Source of the DNA: Aristolochia californica
Lineage: Eukaryota > Streptophyta > Magnoliopsida > Piperales > Aristolochiaceae
Assembly (NCBI GenBank): GCA_029961685.1
Contig: JARWKL010000010.1
Location: 9,879,931 to 9,943,930, forward strand
Direction of reading: 5' to 3'
Length of the DNA: 64,000 nt
Shown: positions 1-64,000 of the stretch, piece by piece
Position numbering within the stretch: position 1 is the first letter of the stretch
How the letters are laid out: every line of letters begins with the position of its first letter
Notes under the pieces: generated by a model
Seen by the model: only the letters and a program-made list of their open reading frames with translations
Databases searched by the model: none
What the model was told of the DNA's origin: nothing
Made by a program: the position numbers and the translations under genes

Positions 1-1411
1 TAAACTCTAAAATTTTTATTTTTTTGTGATCTTTTATCTTTTTTCTTTACGAGAAAAATGGGAGAATGAAAAGTCAACTTTGGATCTAAAAAATAAAATT
101 TTAACATCCAAAATGGAAATGCAAAAATGCTGAGAGTGACAATTCCAAAATGTATCTGTGATTTTTAAGGATAGGCAAAAAGTGGGTTGTTGAGCTCCGG
201 TAAATATCCAACCACAAGTTAACTTGAGAATTTAATTTTTCGTACTCCTTGAAATTTTTGGATCATTAGGCCACTTACATCTTCAACAATTTTTTGGCAT
301 GCATATCCACCACACTTAAAATATATTACGATCAGTTATCAATCTCATTCTTATCAAATTTTTTGCAGTTCATTTTTTAGTGTGTTAAGTAATTTTCTTC
401 ACTCACATTTATTATAGTTTCCAAATTCTTTTGCATACATAAACTCTAAAATTTTCATTTTGTTGTGATCTTATATATTTTTACTTTACAAGAAAAACGG
501 GAGAGTGAAAACTCAACTTTGGATCTGAAAAATAAAAGTTTAACATCCAAAATGGAAATGCACAAATGCTGAGAGAGATAATTCCAAAAGGCATATGTGA
601 TTTTTAAGGTTAGGCAAAAAGTGGGTTGTTGGGCTCCGGTAAATATCAAACCACACGTTAACTTGAAAATTTAATTTTTTATTCTCCTTGAAATTTTAGG
701 ATCATTAGGCCACATGCATCTTCAACATCTTTCTGGCATGCATATCCACCACACTTAAAACATACTAGCATCAGTTACAAGTCTGTTTCCTATCAAATCT
801 ATTAGTGGTTGTACTAGTGGAACTTCCCAAACATGGATAACAAAACTTTGGAGTTCATTTTTTAGTGCGGGAAATAATTTTCTTCACTTACATTTATTAA
901 AGTTTCCAAATTCTTTTGCATACACAATCTCTAAAATTTTCATTTTGTTGTGATCTTTATATCTTTTTTTGTTTACGAGAAAAATGGAAGAGTGAAAACT
1001 CTACTTTGGATATAAAAAAAAACATTCGAACATCCAAAAAGGAAATGCACAAATGCTGAGAGAGATAATTGCAAAATGAATCTGTGATTTTTAAGGATAG
1101 GCAAAAAGTGGGTTGTTGGGCTCCGGTAAATATCCAACCACACGTTAACTTGAGAATTTAATTTTTTCTACACCTTGATATTTTTGGATCATTAGGCCAC
1201 TTGCATCCTCAACATGTTTCTGGCAAGCATATCCACCACACCTAAAACTTGTTAGGATCTGTTACAAGTCTCGTTCCTATCAAATCTATTAGGGGTTGTA
1301 CTCGTGGAACTTCCCAAACATTGATAACAAAACTTTGGAGTTCATTTTTTAGTGCGTGAAATAATATTCCTCACTCACATTTATTATAGTTTCCAAATTC
1401 TTTTGCATACA
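1..1411. repeat. X-Y-Z monomer trio, first copy
   Basis: Three distinguishable A monomers in order. X (1-439) has gcaaaaatgctgag, ttgagctccgg and ttcaacaattttttggc. Y (440-924) has aaggttaggc, tttttattctccttg and attttaggatcatt. Z (925-1,411) has ggatataaaaaaaaacattcg and gcaaaatgaatctgtg. The same variants recur in the order Y-Z-X-Y at 9,472-11,412. X here lacks about 47 bp at position 361, between tcaaat and gcagttcattt; the full-length X at 10,443 shows what is missing. Anchors: 260, 699, 1,186. Confidence 0.75.
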
Positions 1412-1891
1412 TAAACTCTAAAATTTTCATTTTGTTGTGATCTTATATCTGTTTTTCTTCATGAGAAAAATGGGAGAGTGAAAACTCAAGTTTGGATCTG
1501 GAAAAAAAATTTGAACATCCAAAATGGAATGCACAAGTGGTGAGAGAGATAATTCCAAAAAGTATCAGTGATTTTTCAAGATATGCAAAAAGTGGGATCC
1601 TCGGCTCCGGTGAATATGCAACCACACTGTAACTTGAGAATTTAATTTTTTAACTCAAAATTTTTGGATAATTAGGCCACTTGCATCGTCTACATGTTTC
1701 TGGCATGCAAATCCACCAAACTGAAAACATGTTGGGATGAGTTGCAAGTCTCTTTCCTATCAAATCTATTAGGGGTTCTACTTGTGGAACTTCCCTAAGA
1801 TGGATAACAAAACTTTAGAGTTCATTTTCTAGTGCATGAAATAATTTTCTTCACTTACATATATTATAGTTTCCAAATTATTTTGCATACA

Positions 1892-2220
1892 TAAACTCTA
1901 AAATTTTCACTTTGTTGTGATCTTATATCTTTTTTTTTTACGAGAACAATAGGAGAGTGAAAACTCAACTTTGGATCTAAAAACTAAAATTTTTGGATCA
2001 TTAGGCCACTTGCATCTTCAACATGTTTCTGGCATGCATATCCACCACACACAAAACATATTAGGATCAATTACAAGTCTCTTTCCTATAAAATCTATTA
2101 GCGGTTCTACTACTGGAACTTCCCAAACATGGATAACAAAACTTTGGAGTTCATTTTTTATTGCGTGGAATAATTTTCTTCACTCACATTTGTCAAAGTT
2201 TTTAAATTGTTATGCACTCA
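1892..2220. repeat. Internally deleted A monomer, 329 bp
   Basis: This monomer lacks about 153 bp. The sequence passes from the ggatcta...aaaatttt tract (about 1,975-1,993) straight into ggatcattaggccac at 1,995. It skips the cells that normally hold aacatccaaaatgg, gataattcc and ggataggcaaaaagtggg. The breakpoint sits in aaatttt, which occurs at both ends of the missing segment, so a homology-mediated deletion is likely. The A2 spacing either side (1,525 to 2,821) becomes exactly three monomers if the missing bases are restored. Confidence 0.85.
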
Positions 2221-2479
2221 TAAACTCTAAAATTTTTATTTTGTTGTGATCTTATATCTTTCTTTTTTACGAGAAAAATGGGAGAGTGAAAAGTTAAGTT
2301 TGGATCTGAAAAAAAAAATTTTGAACTTCCAAAATGGAAATGCACAAATGAAGAGAGAGATAATTACAAAAAATATCTGCGATTTTTAAGGATAGGCAAA
2401 AAAAGTGTTGTTGGGCTACGGTAAATATCCTACCACACGTTAACTTGAGAATTTAATTTTTTCTACTCCTTGAAATTTT
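2181..2479. repeat. Variant D block, copy 1
   Basis: Shares unusual variants with 8,461-8,761 at an offset of 6,280-6,282 bp (13 monomer positions). These are tttgtcaaag in place of the usual tttattatag, ttgaacttcc, gaaaagttaagtttgg and aatgaagagagagataattac. Related tttgtcaa variants appear again near 22,838 and 24,767. It was probably copied as a segment. Confidence 0.75.
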
Positions 2480-5400
2480 CTGATCATTAGGCAACTGGCA
2501 TCCTCAACATGTTTCTGGCATGCATATCCACCACACTTAAAACATTTTAGGATCAGTTACAAGTCCCTTTCCTATCAAATCTATTAGGGTTTGTACTAGT
2601 GGAACTTCCCAAACATGGATAACAAAACTTTGGAGTTCATTTTTTAGTGCGTGAAATAATTTTTTTCACTCACATTTATTATAGTTTCTAAATTCTTTTG
2701 CGTACATAAACTCTAAAATTTTCATTTTGTTGAGATCTTATATCTATTTTTCTTCACGAGAAAAATGGAAGAGTGAAAACTCAAGTTTGGATATGAAAAA
2801 ATAATTTGAACATTCAAAATGGAATGCACAAATGCTGAGAGAGATAATATCAAAAAGTATCTGTGATTTTTAAGGATAGGTAAAAAGTGGGTTGTTGGGC
2901 TCAGGTAAATATCCAACCCCACGTTAACTTGAAAATTTCATTTTTTCTACTCCTTGAAATTTTTGGATCATTAGGCCACTTGCATCCTCAACATGTTTCT
3001 GGCATGCATATCCACCAGACTTCAAACATGTTAGGGTCAGTTACGAGTCTCTTTCCTATCAAATCTATTAGGGATTGTTGTTTTGGAACTTCCCAAACAT
3101 GGATAAAAAAACTTTGGAGTTCATTTTTAGTGCATGAAATAAGTTTCTTCACTTACTTTTATTATAGTATCCAAATTCTTTTGCATACATAAACTCTAAA
3201 ATTTTGATTTTGTTGTGATCTTATATCTTTTTTGTTTACAAGAAAAATGGGAGAGTAAAAACTCAACTTTGGTTCAGAAAAATAAAATTTTAGCATCCAA
3301 AATGGAAATGCACAAATGCTGAGAGAGATAATTCCAAAAAGTATTTGTGATTTTTAAGGATAGGCAAAAAGTGGGTTGTTTGGCTCCGGTAAATATCCAA
3401 CCACAGGTTAACATGAGAATTTTATTTTTTCAACTCTAAATTTTTGGATCATTAGGCCACTTGCATCCTCAACATGTTTCTGGCATGTATATCCACCACA
3501 CTTAAAACATGTTAGGATCAGTTACAAGTCTCTTTCCTATCAAATCTATTAGGGGTTATACTAGTGGAACTTGCCAAACATGGATAACAAAACTTTGGAG
3601 TTCATTTTTTAGAGCGTGAAATAATTTTCTTCACTTACATTTATTATAGTTTCCAAATTCTTTTGCATACATAAATCCTAAAATTTTCATTTTGTTGTGA
3701 TCTTATATCTTTTTTGTTTACGAGAAAAATGACAGAGTGAAAACTCAACTTTGGATCAGAAAAATAAAAATTTTACATCCAAAACGGAAATGCACAAATG
3801 CTCAGAGAGATAATTCCAAAAAGTATCTGTGATTTTTAAGGATAGGCCAAAAGTGGTTTGTTGGGCTCCGGTAAATATCCAACCACACGTTAACTTGAGA
3901 TTTTAATTTTTTCTACTTGTAATATTTGGATCATTAGGCCACTTGCATCCTCAACATGTTTCTGGCATGCATATCTACAACACTTAAAACATGTTAGGAT
4001 CATTTACAAGTCTCTTTCCTATCAAATCTATTAGGGGTTGTACTAGTGGAACTTTCCAAACATGGATAACAAAAATTTGGAGTTCATTTTTTAGTGCGTG
4101 AAATAATTTTCATCACTCACATTTATTATAGTTTCCAAATTCTTTTGAGAACATAAACTCTAAAACTTTCATTTTGTTGTGATCTTATATCTATTTTTCT
4201 TTACGAGAAAAAAGAGAAAGTGAAAACTCATGTTTTGATCTGAAAAAAAAATTTGAACATCCAAAATAGAATGCACAAATTCTGAAAAAGATAATTCCAA
4301 AAAGAATCTGTGACTTTTAAGGATAGGCAAAAAGTGGGCTTCTGGGCTCCGGTAAATATCCAACCACACGTTAAATTGAGAATTTAATTTTTTCTACTAC
4401 TTGAAATTTTTGGATCATTAGGCCACTGGCATCCTCAACATGTTTCTGGCATGCATATCCACCACACTTAAAATTAATTAGGATAAGTTAGAAATCTCTT
4501 TCCAAATCAAATCCATTAGGGGTTGTACTAGTGGAACTTCCCAAACATGGATAACAAAACTTTGGAGTTCATTTTTTTAGTGCGTGAAATAATTTTCTTC
4601 ACTCACATTTATTATAGTTTCCAAATTCTTTTGCATACATAAGTTTAAAATTTTCATTTTGTTGTGATCTTATATCTTTTTTGTTTACGAGAAAAATGGG
4701 AAAGTGAAAACTCAAGTTTTGATCTGAAAATAAATTTTGAACATCCAAAATAGAATGCACAAATGCTGAAAAAGATAATTCCAAAAAGAATTTGTGAGTT
4801 TTAAGGATAGGCAAAAAGTGGGTTTCTGGGCTCCGGTAAATATCCAACCACACGTTAACTTGAGAATTTAATTTTTTCTACTCCTTGAAAATTTTGGATC
4901 ATTAGGCCACTGGCATCCTCAACATGTTTTTGGCATGCATATCCACCATACTTAAAATTAATTAGGATATGTTTGAAGTCTCTTTCCATATCAAATCCAT
5001 TAGGGGTTGTACTAGTGGAACTTCCCAAACATGGATAACAAAACTTTGGAGTTCATATTTTAGTGCGTGAAATAATTTTCTTCACTCACATTTATTATAG
5101 TTTCCAAATTCTTTTGCATACATCAACTCTAAAATTTTCATTTTGTTGTGATCTTATATCTTTTTTGTTTACGAGAAAAATGGGAGAATGGAAACTCAAC
5201 TTTCGATAAGAAAAATAAAATTTTAACATCCAAAATGGAAATGCATAAATGCTGAGAGAGATCATTCCAAAAAGTATCTGTGATTTTTAAGGATAGGCAA
5301 AAAGTTGGTTGTTGGGCCCCGGTAAATGTCCAACCACACGTTAACTTTAGAATTTAATTTTTTCTACTCGAAATTTTTGGATTATTAGGGCACTTGCATC

Positions 5401-7311
5401 CTCAACATGTTTCTGGCAAGTATATCCACCACACTTAAAACATGTTAGGATCATTTACAAGTCTCTTTTCTATCAAATCTATTAGGGGTTGTGCTAGTGG
5501 AACTTCCCAAACATGCATAACAAAACTTTGGAGTTCATTTTTTAGTGCGTGAAACAATTTTCTTCACTTGCATTTGTTATGTTTCCAAATTCGTTTGCAT
5601 ACATAAACTCTAAAATTTTCATTTTGCTGTGATCTTATATCTTTTTTGTTTACGAGAAAAATGGGATAGTGGACACTCAACTTTGGATCAGAAAAATAAA
5701 ATTTTAACATCCAAAATGGAAATGCACAAATGCTGAGAGAGATAATTCCAAAAAGTATCTGTGATTTTTAAGGATAGGAAAAAAGTGGGTTGTTGGGCTC
5801 CAGTAATTATCCAACCACACGTTAACTTGAGAATTTAATTTTTTCTACTCGTAATTTTTGGATCATTAGGCCACTTGCATCCTCAACATGTTTCTGGCAT
5901 GCATATCCACCACACTTAAAACATGATAGGATCAGTTACAAGTGTCTTTCCTATCAAATCTATTAGGGGTTGTACTTGTGGAACTTCCCAAACATGGATA
6001 AAAAAACTTTGGAATTCATTTTTTTATGCAAGAAATAATTTTCTTCACTCACATTTATTATAGTTTCCAAGTTCTTTTGAGTACATAAACTCTAAAATTT
6101 TCATTTTGTTGAGATCTTATATCTGTTTTTCTTTATGAGAAAAAAGGGAGAGTGAAAACTCCAGTCTGGATCTGAAAAAGAAAATTGAACATCCAAAATG
6201 AAATGCACAAATGCTGATAAAGATAATTCCAAAAAGAATCTGTGATTTTTAAGGATAGGTAATAAGTGGGTTGTTGGGCTCCGGTAAATATCCAACCACA
6301 AGTTAACTTCAGAATTTAATTTTTGCTACTCCATCAAAATTTTGGATCATTAGGCCACTAGCATCCTTAACATGTTTCTGGCATGCATATCCACCACACT
6401 TAAAATTTATTAGGATCAGTTACAAGTCTCTTTCCTATCAAATCTATTAGGGGTTGTACTAGTGGAACTTCTCAAACATGGATAACAAAACTTTGGAGTT
6501 CATTTTTTAGTGCGTGAAATAATTTTCTTCACTTACATTTATTATAGTTTCAAAATTCTTTTGCATACATAAACTCTAAAATTTTCATTTTGTTGTGATC
6601 TTATATCTTTTTTGTTTATGAGAAAAATGGGAGAGTGAAAACTCAACTTTTGATCAGAAAAATAAAATTTTAACATCCAAAATGCAAATGCACAAATGCT
6701 GAGAGTGATAATTCCAAAAAGTATCTGTGATTTTTAAGGATAGGCAAAAAGTGGGTTGTTGGGCTCCGGTAAATATCCAACCACATGTTAACTTGAGAAT
6801 TTAATTTTTTCTACTCGTAATTTTTTGATCATTAGGCCACTTTGCATCCTCAACATGTTTCTGGCATGCATATCCACCACACTTAAAACAATTTAGGATC
6901 ATTTACAAGTCTCTTTCCTATCAAATCTATTAGGGGTTGTACTAGTGGAACTTTCCAAACATGGATAACAAAACTTTGGAGTTCATTTTTTAGTGCGTGA
7001 AATAATTTTCTTAACTCACATTTATTATAGTTTCCAAGTTCTTTTGAGTACATAAACTCTAAAATTTTCATTTTGTTGAGATCTTATATCTGTTTTTCTT
7101 TACGAGAAAAAAGGGAGAGTGAAAACTCCAGTTTGGATCTGAAAAAAAAAATTGAACATCCAAAATGGAATGCACAAATGCTGATAAAGATAATTCCAAA
7201 AAGAATCTATGATTTTTAAGGATAGGCAAAAAGTGGGTTGTTGGGCTCCGGTAAATATCCAACCACCCGTTAACTTGAGAATTTAATTTTTTCTACTCCT
7301 TCAAAATATTG
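2480..7311. repeat. A zone with A2 monomers every 1-3 units
   Basis: Ten monomers of two kinds. A2 monomers have one A fewer in the segment read as (g/a)(g/a)aatgcac, at 2,821, 4,269, 4,752, 6,200 and 7,167. Most also carry gctgaaaaag or gctgataaag and gaatctgtga. The others (A1) have ggaaatgcac, ggatcagaaaaataaaa and gtatctgtga. Spacings between A2 markers are 1,448, 483, 1,448 and 967 bp, which is 3, 1, 3 and 2 monomers. Anchors: 2,480, 2,965, 3,446, 3,928, 4,412, 4,896, 5,379, 5,860, 6,344, 6,826, 7,311. Confidence 0.75.
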
Positions 7312-8300
7312 GATCATTAGGTCACTGGCATCCTCAACATGTTTCTGGCATGCATATTCACCACACTTAAAATTTATTAGGATAAGTTAGAAGTCTCTTT
7401 CCATATCAAATCTATTAGGGGTTGTACAAGTGGAATTTCCCAAACATGGATAACAAAACTTTGGAGTTCATTTTTTAGTGCGCGAAATAATTTTCTTCAC
7501 TCACATTTATTATAGTTTCCAAATTCTTTTGCATACATGAACTCTAAAATTTTCATTTTGTTGTGATCTTATATCTTCTTTTTTTACGAGAAAAATGGGA
7601 GAGTGGAAACTCAACTTTCTATAAGAAAAATAAAATTTTAACATCCAAAATGGAAATGCACAAATGCTGAGAGAGATAATTCCAGAAAGTATCTGTGATT
7701 TTTAAGGATAGACAAAATTTTGGTTGTTGGGCTCCGGTAAATGTCCAACCACACGTTAACTATAGAATTTAATTTTTTCTACTCGAAATTTTTGGATCAT
7801 TAGGCCACTTGCATCCTCAACAAGTTTCTTGCAAGCATATCCAACACACTTAAAACATGTTAGGATCTGTTACAAATCTCTTTGCTATCAAATCTATTAG
7901 GGGTTTTACTAGTGGAACTTCCCAAACATGCATAACAAAACTTTGGAGTTCATTTTTTAGAGCGTGAAACAATTTTCTTCACTTGCATTTGTTATGTTTC
8001 CAAATTATTTTGCATACATAAACTCTAAAATTTTCCATTTGTTGTGATCTTATATCTTTTTTTTTTACGAGAAAAATGGGAGAGTGAAAACTCAACTTTG
8101 GATCTGAAAAATAAAATTTTAACATCCAAAATGGAAATGCACAAATGCTTAGAGAGATAATTCCAAAAAGTATCTGTGATTTTTAAGGATTGGCAAAAAG
8201 TTGGTTGTTGGGCTCCGGTAAATATCCAACGACACGTTAACTTCAGAATTTACTTTTTTCTACTCGAAATTTTTGGATCATTAGGCCACTTGCATCCTCA
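7040..8300. repeat. 6.77-kb-offset duplicated block, copy 1
   Basis: About 2.6 monomers that match 13,810-15,070 at an offset of 6,770 bp (14 monomers). Shared markers in the same order are ttgagtacat before an A2 monomer, gataagttagaagtctc with ccatatcaaatc, gtggaaactcaactttc, aactttagaattt or its close variant, gtgaaacaattttcttc with gcatttgttatgtttcc, and then ggattggc with tttacttttttctactcg. The match fades after about 8,300. Anchors: 7,311, 7,794, 8,275. Confidence 0.78.
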
Positions 8301-8460
8301 ACATGTTTCTGGCATGCATATCCACCACACTCAAAACATATTAGGATCTGTTACAAGTCTCTTTCCTATCAAATCTATTAGGGGTTCTACTAGTGGAACT
8401 TCCCAAACATGGATAACAAAACTTTGGAGTTCATTTTTTAGTGCGTGAAATAATTTTCTT

Positions 8461-8761
8461 CACTAACATTTGTCAAGGTTTTAAAATTATTTTGCACACA
8501 TAAACTCTAAAATTTTTATTTTCTTGTGAGCTTATATCTTTCTTTTTTACGAGAAAAATGGGAGAGTGAAAAGTTAAGTTTGGATCTGAAAAAAAAAAAT
8601 TTGAACTTCCAAAATGGAAATGCACAAATGAAGAGAGAGATAATTACAAAAAGTATCTGTGATTTTTAAGGATAGGCAAAAAGTGGGTTGTTGGGCTCCA
8701 GTAAATATCCAACCACACGTTAACTTGAGAATTTAATTTTTCCTACTTCTTTGAAATTTTT
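8461..8761. repeat. Variant D block, copy 2
   Basis: Matches 2,181-2,479, sharing tttgtcaagg, tatctttcttttttacgag, gaaaagttaagtttgg, ttgaacttcc and aatgaagagagagataattac. The two copies have diverged by scattered substitutions, so the copying is older than the tandem pair at 12.3 kb. Confidence 0.75.
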
Positions 8762-9471
8762 GGATCATTAGGCCTCTTGCATCCTCACCATGTTTCTGGC
8801 ATGCATATCCACCACACTTAAAACATGTTAGGATCAATTACAAGTCTCTTTCCTATCAAATCTATTAGGGGTTGTACTAGTGGATCTTCCTAAACAAGGA
8901 TAACAAAACTTTGGTGTTTATTTTTTAGTGCGTGAAATAATTTTCTTCAATTGCATTCGGTATAGTTACCAAATTCTTTTTCATTCATAATTTCTGAAAT
9001 TTTCATTTTGTTGTGATCTTATATATATTTTCCTTACGAGAAAAATTGGAGATTGAGAACTCAAGTTTGGATCTGAAAAAAAAAATTGAACATCCAAAAT
9101 GGAAATGCACAAATGTTGAGAGAGATAATTCCAAAAAGTAGCTGTGATTTTTAAGCTTAGGCAAAAAGTGGGTTGTTGGGCTCCGGTAAATATCCAACCA
9201 CACGTTAACTTGAGAATTTTATTTTTTCTACTCCTTCAAAATTTTGGATCATTAGCCCACTGGCATCCTCAACGTGGTTCCGGCATGCATATCCACTAGA
9301 CTGAAAACATGATAGAATCAGTTACAAGTCTCTTTCCTATCAAATCTATTGGGGGTTGTACTTGTGGAACTTCCCAAACATGGATAACAAAACTTTGGAG
9401 TTCATTTTTTAGTGCATGAAATAATTTTCTTCACTTACATTTATTATAGTTTCCACATTCTTTTGCGTACA
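8762..9471. repeat. A monomers with no clear higher-order pattern
   Basis: One and a half ordinary A monomers (anchors 8,762 and 9,246). The second has aagctt at 9,153 within ttaagcttaggc, the one HindIII site I noticed in array A; it comes from a single change in the ggataggc core. Nothing else was found here. Confidence 0.8.
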
Positions 9472-11412
9472 TAAACTCTAAAATTTTCATTTTGTTGTGA
9501 CCTTATATCTTTTTTCTCTACAAGAAAAATGGGAGAGTAAAAACTCAACTTTAGATCTGAAAAATAAAATTTTAACATCCAAAATGGAAATGCACAAATG
9601 CTGAGAGAGATAATTCCAAAAAGCATCTGTGATTTTTAAGGTTAGGCAAAAAGTGGGTTGTTGGGCTCCGGTAAATAACACAACCACACGTTAACTTGAA
9701 AATTTAATTTTTTATTCTCCTTGAAATTTTTGGATAATTAGGCCACTTGCATCTTCAACCTCTTTCTACATTGTATATCCACCACACTTAATACATATTA
9801 GGATTAGTTACAAGTCTCTTTCCTATCTAATCTATTAGTGGTTGTACTAGTGGAACTTCCGAAACATTGATAACAAAACTTTGGTGTTCATTTGTTAGTG
9901 CGTGAAATAATTTTCTTCACTTACATTTATTATAGTTTCCAAATTCTTTTGCATACACAAACTCTAAAATTTTCATTTTGTTGTGATCTTATATCTTTTT
10001 TGTTTACGAGAAAAATGGGAGAGTGAAAACTCAACTTTGGATCTGAAAGAAAACATTTGAACATCCAAAATGGAAATGCACAAATGCTGAGAGAGATAGT
10101 TCCAAAATGTATCTGTGATTTTTAAGGATAGGCAAAAAGTGGGTTGTTGGGCTCCGGTAAATTTCCAACCACAAGTTAACTTGAGAATTTAATTTTTTCT
10201 ACTCCTTGAAATTTTTGGATCATTAGGCCACTTGCATCCTCAACATGTTTCTGGCATGCATATCCACCTGACTAAAAACATGTTAGGATCAGTTACAAGT
10301 CTCTTACCTATCTAATCTATTGGGGTTTGTACTTGTGGAACTTCGAAAACACGGATAACAAAACTTTGGAGTTAATTTTTAAGTGCGTGAAAAAATTTTA
10401 TTCACCTACATTTATTATAGTTTCGAAAATCTTTTGCATACATAAACTCTAAAATTTTCATTTTTTTGTGATCTTATATCTTTTTTCTTTACGAGAAAAA
10501 TGGGAGAGTGAAAACTCCACTTTGGATCTATAAAACAAAATTTTAACATCCAAAATGGAAATGCAAAAATGTTGAGAGAGACAATTCCAAAATGTATCTG
10601 TGATTTTTAAGGATAGGCAAAAAGAGGGTTGTTGAGCTCCGGTAAATATCCAACCACACGTTAACTTGAGAATTTACATTTTCGTACTTCTTGAAATTTT
10701 TGGATCATTAGGCCACTTACATCTTCAACAATTTTTTGGCATGCATATCCACCACACTTAAAATATATTAGGATCGGTTATCAATCTCATTCCTATCAAA
10801 TCTATTAGGGGTTGTACTAGTGGAACTTCCCAAACATGGATAACAAAACTTTGGAGTTCATTTTTTAGTGTGTGAAATAATTTTCTTCACTCACATTTAT
10901 TATTGTTTCCAAATTCTTTTGCATACATAAACTCTAAAATTTTCATTCTGTTGTGATCTTATATCCTTTTACTTTACAAGAAAAATGGGAGAGTGAAAAC
11001 TCCACTATGGATCTGAAAAATAAAAGTTTAACATCCAAAATGGAAATGCACAAATACTGAGAGAGATAATTCCAAAAAGCATCTGTGATTTTTAAGGTTA
11101 GGGAAAAAGTGGGTTGTTGGGCTCCGATAAATATCACACCACACGTTAACTTGAAAATTTAATTTTTTATTCTCCTTGAAATTTTAGGATCATTAGGCCA
11201 CATGCATCTTCAACATCTTTCTGGCATGCATATCCACCACACTTAAAACATACTAGGATCAGTTACCAGTCTCTTTCCTATCAAATCTATTAGGGGTTGT
11301 ACTAGTGGAACTTCCCAAACATGGATAACAAAACTTTGGAGTTCATCTTTTAGTGCGTAAAATAAGTTTCTTCACTTACATTTATTATACTTTCCAAATT
11401 CTTTTGCATACA
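9472..11412. repeat. Y-Z-X-Y monomer series, second copy
   Basis: Y (9,472-9,957) has aaggttaggc and tttttattctcc. Z (9,958-10,442) has ggatctgaaagaaaacattt. X (10,443-10,927) has gcaaaaatgttgag, ttgagctccgg and ttcaacaattttttggc. Y (10,928-11,412) again has aaggttaggg, tttttattctcc and attttaggatcatt. X at 10,443 is intact and aligns with 1-439 at an offset of about 10,441, rising to 10,488 past the deletion in the first copy. With 1-1,411 this implies an X-Y-Z cycle of about 1.45 kb. Anchors: 9,732, 10,217, 10,702, 11,187. Confidence 0.72.
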
Positions 11413-11667
11413 TAAACTCTAAAATTTTCATTTTGTTGTGATCTTATATCTTTTTTGTTTACGAGAAAAATGGGAGAGTGAAAACTCAACTTTGGATCAG
11501 AAAAATAAAATTTTAACATCCAAAATGGAAATGCACAAATGCTGAGAGAGATAATTCCAAAAAGTATCTGTGATTTTTAAGGATAGGCAAAAAGTGGGTT
11601 GTTGGGCTCCGGTAAATATCCAACCACACGTTAACGTGAGAATTTAATTTTTTTACTCAGAATTTCT
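11187..11667. repeat. Reference A monomer (481 bp) with internal landmarks
   Basis: A typical A copy, given to orient the reader. The anchor is at 11,187, the GCATGC/ATGCAT overlap near 11,224 and cttaaaacat near 11,242. A ggggttgtactagtgg core lies at about 11,293. The A-only 24-bp block is at about 11,371-11,394, and taaactctaaaatttt begins at 11,413. The dyad GAGT-GAAA-ACTC is at 11,476-11,487, gataattcc at 11,550, the ggataggcaaaaagtggg core at 11,581, and the A-only acgttaac near 11,628. Much of the remainder is short A- and T-tracts, which may bend the DNA (inference). No promoter, origin or protein-binding site could be identified. Confidence 0.85.
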
Positions 11668-12333
11668 GTATCATTAGGCCACTTGCATCCTCAACATGTT
11701 TCTGGCATGCATATCCGCCACACTTAAAACATGTTAGGATCATTTACAAGTCTCTTTCCTATCAAATCTATTAGGGGTTGTACTAGTGGAACTTTCCAAA
11801 CATGGATAACAAAACTTTGGAGTTCATTTTTTAGTGCGTGAAATAATTTTCTTCACTTACATTTATCATTGTTTCGAAATTCTTTTGCATACATAAAATC
11901 TAAAATTTTCATTTTGTTGTGATTTTATATCTTTTTTGTTTCCGATAAAAATGGGAGAGTGAAAACTCAATTTTGGATCTGAAAAATAAAATTTTAACAT
12001 CCAAAATAGAAATGCACAAATGCTAAGAGAGATAATTCATAAAAGTATATGTGATTTTTAAGGATAGGCAAAAAGTAGGTTGTTGGGCTCCGATAAATAT
12101 CCAACCACACGTTAACTTGAGAATTTAACTTTTTCTTCTCCTTGAAATATTTGATTCATTACGGCACTTGCATCCTCAACATGGTTTTGGCATGCCTATC
12201 CACCACACTTAAAACATGTTAGGAACAGTTACAGGTCTCTTTCCTATCAAATCTATTAAGGGTTGTACTAGTGGAACTTCCTAAACATGCATACCAAAAC
12301 TTTGGAGTTCATTTTTTAGTGCGTGAAATAATT
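11413..12333. repeat. A monomers, ordinary A1 type
   Basis: Two A1-like monomers (anchors about 11,668 and 12,153). The anchor itself is degraded in both (ctgtatcatt and ttgattcattacgg). The second has attcataaaagtatatg, a variant also seen at 21,630. No gene or other feature is present. Confidence 0.8.
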
Positions 12334-13293
12334 TTCTACACTCACATTTATTATAGTATCCAAATTCTTTTGCATACATAAACTCCAAAATTTTTATTTT
12401 GTTGTGATCTTATATTTTTTTTCTTTACGGGAAAAATGGGAGAGTGAAAACTCAAGTTTGGATCTGTTAAAAAAATTGAACATCGAAAATACAAAGGCAC
12501 AAATGCTGAGAGAGACAATTCCAAAAAGTATCCGTGATTTTTAAGGAAAGGCAAAAAGTGGGTTGTTGGGCTCCGGTAAATATCCAACCACATGGTAACT
12601 TGAGAATTTCATTTTTACTACTTGAAATTTTTGGATCAATAGGGCACTTGCATCCTCAACAGGTTTCTGGCATGCATATCCACCACACTTAAAACATGTT
12701 GGGATCAGTTACCAGTCTCTTTCCTATCAAATCTATTAGGGGTTGTACTAGTGGAACTTCCCAAACATGGATAACAAAACTTTGGAGTTCAGTTTTTAGT
12801 GCGTGAAATAATTTTCTACACTCACATTTATTATAGTATCCAAATTCTTTTGCATACATAAACTCCAAAATTTTTATTTTGTTGTGATCTTATATCTTTT
12901 TTCTTTACGGGAAAAATGGGAGAGTGAAAACTCAAGTTTGGATCTGTTAAAAAAATTGAACATCGAAAATACAAAGGCACAAATGCTGAGAGAGACAATT
13001 CCAAAAAGTATCCGTGATTTTTAAGGAAAGGCAAAAAGTGGGTTGTTGGGCTCCGGTAAATATCCAACCACATGGTAACTTGAGAATTTCATTTTTACTA
13101 CTTGAAATTTTTGGATCAATAGGGCACTTGCATCCTCAACATGTTTCTGGCATGCATATCCACCACACTTAAAACATGTTGGGATCAGTTACCAGTCTCT
13201 TTCCTATCAAATCTATTAGGGGTTGTGCTAGTGGAACTTCCCAAACATGGATAACAAAACTTTGGAGTTCAGTTTTTAGTGCGTGAAATAATT
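12334..13293. repeat. Near-identical tandem pair of A monomers
   Basis: Two adjacent 480-bp monomers (about 12,334-12,813 and 12,814-13,293) are almost identical. They share rare variants found in no other neighbour: ctacactcac, tatagtatccaa, gatctgttaaaaaaattg, catcgaaaatacaaaggcac, atccgtgatttttaaggaaagg and aatttcatttttactacttg. I counted about three differences: near 12,417 against 12,897, 12,662 against 13,142, and 12,747 against 13,227. Neighbouring A monomers differ from each other far more. This is a very recent single-monomer duplication or, less likely, an assembly duplication. Anchors: 12,633 and 13,113. Confidence 0.9.
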
Positions 13294-13594
13294 TTCTTCA
13301 CTTACATTTATTATAGTTTCGAAATTCTTTTGCATACATAAACTCTAAAATTTTCATTTTGTTGTGATCTTATATCTTTTTTGTTTACGAGAAAAATGTG
13401 TGAGTGAAAACTCAACTTTGGATCAGAAAAATAAAATTTTAACATCCAAAATGGAAATGCACAAATGCTGAGAGAGATAATTCCAAAAAGTATCTATGAT
13501 TTTTAAGGATAGGCAAAAAGTGGGTTGTTGGGCTCCGGTAAATATTAATACACACGTTAACTTGACAATATAATTTTTTCTACACGAAATTTTT

Positions 13595-16500
13595 GGATCA
13601 TTTGGCCACTTGCATCCTCAACATGTTTCTGGCATGCATATCTTCCACATTTAAAAATTTATTAGGATAAGTTAGAAGTCTCTTTCCATATCAAATCTAT
13701 TAGGGGTTGTACTAGTGGTACTTCCCAAACATGGATAACAAAACTTTGGCGTTCAATTTTTAGTGCGTGAAATAATTTTCTTCACTCACATTTATTATAG
13801 TTTCCAAATTCTTTTGAGTACATGAACTCTAAAATTTTAAATTTGTTGTGATCTTATATCTGTTTTTCTTTACATGAAAAAAGGGAGAGTGAAAACTCAA
13901 GTTTGGATCTGAAAAAAAAATTGAACATCCAAAATGGAATGCACAAATGCTGAAAAAGAAAATTCCAAAAAGAATCTGTGATTTTTAAGGATAGGCAAAA
14001 AGTAGGTTGTTGGGCTCCGGTAAATATCCAACCACACGTTAACTTGAGAATTTAATTTTTTCTACTCCATGAAAATTTTGGATCATTAGGCCACTGGCAT
14101 CCTCAACATGTTTCTGGCATGCATATCCACCACACTTAAAATTTATTAGGATAAGTTAGAAGTCTCTTTCCATATCAAATCTATTAGGGGTTGTACTAGT
14201 GGTACTTCCCAAACATGGATAACAAAACTCTGGAGTTCATTTTGTAGTGCATGAAATAATTTTCTTCACTCACATTTATTATAGTTTCCAAATTCTTTTG
14301 CATACATAAATTCTTAAAGTTTTCATTTTGTTGTGATCTTATATCTTTTTTGTTTACAAGAAAAATGGGAGAGTGGAAACTCAACTTTCGATAAGAAAAA
14401 AAGAATTTTTACATCCAAAATGGAAATGCACAAATGCTAAGAGATATAATTTCAAAAAGTATCTGTGATTTTTAAGGATAGGCAAAAAGCTGGTTGTTGG
14501 GCTCCGGTAAATATCCAACCACACGTTAACTTTAGAAATTAATTTTTTCTACTCGAAAGTTTTGGATCATTAGGCCACTTGCATCCTCAACATGTTTCTG
14601 GCAATCATATCCACCACACTTAAAACATGTTAGGATCTGTTACAAGTCTCTTTGCTATCAAATCTATTATGGGTTGTACTAGTGGAACTTCCCAAACGTG
14701 CATAACAAAACTTTGGAGTTCATTTTTTAGTGCGTGAAACAATTTTCTTCACTTCCATTTGTTATGTTTCCAAATTCTTTTGCATACATAAACTCTAAAA
14801 TTTTCATTTTGTTGTGATCTTATATCTTTTTTGTTTACGAGAAAAAGGGGAGAGTGAAAACTCAAGTTTGGATCAGAAAAATAAAATTTTAACATCCAAA
14901 ATGGAAATGTACAAATGCTGAGGGAGATAATTCCAAAAAGTATATGTGATTTTTAAGGATTGGCAAAAAGTGGGTTGTTGGGCTCCTGTAAATATCGAAC
15001 CACACGTTAACTTGAGAATTTACTTTTTTCTACTCGAAATTTTTGGATCATTAGGCCACTTGCATCCTCAACATGTTTCTGGCATGCATATCCACCACAC
15101 TTAAAACATGTTAGGATCAGTTACAGGTCTCTTTCCTTTCAATTCTATTATGGGTTGTACTTGTGGAACTTCCCAAACATGGATAACAAAACTTTGGAGT
15201 TCATTTTTTAGTGCGTGAAATAATTTTCTTCACTCACATTTATTATAGTTTCCAAGTTCTTTTGAGTACATAAACTCTAAAATTTTCATTTTGTTGAGAT
15301 GTTATATCTGTTTTTCTTTACGAGAAAAAAGGGAGAGTGAAAACTTAAGTTTGGATCTGAAAAAAAAAATTGAACATCCAAAATGGAATGCACAAATGCT
15401 GATAAAGATAATTCCAAAAAGATTCTGTGATTTTTAAGGATAGGCAAAAAGTAGGTTGTTGGGCTCCGGTAAATATCCAACCACACGTTAACTTGAGAAT
15501 TTAATTTTTTCTACTCGATGAAAATTTTGGATCATTAGGCCACTGGCATCCCTAACATGTTTCTGGCATGCATATCCACCACACTTAAAATTTATTAGGA
15601 TAAGTTAGAAGTCTCTTTCCATATCAAATCTATTAGGGATTGTACTAGTGGAACTTCCCAAACATGGATAACAAAACTTTGGAGTTCATTTTTTAGTGCG
15701 TGAAATAATTTTCTTCACTTACATTTATTATAGTTTCAAAATTCTTTTGCATACTTAAACTCTAATATTTTCATTTTGTTGTGATCTTATATCTTTTTGG
15801 TTTACGAGGAAAAAGGGAGAGTGAAAACTCAACTTTGGATCAGAAAAATAAAATTTGAACATCCAAAATGGAAATGCACAAATGCTGAGAGAGATAATTC
15901 CAAAAAGTATCTGTGATTTTTAAGGATAGGCAAAAAGTGGGTTGTTGGGCTCCGGTAAATATCCAACCACACGTTAACTTGAGAATTTAATTTTTTCTAC
16001 TTGTAATTTTTGGATCATTAGGCCACTTGCATCCTCAACATGTTTCTGGCATGCATAGCCACCACACTTAAAACATGTTAGGATCACTTACAAGTCTCTT
16101 TCCTATCAAATCTATTAGGGGTTGTACTAGTGGAACTTTCCAAACATGGATAACAAAACTTTGGAGTTCATTTTTTAGTGCGTGAAATAATTTTCTTCAC
16201 TCACATTTACTATAGTTTCCAAATTCTTTTGAGAACTTAAACTCTAAAATTTTCATTTTGTTGTGATGTTATATCTGTTTTTCTTTACGAGAAAAAAGGG
16301 AGAGTGAAAACTCAAGTTTGGATCTGAAAAAAAAATTTGAACATCCAAAATGGAATGTACAAATGCTGAAAAAGATAATTCCAAAAAGAATCTGTGACTT
16401 TTAAGGATGCAAAAAGTGGGTTGCTGGGCTCCGGTAAATATCCAACCACTCGTTAACTTGAGAATTTAATTTTTTCTACTCCTTCAAAATTTTGGATCAT

Positions 16501-17942
16501 TAGGTCAGTGGCATCCTTAACATGTTTCTGGCATGCATATCCACCACACTTAAAATTTATTAGGATCAGTTACAAGTCTCTTTTCTACCAAATCTATTAG
16601 GGGTTGTACTAGTGGAACTTCCCAAACATGGATAACAAAACTTTGGAGTTCATTTTTTAGTGCGTGAAATAATTTTCTTCACTTACATTTATTATAGTTT
16701 CCAAATTCTTTTGCATACTTAAACTCTAAAATTTTCATTTTTTTGTGATCTTATATCTTTTTGGTTTACGAGAAAAATGGGAGAGTGAAAACTCAACTTT
16801 GGATCAGAAAAATAAAATTTTAACATCCAAAATGGAAATGCACAAATGCTGAGAGAGATAATTCCAAAAAGTATCTGTGATTTTTAAGGATAGGCAAAAA
16901 GTGGGTTGTTGCGCTCCGATAAATATCCAACCACATGTTAACTTGAGAATTTAATTTTTCTACTCATAATTTTTGGATCATTAGGCCACTTGCATCCTCA
17001 ACATGTTACTGTCTTGCATATCCACCACACTTAAAACATGTTAGGATCATTTACAAGTCTCTTTCCTATCAAATCTATTAGGGGTTGTACTAGTGGAACT
17101 TTCCAAACATGGATAAAAAAACTTTAGATTTCATTTTTTAGTGCGTGAAATAATTTTCTTCACTCACATTTACTATAGTTTCCAAATTCTTTTGAGAACT
17201 TAAACTCTAAAATTTTCATTTTGTTCTGATGTTATATCTGTTTTTCTTTACGAGAAAAAAGGGAGAGTGAAAACTCAAGTTTGGATCTGAAAAAAAAATT
17301 TGAACATCCAAAATGGGATGCACAAATGCTGAAAAAGATAATTCCAAAAAGAATCTGTGACTTTGAAGGATAGGCAAAAAGTGGGTTGTTGGGCTCCAGT
17401 AAATATCCAACCACTCGTTAACTTGAGAAATTAATTTTTTCTACTCCTTCAAAATTTTGGATAATTAGGTCAGTGGCATCCTTAACATGTTTCTAGCATG
17501 CATATCCACCACACTTAAAATTTATTAGGATCAGTTACAAGTCTCTTTTTTACCAAATCTATTAGGGGTTGTACTAGTGGAACTTCCCAAACATGGATAA
17601 CAAAACTTTGGAGTTCATTTTTGAGTGCGTGAAATAATTTTCTTCACTCACATTTATCATAGTTTCCAAATTCTTTTGCATACATAAACTCTAAAATGTT
17701 CATTTTGTTGTGATCCAGTATCTGTTTTTCTTTACGAGAAAAATGGGAGAGTGAAAACTCCAGTTTGGATCTGAAAAAAAAAATTGAACTTCTAAAATGG
17801 AATGCACAAATGCTGAGAGAGATAATTCCAAAAAGTATCTGTGATTTTAAAAGATAGGCAAAAGGTGGGTTGTTGGGCTCCAGTAATATCACACCACATG
17901 TTTACTTGAGAATTAAATTTTTTCTACTCCTTGAAATTTTTG
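13595..17942. repeat. A zone with A2 monomers at 2-3 unit spacing
   Basis: Nine monomers alternating A1 and A2. A2 markers are at 13,936, 15,385, 16,352, 17,315 and 17,799, spaced 1,449, 967, 963 and 484 bp (3, 2, 2 and 1 monomers). A2 copies share tctgtttttctttacgag, agggagagtg and gctga(a/t)aaag. A1 copies share ggatcagaaaaataaaa and actcgtaatttttgg or close forms. The zone resembles 4-7 kb. Anchors: 13,595, 14,080, 14,564, 15,045, 15,529, 16,012, 16,494, 16,975, 17,459, 17,942. Confidence 0.75.
13810..15070. repeat. 6.77-kb-offset duplicated block, copy 2
   Basis: Matches 7,040-8,300 monomer for monomer. It begins at ttgagtacatgaac, then shows gataagttagaagtctc, gagtggaaactcaactttcg, aactttagaaatt, gtgaaacaattttcttc with catttgttatgtttcc, ggattggc and tttacttttttctactcg. 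Upstream (13.6 kb) and downstream (after 15,070) the two regions no longer share these markers, so the block has definable ends. Confidence 0.78.
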
Positions 17943-18600
17943 GATCATTAGGCCACTTGCATCTTCAACATATTTTTTGCATGCATATCCACCACACTCA
18001 AAACATATTAGGATCATTTACAAGTCTCTTTCCTATCAAATCTATTAGGGGTTCTACAAGTGGTAGTTCCCAAACATGGATAACAGAACTTTGGAGTTCA
18101 CATTTTAGTTCGTGAAATAATTTTATTCTCTCACATTTGTTATAGTTTCCAAATTCTTTTGCGTACTTAAACCCTTATAACGTTTTTTTTACGAGAAATT
18201 TGGAAGAGTGAAAACTCAAGTTTGAATCTGAAAAAAAAATTTGAACACCCAAAATGGGAATGCACTGATGCTGAGAGAGTTAATTCCAAAAAGTATACGT
18301 GATTTTTAAAGATAGGCAAAAAGTGGGTTGTTGGGCTCCAGTAAATATCCAACCACTCATTAACTTGAGAATTTAATTTTTTCTACTCCATGAAATTTTT
18401 GGATCATTAGGCCACTTGCATACTCAACATGTTTCTGGCAGGCATATACACTAGACTTAAAACATGTTAGGATCAGTTAGAAGTCTCTTTCCTATCAAAT
18501 CTATGAGGGGTTGTACTTGTGGAACTTCCCAAACATGGATAACAAAACTTTGGAGTTCGTTTTTTAGTGTGTGAAATAATTTTCTTCGCTCACATTTGTT
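17640..18600. repeat. 2.86-kb-offset duplicated block, copy 1
   Basis: Shares a run of rare variants with 20,490-21,450: gtaatatcacaccacatg, acatgtttacttgag, cacactcaaaacatatt, gaacacccaaaatggg, ctggcaggcatat with actaga, and ctatgaggggttg. The offset changes from 2,844 to 2,869 because this copy has lost about 25 bp at 18,170-18,182, between acttaaac and the T-tract before acgag. That makes the monomer after anchor 17,942 only 459 bp long. Anchors: 17,942 and 18,401. Confidence 0.82.
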
Positions 18601-20489
18601 ATAGTTTCCAAATTCTTTTGCATACTTTAACTCTAAAATTTTCATTTTGTTGTGATCTTATATCTTTTTTCTTTACGAGAAAAATGGGAGAGTGAAAATT
18701 GAAGTTTGGATTTGAAAAAAAAAATTTGAGCATCCAAAATGGAAATGCACAAATGCTGAGAGAGATAATTCCAAAAAGCATCTGTGATTTTTAAGGATAG
18801 GAAAAAAGTGGGTTGTTGGGCTCCAGTAAAAATCCAACCACACGTTAACTTGAAAATTTAATTTTTTCTACTCCTTTAAATTCATTAGGCCACTTGCATC
18901 CTGCATATCCACCAGACTTAAAACAAGTTAGGATCAGTTACGAGTCTCTTTCCTATCAAATCTATTAGGGATTGTAGTTTTGGAACTTTCCAAACAAGGA
19001 TAACAAAACTTTGGAGTTCATTTTTTAGTGCGTGAAATAAGTTTCTTCACTTACTATTATTATAGTTTCCAAATTCTTTTGCATACATAAACTCTAAAAT
19101 TTTCATTTTGTTGCGAACTTATATCTTTTTTGTTTACAAGAAAAATGGGAGAGTGAAAACTCAACTTTGGATCAGAAAAATAAAATTTTAACATCCAAAA
19201 TGGAAATGCACAAATGCTGAGAGAGATAATTCCAAAAAGTATCTGTGATTTTTAAGGATAGGCAAAAAGTGGCTTGTTGGGCTCCGGTAAATATCCAACC
19301 ACACGTTAATGTGAGAATTTAATTTTTTCTACTCAAAATTTTTGGATCATTAGGCAACTTGCATCCTCAACATGTTTCTGGAATGCATATCCACCACACT
19401 TAAAACAATTTAGGATCAGTTACAAGTCTCTTTGCTATCAAATCTATTAGGGGTTGTACTAGAGCAACTTCCCAAACATGGATAACAAAACTTTGGAGTT
19501 CATTTTTTAGTGCGTGAAATAATTTTCTTCACTCACATTTATTATAGCTTCCAAGTTCTTTTGAGTACATAAACTCTAAAATTTTCATTTTGTTGAGATC
19601 TTATATCTGTTTTTCTTTACGAGAAAAAAGGGAGAGTGAAAACTCCAGTTTGGATCTGAAAAAAAAAATTGAACATCCAAAATGGAATGCACAAATGCTG
19701 ATAAAGATAATTCCAAAAAGAATCTGTGATTTTTAAGGATAGGCAATAAGTGGGTTGGTGGGCTCCGGTAAATATGCAACCACAAGTTAACTTCAGAATT
19801 TAATTTATGCTACTCCTTCAAAATTTTGGATCATTAGGCCACTGGCATCCTTAACATGTTTCTGGCATGCATATCCACCGCACTTAAAATTTATTAGGAT
19901 CAATTACAAGTCTCTTTCCTATCAAATCTATTAGGGGTTGTACTAGTGGAACTTCCCAAATATAGATAACAAAACTTTGGAGTTCATTTTTTAGTGCGTG
20001 AAATAATTTTCTTCACTTGCATTTATTATAGTTTCCAAATTCTTTTGCATACATAAACTCTAAAATTTTCATTTTGTTGTGATCTTTTATTTTTTTTTGT
20101 TTTCGAGAAAAATGGGAGAGTGAAAACTCAACTTTGGATCAGAAAAATAAAATTTTAACATCCGAAATGGAAATCCACAAATTCTGAGAGAGATAATTCC
20201 TAAAAGTATCTGTGATTTTTAAGGATAGGCAAAAAGTGGGTTGTTGGGCTCTGGTAAATATCCAACCGCACGTGAACTTGAGAATTTAATTTTTTCTACT
20301 CGAAATTTTTGGATCATTAGGCCACTTGCATCCTCAACATGTTTCTGGCTTGCATATCCACCACACTTAAAACATGTGAGGATAAGTTACAAGTCTCTTT
20401 CCTATCAAATCTATTTAAGGGTTGTACTAGAGGAACTTCGCAAACATGGATAACAAAACTTTGGAGTTCATTTTTTAGTGCGTGAAATA
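18601..20489. repeat. A monomers with two small deletions near 18.89 kb
   Basis: Four monomers (anchors about 18,880, 19,344, 19,828 and 20,311). At 18,879-18,904 two pieces are missing: about 6-7 bp of the anchor (ttaaattcattagg) and about 20 bp between catcct and gcatatcc. The segment from 18,910 to about 19,340 shares ccagactt, tacgagtctc, agggattgt and gtttcttcacttact with 3,016-3,446 (offset about 15,896). The monomer at 19.6 kb is A2 (marker 19,684) and resembles the one at 6.1-6.3 kb, sharing agttaacttcagaattt and catccttaacatg. Confidence 0.72.
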
Positions 20490-21450
20490 ATTTTCTTCAC
20501 TCACATTTATTATAGTTTCCAAATTCTTTTGCGCACATAAACTCTAAAATTTTCATTTCCAATATCTATTTTTCTTTACGAGAAAAATGGGAGAGTGAAA
20601 ACTCCAGTTTGGATCTGAAAAAAAAATTTGAACTTCTAAAATGGAATGCACAAATGCTGAGAGAGATAATTCCAAAAAATATCTATGATTTTTAAAGATA
20701 GGCAAAAAGTGCATTGTTGGGCTCCGGTAATATCACACCACATGTTTACTTGAGAATTTAATTTTTTCTACTCCTTGAAATTTTTGGATCATTAGGCCAC
20801 TTGCATCTTCAACATTTTTTTTGCATGCATATCCACCACACTCAAAACATATTAGGATCATTTACAAGTCTTTTTCCTATCAAATCTATTAGGGGTTCTA
20901 CTAGTGGAACTTCCCAAACATGGATAACAAAACTATAGAATTCATTTTTTAGTGCGTGAAAAAATTTTCTTCTCTCACATTTGTTATATTTTCCAAATTC
21001 TTTTGCATACTTAAACTCTTAAATTTTCACTTTTTGGTGATCTTATATCTTTTTTCTTTACGAGAAATTTAGAAGAGTGAAAACTCAAGTTTGAATCTGA
21101 AAAAAAAAATTGAACACCCAAAATGGGAATGCACAGATGCTGAGAGAGATAATTCCAAAAAGTATATGTGATTTTTAAAGATAGACAAAAAGTGAGTTGT
21201 TGGGCTCCAGTAAATATCCAACCACTCATTAACTTGAGAATTTAATTTTTTCTACTCCTTGAAATTATTGGATCATTAGGCCACTTGCATCCTCAACATG
21301 TTTCTGGCAGGCATATCCACTAGATTTAAAACATGTTAGGATCAGTTAGAAGTCTCTTTCCTATCAAATCTATGAGGGGTTGTAGTTGTGGAACTTCCCA
21401 AACATGGATAACAAAACTTTGGAGTTCATTTTTTAGTGCGTGAAATAAGT
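20490..21450. repeat. 2.86-kb-offset duplicated block, copy 2
   Basis: Intact partner of 17,640-18,600, with the same ordered rare variants (gtaatatcacacc, catgtttacttgag, gaacacccaaaatggg, ctggcaggcatatcc, ctatgaggggttg). The monomer before it has a small deletion at about 20,559, where cattttgttgtgatcttat is shortened to catttccaat; this explains its 475-bp interval. Anchors: 20,786 and 21,270. Confidence 0.82.
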
Positions 21451-22646
21451 TTCTTCACTTACGTTTATTATAGTTTCCAAATTCTTTTGCGCACATAAAC
21501 TCTAAAATTTTCATTTTGTTGTGATCTTATATCTTTTTTCTTCACGAGAAAAATGGGAGAGTGAAAACTCAACTTTCGATCTGAAAAATAAAATTTTAAC
21601 ATCCAAAATGGAAATGCACAAATACTGAGAGAGATAATTCATAAAACTATATGTGATTTTTAGGATAGGCAAAAAGTGGGTTGTTGGGCTCCGGTAAATA
21701 TCCAACCACACGTTAACTTGAGAATTTAATTTTTTCGACTCCTTCAAAATTTTGGATCATTAGGCCACTGGCATCCTCAACATGTTTCTGGCATGCATAT
21801 CCACCACAATTAAAATATATTAGGATCAGTTACAAGTCTCTTTCCTATGGATAACAAAACTTTGGAGTTCATTTTTTAGTGCGTAAAATAATTTTCTTCA
21901 CTTAAATTTATTATAGTTGCCAAATTCTTTTGCATACATAAACTCTAAAATTTTCATTTTGTAGTGATCTTATATCTTTTTTGTTTACGAGAAAAATAAA
22001 ATTTTAACAACCAAAATGGAAATGCACAAATGCTGAGAGAGATAATTCCAAAAAGTATCTATGATTTTTAAGGATAGGCACAAAGTAGGTTGTTGGGCTC
22101 CGGTAAAAATCCAACAACACGTTAACTTGAGAATTTAATTTTTTCTTCTCCTTGAATTTTTTGGATCGTTAGGCCGCTTGCATCCTCAGCATGTTTCTGA
22201 CATGCACATCCACCACACTTAAAACATGTTAGGACCAGTTACAAGTCTCCTTCCTATCAAATCTATTAGGGGTTGTACTTGTGGAACTTCCCAAACATGG
22301 ATAACAAAACTTTGGAGTTCATTTTTTAGTGTGTGAATTAATTTACCCCTCTCACATTTATTATAGTTTCCAAATTCTTTTGCGTGCATAAAGTCTAAAA
22401 TTTTCATTTTGTTGTGATCTTATATTTTTTTTCTTTACAAGAAAAATGGGAGAGTGAAAAAACAAGTTTGGATTTGATGAAAAAATTTGAACATCCAAAA
22501 TGGGAATGCACAAATGTTGAGAGAGATAATTCCAAAAAGTATATGTGATTTTTAAGGATAGGCAAAAAGTGGGTTGTTGGGCACCGGTAAATATCCAACC
22601 ACACGTTAACTTGAGAATTTAATTTTCTCTACTCCTTGAAATTTTT
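21451..22646. repeat. A monomers including a doubly deleted 409-bp unit
   Basis: Anchors are 21,754, 22,163 and 22,647. The unit from 21,754 to 22,162 is 409 bp because two segments are missing. At about 21,848, cctatcaaatc...acatggataac is shortened to cctatggataac, with an AT shared at the joint. At about 21,985, gagaaaaat runs directly into aaaattttaac, with gaaaaat present at both ends of the missing 35 or so bases. The second deletion removes the GAGT-GAAA-ACTC dyad from this unit. Confidence 0.82.
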
Positions 22647-25600
22647 GGATCATTACGCCACTAGGATCCTCAACATGTTTCTGTCATGTATATCCACCAC
22701 ACTTAAAACATGTTAGGATCAGTTACAAGTCTCTTTCCTATCAAATCTATTAGGGGTTGTACTAGTGGAATTTCCCAAACATGGATAACAAAACTTTGGA
22801 GTTCATTTTTTAGTGCGTAAAATAATTTTCTTCACTCACATTTGTCAAAGTTTTTAAATTCTTGTGCATACATAAACTCTAAAATTTTCATTTTGTTCTG
22901 ATCTTATATCTTTTTTCTTTAGGAGAAAATTGGGAGAGTGAAAAGTAAAGTTTGGATCTGAAAAAAAAAATTTAACATCCAAAATCGGAATGCACATATG
23001 CTGAGAGAGATAATTTCAAAAAGTATCTGTGATTTTTAAGGATAGACAAAAAGTGGGTTTTTAGGCTCCAGTAAATATCCTACTACACATTAACTTGAGA
23101 ATTTAATTTTTTCTACTCCTTGAAATTTTTGGATCATTAGGCCTCTTGCATCCTCAACATGTTTTTGCATGCATATCCACCACACTTAAAACATTTTAGG
23201 ATCAGTTACAAGTGTCTTTCCTATCAAATCTATTAGGAGTTGTACTAGAGGAACTTCCCAAACATGGATAAAAAAACTTCGAAGTTCAATTTTTAGTGCG
23301 TGAAATAATTTTCCTCACTTACATTTATTATAGTTTCCAAATTTTTTGCATAAATAAACTCTAAAATTTTCATTTTGTTGTGATCTTATTTCTTTTTTAT
23401 TTACGAGAAAAATGGGAGAGTGAAAACTCAACTTTCGATAAGAAAAATAAAATTTTAACATCCAAAATGGAAATGCACAAATGCTGAGAGAGATAATTCC
23501 AAAAAGTATCTGTGATTTTTAAGGATAGGCAAAAAGTGAGTTGTTGGGCTCCGGTAAATGTCCGACCACACGTTAACTTTAGAATTTAATTTTTTCCACA
23601 TGAAATTTTTGGATCATTAGGCCACTTTCATCCTCAACATGTTTCTGGCATGCATATCCACCACACTTAAAACATGTTAGGATCTGTTACAAGTCTCTTT
23701 GCTATGAAATCTGTTAGGGGTTGTACTAGTGGAACTTCCCAAACATGCATAACAAAACTTTGGAGTTCATTTTTTAGTTCGTGAAACAATTTTCTTCACT
23801 TGCATTTGTTATGTTTCCAAATTCTATTGCATACATAAACTCTAAAATTTTCATTTTGTTGTGATCTTACATCTTTTTCATTATGAAAAAATTGGGAGAG
23901 TAAAATGTCAAGTTTGGATCTGAAAAAAAAAATTTGAACATCCAAAATGGAAATGCACAAATGCTGAGAGAGATAATTTCAAAAAGTATATGCGATTTTA
24001 AAGGATAGGCAAAAAGTGGGTTGTTGGGCTCCAGTAAGTATCCAACCACACGCTAACTTGAGAATATAATTTTTTCTACTCCTTCAAAATTTTGGATCAT
24101 TAGGCCACTGGCATCCTCAACATGTTTCTCGCATGCATATCAACCACACTTAAAACATGTTACGATCAGTTACAAGTCTCTTTCCTATCAAATCTGTTAA
24201 GGGTTGTACTAGTGGAACTTCCCAAACATGGATAACAAAACTTTGAAGTTCATTTTTTAGTGCGTGAAATAATTTTCCTCACTTACATTTATTATAGTTT
24301 CCACATTTTTTGCATAAATAAACTCTAAAATTTTCATTTTGTTGTGATCTTATATCGTTTTTGTTTACGAGAAAAATGGGAGAGTGAAAACTCAACTTTG
24401 GATCAGAAAAATAAAATTTTAACATCCAAAATGGAAATGCACAAATGCTGAGAGAGATAATTCCAAAAAGTATCGGTGATTTTTAAGGATAGGCCAAAAG
24501 TGGGTTGTTGGGTTCCGGTAAATATCCAACCACAAGTTAACTTGAGAATTTAATTTTTTCTACTCGAAATTTTTGGATCATTAGGCCACTAGCATCCTCA
24601 ACATGTTTCTGGCATGCAAATCCACTACACTTAAAACATGTTAGGATCTGTTACAAGTCTCTTTCCTATCAAATCTATTAGGGGTTATAATAGTGGAACT
24701 TCCCAAACATGGCTAACAAAACTTTGGAGTTCATTTTTTAGTGCATGGAATAATTTTTTTCACTCACATTTGTCAATGTTTTTAAATTCTTTTGCATACA
24801 TAAATTCTAAAATTTTCATTTTGTTGTAATCTTATATCTTTTTTCTTTAAGAGAAAAATGGGAAAGTGAAAATTCAAGTTTGGATCTAAAAAAACAAATT
24901 TGAACATCCCAAATGGAAATGCACAAATGCTGAGAGAGATAATTCAAAAAAGCATCTGTGATTTTTAAGGATAGGCAAATAGTGGGTTGTTGGGCTCCAG
25001 TAAATATCCAACTTCACGTTAACTTGAGAATTTAATTTTTTCTACTCCTTGAAATTTTAGGATCATTAGGCCACTTGCATCTTCAACATCTTTCTGGCAT
25101 GCATATCCACCACACTTAAATCATATTAGGATCTGTTACAGGTCTCTTTCCTATCAAATCCATTAGGAACTTCGCAAACATGGATAACAAAACTTTTAAT
25201 TTCGTTTTTTGTGCGTGAAATCATTTTATTCAATTACATTTATTATAGATTCCAAATTCTTTTGCATACATAAAGTCTAAAATTTCCATTTTGTTGTGAT
25301 CTTATATCTTTTTTGTTTACGAGAAAAAACGGAGAGTGAAAACTCAACTTTGGATCAGAAAAATAAAATTTTAACATCCAAAATGGAAATGCACAAAAGC
25401 TGGGAGAGATAATTCCAAAATGTATCTGTAATTTTTAAGGATAGGCAAAATGTGGGTTGTTGGGCTCCGGTAAATATCCAACCACAGGTTGACTTGAGAA
25501 TGTAACTTTTTCTACTCCTTGAAATTTTTGGATCACTAGGCCACTTGCATCCTCCACATGTTTCTGTCATGCATATCCACCGTACTTAAAACATGTTAGG

Positions 25601-28600
25601 GTCAGTTACAAGTGTCTTTCCTATCTAATCTATTAGAGGTTGTACTAGTGGAACTTCCCAAACATGGATAACAAAACTTTGGAGTTCATTTTTTAGTGCA
25701 CGAAATAATTTTCTTCACTCACATTTAATATAGTTTCCAAATTCTTTTGAGTAATATAAACTCTAAAATTTTCATTTTGTTGTGATCTTATATCGGTTTT
25801 TCTTTACGAGAAAAATGGAAGAGTGAAAACTCAAGTTTAGATCTGAAAAAAAAATTTGAACATCCAAAATGGAATGCACAAATGCAGAGAGAGATAATTG
25901 AAAAAAGAATCTGTGATTTTTAAAGATTGGCAAAAAGTGGGTTGTTGGTCTCCGATAAATATCCAACCACACGTTAACTTGAGAATTTTATTTTTTCTAC
26001 TCCTTGAATTTTTTGGATCATTAGGCCACTTGCATCCTCAACATGTTTCTGGCATGCATATCCACGACACTTAAAACATATTAGGATTAGTTACAAGTCT
26101 CTTTCCTATCAAATCTACTAGGGGTTGTACAAGTGGAACTTCCCAAACATGGATAACAAAACTTTGGAGTTCATTTTTTAGTGCGTGAAATAATTTTCTT
26201 CACTCACATTTATTATAGTTTCCAAATTCTTTTGCGTACATAAACTCTAAAATTTTCATTTTGTTGTGATTCATTATCTCTTTTTCTTTACGAGAAATTT
26301 GGGTGAGAGAAAACTCAAGTAAGTATCTGAAAAAAAAAATTGAACATTCAAAATGGGAATACACAAATGCTGAGAGAGATAATTCCAAAAAGTATATGTG
26401 ATTTTTAAAGATAGGCAAAAAGTTGGTTGTTGGGCTCCGGTAAATATTCAACCACATGTTAACTTGAGAATTTAATTTTTTCTACTCCTTTAAATTTTTG
26501 GATCATTAGGCCACTTTCATCCTCAAAATGTTTCCTGTATACATATGCACCAGACTTAAAAGATGTTACGATCAGTTACAAGTCTCTTTCCTATCAAATC
26601 TATTCGGGGTGTTACTCGTGGAACTTCCCAAACATGGATAACTAAACTTTGGAGTTCATTTTAGTGCATGAAATAGTTTTCTTCACTTACATTTATTATA
26701 GTTTCCAAATTCTTTTGCATACATAAACTCAAAAATTTTCATCTTGTCGTGATCTTATATGTTTTTTCTTTACGAGAAAAATGGAAGAGAGAAAACTCAA
26801 CTTTGGATCTGGAAAATAAAATTTTAACATCCAAAATGGAAATGCGCAAATGCTAAGAGGGATAATTCCAAAAAGTATCTGTGTTTTTAAAGGATAGGCA
26901 AAAAGTGGTTTGTTGGGCTCCGGTAAATATCCAACCACACGTTAACATGAGAATTTAATTTTTTCTACTCCTAGAAAATTTTGGATCATTAGGCCACTTG
27001 CATCCTCAACATGTTTCTGGCATTCATATCTACCACACTTAAAACATGTTAGGATCAGTTACAAGTCTCTTTCCTATCAAATCTATTAGGGGTTGTACTA
27101 GAGGAACTTCCCAAACATGGATAACAAAACTTTGGAGTTCATTTTTTAGTGCGTGAAATAATTTTCTTCACTCACATTTATTATAGTTTCCAAATTCTTT
27201 TGCGTACATAAACTCTAAAATTTTCATTTTGTTGTGATTCATTATCTCTTTTTCTTTACGAGAAAAATAGGAGAGTGAAAACACAAGTTTGGATCTGAAA
27301 AAAAAATTTGAACATCTAAAATGGAACGCACAAATGTTGAGAGAGATAATTTCAAAAGGTCTCCGTGATTAGGATAGGCAAAAAGTAGGTTGTTGGGCTG
27401 CGGTAAATATCACACCACACGTTAACTCGAGAAGTTATTTTTTTCTACTCCTTGAAATTTTTGGATCATTAGGCCACTTGCATCTTCAACATGTTTCTGG
27501 CATGCATATCCACCACACTTAAAACATTTTAGGATCTGTAACAAGACTCTTTCCTATCATATCTATTAGGGGTGAACTAGTGGAACATCCCAAACATAGA
27601 TTACAAAACTTTGGAGTTCATTTTTAAGTGTGTGAAATAATTTTCTTCACTCACATTTGTTATAGTTTCCAAATTCTTTTGCGAACTTAAATTCTAAAAT
27701 TTTCATTTTGTTGTGATCTTATATCTTTTTTCTTTACGAGAAATTTCGGAGAGTGAAAAATAGAGCTTGGTTCTAAAAAAAAAAATTTGAACATAAAAAA
27801 TGGGAATGCACAAATGCTGAGAGAGATAATTCCAAAAAGTATCTGTGATTTTTAAGGATAGGCAAAAAGTGGGTTGTTGGGCTCCGGTAAATATCCAACC
27901 ACATGTTAACTTCAGAATTTTATTTTTTCTTCTCCTTGAAATTTTTGGATCATTAGGCCACTTGCATCCTCAACATGTTTCTGGCATGCATATCCACCAC
28001 ACTTAAAACATATTAGGATCAATTACAAGTCTCTTTCCAATCAAATCTATTAGGGGGTGTACAAGTGGAACTTACCAAACATGGACAACAAAACATTGGA
28101 GTTCATTTTTTATTGCGTGAATTTTTTTTTTCAATTACATTTATTATAGTTTCCAAATTCTTTTGCATACATAAACTCAAAAATTTTCATTGTGTTGTGA
28201 TCTTATATCTTTTTTCTTTACTAGAAAAAAAGGGAGAGTGAAAAATCAATTTTGGATCTAAAAAATAAAATTTTAGGATCCAAAATGGAAATGCACAAAT
28301 GCTGAGAGGGATAATTCCAAAAAGTATCTATGATTTTTAAGGATAGGCAAAAAGTGGGTTGTTCGGCACCGGTAAATATCCATCCACACGTTAACTTGAG
28401 AATTTAATTTTTTCTTCTCCATGAAATTTTTGGATCATTAGGTCACTTTCATCCTCAACATATTTCTGGCATGCATATCCACCACACTTAAAACATGTTA
28501 GGATCAGTTACAAGTCTCTTTCCTATCAAATCTAAAAGGGGTTGTACTAGTGGAACTTCCCAAACATGGATAACAAAACTTTGGAGTTCATTTTTTAGTG

Positions 28601-28849
28601 CGTGAAATAATTTTCTTCGCTCACATTTGTTATAGTTTCAGAATTCTTTTGCGTACTTAAACTCTAAAATTTTCATTTTGTTGTGATCTTATATCTTTTT
28701 TCTTTACGAGAAAAATGGGAGAGTGAAAATTTAAGTTTGGATTTGAAAAAAAAAATTTAACTTCCAAAATGGAAATGCACAAATGGTGAGAGAGATAATT
28801 CAAAAAAGGATCTGTGATTTTTAAGGATAGGCAAAAAGTGGGTTGTTGG
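22647..28849. repeat. A zone without clear higher-order repeats
   Basis: Thirteen monomers up to the junction (anchors 22,647, 23,131, 23,611, 24,094, 24,575, 25,060, 25,530, 26,015, 26,500, 26,983, 27,463, 27,947, 28,432). Rare variants from further left reappear singly: actttcgataag with gtgaaacaattttc (23.4-23.8 kb), tttgtcaa (22.84 and 24.77 kb) and an A2 marker at 25,871. A 15-bp deletion at about 25,163 (ccattaggaac) shortens one unit to 470 bp. No unique sequence, gene or transposon was found. Confidence 0.8.
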
Positions 28850-28900
28850 GCTCCGGTAAATATCCAACCACATGTTAAATTTTTGGATAATTAGGTCCAC
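28850..28900. other. Junction between satellite subfamilies A and B
   Basis: The last A-specific signatures are ggctccggt (about 28,850) and cacatgttaa (28,869-28,878). The first B-specific signature is taggtccac (28,892-28,900), and everything downstream is B-type. The anchor interval here is 453 bp. About 31 bp normally present between gttaa and aatttttgg are missing, with only one or two shared A bases at the breakpoint. The subfamily switch and the deletion therefore fall within the same ~16 bases, which suggests one joining event. An assembly misjoin is the main alternative. Confidence 0.85.
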
Positions 28901-31192
28901 TTCCATCCTCAACATGTTTCCGGCATGCATATCCACCACACTTAAAAGCATGTTAGGATTAGTTAGAAGTCCCTTTCCTATAAAATTCCACCAAGCTTAT
29001 TATTAAGGGTTGTACTAGTGGAATTTCCAGAACATGGATAACAAAACCTTGGAGTTCAATTTTAGTGAGTGAAAAATTTTCAAATTTTTTTTGCATACAT
29101 GAACTCTAAAATTTTCATTTTGTTATGCCTTATATCATTTTTGTTTACGAGAAAAAAGGGAGAATGAAAACTCAAGTTTGGATCTTAAAAAAAATTTGAA
29201 CACCCAAAATGGAAATGCACAAATGCTGAGAGAGATAGTTCCAAAATGTATCTGTGATTTTTTTGGATAGGCAAAAAGTGGGTTGTTTGGCCCTGGTAAA
29301 TGTCCAACCACTTCAGAATATGATTTTTTCTACTCCTTCAAATTTTTGGATCATTAGGTCCACTTGCATCCTCAACATGTTTCTGGAATGTATATCCACC
29401 GCACTTTAATCATGTTAGTATCAGTTAGAAGTCCCTTTCCTATAAAATGCCACCAATCTTATTTTTAGGGGTTGTACTAGTGGAATTTCCAGAACATGAA
29501 TAACAAAACCTTGGAGTCCATTTTTAGTGCGTGAAATAATTTTCAAATTTTTATTGCATACATGAACTCTAAAATTTTCATTTTGTTATGCCTTATATCT
29601 TTTTTTTTACGAGAAAAATGGGTGAGTGAAAACTCAAGTTTGGATCTGAAAACAAATTTGAACATCCAAAATGGAAATGCACAAATGCTGAGAGATATAG
29701 TTCCGAAAAGTATCTGTGATTTTTAAGGATAGGCAAAAACTGGGTTGTTTGGCCCTGAAAATATCCAACCACTTGAGAATTTAATTTTTTCTACTCCTTT
29801 AAATTTTTGCATCATTACGTCCACTTGCATCCTCAACATGTTTCTGGCATGCATATCCACCGCACATAAAGCATGTTAGGATCAGTTAGAAGTACCTTTC
29901 CTATAAAATTCCACCAGCCTTATTATTAAGGGTTGTACCAGTGGAATTTCTCGAACATGGATAACAAATCCTTGGAGTTCATTTTAAGTGCCTGAAACAA
30001 TTTTCAAATTTTTTTTGCATACATGAACTCTAAAATTTTCATTTTGTTACTCCTTATATCTTTTTTGTTTACGAGAAAAATGGGAGAACGAAAACTCAAG
30101 TTTGGATCTTAAAACAAATTTGAACATCCAAAATGGAAATGCACAAATGCTGAGAGAGATAGTTCCAAAATGTATCTGTGATTTTTAAGGATAGGCAAAA
30201 AGTGGGTTGTTTGGCCCTGGTAAATAGCCAACCACTTGAGAATATGATTTTTTGTACTCCTTGAAATTTTTGGATCATTAGGTCCACTTGCATCCTCAAC
30301 ATGTTTCTGGAATGCATATCCACCGCACTTTAAGCATGTTAGGATCAGTTAGAAGAACCTTTCCTATAAAATTCCACCAAACTTATTATTAAGGGTTGTA
30401 CTAGTGGAATTTACCGAACATGGATAACAAAACCTTGGAGTTCATTTTAAGTGAGTCAAACAATTTTCAAATTTTTATTGCATACATGAACTCTAAAATT
30501 TTCATTTTGGTATGCCTTATATCATTTTTGTTTACGAGAAAAATGGGAGAGTGAAAACTCAAGTTTGGATCTGAAAACAAATTTGAACATCCTAAACGGA
30601 AATGCACAAATTCTATGAGAGATAGTTCCAAAAAGTATCTGTGATTTTTAAGGATAGGCAAAAGGTGGGTTGTTTGGTCCTGGTAAATACCCAACAAATT
30701 GAGAATTTGATTTTTTGTACTCGAATTTTTTGGATCATTAGGTCCACATGCATCCTCAACATGATTCTGGCATGCATATCCACCTCACTTAAAAGCATGT
30801 TAGGATCAGTTAGAAGTCCCTTTCCTATAAAATTCCACCAAGCTTATTATTAGAGGTTGTACTAGTGGAATTTCCAGAACATGGATAACAAAACCTTGGA
30901 GTTCATTTTTAGTGCGTGAAATAATTTTAAAATTTTTTTTGCACACTTGAACTCTAAAATTTCATTTTGTTGTGCCTTATATCTTTATGTTTACGAGAAA
31001 ATTGGGAGAGTGAAAACTAAGTTTGGATCTTAAAACAAATTTGAACATCCAAAATGGAAATGCACAAATTCTGAGAGAGATAGTTCCAAAAAGTATCTGT
31101 GATTTTTGAGGATAGGCAAAAAGTGGGTTGTTTGGCCCTAGAAAATATCTAACCACTTGAGAATTTGATTTTTTCTACTCCTTGAAATTTTT
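28895..31192. repeat. First B monomers beside the junction
   Basis: Five B monomers (anchors 29,348, 29,819, 30,272, 30,732 and 31,193). Already fully B-type at the indel positions. Local variants include cttattattaagggttg, gccttatatcatttttg, cttaaaagcatg (28,941 and 30,787) and cactttaatcatg. Lengths vary more than deeper in the array (453-471 bp), as expected near an array edge. No gene was seen. Confidence 0.8.
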
Positions 31193-32577
31193 GGATCATT
31201 TGGTCCACTTGCATCCTCAACATGTTTCTGGCATGCATATCCACCGCACTTAAAGCATGATAGGATAAAGTAGAAGTCCCTTTCCTATAAAATTCCACCA
31301 AGGTTATTATTAGGCGTGGTACTAGTGGATTTTCCAGAACAAGGATAAGAAAACCTTGGAGTTCATTTCTAGAGCGTGAAATAATTTTCAATTTTTTTTG
31401 CATACATGAACTATAAAATTTTCATTTTGTTATGCCTTATATCTTTTTTGTTTACGAAAAAAATGGGAGAGTGAACACTCAAGTTTGAATCTGAAAAAAA
31501 ATTTGAACATCCAAAATAGAAATGCACAAATGCCGAGAGAGATAGTTCCAAAAAGTATCTGTGATTTTTAAGGATAGCCAAAAAGTGGGAAGTTTGGCAC
31601 TGGAAAATATCCAACCACTTATGAATTTGATTTTTTCAACTCCTTGAAATTTTTGGATCATTAGGTCCACTTGCATCCGCAACATGTTTCTGGCATGCAT
31701 ACCCACCACACTTAAAGCATGTTAGGATCAGTTAGAAATCCCTTTCCTATAAAATTCCACCAAGCTTATTATTAGGGCTTGTACTAGTGGAATTTCCAGA
31801 AAATGGATAACAAAACCTTGGAGATCATTTTTAGTGCGTGAAATAATTTTCAAATTTTTTTGCATACATGAACTCTAAAATTTTCTTTTTGGTACACCTT
31901 ATATCTTTTTTGTTTACTAGAAAAATGGGAGTGTGAAAAATCAAGTTTGAATCTGAAAAAAAATTTGAACATCCAAAATGGAAATACACAAATGCTGAGA
32001 GAGATAGGTCCAAAAAGTGTCTGTGATTTTTATGGATAGGAAAAAATGGGTTGTTTGGCCCTGGTAAATATACAACCACTTGAGAATATGATTTTTTCTA
32101 CTCCTTGTAATTTTTGGATCATTAGGTCCACTTGGATCCTCAACATGTATATGGCATGCATATCCACCGCACTTAAAGCATGTAAGGATCAGTTAGAAGT
32201 TCCTTTCCAATAAAATTCCACCAAGCTTATTATTAGGGGTTGTACTAGTGGAATTTCCAAAACATGGATGACAAAACCTTGGAGTTCATTTTTAGTGCGT
32301 GAAATAATTTTCAAATTTTTTTGGATACATGAACTCTAAAATTTTCATTTTGTTATGCCTTATAACTTTTTTGTTTACGAGAAAAATGGGAGAGTGAAAA
32401 CTCAAGTTTGGATCTGAAAACAAATTTGAACATCAAAAATGGGAATGCACAAATGCTGAGAGAGATAGTTCCAAAAAGTATCTGTGATTTTTAAGGATAG
32501 GCAAAAAGTAGGTTGTTTGGCCCTGGAAAATATCCAACCACTTGAGAATTTGATTTCTTCTACTCCTTGAAATTTTT
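31193..32577. repeat. R- and P-like monomers outside the main HOR
   Basis: The monomer ending at 31,655 has gggaagtttggcactgg and cacttatgaatttg, the marks of type R. The next has tttttggtacaccttat, gataggtcc, aaaaaatgggttg and atacaaccac, the marks of type P. They match 37.1-37.65 kb at an offset of about 5,534 bp (12 monomers) but are visibly more diverged than the copies inside the HOR block. They may be relics of the source of that block. Anchors: 31,655 and 32,116. Confidence 0.7.
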
Positions 32578-34200
32578 GGATCATAAGGTCACTTGCATCC
32601 TCAACATGATTCTGGCATGCATATCCACCGCACTTAAAGCATATTAAAATCAGTTAGAAGTCCCTTTCCCATAAAATTCCACCAAGCTTTATTATTAGGG
32701 GTTGTACTATTGGAATTTCCAGAACATGGATTACTAAACCTTGGAGTTCATTTTTAGTGCGTGAAACAATTTTCAAATTTTTTTTGCATACATGAACTCT
32801 AAAATTTTCATTTTGTTATGCCTTATATCTTTTTTTTACGAGAAAAATGGGAGAGTGAAAACTCAAGTTTGGATCTGAAAACAAATTTGAACTTCCAAAA
32901 TGGAAATGCACTAATGCTAAGAGACATAGTTCCAAAAAGTATATGTGATTTTTAAGGATAGTCAAAAAGTGGGTTGTTTGGCCCTGGTAAATATCCAACC
33001 ACTAGAGAATATGATTTTTTCTACTACTTGAAATTTTTTTATCATTAGGTCCACTTGCACCCTCAACATGTTTCTGGAATGCATATCCACCGCACTTTAA
33101 TCATGTTAGGATCAGTTAGAAGTCCCTTTCCTATAAAATTCCACCAATCTTATTATTAGGGGTTGTACTAGTGGAATTTCTAGAACATGGATAACAAAAC
33201 CTTGGAGTTCATTTTTAATGCGTGAAATAATTTTCAATTTTTTTTTGCGTACATCAACTCTAAAAAGTTCATTTTGTTACGCCTTATATCTTTTTTGTTT
33301 ATGAGAAAAATGGGAGAGTGAAACTCAAATTTTGATCTAAAAACAAATTTGAACATCCAAAATGGAAATGCACAAATGCTAAGAGAGATAGTTCCAAAAG
33401 TTTCTGTGACTTTTAGGATAGGCAAAAAGTCGGTTGTTCGGCCTGGTAAATATCCAACCACTTGAGAATTTGATTTTTTCTACTCCTTGAAATTTTTGGA
33501 TCATTTGGCCCAGTTGCATCCTCAACATGTTTCTGGCATGCATATCCACCGCACTTAAAGCATGTTAGAATCAGTTAGAAGTCCATTTCCTATAAATTTC
33601 CACCAAGCTTATTATTAGGGGTTGAACTAGAGGAATTTCCAGAACATGGACAACAAAACCTTGGAGTTCATTTTTAGTGAGCGAAATAATTTTCAAATTT
33701 TTTTTGAAGACATGAACTCTAAAATTTTCATTTGGTTAGGCCTTATATCTTTTTGGTTTACGAGAAAAATGGGAGAGTGAAAACTAAAGTTTGGATCTGA
33801 AAATAAATTTGAACATCCAAAATGGGAATGCACAAATGCTGAGAGAGATAGTTCCAAAAAGTATCTATGATTTTTATTGATAGGCAAAAAGTGGGTTGTT
33901 TGGCATTGGTAAATATCCAACCACTTGAGAATTTGATTTTTTCTACTCCTTGAAATTTTTGGATCATTACGTCCACTTGCATCCTCAACATGCTTCTCGC
34001 ACGCATATCCACCCCACTTAAAGCATGTTAGTATCAGTTAGAAATCCCTTTCCTACAAAATTCCACCAAGCTTATTTTTAGGGTTTGTACTAGTGGAAGT
34101 TCCAGAACATGGATAACAAAACCTTGGAGTTCATTTGTAATGCATGAAATAATTTTTGAATTTTTTTTGCATACATGAACTCTAAAATTTTTATTTTGTT
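32500..34200. repeat. 8.31-kb-offset duplicated block, copy 1
   Basis: Nearly four monomers matching 40,811-42,510 at an offset of 8,310-8,313 bp (18 monomers). The ordered markers are gatttcttctactcc with cataagg and ccaagctttattatt (type S), gaacttcc with gcactaatgc, aaatttcc with gttgaactag and catggacaac, and then catgcttct with gcacgcatatccacccc followed by ggaagttcc and aatttttgaattttt. Anchors: 32,578, 33,039, 33,498, 33,961. Confidence 0.78.
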
Positions 34201-35253
34201 ATGCCTTATATCTTTTTTGTTTACGAGAAAAATGGGAGAGTGAAAACTCAAGTTTAGATCAGAAAACAAATTTGAACATCCAAGAAATGCACAAATGCTA
34301 AGAGAGATAGTTCCAAAAAGTATCTGTGATTTTTAAGGATAGGCAAAAAGTAGGTTGTTTGGCCCTAGAAAATATCCAACTACTTGAGAATTTGATTTTT
34401 TCTACTCCTTGAAATTTTTGGATCATTAGGTCCACTTGAATCCTCAACATGTTTATGGCATGCATATCCACCGCACTTAAAGCATGTTAGCATCAGTTAG
34501 CAGTGCCTTTCCTACAAAATTCCAGCAAGCTTATTATTATGGGTTGTACTAGTGGAATTTCTAGAACATGCATAACAAAACCTTGGAGTTCATATTTAGT
34601 GCATGAAATAATTTTCAATATTTTTTTGCATTCATGAACTCTAAAATTTTCATTTTGTTACACCTTATATCTTTTTTGTTTACGCGAAAAATGGGGGTGT
34701 GAAAACTCAAGTTTGGATCTGAAAAAAAATTTGAACATCCAAAATGGAAATGCACAAATGTTGAGTACCAAAAAGTATCTTTGATTTTTAAGGATGGGTA
34801 AAAAGTGGGTTGTTTGGCCCTAGTAAATATCCAACCACTTGAGAATTTAATTTTTTCAACTCCTTATAATTTTTTGATCATTAGGTCCACTTGCATCCTC
34901 AACATGTTTTTGGCATGCAAATCCACCACACTTAAAGCATGTTAGGATCAGTTAGAAGTCCCTTTCCTATAAAATTCCACCAAGCTTATTATTAGGGGTT
35001 GTACTAGTGGAATTTCCAGAACATGGATAACAAAACCTTGGAGTTCATTTTTAGTACGTGAAATAATTTTCAATTTTTTTTGCATACATGAACTCTAAAA
35101 ATTTCATTTATTTATGCCTTATAACTTTTTTGTTTACGAGAAAAATGGGAGAGTGAAAACTCAAGTTTGGATCTGAAAACAAATTTGAACATAAAAAATG
35201 GGAATGCACAAATGCTGAGAGAGATAGTTCCAAAAAGTATCTGTGATTTTTAA
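34201..35253. repeat. Ordinary B monomers with a small deletion
   Basis: Two and a half B monomers (anchors 34,420 and 34,875). At about 34,762 the usual gctgagagagatagttcc is shortened to gttgagtacc, giving a 455-bp unit. The part after 35,100 shares cttataacttttttg and ataaaaaatgggaatg with 32,350-32,440. Nothing else was found. Confidence 0.75.
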
Positions 35254-35570
35254 GGATAGGCAAAAAGTAGGTTATTTGGCCGTGGAAAATATCCAACCAC
35301 TTGAGAATTTGATTTCTTCTACTCCTTGAAATTTTTGGAACATAAGGTCCACTTGCATCCTCAACAAGATTCTGGCACGCATATCCACCACACTTAAAGC
35401 TTGTTAAGATCAGTTAGAAGTCCCTTTCCCATAAAATTCCACCAAGCTTTATTATTACGGATTGTAGTAGTGGAATTTCCAGAACATGGATAACAAAACC
35501 TTGGAGTTCATTTTTAGTGCATGAAACAATTTTCAAATTTTTTTTGCATACATGAACTCTAAAATTTTCT
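35254..35570. repeat. Left direct repeat (type S) bounding the HOR block
   Basis: About 316 bp, from gcaaaaagtaggttatttgg through gatttcttctactcc, cataagg, cttgttaagatc, ctttcccataaaattcc and ccaagctttattatt to gcatgaaacaattttc. It reappears at 40,806-41,122 at an offset of 5,551-5,552 bp. After about 35,570 the monomer switches to P-type (ttttctttttggttcgcc instead of ttttcattttgttacgcc), so the monomer is an S/P hybrid. Confidence 0.8.
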
Positions 35571-35800
35571 TTTTGGTTCGCCTTATATCTTTTTTGTTTA
35601 TGAGAAAAATGGGAGTGCGAAAAATCAAGTTTGAATCTGAAAAAAAATTTGAACATCCAAAATGGAAATGCACAAATGCTTGAGAGAGATAGGTCCAAAA
35701 AGTATCTGTGATTTTTAAGGATAGGAAAAAATGGGTTGTTTGGCCCTGGTAAATATACAACCACTTGAGAATATGATTTTTTCTACTCCTTGCAATTTTT

Positions 35801-37649
35801 GGATCATTAGGTCCACTTGCATCCTCAACACGTATCTGGCATGCATATCCACCACACTTAAAGCATGTTAGGATCAGTTAGAAGTCCTTTTCCTATAAAA
35901 TTCCACCAAGCTTAGTATTAGGGGTTGAACTAGTGGAATCTCCAGAACATGGATAACAAAACCTTGGAGTTCATTTCTAGTGCATGAAATAATTTTCAAT
36001 TTTTTTTTGCATACATGAACTCTAAAATTTTCTTTTTGGTTCGCCTTTTATCTTTTTTGTTGATGAGAAAAATGGGAGTGCGAAAAATCAAGTTTGAATC
36101 TGAAAAAAAATTTGAACATCCAAAATGGAAATGCACAAATGCTGAGAGAGATAGGTCCAAAAAGTATCTGTGATTTTTAAGGATAGGAAAAAATGGGTTG
36201 TTTGGCCCTGGTAAATATACAACCACTTGAGAATATGATTTTTTCTACTCCTTGCAATTTTTGGATCATTAGGTCCACTTGCATCCTCAACACGTATCTG
36301 GCATGCATATCCACCACACTTAAAGCATGTTAGGATCAGTTAGAAGTCCTTTTCCTATAAAATTCCACCAAGCTTAGTATTAGGGGTTGAACTAGTGGAA
36401 TTTCCAGAACATGGATAAAAAAACCTTGGAGTTCATTTCTAGTGCGTGAAATAATTTTCAATTTTCTTTTGCATACATGAACTCTAAAATTTTCATTTTG
36501 TTATGCCTTATATCTTTTTTGTTTACGAGAAAAATGGGAGAGTGATAACTCAAGCTTGGATCTGAAAAAAAAATTGAACATCCAAAATGGGAATACACAA
36601 ATGCTGAGAGAGATAGTTCCAAAAATTATCTGGGATTTTTAAGGATAGGCAAAGAGTGGGTTGTTTGGCCCTGGTAAATATCCAACCACTTGAGACTTTG
36701 ATTTTTTCTACTCCTCTAAATTTTTGGATCATTAGGTCCACTTGCATCCTCAACATGTTTTTGGCATGTATATACACCGCACTTAAAGCATGTTAGGGTA
36801 AGTTAGAAGTCCCTTTCCTATAAAATTTCACCAAGCTTATTATTTCTGGTGTTACTAGTGGAATTTCAAGAACATGGATAACAAAACCTTGGAGTTCATT
36901 CATAGTTTGTGAAATAATTTTTAAATTTTTTTTGCATACAATAACTCTAAAATTTTCATTTTGTTATACCTTATATCTTTTTTGGTTACGAGAAAAATGG
37001 GAGAGTGAAAACTCAAGTTTGGATCTGAAAACAAATTTGAACATCCAAAATAGAAATGCACAAATGCCGAGAGAGATAGTTCCAAAAAGTATCTGTGATT
37101 TTTAAGGATAGGCAAAAAGTGGGAAGTTTGGCGCTGGAAAATATCCAACCACTTATGAATTTGATTTTTTCTACTCCTAGAAATTTTTGGATCATTAGGT
37201 CCACTTGCATCCTCAACATGTTTCTGGCATGCATATCCACCGCACTTAAAGCATGTTAGGATCATTTAGAAATCCTTTCCTATAAAATTCCACCAAGCTT
37301 ATTATTAGGGGTTGTACTAGTGGAATTTCCAGAACAAGGATAACAAAACCTTGGAGATCATTTTTAGTACGTGAAATAATTGTCAAATTTTTTTTGCATA
37401 CATGAACTCTAAAATTTTCTTTTTGGTAGGCCTTATATCTTTTTTGTTTACGAGAAAAATGGGAGTGAGAAAAATCAAGTTTGAATCTGAAAAAAAATTT
37501 GAACATCCAAAATGGAAATGCACAAATGCTGAGAGAGATAGGTCCAAAAAGTATTTGTGATTTTTAAGGATAGGAAAAAATGGGTTGTTTGGCCCTGGTA
37601 AATATACAACCACTTGAGCATATGATTTTTTCTACTCCTTGCAATTTTT
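35801..37649. repeat. Higher-order repeat copy 1: P-P-Q-R, 1,849 bp
   Basis: Four B monomers with distinct signatures. P (35,801 and 36,263) has cttgcaatttttgg, cacgtatctggc, cttagtattagggg and ttgaactag. Q (36,726) has cctctaaatttttgg and tatttctggtgttac. R (37,189) has cctagaaatttttgg and a gggaagtttggcgctgg lead-in. The next 1,849 bp repeat this order with very few differences: for example A at 36,593 against T at 38,442, and T at 36,640 against G at 38,489. The segment before Q carries a second HindIII site (AAGCTT at 36,552-36,557). Confidence 0.92.
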
Positions 37650-39498
37650 GGATCATTAGGTCCACTTGCATCCTCAACACGTATCTGGCATGCATATCCA
37701 CCACACTTAAAGCATGTTAGGATCAGTTAGAAGTCCTTTTCCTATAAAATTCCACCAAGCTTAGTATTAGGGGTTGAACTAGTGGAATCTCCAGAACATG
37801 GATAACAAAACCTTGGAGTTCATTTCTAGTGCGTGAAATAATTTTCAATTTTTTTTTGCATACATGAACTCTAAAATTTTCTTTTTGGTTCGCCTTATAT
37901 CTTTTTTGTTGATGAGAAAAATGGGAGTGCGAAAAATCAAGTTTGAATCTGAAAAAAAATTTGAACATCCAAAATGGAAATGCACAAATGCTGAGAGAGA
38001 TAGGTCCAAAAAGTATCTGTGATTTTTAAGGATAGGAAAAAATGGGTTGTTTGGCCCTGGTAAATATACAACCACTTGAGAATATGATTTTTTCTACTCC
38101 TTGCAATTTTTGGATCATTAGGTCCACTTGCATCCTCAACACGTATCTGGCATGCATATCCACCACACTTAAAGCATGTTAGGATCAGTTAGAAGTCCTT
38201 TTCCTATAAAATTCCACCAAGCTTAGTATTAGGGGTTGAACTAGTGGAATTTCCAGAACATGGATAAAAAAACCTTGGAGTTCATTTCTAGTGCGTGAAA
38301 TAATTTTCAATTTTCTTTTGCATACATGAACTCTAAAATTTTCATTTTGTTATGCCTTATATCTTTTTTGTTTACGAGAAAAATGGGAGAGTGATAACTC
38401 AAGCTTGGATCTGAAAAAAAAATTGAACATCCAAAATGGGATTACACAAATGCTGAGAGAGATAGTTCCAAAAATTATCTGGGATTTTGAAGGATAGGCA
38501 AAGAGTGGGTTGTTTGGCCCTGGTAAATATCCAACCACTTGAGACTTTGATTTTTTCTACTCCTCTAAATTTTTGGATCATTAGGTCCACTTGCATCCTC
38601 AACATGTTTTTGGCATGTATATACACCGCACTTAAAGCATGTTAGGGTAAGTTAGAAGTCCCTTTCCTATAAAATTTCACCAAGCTTATTATTTCTGGTG
38701 TTACTAGTGGAATTTCAAGAACATGGATAACAAAACCTTGGAGTTCATTCATAGTTTGTGAAATAATTTTTAAATTTTTTTTGCATACAATAACTCTAAA
38801 ATTTTCATTTTGTTATACCTTATATCTTTTTTGGTTACGAGAAAAATGGGAGAGTGAAAACTCAAGTTTGGATCTGAAAACAAATTTGAACATCCAAAAT
38901 AGAAATGCACAAATGCCGAGAGAGATAGTTCCAAAAAGTATCTGTGATTTTTAAGGATAGGCAAAAAGTGGGAAGTTTGGCGCTGGAAAATATCCAACCA
39001 CTTATGAATTTGATTTTTTCTACTCCTAGAAATTTTTGGATCATTAGGTCCACTTGCATCCTCAACATGTTTCTGGCATGCATATCCACCGCACTTAAAG
39101 CATGTTAGGATCATTTAGAAATCCTTTCCTATAAAATTCCACCAAGCTTATTATTAGGGGTTGTACTAGTGGAATTTCCAGAACAAGGATAACAAAACCT
39201 TGGAGATCATTTTTAGTACGTGAAATAATTGTCAAATTTTTTTTGCATACATGAACTCTAAAATTTTTTTTTTGGTAGGCCTTATATCTTTTTTGTTTAC
39301 GAGAAAAATGGGAGTGAGAAAAATCAAGTTTGAATCTGAAAAAAAATTTGAACATCCAAAATGGAAATGCACAAATGCTGAGAGAGATAGGTCCAAAAAG
39401 TATCTGTGATTTTTAAGGATAGGAAAAAATGGGTTGTTTGGCCCTGGTAAATATACAACCACTTGAGCATATGATTTTTTCTACTCCTTGCAATTTTT
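37650..39498. repeat. Higher-order repeat copy 2: P-P-Q-R, 1,849 bp
   Basis: Anchors 37,650 (P), 38,112 (P), 38,575 (Q) and 39,038 (R) sit exactly 1,849 bp after those of copy 1 from 35,801, 36,263, 36,726 and 37,189. The extra HindIII site before Q is at 38,401-38,406. Near-identity over almost 1.85 kb, against clear divergence between P, Q and R themselves, is the definition of a higher-order repeat. Confidence 0.92.
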
Positions 39499-40811
39499 GG
39501 ATCATTAGGTCCACTTGCATCCTCAACACGTATCTGGCATGCATATCCACCACACTTAAAGCATGTTAGGATCAGTTAGAAGTCCTTTTCCTATAAAATT
39601 CCACCAAGCTTAGTATTAGGGGTTGAACTAGTGGAATTTCCAGAACATGGATAACAAAACCTTGGAGTTCATTTCTAGTGTGTGAAATAATTTTCAATTT
39701 TTTTTTGCATACATAAACTCTAAAATTTTCATTTTGTTATGCCTTATATCTTTTTTGTTTACGAGAAAAATGGGAGAGTGATAACTCAAGCTTGGATCTG
39801 AAAAAAAAATTGAACATCCAAAATGGGAATACACAAATGCTGAGAGAGATAGTTCCAAAAATTATCTGGGATTTTTAAGGATAGGCAAAGAGTGGGTTGT
39901 TTGGCCCTTGTAAATATCCAACCACTTGAGACTTTGATTTTTTCTACTCCTCTAAATTTTTGGATCATTAGGTCCACTTGCATCCTCAACAAGTTTCTGG
40001 CATGCATATCCACCACACTTAAAGCATGTTAGGGTAAGTTAGAAGTCCCTTTCCTATAAAATTCCACCAAGCTTATTATTTGTGGTGTTACTAGTGGAAT
40101 TTCAAGAACATGGATAACAAAACCTTGGAGTTCATTCATAGTTTGTGAAATAATTTTTAAATTTTTTTTTGCATACAATAACTCTAAAATTTTCATTTTG
40201 TTATACCTTATATCTTTTTTGGTGACGAGAAAAATGGGAGAGTGAAAACTCAAGTTTGGATCTGAAAACAAATTTGAACATCCAAAATAGAAATGCACAA
40301 ATGCCGAGAGAGATAGTTCAAAAAAGTATCTGTGATTTTTAAGGATAGGCAAAAAGTGGGAAGTTTGGCGCTGGAAAATATCCAACCACTTATGAATTTG
40401 ATTTTTTCTACTCCTTGAAATTTTTGGATCATTAGGTCCACTTGCATCCTCAACATGTTTTTGGCATGCATATCCACCGCACATAAAGCATGTTAGGATC
40501 ATTTAGAAATCCTTTCCTATAAAATTCCACCAAGCTTATTATTAGGGGTTGTACTAGTGGAATTTCCTGAACATGGATAACAAAACCTTGGAGATCATTT
40601 TTAGTACGTGAAATAATTTTCAAATTTTTTTTGCATACATGAACTCTAAAATTTTCTTTTTGGTAGGCCTTATATCTTTTTTGTTTACGAGAAAAATGGG
40701 AGTGAGAAAAATCAAGTTTGAATCTGAAAACAAATTTGAACATCCAAAATGAAAATGCACAAATGCTGAGAGAGATAGGTCCAAAAAGTATCTGTGATTT
40801 TTAAGGATAGG
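39499..40811. repeat. Higher-order repeat copy 3: P-Q-R, one P missing
   Basis: Anchors 39,499 (P), 39,962 (Q) and 40,426 (R). Q and R lie 1,387-1,388 bp after their counterparts in copy 2, so one P monomer is missing. The extra HindIII site before Q is at 39,788-39,793. R has tccttgaaatttttgg instead of cctagaaatttttgg, so it is slightly more diverged. The last monomer turns into type S between 40,772 and 40,811. Confidence 0.88.
40772..40811. other. Crossover point inside a hybrid R/P-to-S monomer
   Basis: Up to gataggtcc (about 40,772) the monomer has the P-type signature. P monomers continue with ggataggaaaaaatggg, but here the sequence continues ggataggcaaaaagtagg and then ttatttggccgtgg, the type S signature also seen at 35,254. 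The exchange lies in the shared tatctgtgatttttaaggat stretch between them. Confidence 0.78.
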
Positions 40812-42510
40812 CAAAAAGTAGGTTATTTGGCCGTGGAAAATATCCAACCACTTGAGAATTTGATTTCTTCTACTCCTTGAAATTTTTGGATCATAAGGTC
40901 CACTTGCATCCTCAACATGATTCTGGCATGCATATCCACCGCACTTAAAGCTTGTTAAGATCAGTTAGAAGTCCCTTTCCCATAAAATTCCACCAAGCTT
41001 TATTATTAGGGGTTGTAGTAGTGGAATTTCCAGAACATGGATAACAAAACCTTGGAGTTCATTTTTAGTGCATGAAACAATTTTCAAATTTTTTTTGCAT
41101 ACATGAACTCTAAAATTTTCATTTTGTTACGCCTTATATCTTTTTTTTTTACGAGAAAAATGGGAGAGTGAAAACTCAAGTTTGGATCTGAAAACAAATT
41201 TGAACTTCCAAACTAGAAATGCACTAATGCTAAGAGAGATAGTTCCAAAAAGTATCTGTGATTTTTAAGGATAGTCAAAAAGTGGGTTGTTTGGCCCTGG
41301 TAAATATCCAACCACTTGACAATTTAATTTTTTCCACTCGAAATTTTTGGATCTTTGCGTCAACTTGCATCCTCAACATGTTTCTGGCATGCATATTCAC
41401 CGCACTTAAAGCATGTTAGCATCAGTTAGAAATCCTTTTCCTATAAAATTCCACCAAGCTTATTATAAGCGATTGTACTAGTGGAATTTCCAGAACATGG
41501 ATAACAAAATTATGGAGTTCAATTTTAGAGCGTGAAATAATTTTCAAATTTTTTTTGCATACATGAACTCTAAAATTTTCATTTTGTTATGCCTTATATC
41601 CTTTTTGTTTACGAAAAAAATGGGAGGGTGAAAACTCAAGTTTTGATGGGAAAACAAATTTGAACATCCAAAATGGAAATGCACAAATGCTAAGAGAGAT
41701 AGTTCCAAAAGTATCTGTGATTTTTAAGGATAGGCAAAAAGTGAGTTGTTTGGCCCTGGTAAATATCCAACCATTTGAGAATTTGATTTTTTCTACTCCT
41801 CGAAATTTTTGGAACATTAGGTCCACTTGCATCCTCAACATGTTTCAGGCATGTATATCCACCGCACTTAAAGCATGTTAGAATCAGTTTGAAGTCCTTT
41901 TCCTATAATTTTCCACCAAGCTTATTATTAGGGGTTGAACTAGTGGAATTTCCAGAACATGGACAACAAAACCTTGGAATTCATTTTTAGTGAGTGTAAT
42001 AATTTTCAAATTTTTTTTGAATACATGAACTCTAAAATTTTCATTTTGTTAGGCCTTATTTCTTTTTTGTTTACGAGAAAAGTGGGAGAGTGAAAACTCA
42101 AGTTTGGATCAGAAAATAAATTTCAACATCCAAAATGGAATTGCACAAATGCTGAGAGAGATAGTTCCAAAAAGTATCTATGATTTTTAAGGATAGGCAA
42201 AAAGTGGGTTGTTTGGCCTTGGTAAATATCCAACCACTCGAGAATTTGATTTTTTATAGTCCTTGAAATTTTTGGATCATTACGTCCACTTGGATCCTCA
42301 ACATGCTTCTGGCACGCATATCCACCCCACTTAAAGCATGTTAGGATCAGTTAGAAGTCCCTTTCATACAAAATTCCACCAAGCTTATTATTAGGGGTTG
42401 TACTAGTGGAAGTTCTAGAACATGGATAAATAAACCTTGGAGTTCATTTTCAGTGCGTGAAATAATTTTTGAATTTTTTTTGCATACTTGAACTCTAAAA
42501 TTTTTATTTT
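40811..42510. repeat. 8.31-kb-offset duplicated block, copy 2, starting with type S
   Basis: Partner of 32,500-34,200. Its first 310 or so bases are also the right-hand direct repeat bounding the HOR block (match to 35,254-35,570). Then come gaacttcc with gcactaatgc, gttgaactag with catggacaac, catgcttctggcacgc with atccacccc, ggaagttc, and aatttttgaattttt. Anchors: 40,888, 41,349, 41,811, 42,274. Confidence 0.78.
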
Positions 42511-44820
42511 GTTATGCCTTATATTTTTTTGTTCACGAGAAAAATGGGACAGTGAAAACTCAAGTTTGGATCTTAAAACAAATTTGAACATCCAAAATGG
42601 AAATGCACAAATGCTGGCAGAGATAGTTCCAAAAAGTATCTGTGATTTTTAAGAATAGGCAAAAAGTGGGTTGTTTGGCCCTGGTAAATATTCAATCACT
42701 TGAGAATTTGATTTTTTCTACACCTTTAAATTTTTGGATCATTAGATCCACTTGCATCCTCAAAATGTTTCTGGCATGCATATCCACTATACTTAAAGCA
42801 TTTGAGGATCAGTTAGAAGTCCCTTTCCTCTAAAATTCCACCAAGCTTATTATTAGGGGTTGTACTAGTGGAATTTCCAGAACATGGATAACAACCTAGC
42901 AGATCAGTTTTAGTGCGTGAAATAAATTTCCATTTTTTTTTGCATACATGAACTCTAAAATGTTCATTTTGAGCCTTATATCTTTTTTGTTCACGAGAAA
43001 AATGTGACAGTGAAAACTCAAGTTTGGATTTGAACAAAAATTTGAACATCCAAAATGGAAATGCACGAATGCTGAGAGACATAGTTCTAAAAAGTATCTA
43101 TGATGTTTAAGGATACGCAAAAAGCTGAATGTTTGGGCCTGGTAAATATCCAACCATTTGAGAATTTTATTTTTTCTACTCCTTGAAATTTTTGGATCAT
43201 TTGGTCCACTTGCATCCTCAACATGTTTCCGGCATGCATGTCCACCACACTTAAAGCATGTTAGGATTAGTTAAAAGCCCCTTTCCTATAAAATTCCACC
43301 AAGCTTATTATTAAGGGTTGTACTAGTGGAATTTCCAGAACATGGATAACAAAACCGTGGAATTCATTTTTAATGAGTAAAACAATTTTCAAATTTTCTT
43401 TGCATACTTGAACTCTAAAATTTTCATTTTGTTATGCCTTATATCTTTTTTTTTTACTAGAAAAATGGGAGAGTGAAAAGTCAAGTTTGGATCTTAAAAG
43501 AAATTTGAACATCCAAAATGGAAGTGCACAAATGCTGAGAGAGATAGTTCCAAAATGTATCTGTGATTTTTTAGTATAGGCAAAGAGTGGGTTGTTTGGC
43601 CCTGGTAAATATCCAACAACTTGAGAATATGATTTTTTCGACTCCTTGAAATTTTTGGATCATTAGGTCCACTTGCATCCTCAACATGTTTCTGGCATGC
43701 ATATCCACCGCACTTTAATCATGTCAGGATCAGTTAGAAGTCCCTTTTCAATAAAATTCCACCAAGTTTATTATTAGGGGTTGTACTAGTGGAATTTCCA
43801 GAACAGGAATAATAAAACCTTGGAGTTCATTTTTAGTGCATGAAATAATTTTCAAATTTTTTTGCATACAAGAACTCTAAAATTTTCATTTTGTTATGCC
43901 TTATATCATTTTTTTACGAGAAAAATGGGTGAGTGAAAATTCAAGTTTGGATCTGAAAACAAATGAGAACATCCAAAATGGAAATGCACAAATGCTGAGA
44001 GACATAGTTCCAAAAAGTATCTGTGATTTTTAAGGATAGGCGAAAAGTGGGTTGTTTGGCCCTGGAAAATATCCAACCACTTGACAATTTAATTTTTTCT
44101 ACTCAAAATTTTTGGATCATTAGGTCCACTTGCATCCTCAACATGTTTCTGGCACGCATATCCACCGCACTTAAAGCATGTTTGGATCAGTTAGAAGTCT
44201 TTTTCCTATAAAATTCCACCGAGCTTATTATTAGGGGTTATACTAGTGGAATTTCCAGAACATGGATACCAAAACATTGGAGTTCATTTTTAGTGCGAGA
44301 AATAATTTTCAAATTTTTTTTTACATACATGATCGCAAAAATTTTCATTTTGTAATGCCATATATCTTTTTTGTTTACGATAAAAATGGGAGAGTGAAAA
44401 CTCAAGTTTGGATCTGAAAAAAAATTTGAACAACCTAAACGGAAATGCACAAATTCTTTGAGAGATAGTTCCAAAAAGTATCTGTGATTTTTAAGGATAG
44501 GCATAAAGGGGGTTGTTTGGCCCTGGTAAATCTCCAACCACTTGAGAATTTGATTTTTTTACCCCTTGAAATTTTTGGATCATTCGGTCCACTTGCATCC
44601 TCAACATGATTTTGGCATGCATATCCACCACATTTAGAGCATGTTAGGATCAGTTAGAAGTCCATTTCCTATAAAATTCCACCAAGCTTAATATTAGAGG
44701 TTGTACTAGTGGAATTTCAAGAACGTGGATAACAAAACCTTGGAGTTCATTTTTAGTGCGATAAATAATTTTCAAATTTTTTTTGCATACATCAACTCTA
44801 AACTTTTTATTTTGTTATGC
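42510..44820. repeat. 6.9-kb-offset duplicated block, copy 1
   Basis: Five monomers matching 49,410-51,720 at offsets of 6,894-6,899 bp (15 monomers). Shared markers in order are gggacagtg, attagatcc with actatactt and gcattt, aacctagca with cattttgagccttat (a loss of tgttat and neighbours), ggaagtgcac with aaaatgtatctg, cactttaatcatg or ccttaatcatg, gggtgagtgaaaattc with agaacatcc, gataccaaaacattgg with gcgagaaat, and gaacgtgg with gcgataaat. Anchors: 42,736, 43,194, 43,657, 44,114, 44,577. Confidence 0.82.
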
Positions 44821-47347
44821 CATATATCTTTTTAGTTTACGAGAAAAATGGGAGAGTGAAAACTCAAGTTTGGATCTGAAAACAAATTTAAACATCCAAA
44901 ATGGAAATGCACAAATGCTAAGCGAGATAGTTCCAAAAGTATCTGTGATTTTTAAGGATAGGCAAAAAATGGGTTGTTTGGCCCTGGAAAATATCCAACC
45001 ACTTGAGAATTTGATTTTTTCTGTTCCTTGAAATTTTTGGATCATTAGGTCCACTTGCATCCTCAACATGTTTCTGGCATGCATATCCACCGCACTTAAA
45101 GCATGTTAGGATCAGTTAGAAGTCCCTTTCCTATAAAATTCCACCAAGCTTATTATTAGGGGTTGTACTAGTGCAATTTCCAGAACATGGATAACAAAAC
45201 CTAGGAGTTCATTTTTAGTGCGTGAAATAATTTTCAAACTTTTTTTGCATACCTGCACTCTAAAATTTTCATTTTGTGATGCCTTATACCTTTTTTGGTT
45301 ACGAGAAAAATGGGAGAGTGAAAATTCAAGTTTGGAAATGAAAACAAATTTGAACATCCAAAATGGAAACTCACAAATGCTTAGAGAGATAGTTCAAAAA
45401 AGTATCTGTGATTTTTAAGGATAGGCAAAAAGTGGGTTGTTTGGCCCTGGTAAATATCCAACCACTTGACAATTTGATTTTTTCTACTCTAAATTTTTGG
45501 ATCATTAGGTCCATTTCCATCCTCAACATGTTTCTGACATGCATATCTAGTGCACTTAAAGCGTGTTAGGATCAGTTAGAAGTCCCTTTCCTATGAAATT
45601 CCACCAAGCTTATTATTAGGGGTCGCTCTAATGGAATTTCCAGAACATGGATAACAAAACCTTGGAGTTCCTTTTTAGTGAGTGAAACAATTTTCAATTT
45701 TTTTTTGCATACATGAACTCTAAAATTTTCATTTTGTTGTGCTTTATATCTTTTTTGTTTACGAGAAAAATGGGAGAGTGAAAACTCAATTTTGGATCTG
45801 AAAACAAATTTGAACATCCAAAATGGAAATGCAAAAACGCTGAGAGAGATAGTTCCAAAAGTATCTGTGATTTTTAAGGATAGGTAAAAAGTGGGTTGTT
45901 TGGCCCTGGTAAATATCCAACCACTTGAGAATATGATTTTTTCTACTCCTTGCAATTTTTGGATCATTCGGCCCACTTGTATCCTCAAGATGTATCTGGC
46001 ATGCATATCCACCGCATTTAAAGCATGTTAGGATCAGTTACAAGTCCCTTTCCTATAAAATTCCACCAAGCTTATCATTAGGGGTTGTACTAGTGGAATT
46101 TCCTGAACATGGATAACAAAACCTTGGAGTTCATTTTTAGTGCGTGAAAAAATTTTCAAATTTTTTTTCCATACATGAACTCTGAAATTTTCATTTTGTT
46201 ATGTCTTATATCTTTTTTGTTTACGAGAAAAATGGGAGAGTGAAAACTCAAGTTTGGATCTGAAAACAAATTTGAACATCCAAAATGGAAATGCACAAAT
46301 GCTTACAGAGATAGTTCCAAAAAGTATCTGTGATTTTTAAGGATAGGCAAAAAGTGAGTTGTTTGGCCCTGGAAAATATCCAACCGCTTGAGATATTTAT
46401 TTTTTCTACTTTTTGAAATTTTTGGATCATTAGGTCCACTTGCATCCTCAACATGTTTCTGGGATGCATATCCACCGCACTTAAAGAATGTTAGGATCAA
46501 TTAGAAGTCCCTTTCCTATAAAATTCCACAAAGCTTTTTATTAGGGGTTGTACTAGTGGAATTTCCAAAACATGGATAACAAAACCTTGGAGTTCATTTT
46601 TAATGTGTGAAATAATTTTCAAATTTTTTTTGCATACATGAACTCTAAAATTTTCATTTTGTTACGCCTTATATCTTTTTTTTTTACGAGAAAAATGGGA
46701 GTGAAAACTCAAGTTTGGATCTGAAAAAAAATTTAAACATCCAAAATGGAAATGCACAAATGCTGAGAGAGACAGTTCCAAAAAGTATCTGTGATTTTTA
46801 AGGATGGGCAAAAAGTGGGTTTTTTGGCCCTTGTAAATATCCAACCACTTGAGAATTTAATTTTTTTTACTCCTTGAAATTTTTGGATCATTAGGTCCAC
46901 TTGCATCCTCAACATGTTTCCGGCATGCATGTCCACCACACTTAAAGCATGTTAGGATTAGTTAGAAGTTCCTTTCTTATAAAATTCCACCAAGCTTATT
47001 ATTAGGGGTTGTACTAGTGGAATTTCAAGAACATGGATAACAAAACCTTGGAATTCATTTTTAGTGCGTGAAACAATTTTCAAATTTTCTTTGCATACAT
47101 GAACTCTAAAATTTTTATTTTGTTATTCCTTGTATCTTTTTAGTTTACGAGAAAAATGGGAGAGTGAAAACTCAAGTTTGGATCTTAAAACGAATTTGAA
47201 CATCCATAATGGAAATGCACAAATGCTGAAAGAGAGAGTTCCAGAATGTATCTGTGATTTTTTAGGATAGGCGAAGATTAGGTGGTTTGGCGCTCGTAAA
47301 TATCCAACCACTTGAGAATATGACTTTTTCTATTCCTTGAAATTTTT
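44114..47347. repeat. Old HOR unit U-V-W-X plus followers, 7 monomers
   Basis: U (44,114) has gataccaaaacattgg and gcgagaaat. V (44,577) has gaacgtgg, gcgataaat and catcaactc. W (45,039) has gtgcaatttcc, cctgcactc and gaaactcac. X (45,499) has ggtcgctctaatgg. The units after X at 45,961 (ttttccatacatgaactctg, atgtcttat) and 46,424 (gagatatttatttt before it, cacaaagc in it) match 56,547 and 57,008. The whole U to 46,424 run matches 54,697-57,008 at 10,583-10,586 bp (23 monomers). Anchors also include 46,885. Confidence 0.75.
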
Positions 47348-49409
47348 TGATCATTAGGTCAACTTGCATCCTCAACATGTTTCTGGCATGCATATCCACC
47401 GCACTTTAATCATGTTAGGATTAGTTAGAAATCCCTTTCCAATAAAATTCCACCAAGCTTATTATTAGGGGTTGTACTAGTGGAATTTCCAGAACAGGGA
47501 TAACAAAACTTCGAGTTCATTTTTAGTGCGTGAAAAAAATTTCAAATTTTTTTCCATACATGAACTCTGAAATTTTCATTTTTTTATGTCTTATATCTTT
47601 TTTGTTTACGAGAAAAATGGGTGAGTAAAAATTCTAGTTTGGATCTGAAAAAAAATTAGAACATCCAAAATGGAAATGCAGAAATGCTGAGAGAGATAGT
47701 TCCAAAAAGTGTCTGTGATTTTTAAGGATAGGCGAAAAGTGGCTTGTTTGGCCCTGGAAAATATCCAACCACTTGAGAATTTAATTTTTTCTACTCCTTG
47801 AAATTTTTGGATCATTGGGTCCACTTGCATACTCAACATGTTTCTGGCTTGCATATCCACCACACTTAAAGCATGTTAGGATCAGTTAGAAGTCCCTTTC
47901 CAACAAAATTCCACCAAGCTTATTATTAGAGGTTGTACTAGTGGAATTTCAAGAACGTGGATACAAAACCTTGGTGTTCAATTTTAGTGCGACAAATAAT
48001 TTTCAATTTTTTTTGCATAGATGAACTCTAAAATTTTTATTTTGTTATGCCTTATATCTTTTTGGTTGACAAGAAAAATGGGAGAGTGAAAACTCAAGTT
48101 TGGATCTGAAAACAAATTTGAAAATCCAAAATGGAAATGCACAAATGCAAAGAGAGATAGTTCCAAAAAGTATCTGTGATTTTTAAGGATAGGCAAAAAA
48201 TGGGTTGTTTGGCCCTGGCAAATATCCAACCACTTGAGAATTTGATTTTTTCTATTCCTTGAAATTTTTGGATCATTAGATCCACTTGCGTCCTCAACAT
48301 GTTTCTGGCGTGCATATCCACCGCACTTATAGCATGTTAGGATCAGTTAGAAGTCCCTTTGCTTTAAAATTCCACCAAGCTTATTATTAGGGGTTGTACT
48401 AGTGCAATTTCCAGAACATGGATAACAAAACTTTGGTGTTCATTTTTAGTGCGTGAAATAATTTTCAAATTTTATTTGCATACCTGCACTCTAAAATTTT
48501 CATTTTGTAATGCCTTATATCTTTTTTTGTTACGAGAAAAATGGGAGAGTGAAAATTCAAGTTTGGATCTAAAAACAAATTTGAACATCCAAAATGGAAA
48601 CACACAAATGCTAAGAGAGATAGTTCCAAAAAGTATCTGTGATTTTTCAGGATAGGCAAAAAGTGGGTTGTTTGGCCCTGGTAAATATCCAACCACTTGA
48701 CAATTTGATTTTTTCTACTCCTCTTAATTTTTGTATCATTAGGTCCACTTGCATCCTCAACTTGTTTCTGGCATGCATATCCACCGCACTTAAAGCATGT
48801 TAGGATAGGTTAGAAGTCCCTTTCCTATAAAATTCCACCAAGCTTCTTATTAGGGGTCGCACTAATGGAATTTCCAGAACATAGATAACAAAACCTTGGA
48901 GTTCATTTTTAGTGAGTGAAATAATTTTCAATCTTTTTTTGCATACATGAACTCTAAAATTTTTTTGTTTACGAGAAAAATGGGAGAGTGAAAACTCAAT
49001 TTTGGATCTGAAAAAAAATTTGAACATCCAAAATGGAAATGCACAAATGCTGAGAGAGATAGTTCCAAAAAGTATTTGTGATTTTTAAGGATAGGCAAAA
49101 AGCGGGTTGTTTGGCCCTGGTAAATATGCTACCACTTGAAAATATGATTTTTTCTACTTCTTGCAATTTTTGGATCATTAGGTCCACTTGTACCCTCAAC
49201 AGGTATCTGGCATGCATATCCACTGCACTTAAAGCATGTTAGGATCAGTTAGAAGTCCCTTTCCTATAAAATTCCACCAAGCTTATTATTAGGGTTGTAC
49301 TAGTGCAAATTCCAGAACCTAGATAACAAAACCTTGGAGTTCATTTTTAGTGCGTGAAATAATTTTTGAACTTTTTTAGCATACTTGAACTCTAAAAATT
49401 TTATTTTGT
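47348..49409. repeat. Second V-W-X series with a 439-bp monomer
   Basis: V (47,809) has gaacgtgg, gcgacaaat and gaggttgtac. W (48,270) has gtgcaatttcc, cctgcactc and gaaacacac. X (48,733) has ggtcgcactaatgg. V to V from 44,577 is 3,232 bp (7 monomers). The X unit is 439 bp because about 23 bp are missing at 48,958-48,968, where ctaaaatttt runs into ttgtttacgag; T-runs on both sides would have helped the deletion. The piece at 47.56-47.8 kb (gcagaaatgc, gtgtctgtg, ggcgaaaag) recurs at 50.83-50.95 kb. Anchors: 47,348, 47,809, 48,270, 48,733, 49,172. Confidence 0.75.
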
Positions 49410-51720
49410 TATGCCTTATTTTTTTGTTTGCGAGAAAAATGGGACAGTGAAAACTCAAGTTTGGATCTTAAAAAAAATTTGAACATCCAAAATGGAAATG
49501 CACAAATGCTGGGAGAGATAGTTCCAAAAAGTATATGTGATTTTAAAGAATAGGCAAAAAGTGGGTTGTTTGGCCCTGGTAAATATTCAACCACTTGAGA
49601 ATTTGATTTTTTCTACTCCTTTAAATTTTTGGATCATTAGATCCACTTGCATCCTCAACATGTTTCTGGCATGCATATCCACTATACTTAAAGCATTTTA
49701 GGATCAGTTAGAAGTCCCTTTCCAATAAAATTCCACCAACCTTATTATAAGGGGTTGTACTAGAGGAATTTCCAGAACATGGATAACAACCTAGCAATTC
49801 ATTTTCAGTGCGTGAAATAATTTTCAAATTTTTTTTGCATACATGAACTCTAAAATGTTCATTTTGAGCCTTATATCTTTTTTGTTCACGAGAAAAAGGC
49901 GACAGTGAAAACTCAAGTTTGGATCTGAAAACAAATTTGAACATCCAAAATGGAAATGCACAAATGCTGAGAGACATAGTTCCAAAAAGTATCTATGATT
50001 TTTAAGGATAGGCAAAAAGCTGAATGTTTGGGCCTGGTAAATATCCAACCATTTGAGAATTTTATTTTTTCTACTCCTTGAAATTTTTGGATCATTAGGT
50101 CCACTTGCATCCTCAACATGTTTTCGGCAAGCATGTCCACCACACTTAAAGCATGTTAGGATTAGTTAGAAGTCCCTTTCCTATAAAATTCCACCAAGCT
50201 TATTATTAGGGGTTGTACTAGTGGAATTTCCAGAACATGGATAACAAAACCTTGGAATTCATTTTTAATGCGTGAAACAATTTTCAAATTTTCTTTGCAC
50301 ACTTGAACTCTAAAATTTTCATTTTGTTATGCCTTATATCTTTTTTGTTTACGAGATAAATGGGAGAGCGAAAACTCAAGTTTGGATCTTAAAACAAATT
50401 TGAACATCCAAAATGGAAGTGCACAAATGCTGAGAGAGATAGTTCCAAAATGTATCTGTGATTTTTTAGGATAGGTAAAGAGTGGGTTGTTTGCCCTGGT
50501 AAATATTCAACCACTTGAGAATATTATTTTTTCTACTCCTTGAAATTTTTGGATCATTAGGTCCACTTGCATCCTCAACATGTTTCTGGCATGCATATCC
50601 ACCGCACCTTAATCATGTTAGGATCAGTTAGAAGTCCCTTTCCAATAAAATTCCACCAAGTTTATTATTAGGGGATGTACTAGTGGAATTTCCAGAATAG
50701 GGATAACAAAACCTTGGAGTTTATTTTTAGTGCATGAAATAATTTTCAAATTTTTTTCGCATACATGAACTCTAAAATTTTCATTTTGTTATGCGTTATA
50801 TCTTTTTTTTTACGAGAAAAATGGGTGAGTGAAAATTCAAGTTTGGATCTGAAAAAAAATTAGAACATCCAAAATGGAAATGCAGAAATGCTGAGAGAGA
50901 TAGTTCCAGAAAGTGTCTGTGATTTTTAAGGATAGGCGGAAAGTGGGTTTTTTGGCCCTGGAAAATATCCAACCACTTGAGAATTTAATTTTTTCTACTC
51001 CTTGAAATTTTTGGACCATTAGGTCCACTTGCATCCTCAACATGTTTCTGGCATGCATATCCACCACACTTCAAGCATGTTAGCATCAGTTGGAAGTCCC
51101 TTTCCTATAAAATTCCACCGAGCTTATTATTAGGGGTTATACTAGTGGAATTTCCAGAACATGGATACCAAAACATTGGAGTTCATTTTTAGTGCGAGAA
51201 ATAATTTTCAAATTTGTTTTGCATACATGATCTCTAAAATTTTCATTTTGTTATGCCATATATCTTTTTTGTTTACGATAAAAATGGGTGAGTGAAAACT
51301 CAAGTTCGGATCTGAAAAAAAATTTGAACAACCTAAACGGAAATGCACAAATTCTAAGAGAGATAGTTCCAAAAAGTATCTGTGATTTTTAAGGATAGGC
51401 AAAAAGTGGGTTGTTTGGCCCTGGTAAATATCCAACCACTTGAGAATTTGATTTTTTCTACCCCTTCAAATTTTTGGATCATTCAGTTCACTTGCATCCT
51501 CAACATGATTCAAGCATGCATATCCATCACATTTAAAGCACGTTAGGATCAGTTAGAAGTCCCTTTTGCTATAAAATTCCACCAAGCTTATTATTCGAGG
51601 TTGTACGAGTGGAATTTCAAGAACGTGGATAACAAAACCTTGGAGTTCATTTTTAGTGCGATAAATAATTTTCAAATTGTTTTTGCATACATCAACTCTA
51701 AAATTTTTATTTTGTTATGC
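49410..51720. repeat. 6.9-kb-offset duplicated block, copy 2
   Basis: Partner of 42,510-44,820, with the same ordered rare variants. They include the cattttgagccttat shortening at 49,858 (42,962 in copy 1), aacctagca at 49,789, the U-type gataccaaaacattgg at 51,164 and the V-type gaacgtgg with gcgataaat at 51,612-51,665. The copies differ by many substitutions, so this is older than the HOR at 35.8-40.8 kb. Anchors: 49,631, 50,089, 50,551, 51,013, 51,476. Confidence 0.82.
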
Positions 51721-54696
51721 CTTATATCTTTTTGGTTTACGAGAAAAATGGGAGAGTGAAAACTCAAGTTTGGATCTGAAAACAAATTTGAACATCCAAA
51801 ATGGAAATGCACAAATGCTGAGAGAGATTCCAAAAAGTATCTGTGATTTTTAAGGATGGGCAAAAAGTGGGTTGTTTGGCCCTAGTAAATATCCAACCAC
51901 TTGAGAATTTAATTTTTTCTACTCCTTGAAATTTTTGGATCATTAGGTCCACTTGCATCCTCAACATGTTTCTGGCATGCATGTCCACCACACTTAAAGC
52001 ATGTTAGGATTAGTTAGAAGTTCCTTTCCTATAAAATTCCACCAAGCTTATTATAAAGGGTTGTACTAGTGAAATTTCAAGAACATGGATAACAAAACCT
52101 TGGAATTCATTTTTAGTGCGTGAAACAATTTTCAAATTTTCTTTTCATACATGAACTCTAAAATTTTCATTTTGTTATGCCTTATATCTTTTTCGTTTAC
52201 GAGAAAAATGGGAGAGAGAAAACTCAAGTTTGGATCTTAAAACAAATTTTAACATCCACAATGGGAATGCACAAATGCTGAGGGAGGTAGTTCCAAAATG
52301 TATCTGTGATTGTTTAGGATAGGCAAAGAGTGGGTAGTTTGGCCCTCGTAAATATCGGAGCCATTTGAGAATATGACTTTTTCTACTCGTTGAAATTTTT
52401 GGATCATTAGTCCACTTCCATCCTCAACATGTTTCTGGCATGCATATCCACCGCACTTAAAGCATGTTAGGATCAGTTAGAAGTCCCTTTCCTATAAAAT
52501 TCCACCAAGATTATTATTAGGGGTTGTATTAGTGGAATTTCCAGAACAAGGATACCAAAACATTGGAGTTCATTTTTAGTGCGAGAAATAATTTTCAAAT
52601 TTTTTTTGCATACATGATCTCTAAAATTTTCATTTTGTTATGCCATATATCTTTTTTGTTTACGATAAAAATGGGAGAGTGAAAACTCAAGTTTTGATCT
52701 GAATACAAATTTGAATATCCTAAACGGAAATGCACAAATTCTATGAGAGATAGTTCCAAAAAGTATCTGTGATTTTTCAGGATAGGCAAAAAGTGGGTTG
52801 TTTGCCCTTACCACTTGTGAATTTGATTTTTTCTACTCCTTGAAATTTTTTGATCAATAGGTCCACTTGCTTCCTCAACATGTTTCTGGCAGGCATATCC
52901 ACCACACTTAAAGCATGTTAGGATCAGTTACAAGTCCCTTTCCTATAAAATTCCACCAGGGTTAGTATTAAGGGCTGTACTAGTGGAATTTCCAGAGCAT
53001 GGATAACAAAACCTTGGTGTTCATTTTTAGTGCGTGAAATAATTTTCAAATATTTTTTGCATACCTGCACTCTACAATTTTCATTTCGTAATACCTTCTA
53101 TCTTTTTTGGTTACGGGAAAAATGGGAGAGTGAAAATTCAAGTTTGGATCTGAAAACAAATATGAACATCCAAAATGGAAACACACTAATGCTAAGAGAG
53201 ATAGTTCCAAAAAGTATCTGTGATTTTTAAGGATAGGCAAAAAGTGGGTTGTTTGGCCCTGGTCAATATCCAACCACTTGACAATTTGATTTTTTCTACT
53301 CCTCTAAATTTTTGGATCATTAGGTCCACTTGCATCCTCAACATGTTTCAGGCATGCATATCCACTGCACTTAAAGCATGTTAGGATCAGTTAGAAGTCC
53401 CTTTCCTATAAAATTCCACCAAGCTTCTTATTAGGGGTCGCACTACAGGAATTTCCAGAATATAGATAACAAAACCTTGGAGTTAATTTTTAGTGAGTGA
53501 AATAATTTTCAATCTTTTTTTGCATACATGATCTCTAAAATTTTCATTTCGTTGTGCTTTATATCATTTTTGTTTACGAGAAAAATGGGAGAGTCAAAAC
53601 TCAATTTTTTATCTGAAAACAAATTTGAACATCCAAAATGGAAATGCACAAATGCTAAGAGAGATAGTTCCAAAAAGTATTTGTTATTTTTAGGGATCGG
53701 CAAAAAGCAGGTTGTTTGGCCCTGGTAAATATGCTACCACTTGAAAATATGATTTTTTCTACTCGCAATTTTTGGATCATTAGGTCCACTTTTATCCTCA
53801 ACAGTATCTGGCATGCATATCCACTGCACTTAAAGCATGTTAGGATCAGTTAGAAGTCCCTTTCCTATAAAATTCCACCAAGCTTATTATTAGGGGTTGT
53901 ACTAGTGGAATTTCCAGAACATGGATAACAAAACCTTGGAGTTCATTTTTAGTGCGTGAAAAAATTCTCAATTTTTTTTCCATACATGAACTCTGAAATT
54001 TTCATTTTGTTATGTCTTATATCTTTTTTGTTTACGAGAAAAATGGGAGAGTGAAAACTCAAGTTTGGATCTGAAAACAAATTTGAACATCCAAAATGGA
54101 AATGCACAAATGCTTAGAGAGATGGTTCCAAAAAGTATTTGTGATTTTTAAGGACAGGCAAAAAGTGGGTTGTTTGGCCTTAGTAAATATCCAACCACTT
54201 GAGAATTTGATTTTTTCTACTCCTCTAAATTTTTTGATCATTAGGTCCATTTGCATCCTCAACATGTTTCTGGCATGCATATCCAGTGCACTTAAAGCAT
54301 GTTAGGATCAGTTAGAAGTCCCTTTCCTATGAAATTCCACCAAGCTTATTATTAGGGGTTGTAATAGTTGAATTTCTAGAACATGGATAACAAAACCTTG
54401 GAGTTCATTTTTAGTGCGTGAAACAATTTTCAAATTTTCTTTGCATACAAGAACTCTAAAATTTTCATTTTGTTATGCCTTATATATATTTTTTTATGAG
54501 AAAAATGGGTGAGTGAAAATTCAAGTTTGGATATGAATACAAATTAGAACATCCAAAATGGAAATGCACAAATGCTGAGAGACATAGTTCCCAAAAGTGT
54601 CTGTGATTTTTAAGGATAGGCGAAAAGTGGGTTGTTTGGCCCTGGAAAATATCCAACCTCTTGAGAATTTAATTTTTTCTACTCCTTGAAATTTTT
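51721..54696. repeat. Third U-W-X series with V missing
   Basis: U (52,401: gataccaaaacattgg, gcgagaaat) is followed directly by W (52,851: cctgcactc, gaaacacac) and X (53,314: ggtcgcactac), with no V between them. The U unit is 450 bp because ggtaaatatccaacc is lost at about 52,806 (tttgcccttaccac). The first monomer (51,937) resembles 46,885, sharing gatgggc, gcatgtccaccacac and ggattagttagaagttcc, at an offset of about 5,052 bp. Anchors: 51,937, 52,401, 52,851, 53,314, 53,774, 54,235. Confidence 0.72.
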
Positions 54697-57468
54697 GGAG
54701 CATTAGGTCCACTTGCATCCTCAACATGTTTCTGGCATGCATATCCACCGCACTTAAAGTATGTTAGGATCAGTTAGAAGTCCCTTTCCTATAAAATTGC
54801 ACTAAGCTTATTATTAGGGGTTGTACTAGTGCAATTACTAGAACATGGATACCAAAACATTGGAGTTCATTTTTAGTGCGAGAAATCATTTTCAAAATTT
54901 TTTTGCATACATGATCTCTAAAATTTTCATTTTGTTATGCCATATATCTTTTTTGTTTACGATAAAAATGGGAGAGTGAAAACTACAGTTTGGATCTGGA
55001 AACAAATTTGAACATCCTAAACGGAATTGCACAAATTCTATGAGAGATAGTTCCAAAAAGTATCTGTGATTTTTAAGGCTAGGCAAAAAGTGGGTCGTTT
55101 GGCCCTGGTAAATATCCAACCACTTGAGAATTTGATTTTTTCTGCTCTTTGAAATCTTTGGATCATTCGGTCCACTTGCATCCTCAACATGATTCTGGCA
55201 TGCATATCCACCACATTTAAAGCATGTTAGGATCAGTTAGAAGTCCCTTTCCTATAAAATTCCACCATGCTTATTATTAGAGGTTGTACTAGTGGAATTT
55301 CAAGAATGTGGATAACAAAACCTTGGAGTTCATTTTTAGTGCGATAAATAATTTTCAAATTGTTTTTGCATTCATCAACTCTAAATTTTTTATTTTGTTA
55401 TGCCTTATATCTTTTTGGTTTACGAGAAAAATGGGAGAGTGAAAACTCAAGTTTGGATCTGAAAACAGATTTGAACATCCAAAATGGAAATGCACAAATG
55501 CTAAGAGAGATAGTTCCAAAAGTATATGTGCTTTTTAAGGATAGGCAAAAACTGGGTTGTTTGGCCCTGGTAAAAATCCAACCACTTGAGAATTTCATTT
55601 TTTCTATTCCTTTAAATTTTTGGATCATTAGGTCCACTTGCAACCTCAACATGTTTCTGGCATGCATGTCCACAACACTTAAAGCATGTCAGGATCAGTT
55701 AGAAGTCCCTTTCCTCTAAAATTCCACCAAGCTTATTATTAGGGGTTGTACTATTGCAATTTCTAGAACATGGATAACAAAACCTTGGAGTTCATTTTTA
55801 GTGCGTTAAATAATTTTCAAATTTTTTTTCCATACCTGCACTCTTAAATTTAGATTTTGTGATGGCTTAAATCTTTTTTGGTTACGAGAAAAATGGGAGA
55901 GTGAAAATTCACGTTTGGATCTGAAAACAAATTTGAACATCCAAAATGGAAACACACAAATGCTAAGAGAGATAGTTCCAAAAAGTATATGTGATTTTTA
56001 AGGATAGGCAAAAAGTGGGTTGTTTGGCCCAGGTAAATATCCAACCACTAGAGAATTTGATTTTTTCTACTACTCTAAATTTTTGGATCATTAGGTCCAC
56101 TTGTATCCTAAACATGTTTCTGGCATGCATATCCACCGCACTTAAAGCATGTTAGGATCAGTTAGAAGTCCATTTCCTATAAAATTCCACCAAGCTTATT
56201 ATTAGGCGTCGCACCAATGGACTTTCCAGAACATGGATAACAAAACCTTGGAGATCATTTTTAATGAGTGCAATAATTTTGAATTTTTTTTTGCATACAT
56301 GAACTCTAAAATTTTTATTTTGTTGTGCTTTATATCTTTTTGTTTACGAGAAAAATGGGAGAGTGGAAACTCAATTTTGGATCTTAAAACAAATTTGAAC
56401 AACCAAAATGGAAATGAACAAATGCTGAGAGAGATAGTTCCAAAAAAAATCTGTGATTTTTAAGGATAGGCAAAAAGTGGGTTGTTTGTCCCTGGTAAAT
56501 ATCCAACCACTTGAGAATATGATTTTTTCTACTCCTTGCAATTTTTGGATCATTAGGTCCACTTGTATCCTCAACATGTATTTGGCATGCATATCCACCG
56601 CACTTAAAGCATGTTAGGATCAGTTACAAGTCCCTTTCCTATAAAATTCCACTAAGCTTTTTATTAGGGGTTGTACTAGTGGAATTTCCAGAACATGGAT
56701 AAAAAAACCTTGGAGTTCATTTTTAGTGCGTGAAAAAATTTTCGAATTTTTTTCCATACATGAACTCTGAAATTTTCATTTTGATATGTCCTATATCTTT
56801 TTTGTTTACGAGAAAAATGGGAAAGTGAAAACTCAATTTTGGTTCTGAAAACAAATTTGAACATCCAAAATGGAAATGCGCAAAGGCTTAGAGAGATAGT
56901 TCCAAAAAGTATCTGTGATTTTTAAAGATAGGCAAAAAGTGGGTTGTTTGGCCCTGGAAATATCCAACCACTTGACATATTTATTTTTTCTACTTCTTGA
57001 AATTTTTGGATCATTAGGTCCACTTGCATCCTCAACATGTTTCTGGCAGGCATATCCAGCGCACTTAAAACATGTTAGGTTCAGTTAGAAGTCTCTTTCC
57101 TATAAAATTCCACAAAACTTATTATTAGGGGTTCTACTAGTGGAATTTCCAGAACATGGATAACAAAACCTTGGAGTTCATTTTTAGTGTGTGAAATAAT
57201 TTTCAAATTTTTTTTGCATACTTGTACTCTAAAATTTTTATTTTATTATGGCTTATATCTTTTTTTTACGAGAAAAATGGGAGAGTGAAAACTCAAGTTT
57301 AGATCTGAAAACAAATTTGAACATCCAAAATGGAAATACACAAATGCTAAGAGAGATAGTTCCAAAAAGTATCTGTGATTTTTAAGGATATGCAAAAAGT
57401 AGGTTGTTTGGCCCTGGAAAATATCCAACCACTTGAGAATTTGATTTTTTCTACTCCTTGAAATTTTT
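54697..57468. repeat. Fourth U-V-W-X series, partner of 44.1-46.9 kb
   Basis: U (54,697) has gataccaaaacattgg and gcgagaaat. V (55,160) has gaatgtgg, gcgataaat and catcaactc. W (55,622) has attgcaatttc, cctgcactc and gaaacacac. X (56,085) has gcgtcgcaccaatgg. The next units, 56,547 (ttttttccatacatgaactctg) and 57,008 (gacatatttatttt before it, cacaaaactt in it), also match the 44.1-46.9 kb series at a constant offset of about 10,584 bp. Six monomers in register make chance convergence unlikely. Confidence 0.78.
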
Positions 57469-60216
57469 GGATCATTAGGTCCACTTGAATCCTAAAATGT
57501 TTCTGGCATGCATATCCACCGCACTTAAAGCATGTTAGGTTCAATTAGTAGTCCCTTTCCTACAAAATTCCACCAAGCTTATTATTATGGGTTTTACTCG
57601 TGGACTTTCTAGAACATGGATAACAAAACCTTGGAGTTAATTTTTAGTACGTGAAATAATTTTCAATTTTTTTTTGCATACATGAACTCTATAATTTTCA
57701 TTTTGTTACGCCTTATACCTTTTTTGTTTACGAGAAAAATGGGAGTGTGAAAACTCAAGTTTGGATCTGAAAAAAAATTTGAACATCCAAAATGGAAATG
57801 CACAAATGCTGAGAGAGACAGTTCCAAAAAGTATCTGTGATTTTTAAGGATGGGAAAAAAGTGGGTTGTTTGGCCCTAGTAAATATCCAACCACTTGAGA
57901 ATTTAATTTTTTCTACTCGAAATTTTTGGATCATTAGGTCCACTTGCATCCTCAACATGTTTCTAGCATGCAAATCCATCGCACTTACTGCATGTTAGGA
58001 TCAGTTAGAAGTCCCTTTCCTAAAAAATTCCACCAAGCTTATTATTAGGCGTTGTATTGGTGGAATTTCCAGAACATGGATAACAAAACCTTGGAGTTCA
58101 TTTTTAGTGCGTGAAATAATTTTCAAAATTTTCACATGAACTCTAAAATTTTCATTTTGTTATGCCTTATATCTTTTTTGTTTACGAGAAAAATGGGAGA
58201 GTGAAAACTCGAGTTTGGATCAGAAAAAAAATTTGAACATCCTAAACGGAAATGCACAAATTCTATGAGAGATAGTTCCAAAAAAGTATATGTGATTTTG
58301 AAGGATAGGCAAAAAGTGGGTTGTTTGGTCCTCGTAAATATCCAACCACTTGAGAATATGATTTTTTGTACTCCTTGCAATTTTTGGATCATTAGGTCCA
58401 CTTGCATCCTCAAGATGTTTCTGGCATGCATATCCACCGCACATAAAGCATGTTAGGATCAGTTAGAAGTCATTTTCCTATAAAATTCCACCAAGATTAT
58501 TATTAGGGGTTGTACTAGTAGAATTTCAGGAACATAGATAACAAAACCTTGGAGTTCATTTTTAGTGCGTGTAGTAATTTTTAAATTTTGTTTGCATACA
58601 TGAACTCTAAAATTTTCATTTTTCTATGCCTTGTACCTTTTTTGTTTACGAGAAAAATGGGATATTGAAAGCTCAAGTTTGGATCTGAAAAAAAATTTGA
58701 ACATCCTAAATGGAAATACACAAATGCTGAGAGTATCCGTGATTGTTAAGGATAGGCAAAAAGTGGGTTGTTTGGCCCTGGTAAATATCCAACCACTTGA
58801 GAATATTATTTTTTCTACTCGTTGAAATTTTATGATCATTAGGTCCACTTGCAACCTCAACATGTTTCTGGCACGCATTTCCAATGCACTTAAAGCATGT
58901 TAGGATTAGTTTGAAGTCCCTTTCCTATAAAATTCCACCAAGCTTATTATGAGGGGTTGTACTAGTGGAATTTCCAGAACATGGATAACAAAACCTTGGA
59001 GTTCATTTATAGTGTGTGAAATAATTTTTGAATTTTTTTTGCATGCATGAACTCTGAAGTTTTCATTTTGTTAAGTCTTATATCTTTTTGTCTACGAGAA
59101 AAATGGGAGAGTGAAAACTCAAGTTTCGATCTGAAAACAAATTTGAACATCCAAAATGTAAATGCACAAATGCTGAGAGAGAAAGTTCCAAAAAGTATCT
59201 GTGATTATTAAGGCTAGGCAAAAGGTGGGTTGTTTGGCCCTGGTAAATATCCAACCACTTGGGAATATGATTATTTATACTCCTTGAAATATTTGGATCA
59301 TTAGGTCCACTTGCATCCACAACATCTTTCTGGCATGCATATCCACCACTCTTTGAGCATGTTAGGATCTGTTAGAAGTCCCTTTCCTATAGAATTCCAC
59401 CAAACTTATTATTAGGGGTTGTAGTAGTGGAATTTCCAGAACATGGATAACAAAACATTGGAGTTCATTTTTAGTTCGTGAAATAATTTTCAAATTTTTT
59501 TGCATACATGAACTCTAAAATTTTTATTTTGTTATTCCTTATATCATTTTTTTTATGAAAAAAATGGGAGAGTGAAAACTCAAGTTTGGATCTGAAAAAA
59601 AAATTGAACATCCAAAATGGAAATGCACAAATGCTGAGAGAGATAGTCGCAAAAAGTATCTATGATTTTTAAGGATAGGCAAAAAGTGGGTTGTTTGGCG
59701 TTGGTAAATCCAACCACTTGAAAATTTGAGTTTCTCTGCTCCTTGAAATTTTTGGATCATTAGGTCCACTTGTATCCACAACATGTTTCTTATATGCATA
59801 TCCACCGCACTTCAAGCATGTTAGGATCAGTTAGAAGTCCCTTTTCTAGAAAATTGCACCAAGCTTATTATTAGGGGTTGTACTACTGGTATTTCCAGAA
59901 CATGGATAACAAAACCTTGGAGTTCATTTTTAGTGTGTGCAATGATTTTCAATTTTGTTTTCCATACATGAACTCTTAAATTTTCATTTTGTTATTCCTT
60001 ATAACTTTTATGTTTATGAGAAAAATGGGACAGTGAAAACTCAAGTTTGGATCTGAAAACAAATTTGAACATCCAAAATGGAAATGCACAAATTTTGAGA
60101 GAGATAGTTCCAAAAACTATCTGTGCTTTTTAAGGATAGGAAAAAAGTGGGTTGTTTGGCCCGGGTAAATATCCAACCACTTGAGAATTTGATTTTTTCT
60201 ACTCCTTGAAATTTTC

Positions 60217-60678
60217 GGATCATTAGGTCCATTTGAATCCTCTACAAGTTTTTGGCATGCATATCCACCGCACTTGAAGCATGTTAGGATCAGTTAGAAA
60301 TCCCTTTCCTATAAAATTCCACCAAGCTTATTATTAGGGGTTGTACTAGTGGAATTTCCAGAACATGGATAACAAAACCTTGGAGTTCATTTTTAGTGCG
60401 TGAAATAATTTTCAAATATTTTTTGCATATATGAACTCTAAAATTTTCATTTTGTTATGCCTTATATCTTTTTTGTTTACGAGAAAAATGGGAGAGTGAA
60501 AACTCAAGTTTGGATCTGAAAACTTATTTGAACATCCAAGATGGAAATGCACAAATTCTGTGAGAGATATTCCAAAAAGTATATGTGATTTTTAGGGAAA
60601 GGCTAAAAGTGGGTTGTTTGGCCCTGGTAAATATCCAACAACTTGGGAATTTGATTTTTTCTACTCCTTGAAATTTTT
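60217..60678. repeat. Reference B monomer (462 bp) with internal landmarks
   Basis: A typical B copy. The anchor is at 60,217, GCATGC at 60,255-60,260 and the B-specific HindIII site AAGCTT at 60,324-60,329. ggaatttcc begins near 60,351 and ggataac is at 60,367. The T-tract that replaces the A-only 24-bp block is at about 60,410-60,425. tgaactct is at 60,432, the GAGT-GAAA-ACTC dyad at 60,494-60,505, ggatctg near 60,511 and gtttggccctggt near 60,615. I looked for internal sub-repeats by comparing the segments that start with ggat and saw none that hold up. Confidence 0.85.
60494..60505. other. Conserved 12-bp dyad GAGT-GAAA-ACTC (representative)
   Basis: A short inverted repeat present at the same place in most monomers of both subfamilies; another example is 11,476-11,487. 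If transcribed in this orientation it would form a four-pair stem closed by a GAAA loop, a member of the GNRA class. It could equally be a protein site or simply an inherited run. It is lost from the deleted unit at 21.98 kb and altered in several others (for example gagtgataactc in the segments before Q monomers, and gagtggaaactc at 7.6 and 14.4 kb). No function is known to me. Confidence 0.5.
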
Positions 60679-63600
60679 GGTTCATTAGGTCCACTTGCAT
60701 CCTCAACATGTTTCTGGCATGCATATCCACCACAACTAAAGCATGTTACGATCAGTTAGAAGTCCCTTTCCTATAAAATTCCACCAAGCTTATTATTAGG
60801 GGCTGTACTAGTGGAATTTCCTGAACATGGATAACAAATCCTTGGAGTTCATTTTTAGTGAGTTAAATAATTCAATTTTTTTTTGCATACATGATCTCTA
60901 AAAATTTTATTTTGTTATTCCCTATATGTTTTTTTTTTACGAGAAAAATGGGAGAGTGAAAACTCAAGTTTTGATCTGAAAACAAATTTTAACATCCAAA
61001 ATGGAAATGCACAAATGCTAAGAGAGATAGTTCCAAAAAGTATCTGTGATTTTTAAGGATGGGCAAATAATGGGTTGTTTGGCCCTGGTAAATATCCACC
61101 CCCTTGAGAATTTGATTTTTTCTACTCCTTGAAATTTTTGGATCATTAGGTCCACTTGCATCCTCAACATGTTTCTGGCATGCATATCCACCGCACTTAA
61201 AGCATGTTAGCATCAGTTAGAAGTCCCTTTCCTATAAAAGTCCACCAAGATTATTATTAGGGGTTGTAATAGTGGAATTTCCAGAACAAGGATAACAAAA
61301 CCTTGGAGTTCATTATTAGTCCGTGAAATAATTTTCAATTTTTTTTTGCATACATGAACTCTAAAATTTTTATTTTGTTATGCCATATATTTTTTTGTTT
61401 ACGAAAAAAATGGGAGAGTGAAAACTCAAGTTTGGATCTAAAAAGAAACTTGAACATCCAAAATGGAAATGCAGAAATATTGAGAGAGGTAGTTCCAAAA
61501 AGTATCTGTGATTTTCAGGGATAGGCAAAAAGTGGGTTGTTTGGCCCTGGTAAATATCCAACCACTTGTGAATTTGATTTTTTCAACTCCTTGAAATTTT
61601 TGGATCATTAGGTCCACTCGCAACCTCAACTTAATTCTGGCATGCATATCCACCGCACTTAAAGCATGTTAGGTTCAGTTAGAAGTTCCATAAAATCTCA
61701 GCAAGCTTATTATTAGCGGTTGTACTAGTGGAATTTCAAGAACATGGATAACAAAACTTTGGAGTTCATTTTTTTTTTGTGAAATAATTTTCAAAATTTT
61801 TTTGCATACATGAACTCTATAATTTTCATTTTGTTATGCCTCATATCTTTTTTGTTTACGAGGAAAAAGGGAAAGTGAAAACTCAAATTTGGATCTGAAA
61901 ACAAATTTGAACATCCAAAATGGAAATGCACAAATGCTCAGGGAGATAGTTCATAAAAGTATCTGTGATTTTTAAGGATAGGCAAAAAGAGGGTTGTTTG
62001 GCCTTGGAAAATATCCAACCACTTGTGATATTGATTTTTTCTACTCCTTGAAATTTTTGTTTCATTAGGTCCACTTGCATCCTCAACATGTTTCTTGCAT
62101 GCATATCCACCGCACTTAAAGCATGTTAGGATCTGTTAGAAGTCCCTTTCCTATAAAATTCCACCAAGTTTATTATTAGAGGTAGTGCTAGTGGAATTTC
62201 AAGAAAATGGATAACAAAACCTTGGAGTTCAATTTTAGCTCGTGAAATAATTTTCAAATTTTTTTTTGCATACATGAACTCTAAAATTTTGATTTTGTAA
62301 TGCCTTCTATCTTTTTTGTCTACGAGAAAAATGGGAGAGTGAAAACTCAAGTTTGGATCTGAAAATAAATTTGAACATCCAAAATGGAAATGCACAAATG
62401 CTGAGAGAGAAACTTCCAAAAAGTGTCTGTGATTTTAAGGATAGGCAAAAACTGGGTTGTTTGGCCCTGGTAAATATCCTACCACTTGAGAATTTTATTT
62501 TTTCTACTCCTTGAAATTTTTGGATCATTTGGTCGACTTGCATTCTCAACATGATTCTGGCATGCATATCCACCACACTTAAAGCATGTTAGGATCAATT
62601 AGAAGTCCCTTTCCTATAAAATTCCAAAAAGCTTATTATTAGGGGTTGTACTAGTGGAATTTCAAGAACATGGATAAAAAACCCTTGTAGTTCATTTCTA
62701 TTGCAATAAATAATTTTCAAATTTTTTTTGTATACATGAACTCTAAAATTTTTCATTTTGTTATGCCTTATATCTTTATTGTTTACGAGAAAAATGGGAG
62801 AGTGAAAACTCAAGTTTGGATCTGAAATCAAAGTTGAACATCCAAAATGGAAATGCACAAATGCTGAGAGAGAAACTTCCAAAAAGTATCTGTGATTTTT
62901 ATGGATACGCAAAAAGTGGGTTGTTTGGCCATTGTAAATATCCAACCACTTGAGAATGTGATTTTTTCTACTCCTTGAAATTTTTGGATCATTATGTCCA
63001 CTTGCATCCACAACATGATTTTGGCTTGCATATCCACCACACTTAAAGTTTGATAGGATCAGTTAGAAGTCCCTTTCCTATAAAATTCACCAAGCTTATT
63101 ATTAGGGGTTGCACTAGTGGAATTTCCAGAACATGGATAACTAAACCTTGAAGTTCATTTTTAGTGCATGAAATAATTTTCAAATTTTTTTTGCATACAT
63201 GAACTCTAAAATTTTCATTTTGAGCTTTATATCTTTTTTGTTCACGAGAAAAATGGCAGAGTGAAAACTCAAGTTTGGATCTGAAAACAAATTTGAACAT
63301 CCAAAATGGAAATGCACAAATGCTGAGAGCGATAGTTCAAAAAAGTATCTATGATTTTTAAGGATAGGAAAAAAAGCTGGATGTTTGGCCCAGGTAAATA
63401 TCCAACCACTTGAGAATTTGATTTTTTCTACTCCTTGAAATTTTTGGATCATTAGGTGCATTTGCATCCTCAACAAGTTTCTGGCATGCATATCCACTGC
63501 ACTTAAAGCATGTAAGGATCAGTTAGAAGTCCCTTTCCTATAAAATTCCGCCAAGCTTATTATTAGGGGTTGTTCTACTGGAATTTCCAGAACATGGATA

Positions 63601-64000
63601 ACAAAACCTTGGAGTTCATTTTCAGTGCGTGAAGTAATTTTCAAATATTTTTTGCATACATGAATTCTATACTTTTCTTTTTGTTGTGCCTTATATCTTT
63701 TTTTTTACGAGAAAAATGGGAGAGTGAAAAGTCATGTTTGGATCTGAAAACATTTTTGAACATCCAAGATGGAAATGCACAAATTCTGAGAGAGATAGAT
63801 CCAAAAAGTATCTGTGATTTTTAGGGATAGGCCAAAAGTCGGTTGTTTGACCCTGGTAAATATCCAACCACTTGGGAATTTGATTTTTTCTGCTCCTTAA
63901 AATTTTTGGATCATTAGGTCCACTTGCATCCTCAACATGATTCTCGCATGCATATCCACCGCACTTAAAGCATGTTAGGTTCAGTTAGAATTTCCTTTCC

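Follow-up and report, generated by a model that had tools for sequence, protein, structure and literature searches.

A sharp switch between two subfamilies of one satellite family in Aristolochia californica

Introduction

The subfamilies of primate alpha-satellite are sorted into layered arrays. A satellite locus of Aristolochia californica, for which a window of 64,000 nucleotides was analyzed, resembles this system in that its two subfamilies, designated A and B, are sorted into separate blocks, whereas the primate satellite is characterized by monomers of 171 bp and a known role at the centromere.

Sharp borders of satellite arrays were described outside primates, and the comparisons given here refer to the available excerpts of the cited publications. 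For cactophilic Drosophila, illegitimate recombination was invoked to explain abrupt switches between satellite arrays (Kuhn et al. 2009, cited in PMC3694981 and PMC5139131). The locus studied here shares the sharp switch between tandem arrays with the Drosophila case, which was explained by illegitimate recombination at local similarity tracts. However, the Drosophila arrays represent non-homologous satellites, whereas A and B are two equally oriented subfamilies within one family. In molluscs, satellite junctions are likewise abrupt and the bordering monomers do not notably stand out from the variant pool (PMC5139131). Both the abrupt transition and the ordinary bordering monomers recur at the present locus, but the molluscan junctions lead from a satellite to other sequences (PMC5139131). 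For Meloidogyne nematodes, divergent monomers were found to be joined in conserved boxes (Box 2, approximately 20 bp consisting of A, T and C tracts), and illegitimate recombination was proposed (PMC3694981). Joining of divergent monomers at a short conserved motif is common to the nematode satellites and the locus described here, although the nematode joins are recurrent and lie within higher-order repeats, whereas only one junction is present here (PMC3694981). In the available excerpt of a further publication (PMC7004042), the words "breakpoint" and "switch" are absent.

The A/B join belongs to this published kind of abrupt satellite junction ascribed to illegitimate recombination; it is ordinary in kind and represents a clean example. 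Particular to it are the membership of both sides in one family, the retained orientation and the long clean stretches on each side. A first-pass annotation of the sequence had described sharp edges of this kind as rarely captured, which appears too strong in view of the abrupt switches and junctions published for Drosophila and molluscs (PMC3694981, PMC5139131; available excerpts).

Results and Discussion

Organization of the satellite arrays

Based on a repeat finder and on anchor spacing, the whole 64-kb window consists of a single satellite family arranged head-to-tail on one strand. All 137 anchors within the window were located on the + strand and none on the - strand, and no minus-strand self match was obtained for the window at an E-value of 1e-5. 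The locus thus represents satellite DNA (a tandem repeat array) in the sense of a long head-to-tail run of similar monomers on a single strand. Anchor spacing is mostly 480-487 bp before position 28,424, followed by one spacing of 453 bp and then by spacings of mostly 455-464 bp. Spacings outside these ranges stem from shortened monomers, from an anchor that was missed (943 bp at 18,393) and from an additional anchor (57,232).

The A-type array was located at positions 252-28,423 (+ strand) and comprises 57 A monomers of at least 300 bp before the junction monomer, with a consensus monomer of 484 bp. Bases 1-251 also have the appearance of the A array, and bases 1-359 match positions 10,443-10,801 at 95%. 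The 943-bp block at 18,393-19,335 contains both A-only blocks twice, is devoid of the B block and was typed as A. The junction monomer (28,424-28,876, + strand) is also of the A type. It is followed by the B-type array (28,877-64,000, + strand), which includes 75 B monomers of at least 300 bp, has a consensus monomer of 462-463 bp and continues past the right end of the window. In total, the A and B arrays account for approximately 28 kb and 35 kb of the window, respectively.

Within positions 27,900-29,900, no RNA family was detected at gathering score, and the A/B satellite is best explained as non-coding. None of six satellite stretches of 17-26 bases was present in the papers covered by a literature search by sequence, and a literature search by monomer length likewise gave no hit. 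Moreover, one 26-base stretch had no exact match in the viral and prokaryote contigs covered.

Separation of the A and B subfamilies

In order to compare the two subfamilies, an alignment of 136 monomer fragments was used, from which the 943-bp block at 18,393 was left out. Columns were considered diagnostic when A and B had different states, each present in more than 80% of the monomers of its type. The 65 diagnostic columns identified showed A states up to the junction monomer (m28424) and B states from m28877 onwards. Opposite calls at these columns were either isolated or gap-driven in shortened or cut rows (m252, m1658, m28424, m57232 and m63900). Furthermore, none of the 133 monomers of at least 300 bp (58 A monomers including the junction monomer and 75 B monomers) was flagged for opposite-type states at two neighbouring substitution sites. 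In an unrooted monomer tree, the split between A and B received a support of 1.0, both for all columns and for 444 low-gap columns. These results confirm the sharp switch within a single monomer reported in the first-pass annotation, and A and B monomers are not intermixed on either side of it within the window.

Among the 449 columns that the A and B consensus sequences share, 23 carry a substitution (5.1%), with 15 transitions and 8 transversions. In addition, a single base and a 13-bp block are present in B only, while a 24-bp block, an 8-bp block and three single bases are present in A only. Two monomers of the same array differ on average by 10.5% (A) or 10.1% (B), and the mean distance of a monomer to its own consensus is 5.9% (A) or 5.5% (B). 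The difference between the consensus sequences is therefore smaller than the mean of approximately 10% between two monomers within one array. Hence, the divergence to which the first-pass term "diverged" refers is modest, with 5.1% plus indels. Grouping by array, near-fixed diagnostic differences and the absence of mosaics correspond to separately homogenised subfamilies. Considering the within-array distances together with the distance between the consensus sequences, the A and B arrays each look as if they had arisen from a single founder and then changed independently, with local duplications added later.

Minor variants common to A and B were found in numbers close to those expected from recurrent change, with a mild excess at lower counts. 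In total, 338 were observed versus 325.6 expected (sd 7.5). For variants with counts of at least two, 115 were observed versus 99.8 expected (sd 6.1), and for those with counts of at least three, 44 versus 37.3 (sd 4.4); both represent a mild excess. For counts of at least five, the values were 10 and 7.1 (sd 2.4). Based on the mild excess, A and B may have undergone some exchange or may have ancestral variation in common. Gene conversion between the two subfamilies was rejected, since no run of at least two adjacent opposite substitution sites occurs in the 133 monomers.

Across the whole window, changes from the consensus are characterized by a low transition/transversion ratio (0.67 and 0.68; approximately 0.5 for singletons). 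An excess of changes towards A/T was also observed across the window.

The join at base level

The last A-specific sequence is the A-only 8-bp block at 28,870-28,877 (+ strand), the placement of which is ambiguous by 2 bp, and position 28,876 is the last base that can be assigned to A alone without ambiguity. Directly after this block, the junction monomer runs into AAATTTTTGG, which is the monomer start. The join point was located at 28,876-28,879 (+ strand), where 31 bp are missing and bases 28,877-28,878 (AA) fit both sides, forming a two-base overlap. The following interval (28,879-28,895, + strand) is identical in both consensus sequences, and the first B-only base is an inserted T at 28,896 (+ strand; GGTCC). 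The stretch common to the A and B consensus sequences at the join thus amounts to 19 bp (28,877-28,895), and the breakpoint is readable to within 20 bp.

In the first-pass annotation, the place of the switch was recognized correctly, whereas its ends had been set at 28,878 and 28,892 instead of 28,876 (last A-only base) and 28,896 (first B-only base). The reported loss of about 31 bp was reproduced: the junction monomer, starting at 28,424, has a length of 453 bp as compared to 484 bp for the A consensus, at the end of which the 31 bp are lacking, and the gap lies inside 28,876-28,896. The claim of the same orientation on both sides agrees with the anchors, and except for the shift of 31 bp, the phase is also retained.

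The junction word GTTAAATTTTTGGAT occurs exactly once in the window, with 65 further sites found only when one or two mismatches were allowed. Likewise, 12 words across the join have one occurrence each in the window. Within the interval identical in both consensus sequences, a C-to-A change is present at 28,889 (word GGATAATTAGG), which three A monomers share but which is absent from all other B monomers. This variant weakly suggests that 28,879-28,895 came from the A side.

Deletion and switch as one probable event

At the join, monomer position 453 is connected to position 1, with 31 bp lost and an overlap of 2 bp, as in an illegitimate junction, assuming that the switch and the deletion represent one event. 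The change from A to B states at the diagnostic sites takes place between 28,876 and 28,896, an interval that also contains the 31-bp gap. Homologous unequal crossing-over corresponds to a join in register; the present join is displaced by 31 bp, but it would be in register, within the bases common to both consensus sequences (28,877-28,895), if the deletion was a separate event. An overlap of only AA, together with the displacement of 31 bp, is unlike homologous unequal crossing-over.

Alternatively, the locus may reflect two events, in either order: the loss of 31 bp from an A monomer, and a homologous (unequal) crossover by which A and B were connected within the conserved monomer start that follows. 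The 28,879-28,895 interval carries a minor A variant (the C-to-A change at 28,889), which fits such a crossover placed a few bases to the right of the deletion. Short deletions are common in both arrays (12 of at least 8 bp besides the join). The monomer start is also among the least variable parts of B, where 8, 2, 17 and 6% of windows lie below the 20-bp windows at starts 0, 5, 10 and 20; however, the same windows are not notable in A (26, 26, 16 and 55%). Moreover, two independent events within approximately 50 bp would be needed. Six other deletions of at least 24 bp were found, in five of 131 other monomers, so that the chance of an unrelated deletion landing in this interval of approximately 50 bp is about 1%, as a rough estimate assuming uniform placement. 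An origin by two events is therefore considered rather unlikely, and a single out-of-register join is preferred over a deletion combined with a homologous crossover.

A 156-bp deletion in the A monomer at 1,658-1,986 has its right end at AAATTTTTGG, as does the join. A breakpoint hotspot at the monomer start is not claimed, because one such coincidence (m1658) is unsurprising among a dozen deletions.

Satellite arrays are prone to misassembly. This general tendency speaks for an assembly or chimeric-read artefact connecting arrays that are not neighbours, but an overlap misjoin would be expected to preserve the register and to coincide with an extended stretch of shared sequence. Here, the register is shifted by 31 bp, and the consensus stretch common to both sides comprises just 19 bp. 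Furthermore, the longest stretch that the two sides share exactly (94 bp, at 10,055 and 30,118) is located far from the join, which, together with the shift in register, makes a simple overlap misjoin unlikely. A chimeric molecule is a possible source of the join; overall, an artefact is regarded as very unlikely.

Edge monomers, local duplications and age

The last five A monomers differ from their consensus by 6.1%, compared to 5.9% for the rest of A (p 0.56), and the first five B monomers by 4.6%, compared to 5.6% for the rest of B (p 0.03). Degeneration of the edges, as for old array ends, was not supported, since edge monomers are as near to the consensus as others and the B monomers near the join are nearer. 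For A monomers, no trend in consensus distance with distance from the join was detected (rho 0.02, p 0.87). Among the B monomers at 28,877-64,000, the distance to the consensus rises away from the join (Spearman rho 0.35, p 0.002). The first-pass annotation had proposed that the edge could date the merger. This was not supported: edge monomers are no more diverged than others, and the window sequence contains no clock for the join.

The two-monomer B block at the edge (28,877-29,800, + strand) has close relatives at 43,186-44,105 and 50,081-51,004, with distances of 0.059-0.072 versus a mean of 0.10. In both relatives, the preceding monomers are of the B type. This would be anticipated had the join broken into a B array that was already present, in which case the join would be younger than that local duplication. 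The pattern offers a weak hint in this direction, since copying from the edge inwards would look identical. The third B monomer (m29801) has no rare variant in common with its counterparts, and the match ends there. Chance would account for approximately two of the 18 comparable two-monomer runs observed in B.

Local duplications are evident in both arrays. Fixed-lag runs of at least three similar monomers were found five times in A and six times in B, whereas 0.06 were obtained on average when monomer order was shuffled 300 times. The five-monomer block at 4,888-7,302 in A is repeated approximately 9.2 kb away at 14,072-16,485 with a distance of approximately 5%. Similarly, the six-monomer block at 42,266-45,030 in B is repeated at 49,164-51,928, i.e., 15 monomers (approximately 6.9 kb) away, with a distance of approximately 5.6%. 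The closest of these repeats, a recent tandem duplication of four monomers (approximately 1.85 kb), was observed in B at 35,329-40,879, where six lag-4 pairs are on average 2.2% apart; the closest lag-4 pair in B is identical. This duplication is followed in B by one with a lag of three monomers (3.1%).

Origin of the join

Based on these findings, the two founder-derived subfamilies A and B were probably joined once by illegitimate recombination of the end-joining or microhomology type. A and B would each have spread from their own founder before the join. A break near monomer position 453 of an A array would then have been connected to monomer position 1 of an equally oriented B array, with a 2-bp overlap and the loss of 31 bp. 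The non-degenerate edge monomers, the A/B split with a support of 1.0 and the number of shared variants near expectation were counted in favour of a single join, which would have taken place after both arrays had spread.

The first-pass annotation had likewise proposed one illegitimate joining of separately homogenised arrays. The sharp switch, the deletion inside the same interval and the 2-bp overlap agree with this proposal, but the merger of two arrays and an internal deletion of a mixed array look alike. In a variant compatible with a single illegitimate join, one larger array would have contained both A and B, and a deletion reaching from A into B would have removed the transition zone. 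The shared orientation of the two sides and their almost unchanged phase fit this variant, and its join signature would be the same as that of a merger; however, no intermediate or mosaic monomers are left on either side. The loss of a transition zone is accordingly regarded as possible, if somewhat doubtful.

It is highly improbable that the join represents a fixed fusion point of arrays from two chromosomes or parental genomes (e.g., by chromosome fusion or in a polyploid). If this were true, the single A/B boundary would be the mark of a rearrangement at the chromosome scale and might be used as a dated marker.

The A/B join cleanly illustrates how subfamilies of a satellite become neighbours, and it could be a marker for array turnover in populations. 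Furthermore, it could help to address whether adjacent subfamilies truly lack exchange or whether exchange is just suppressed.
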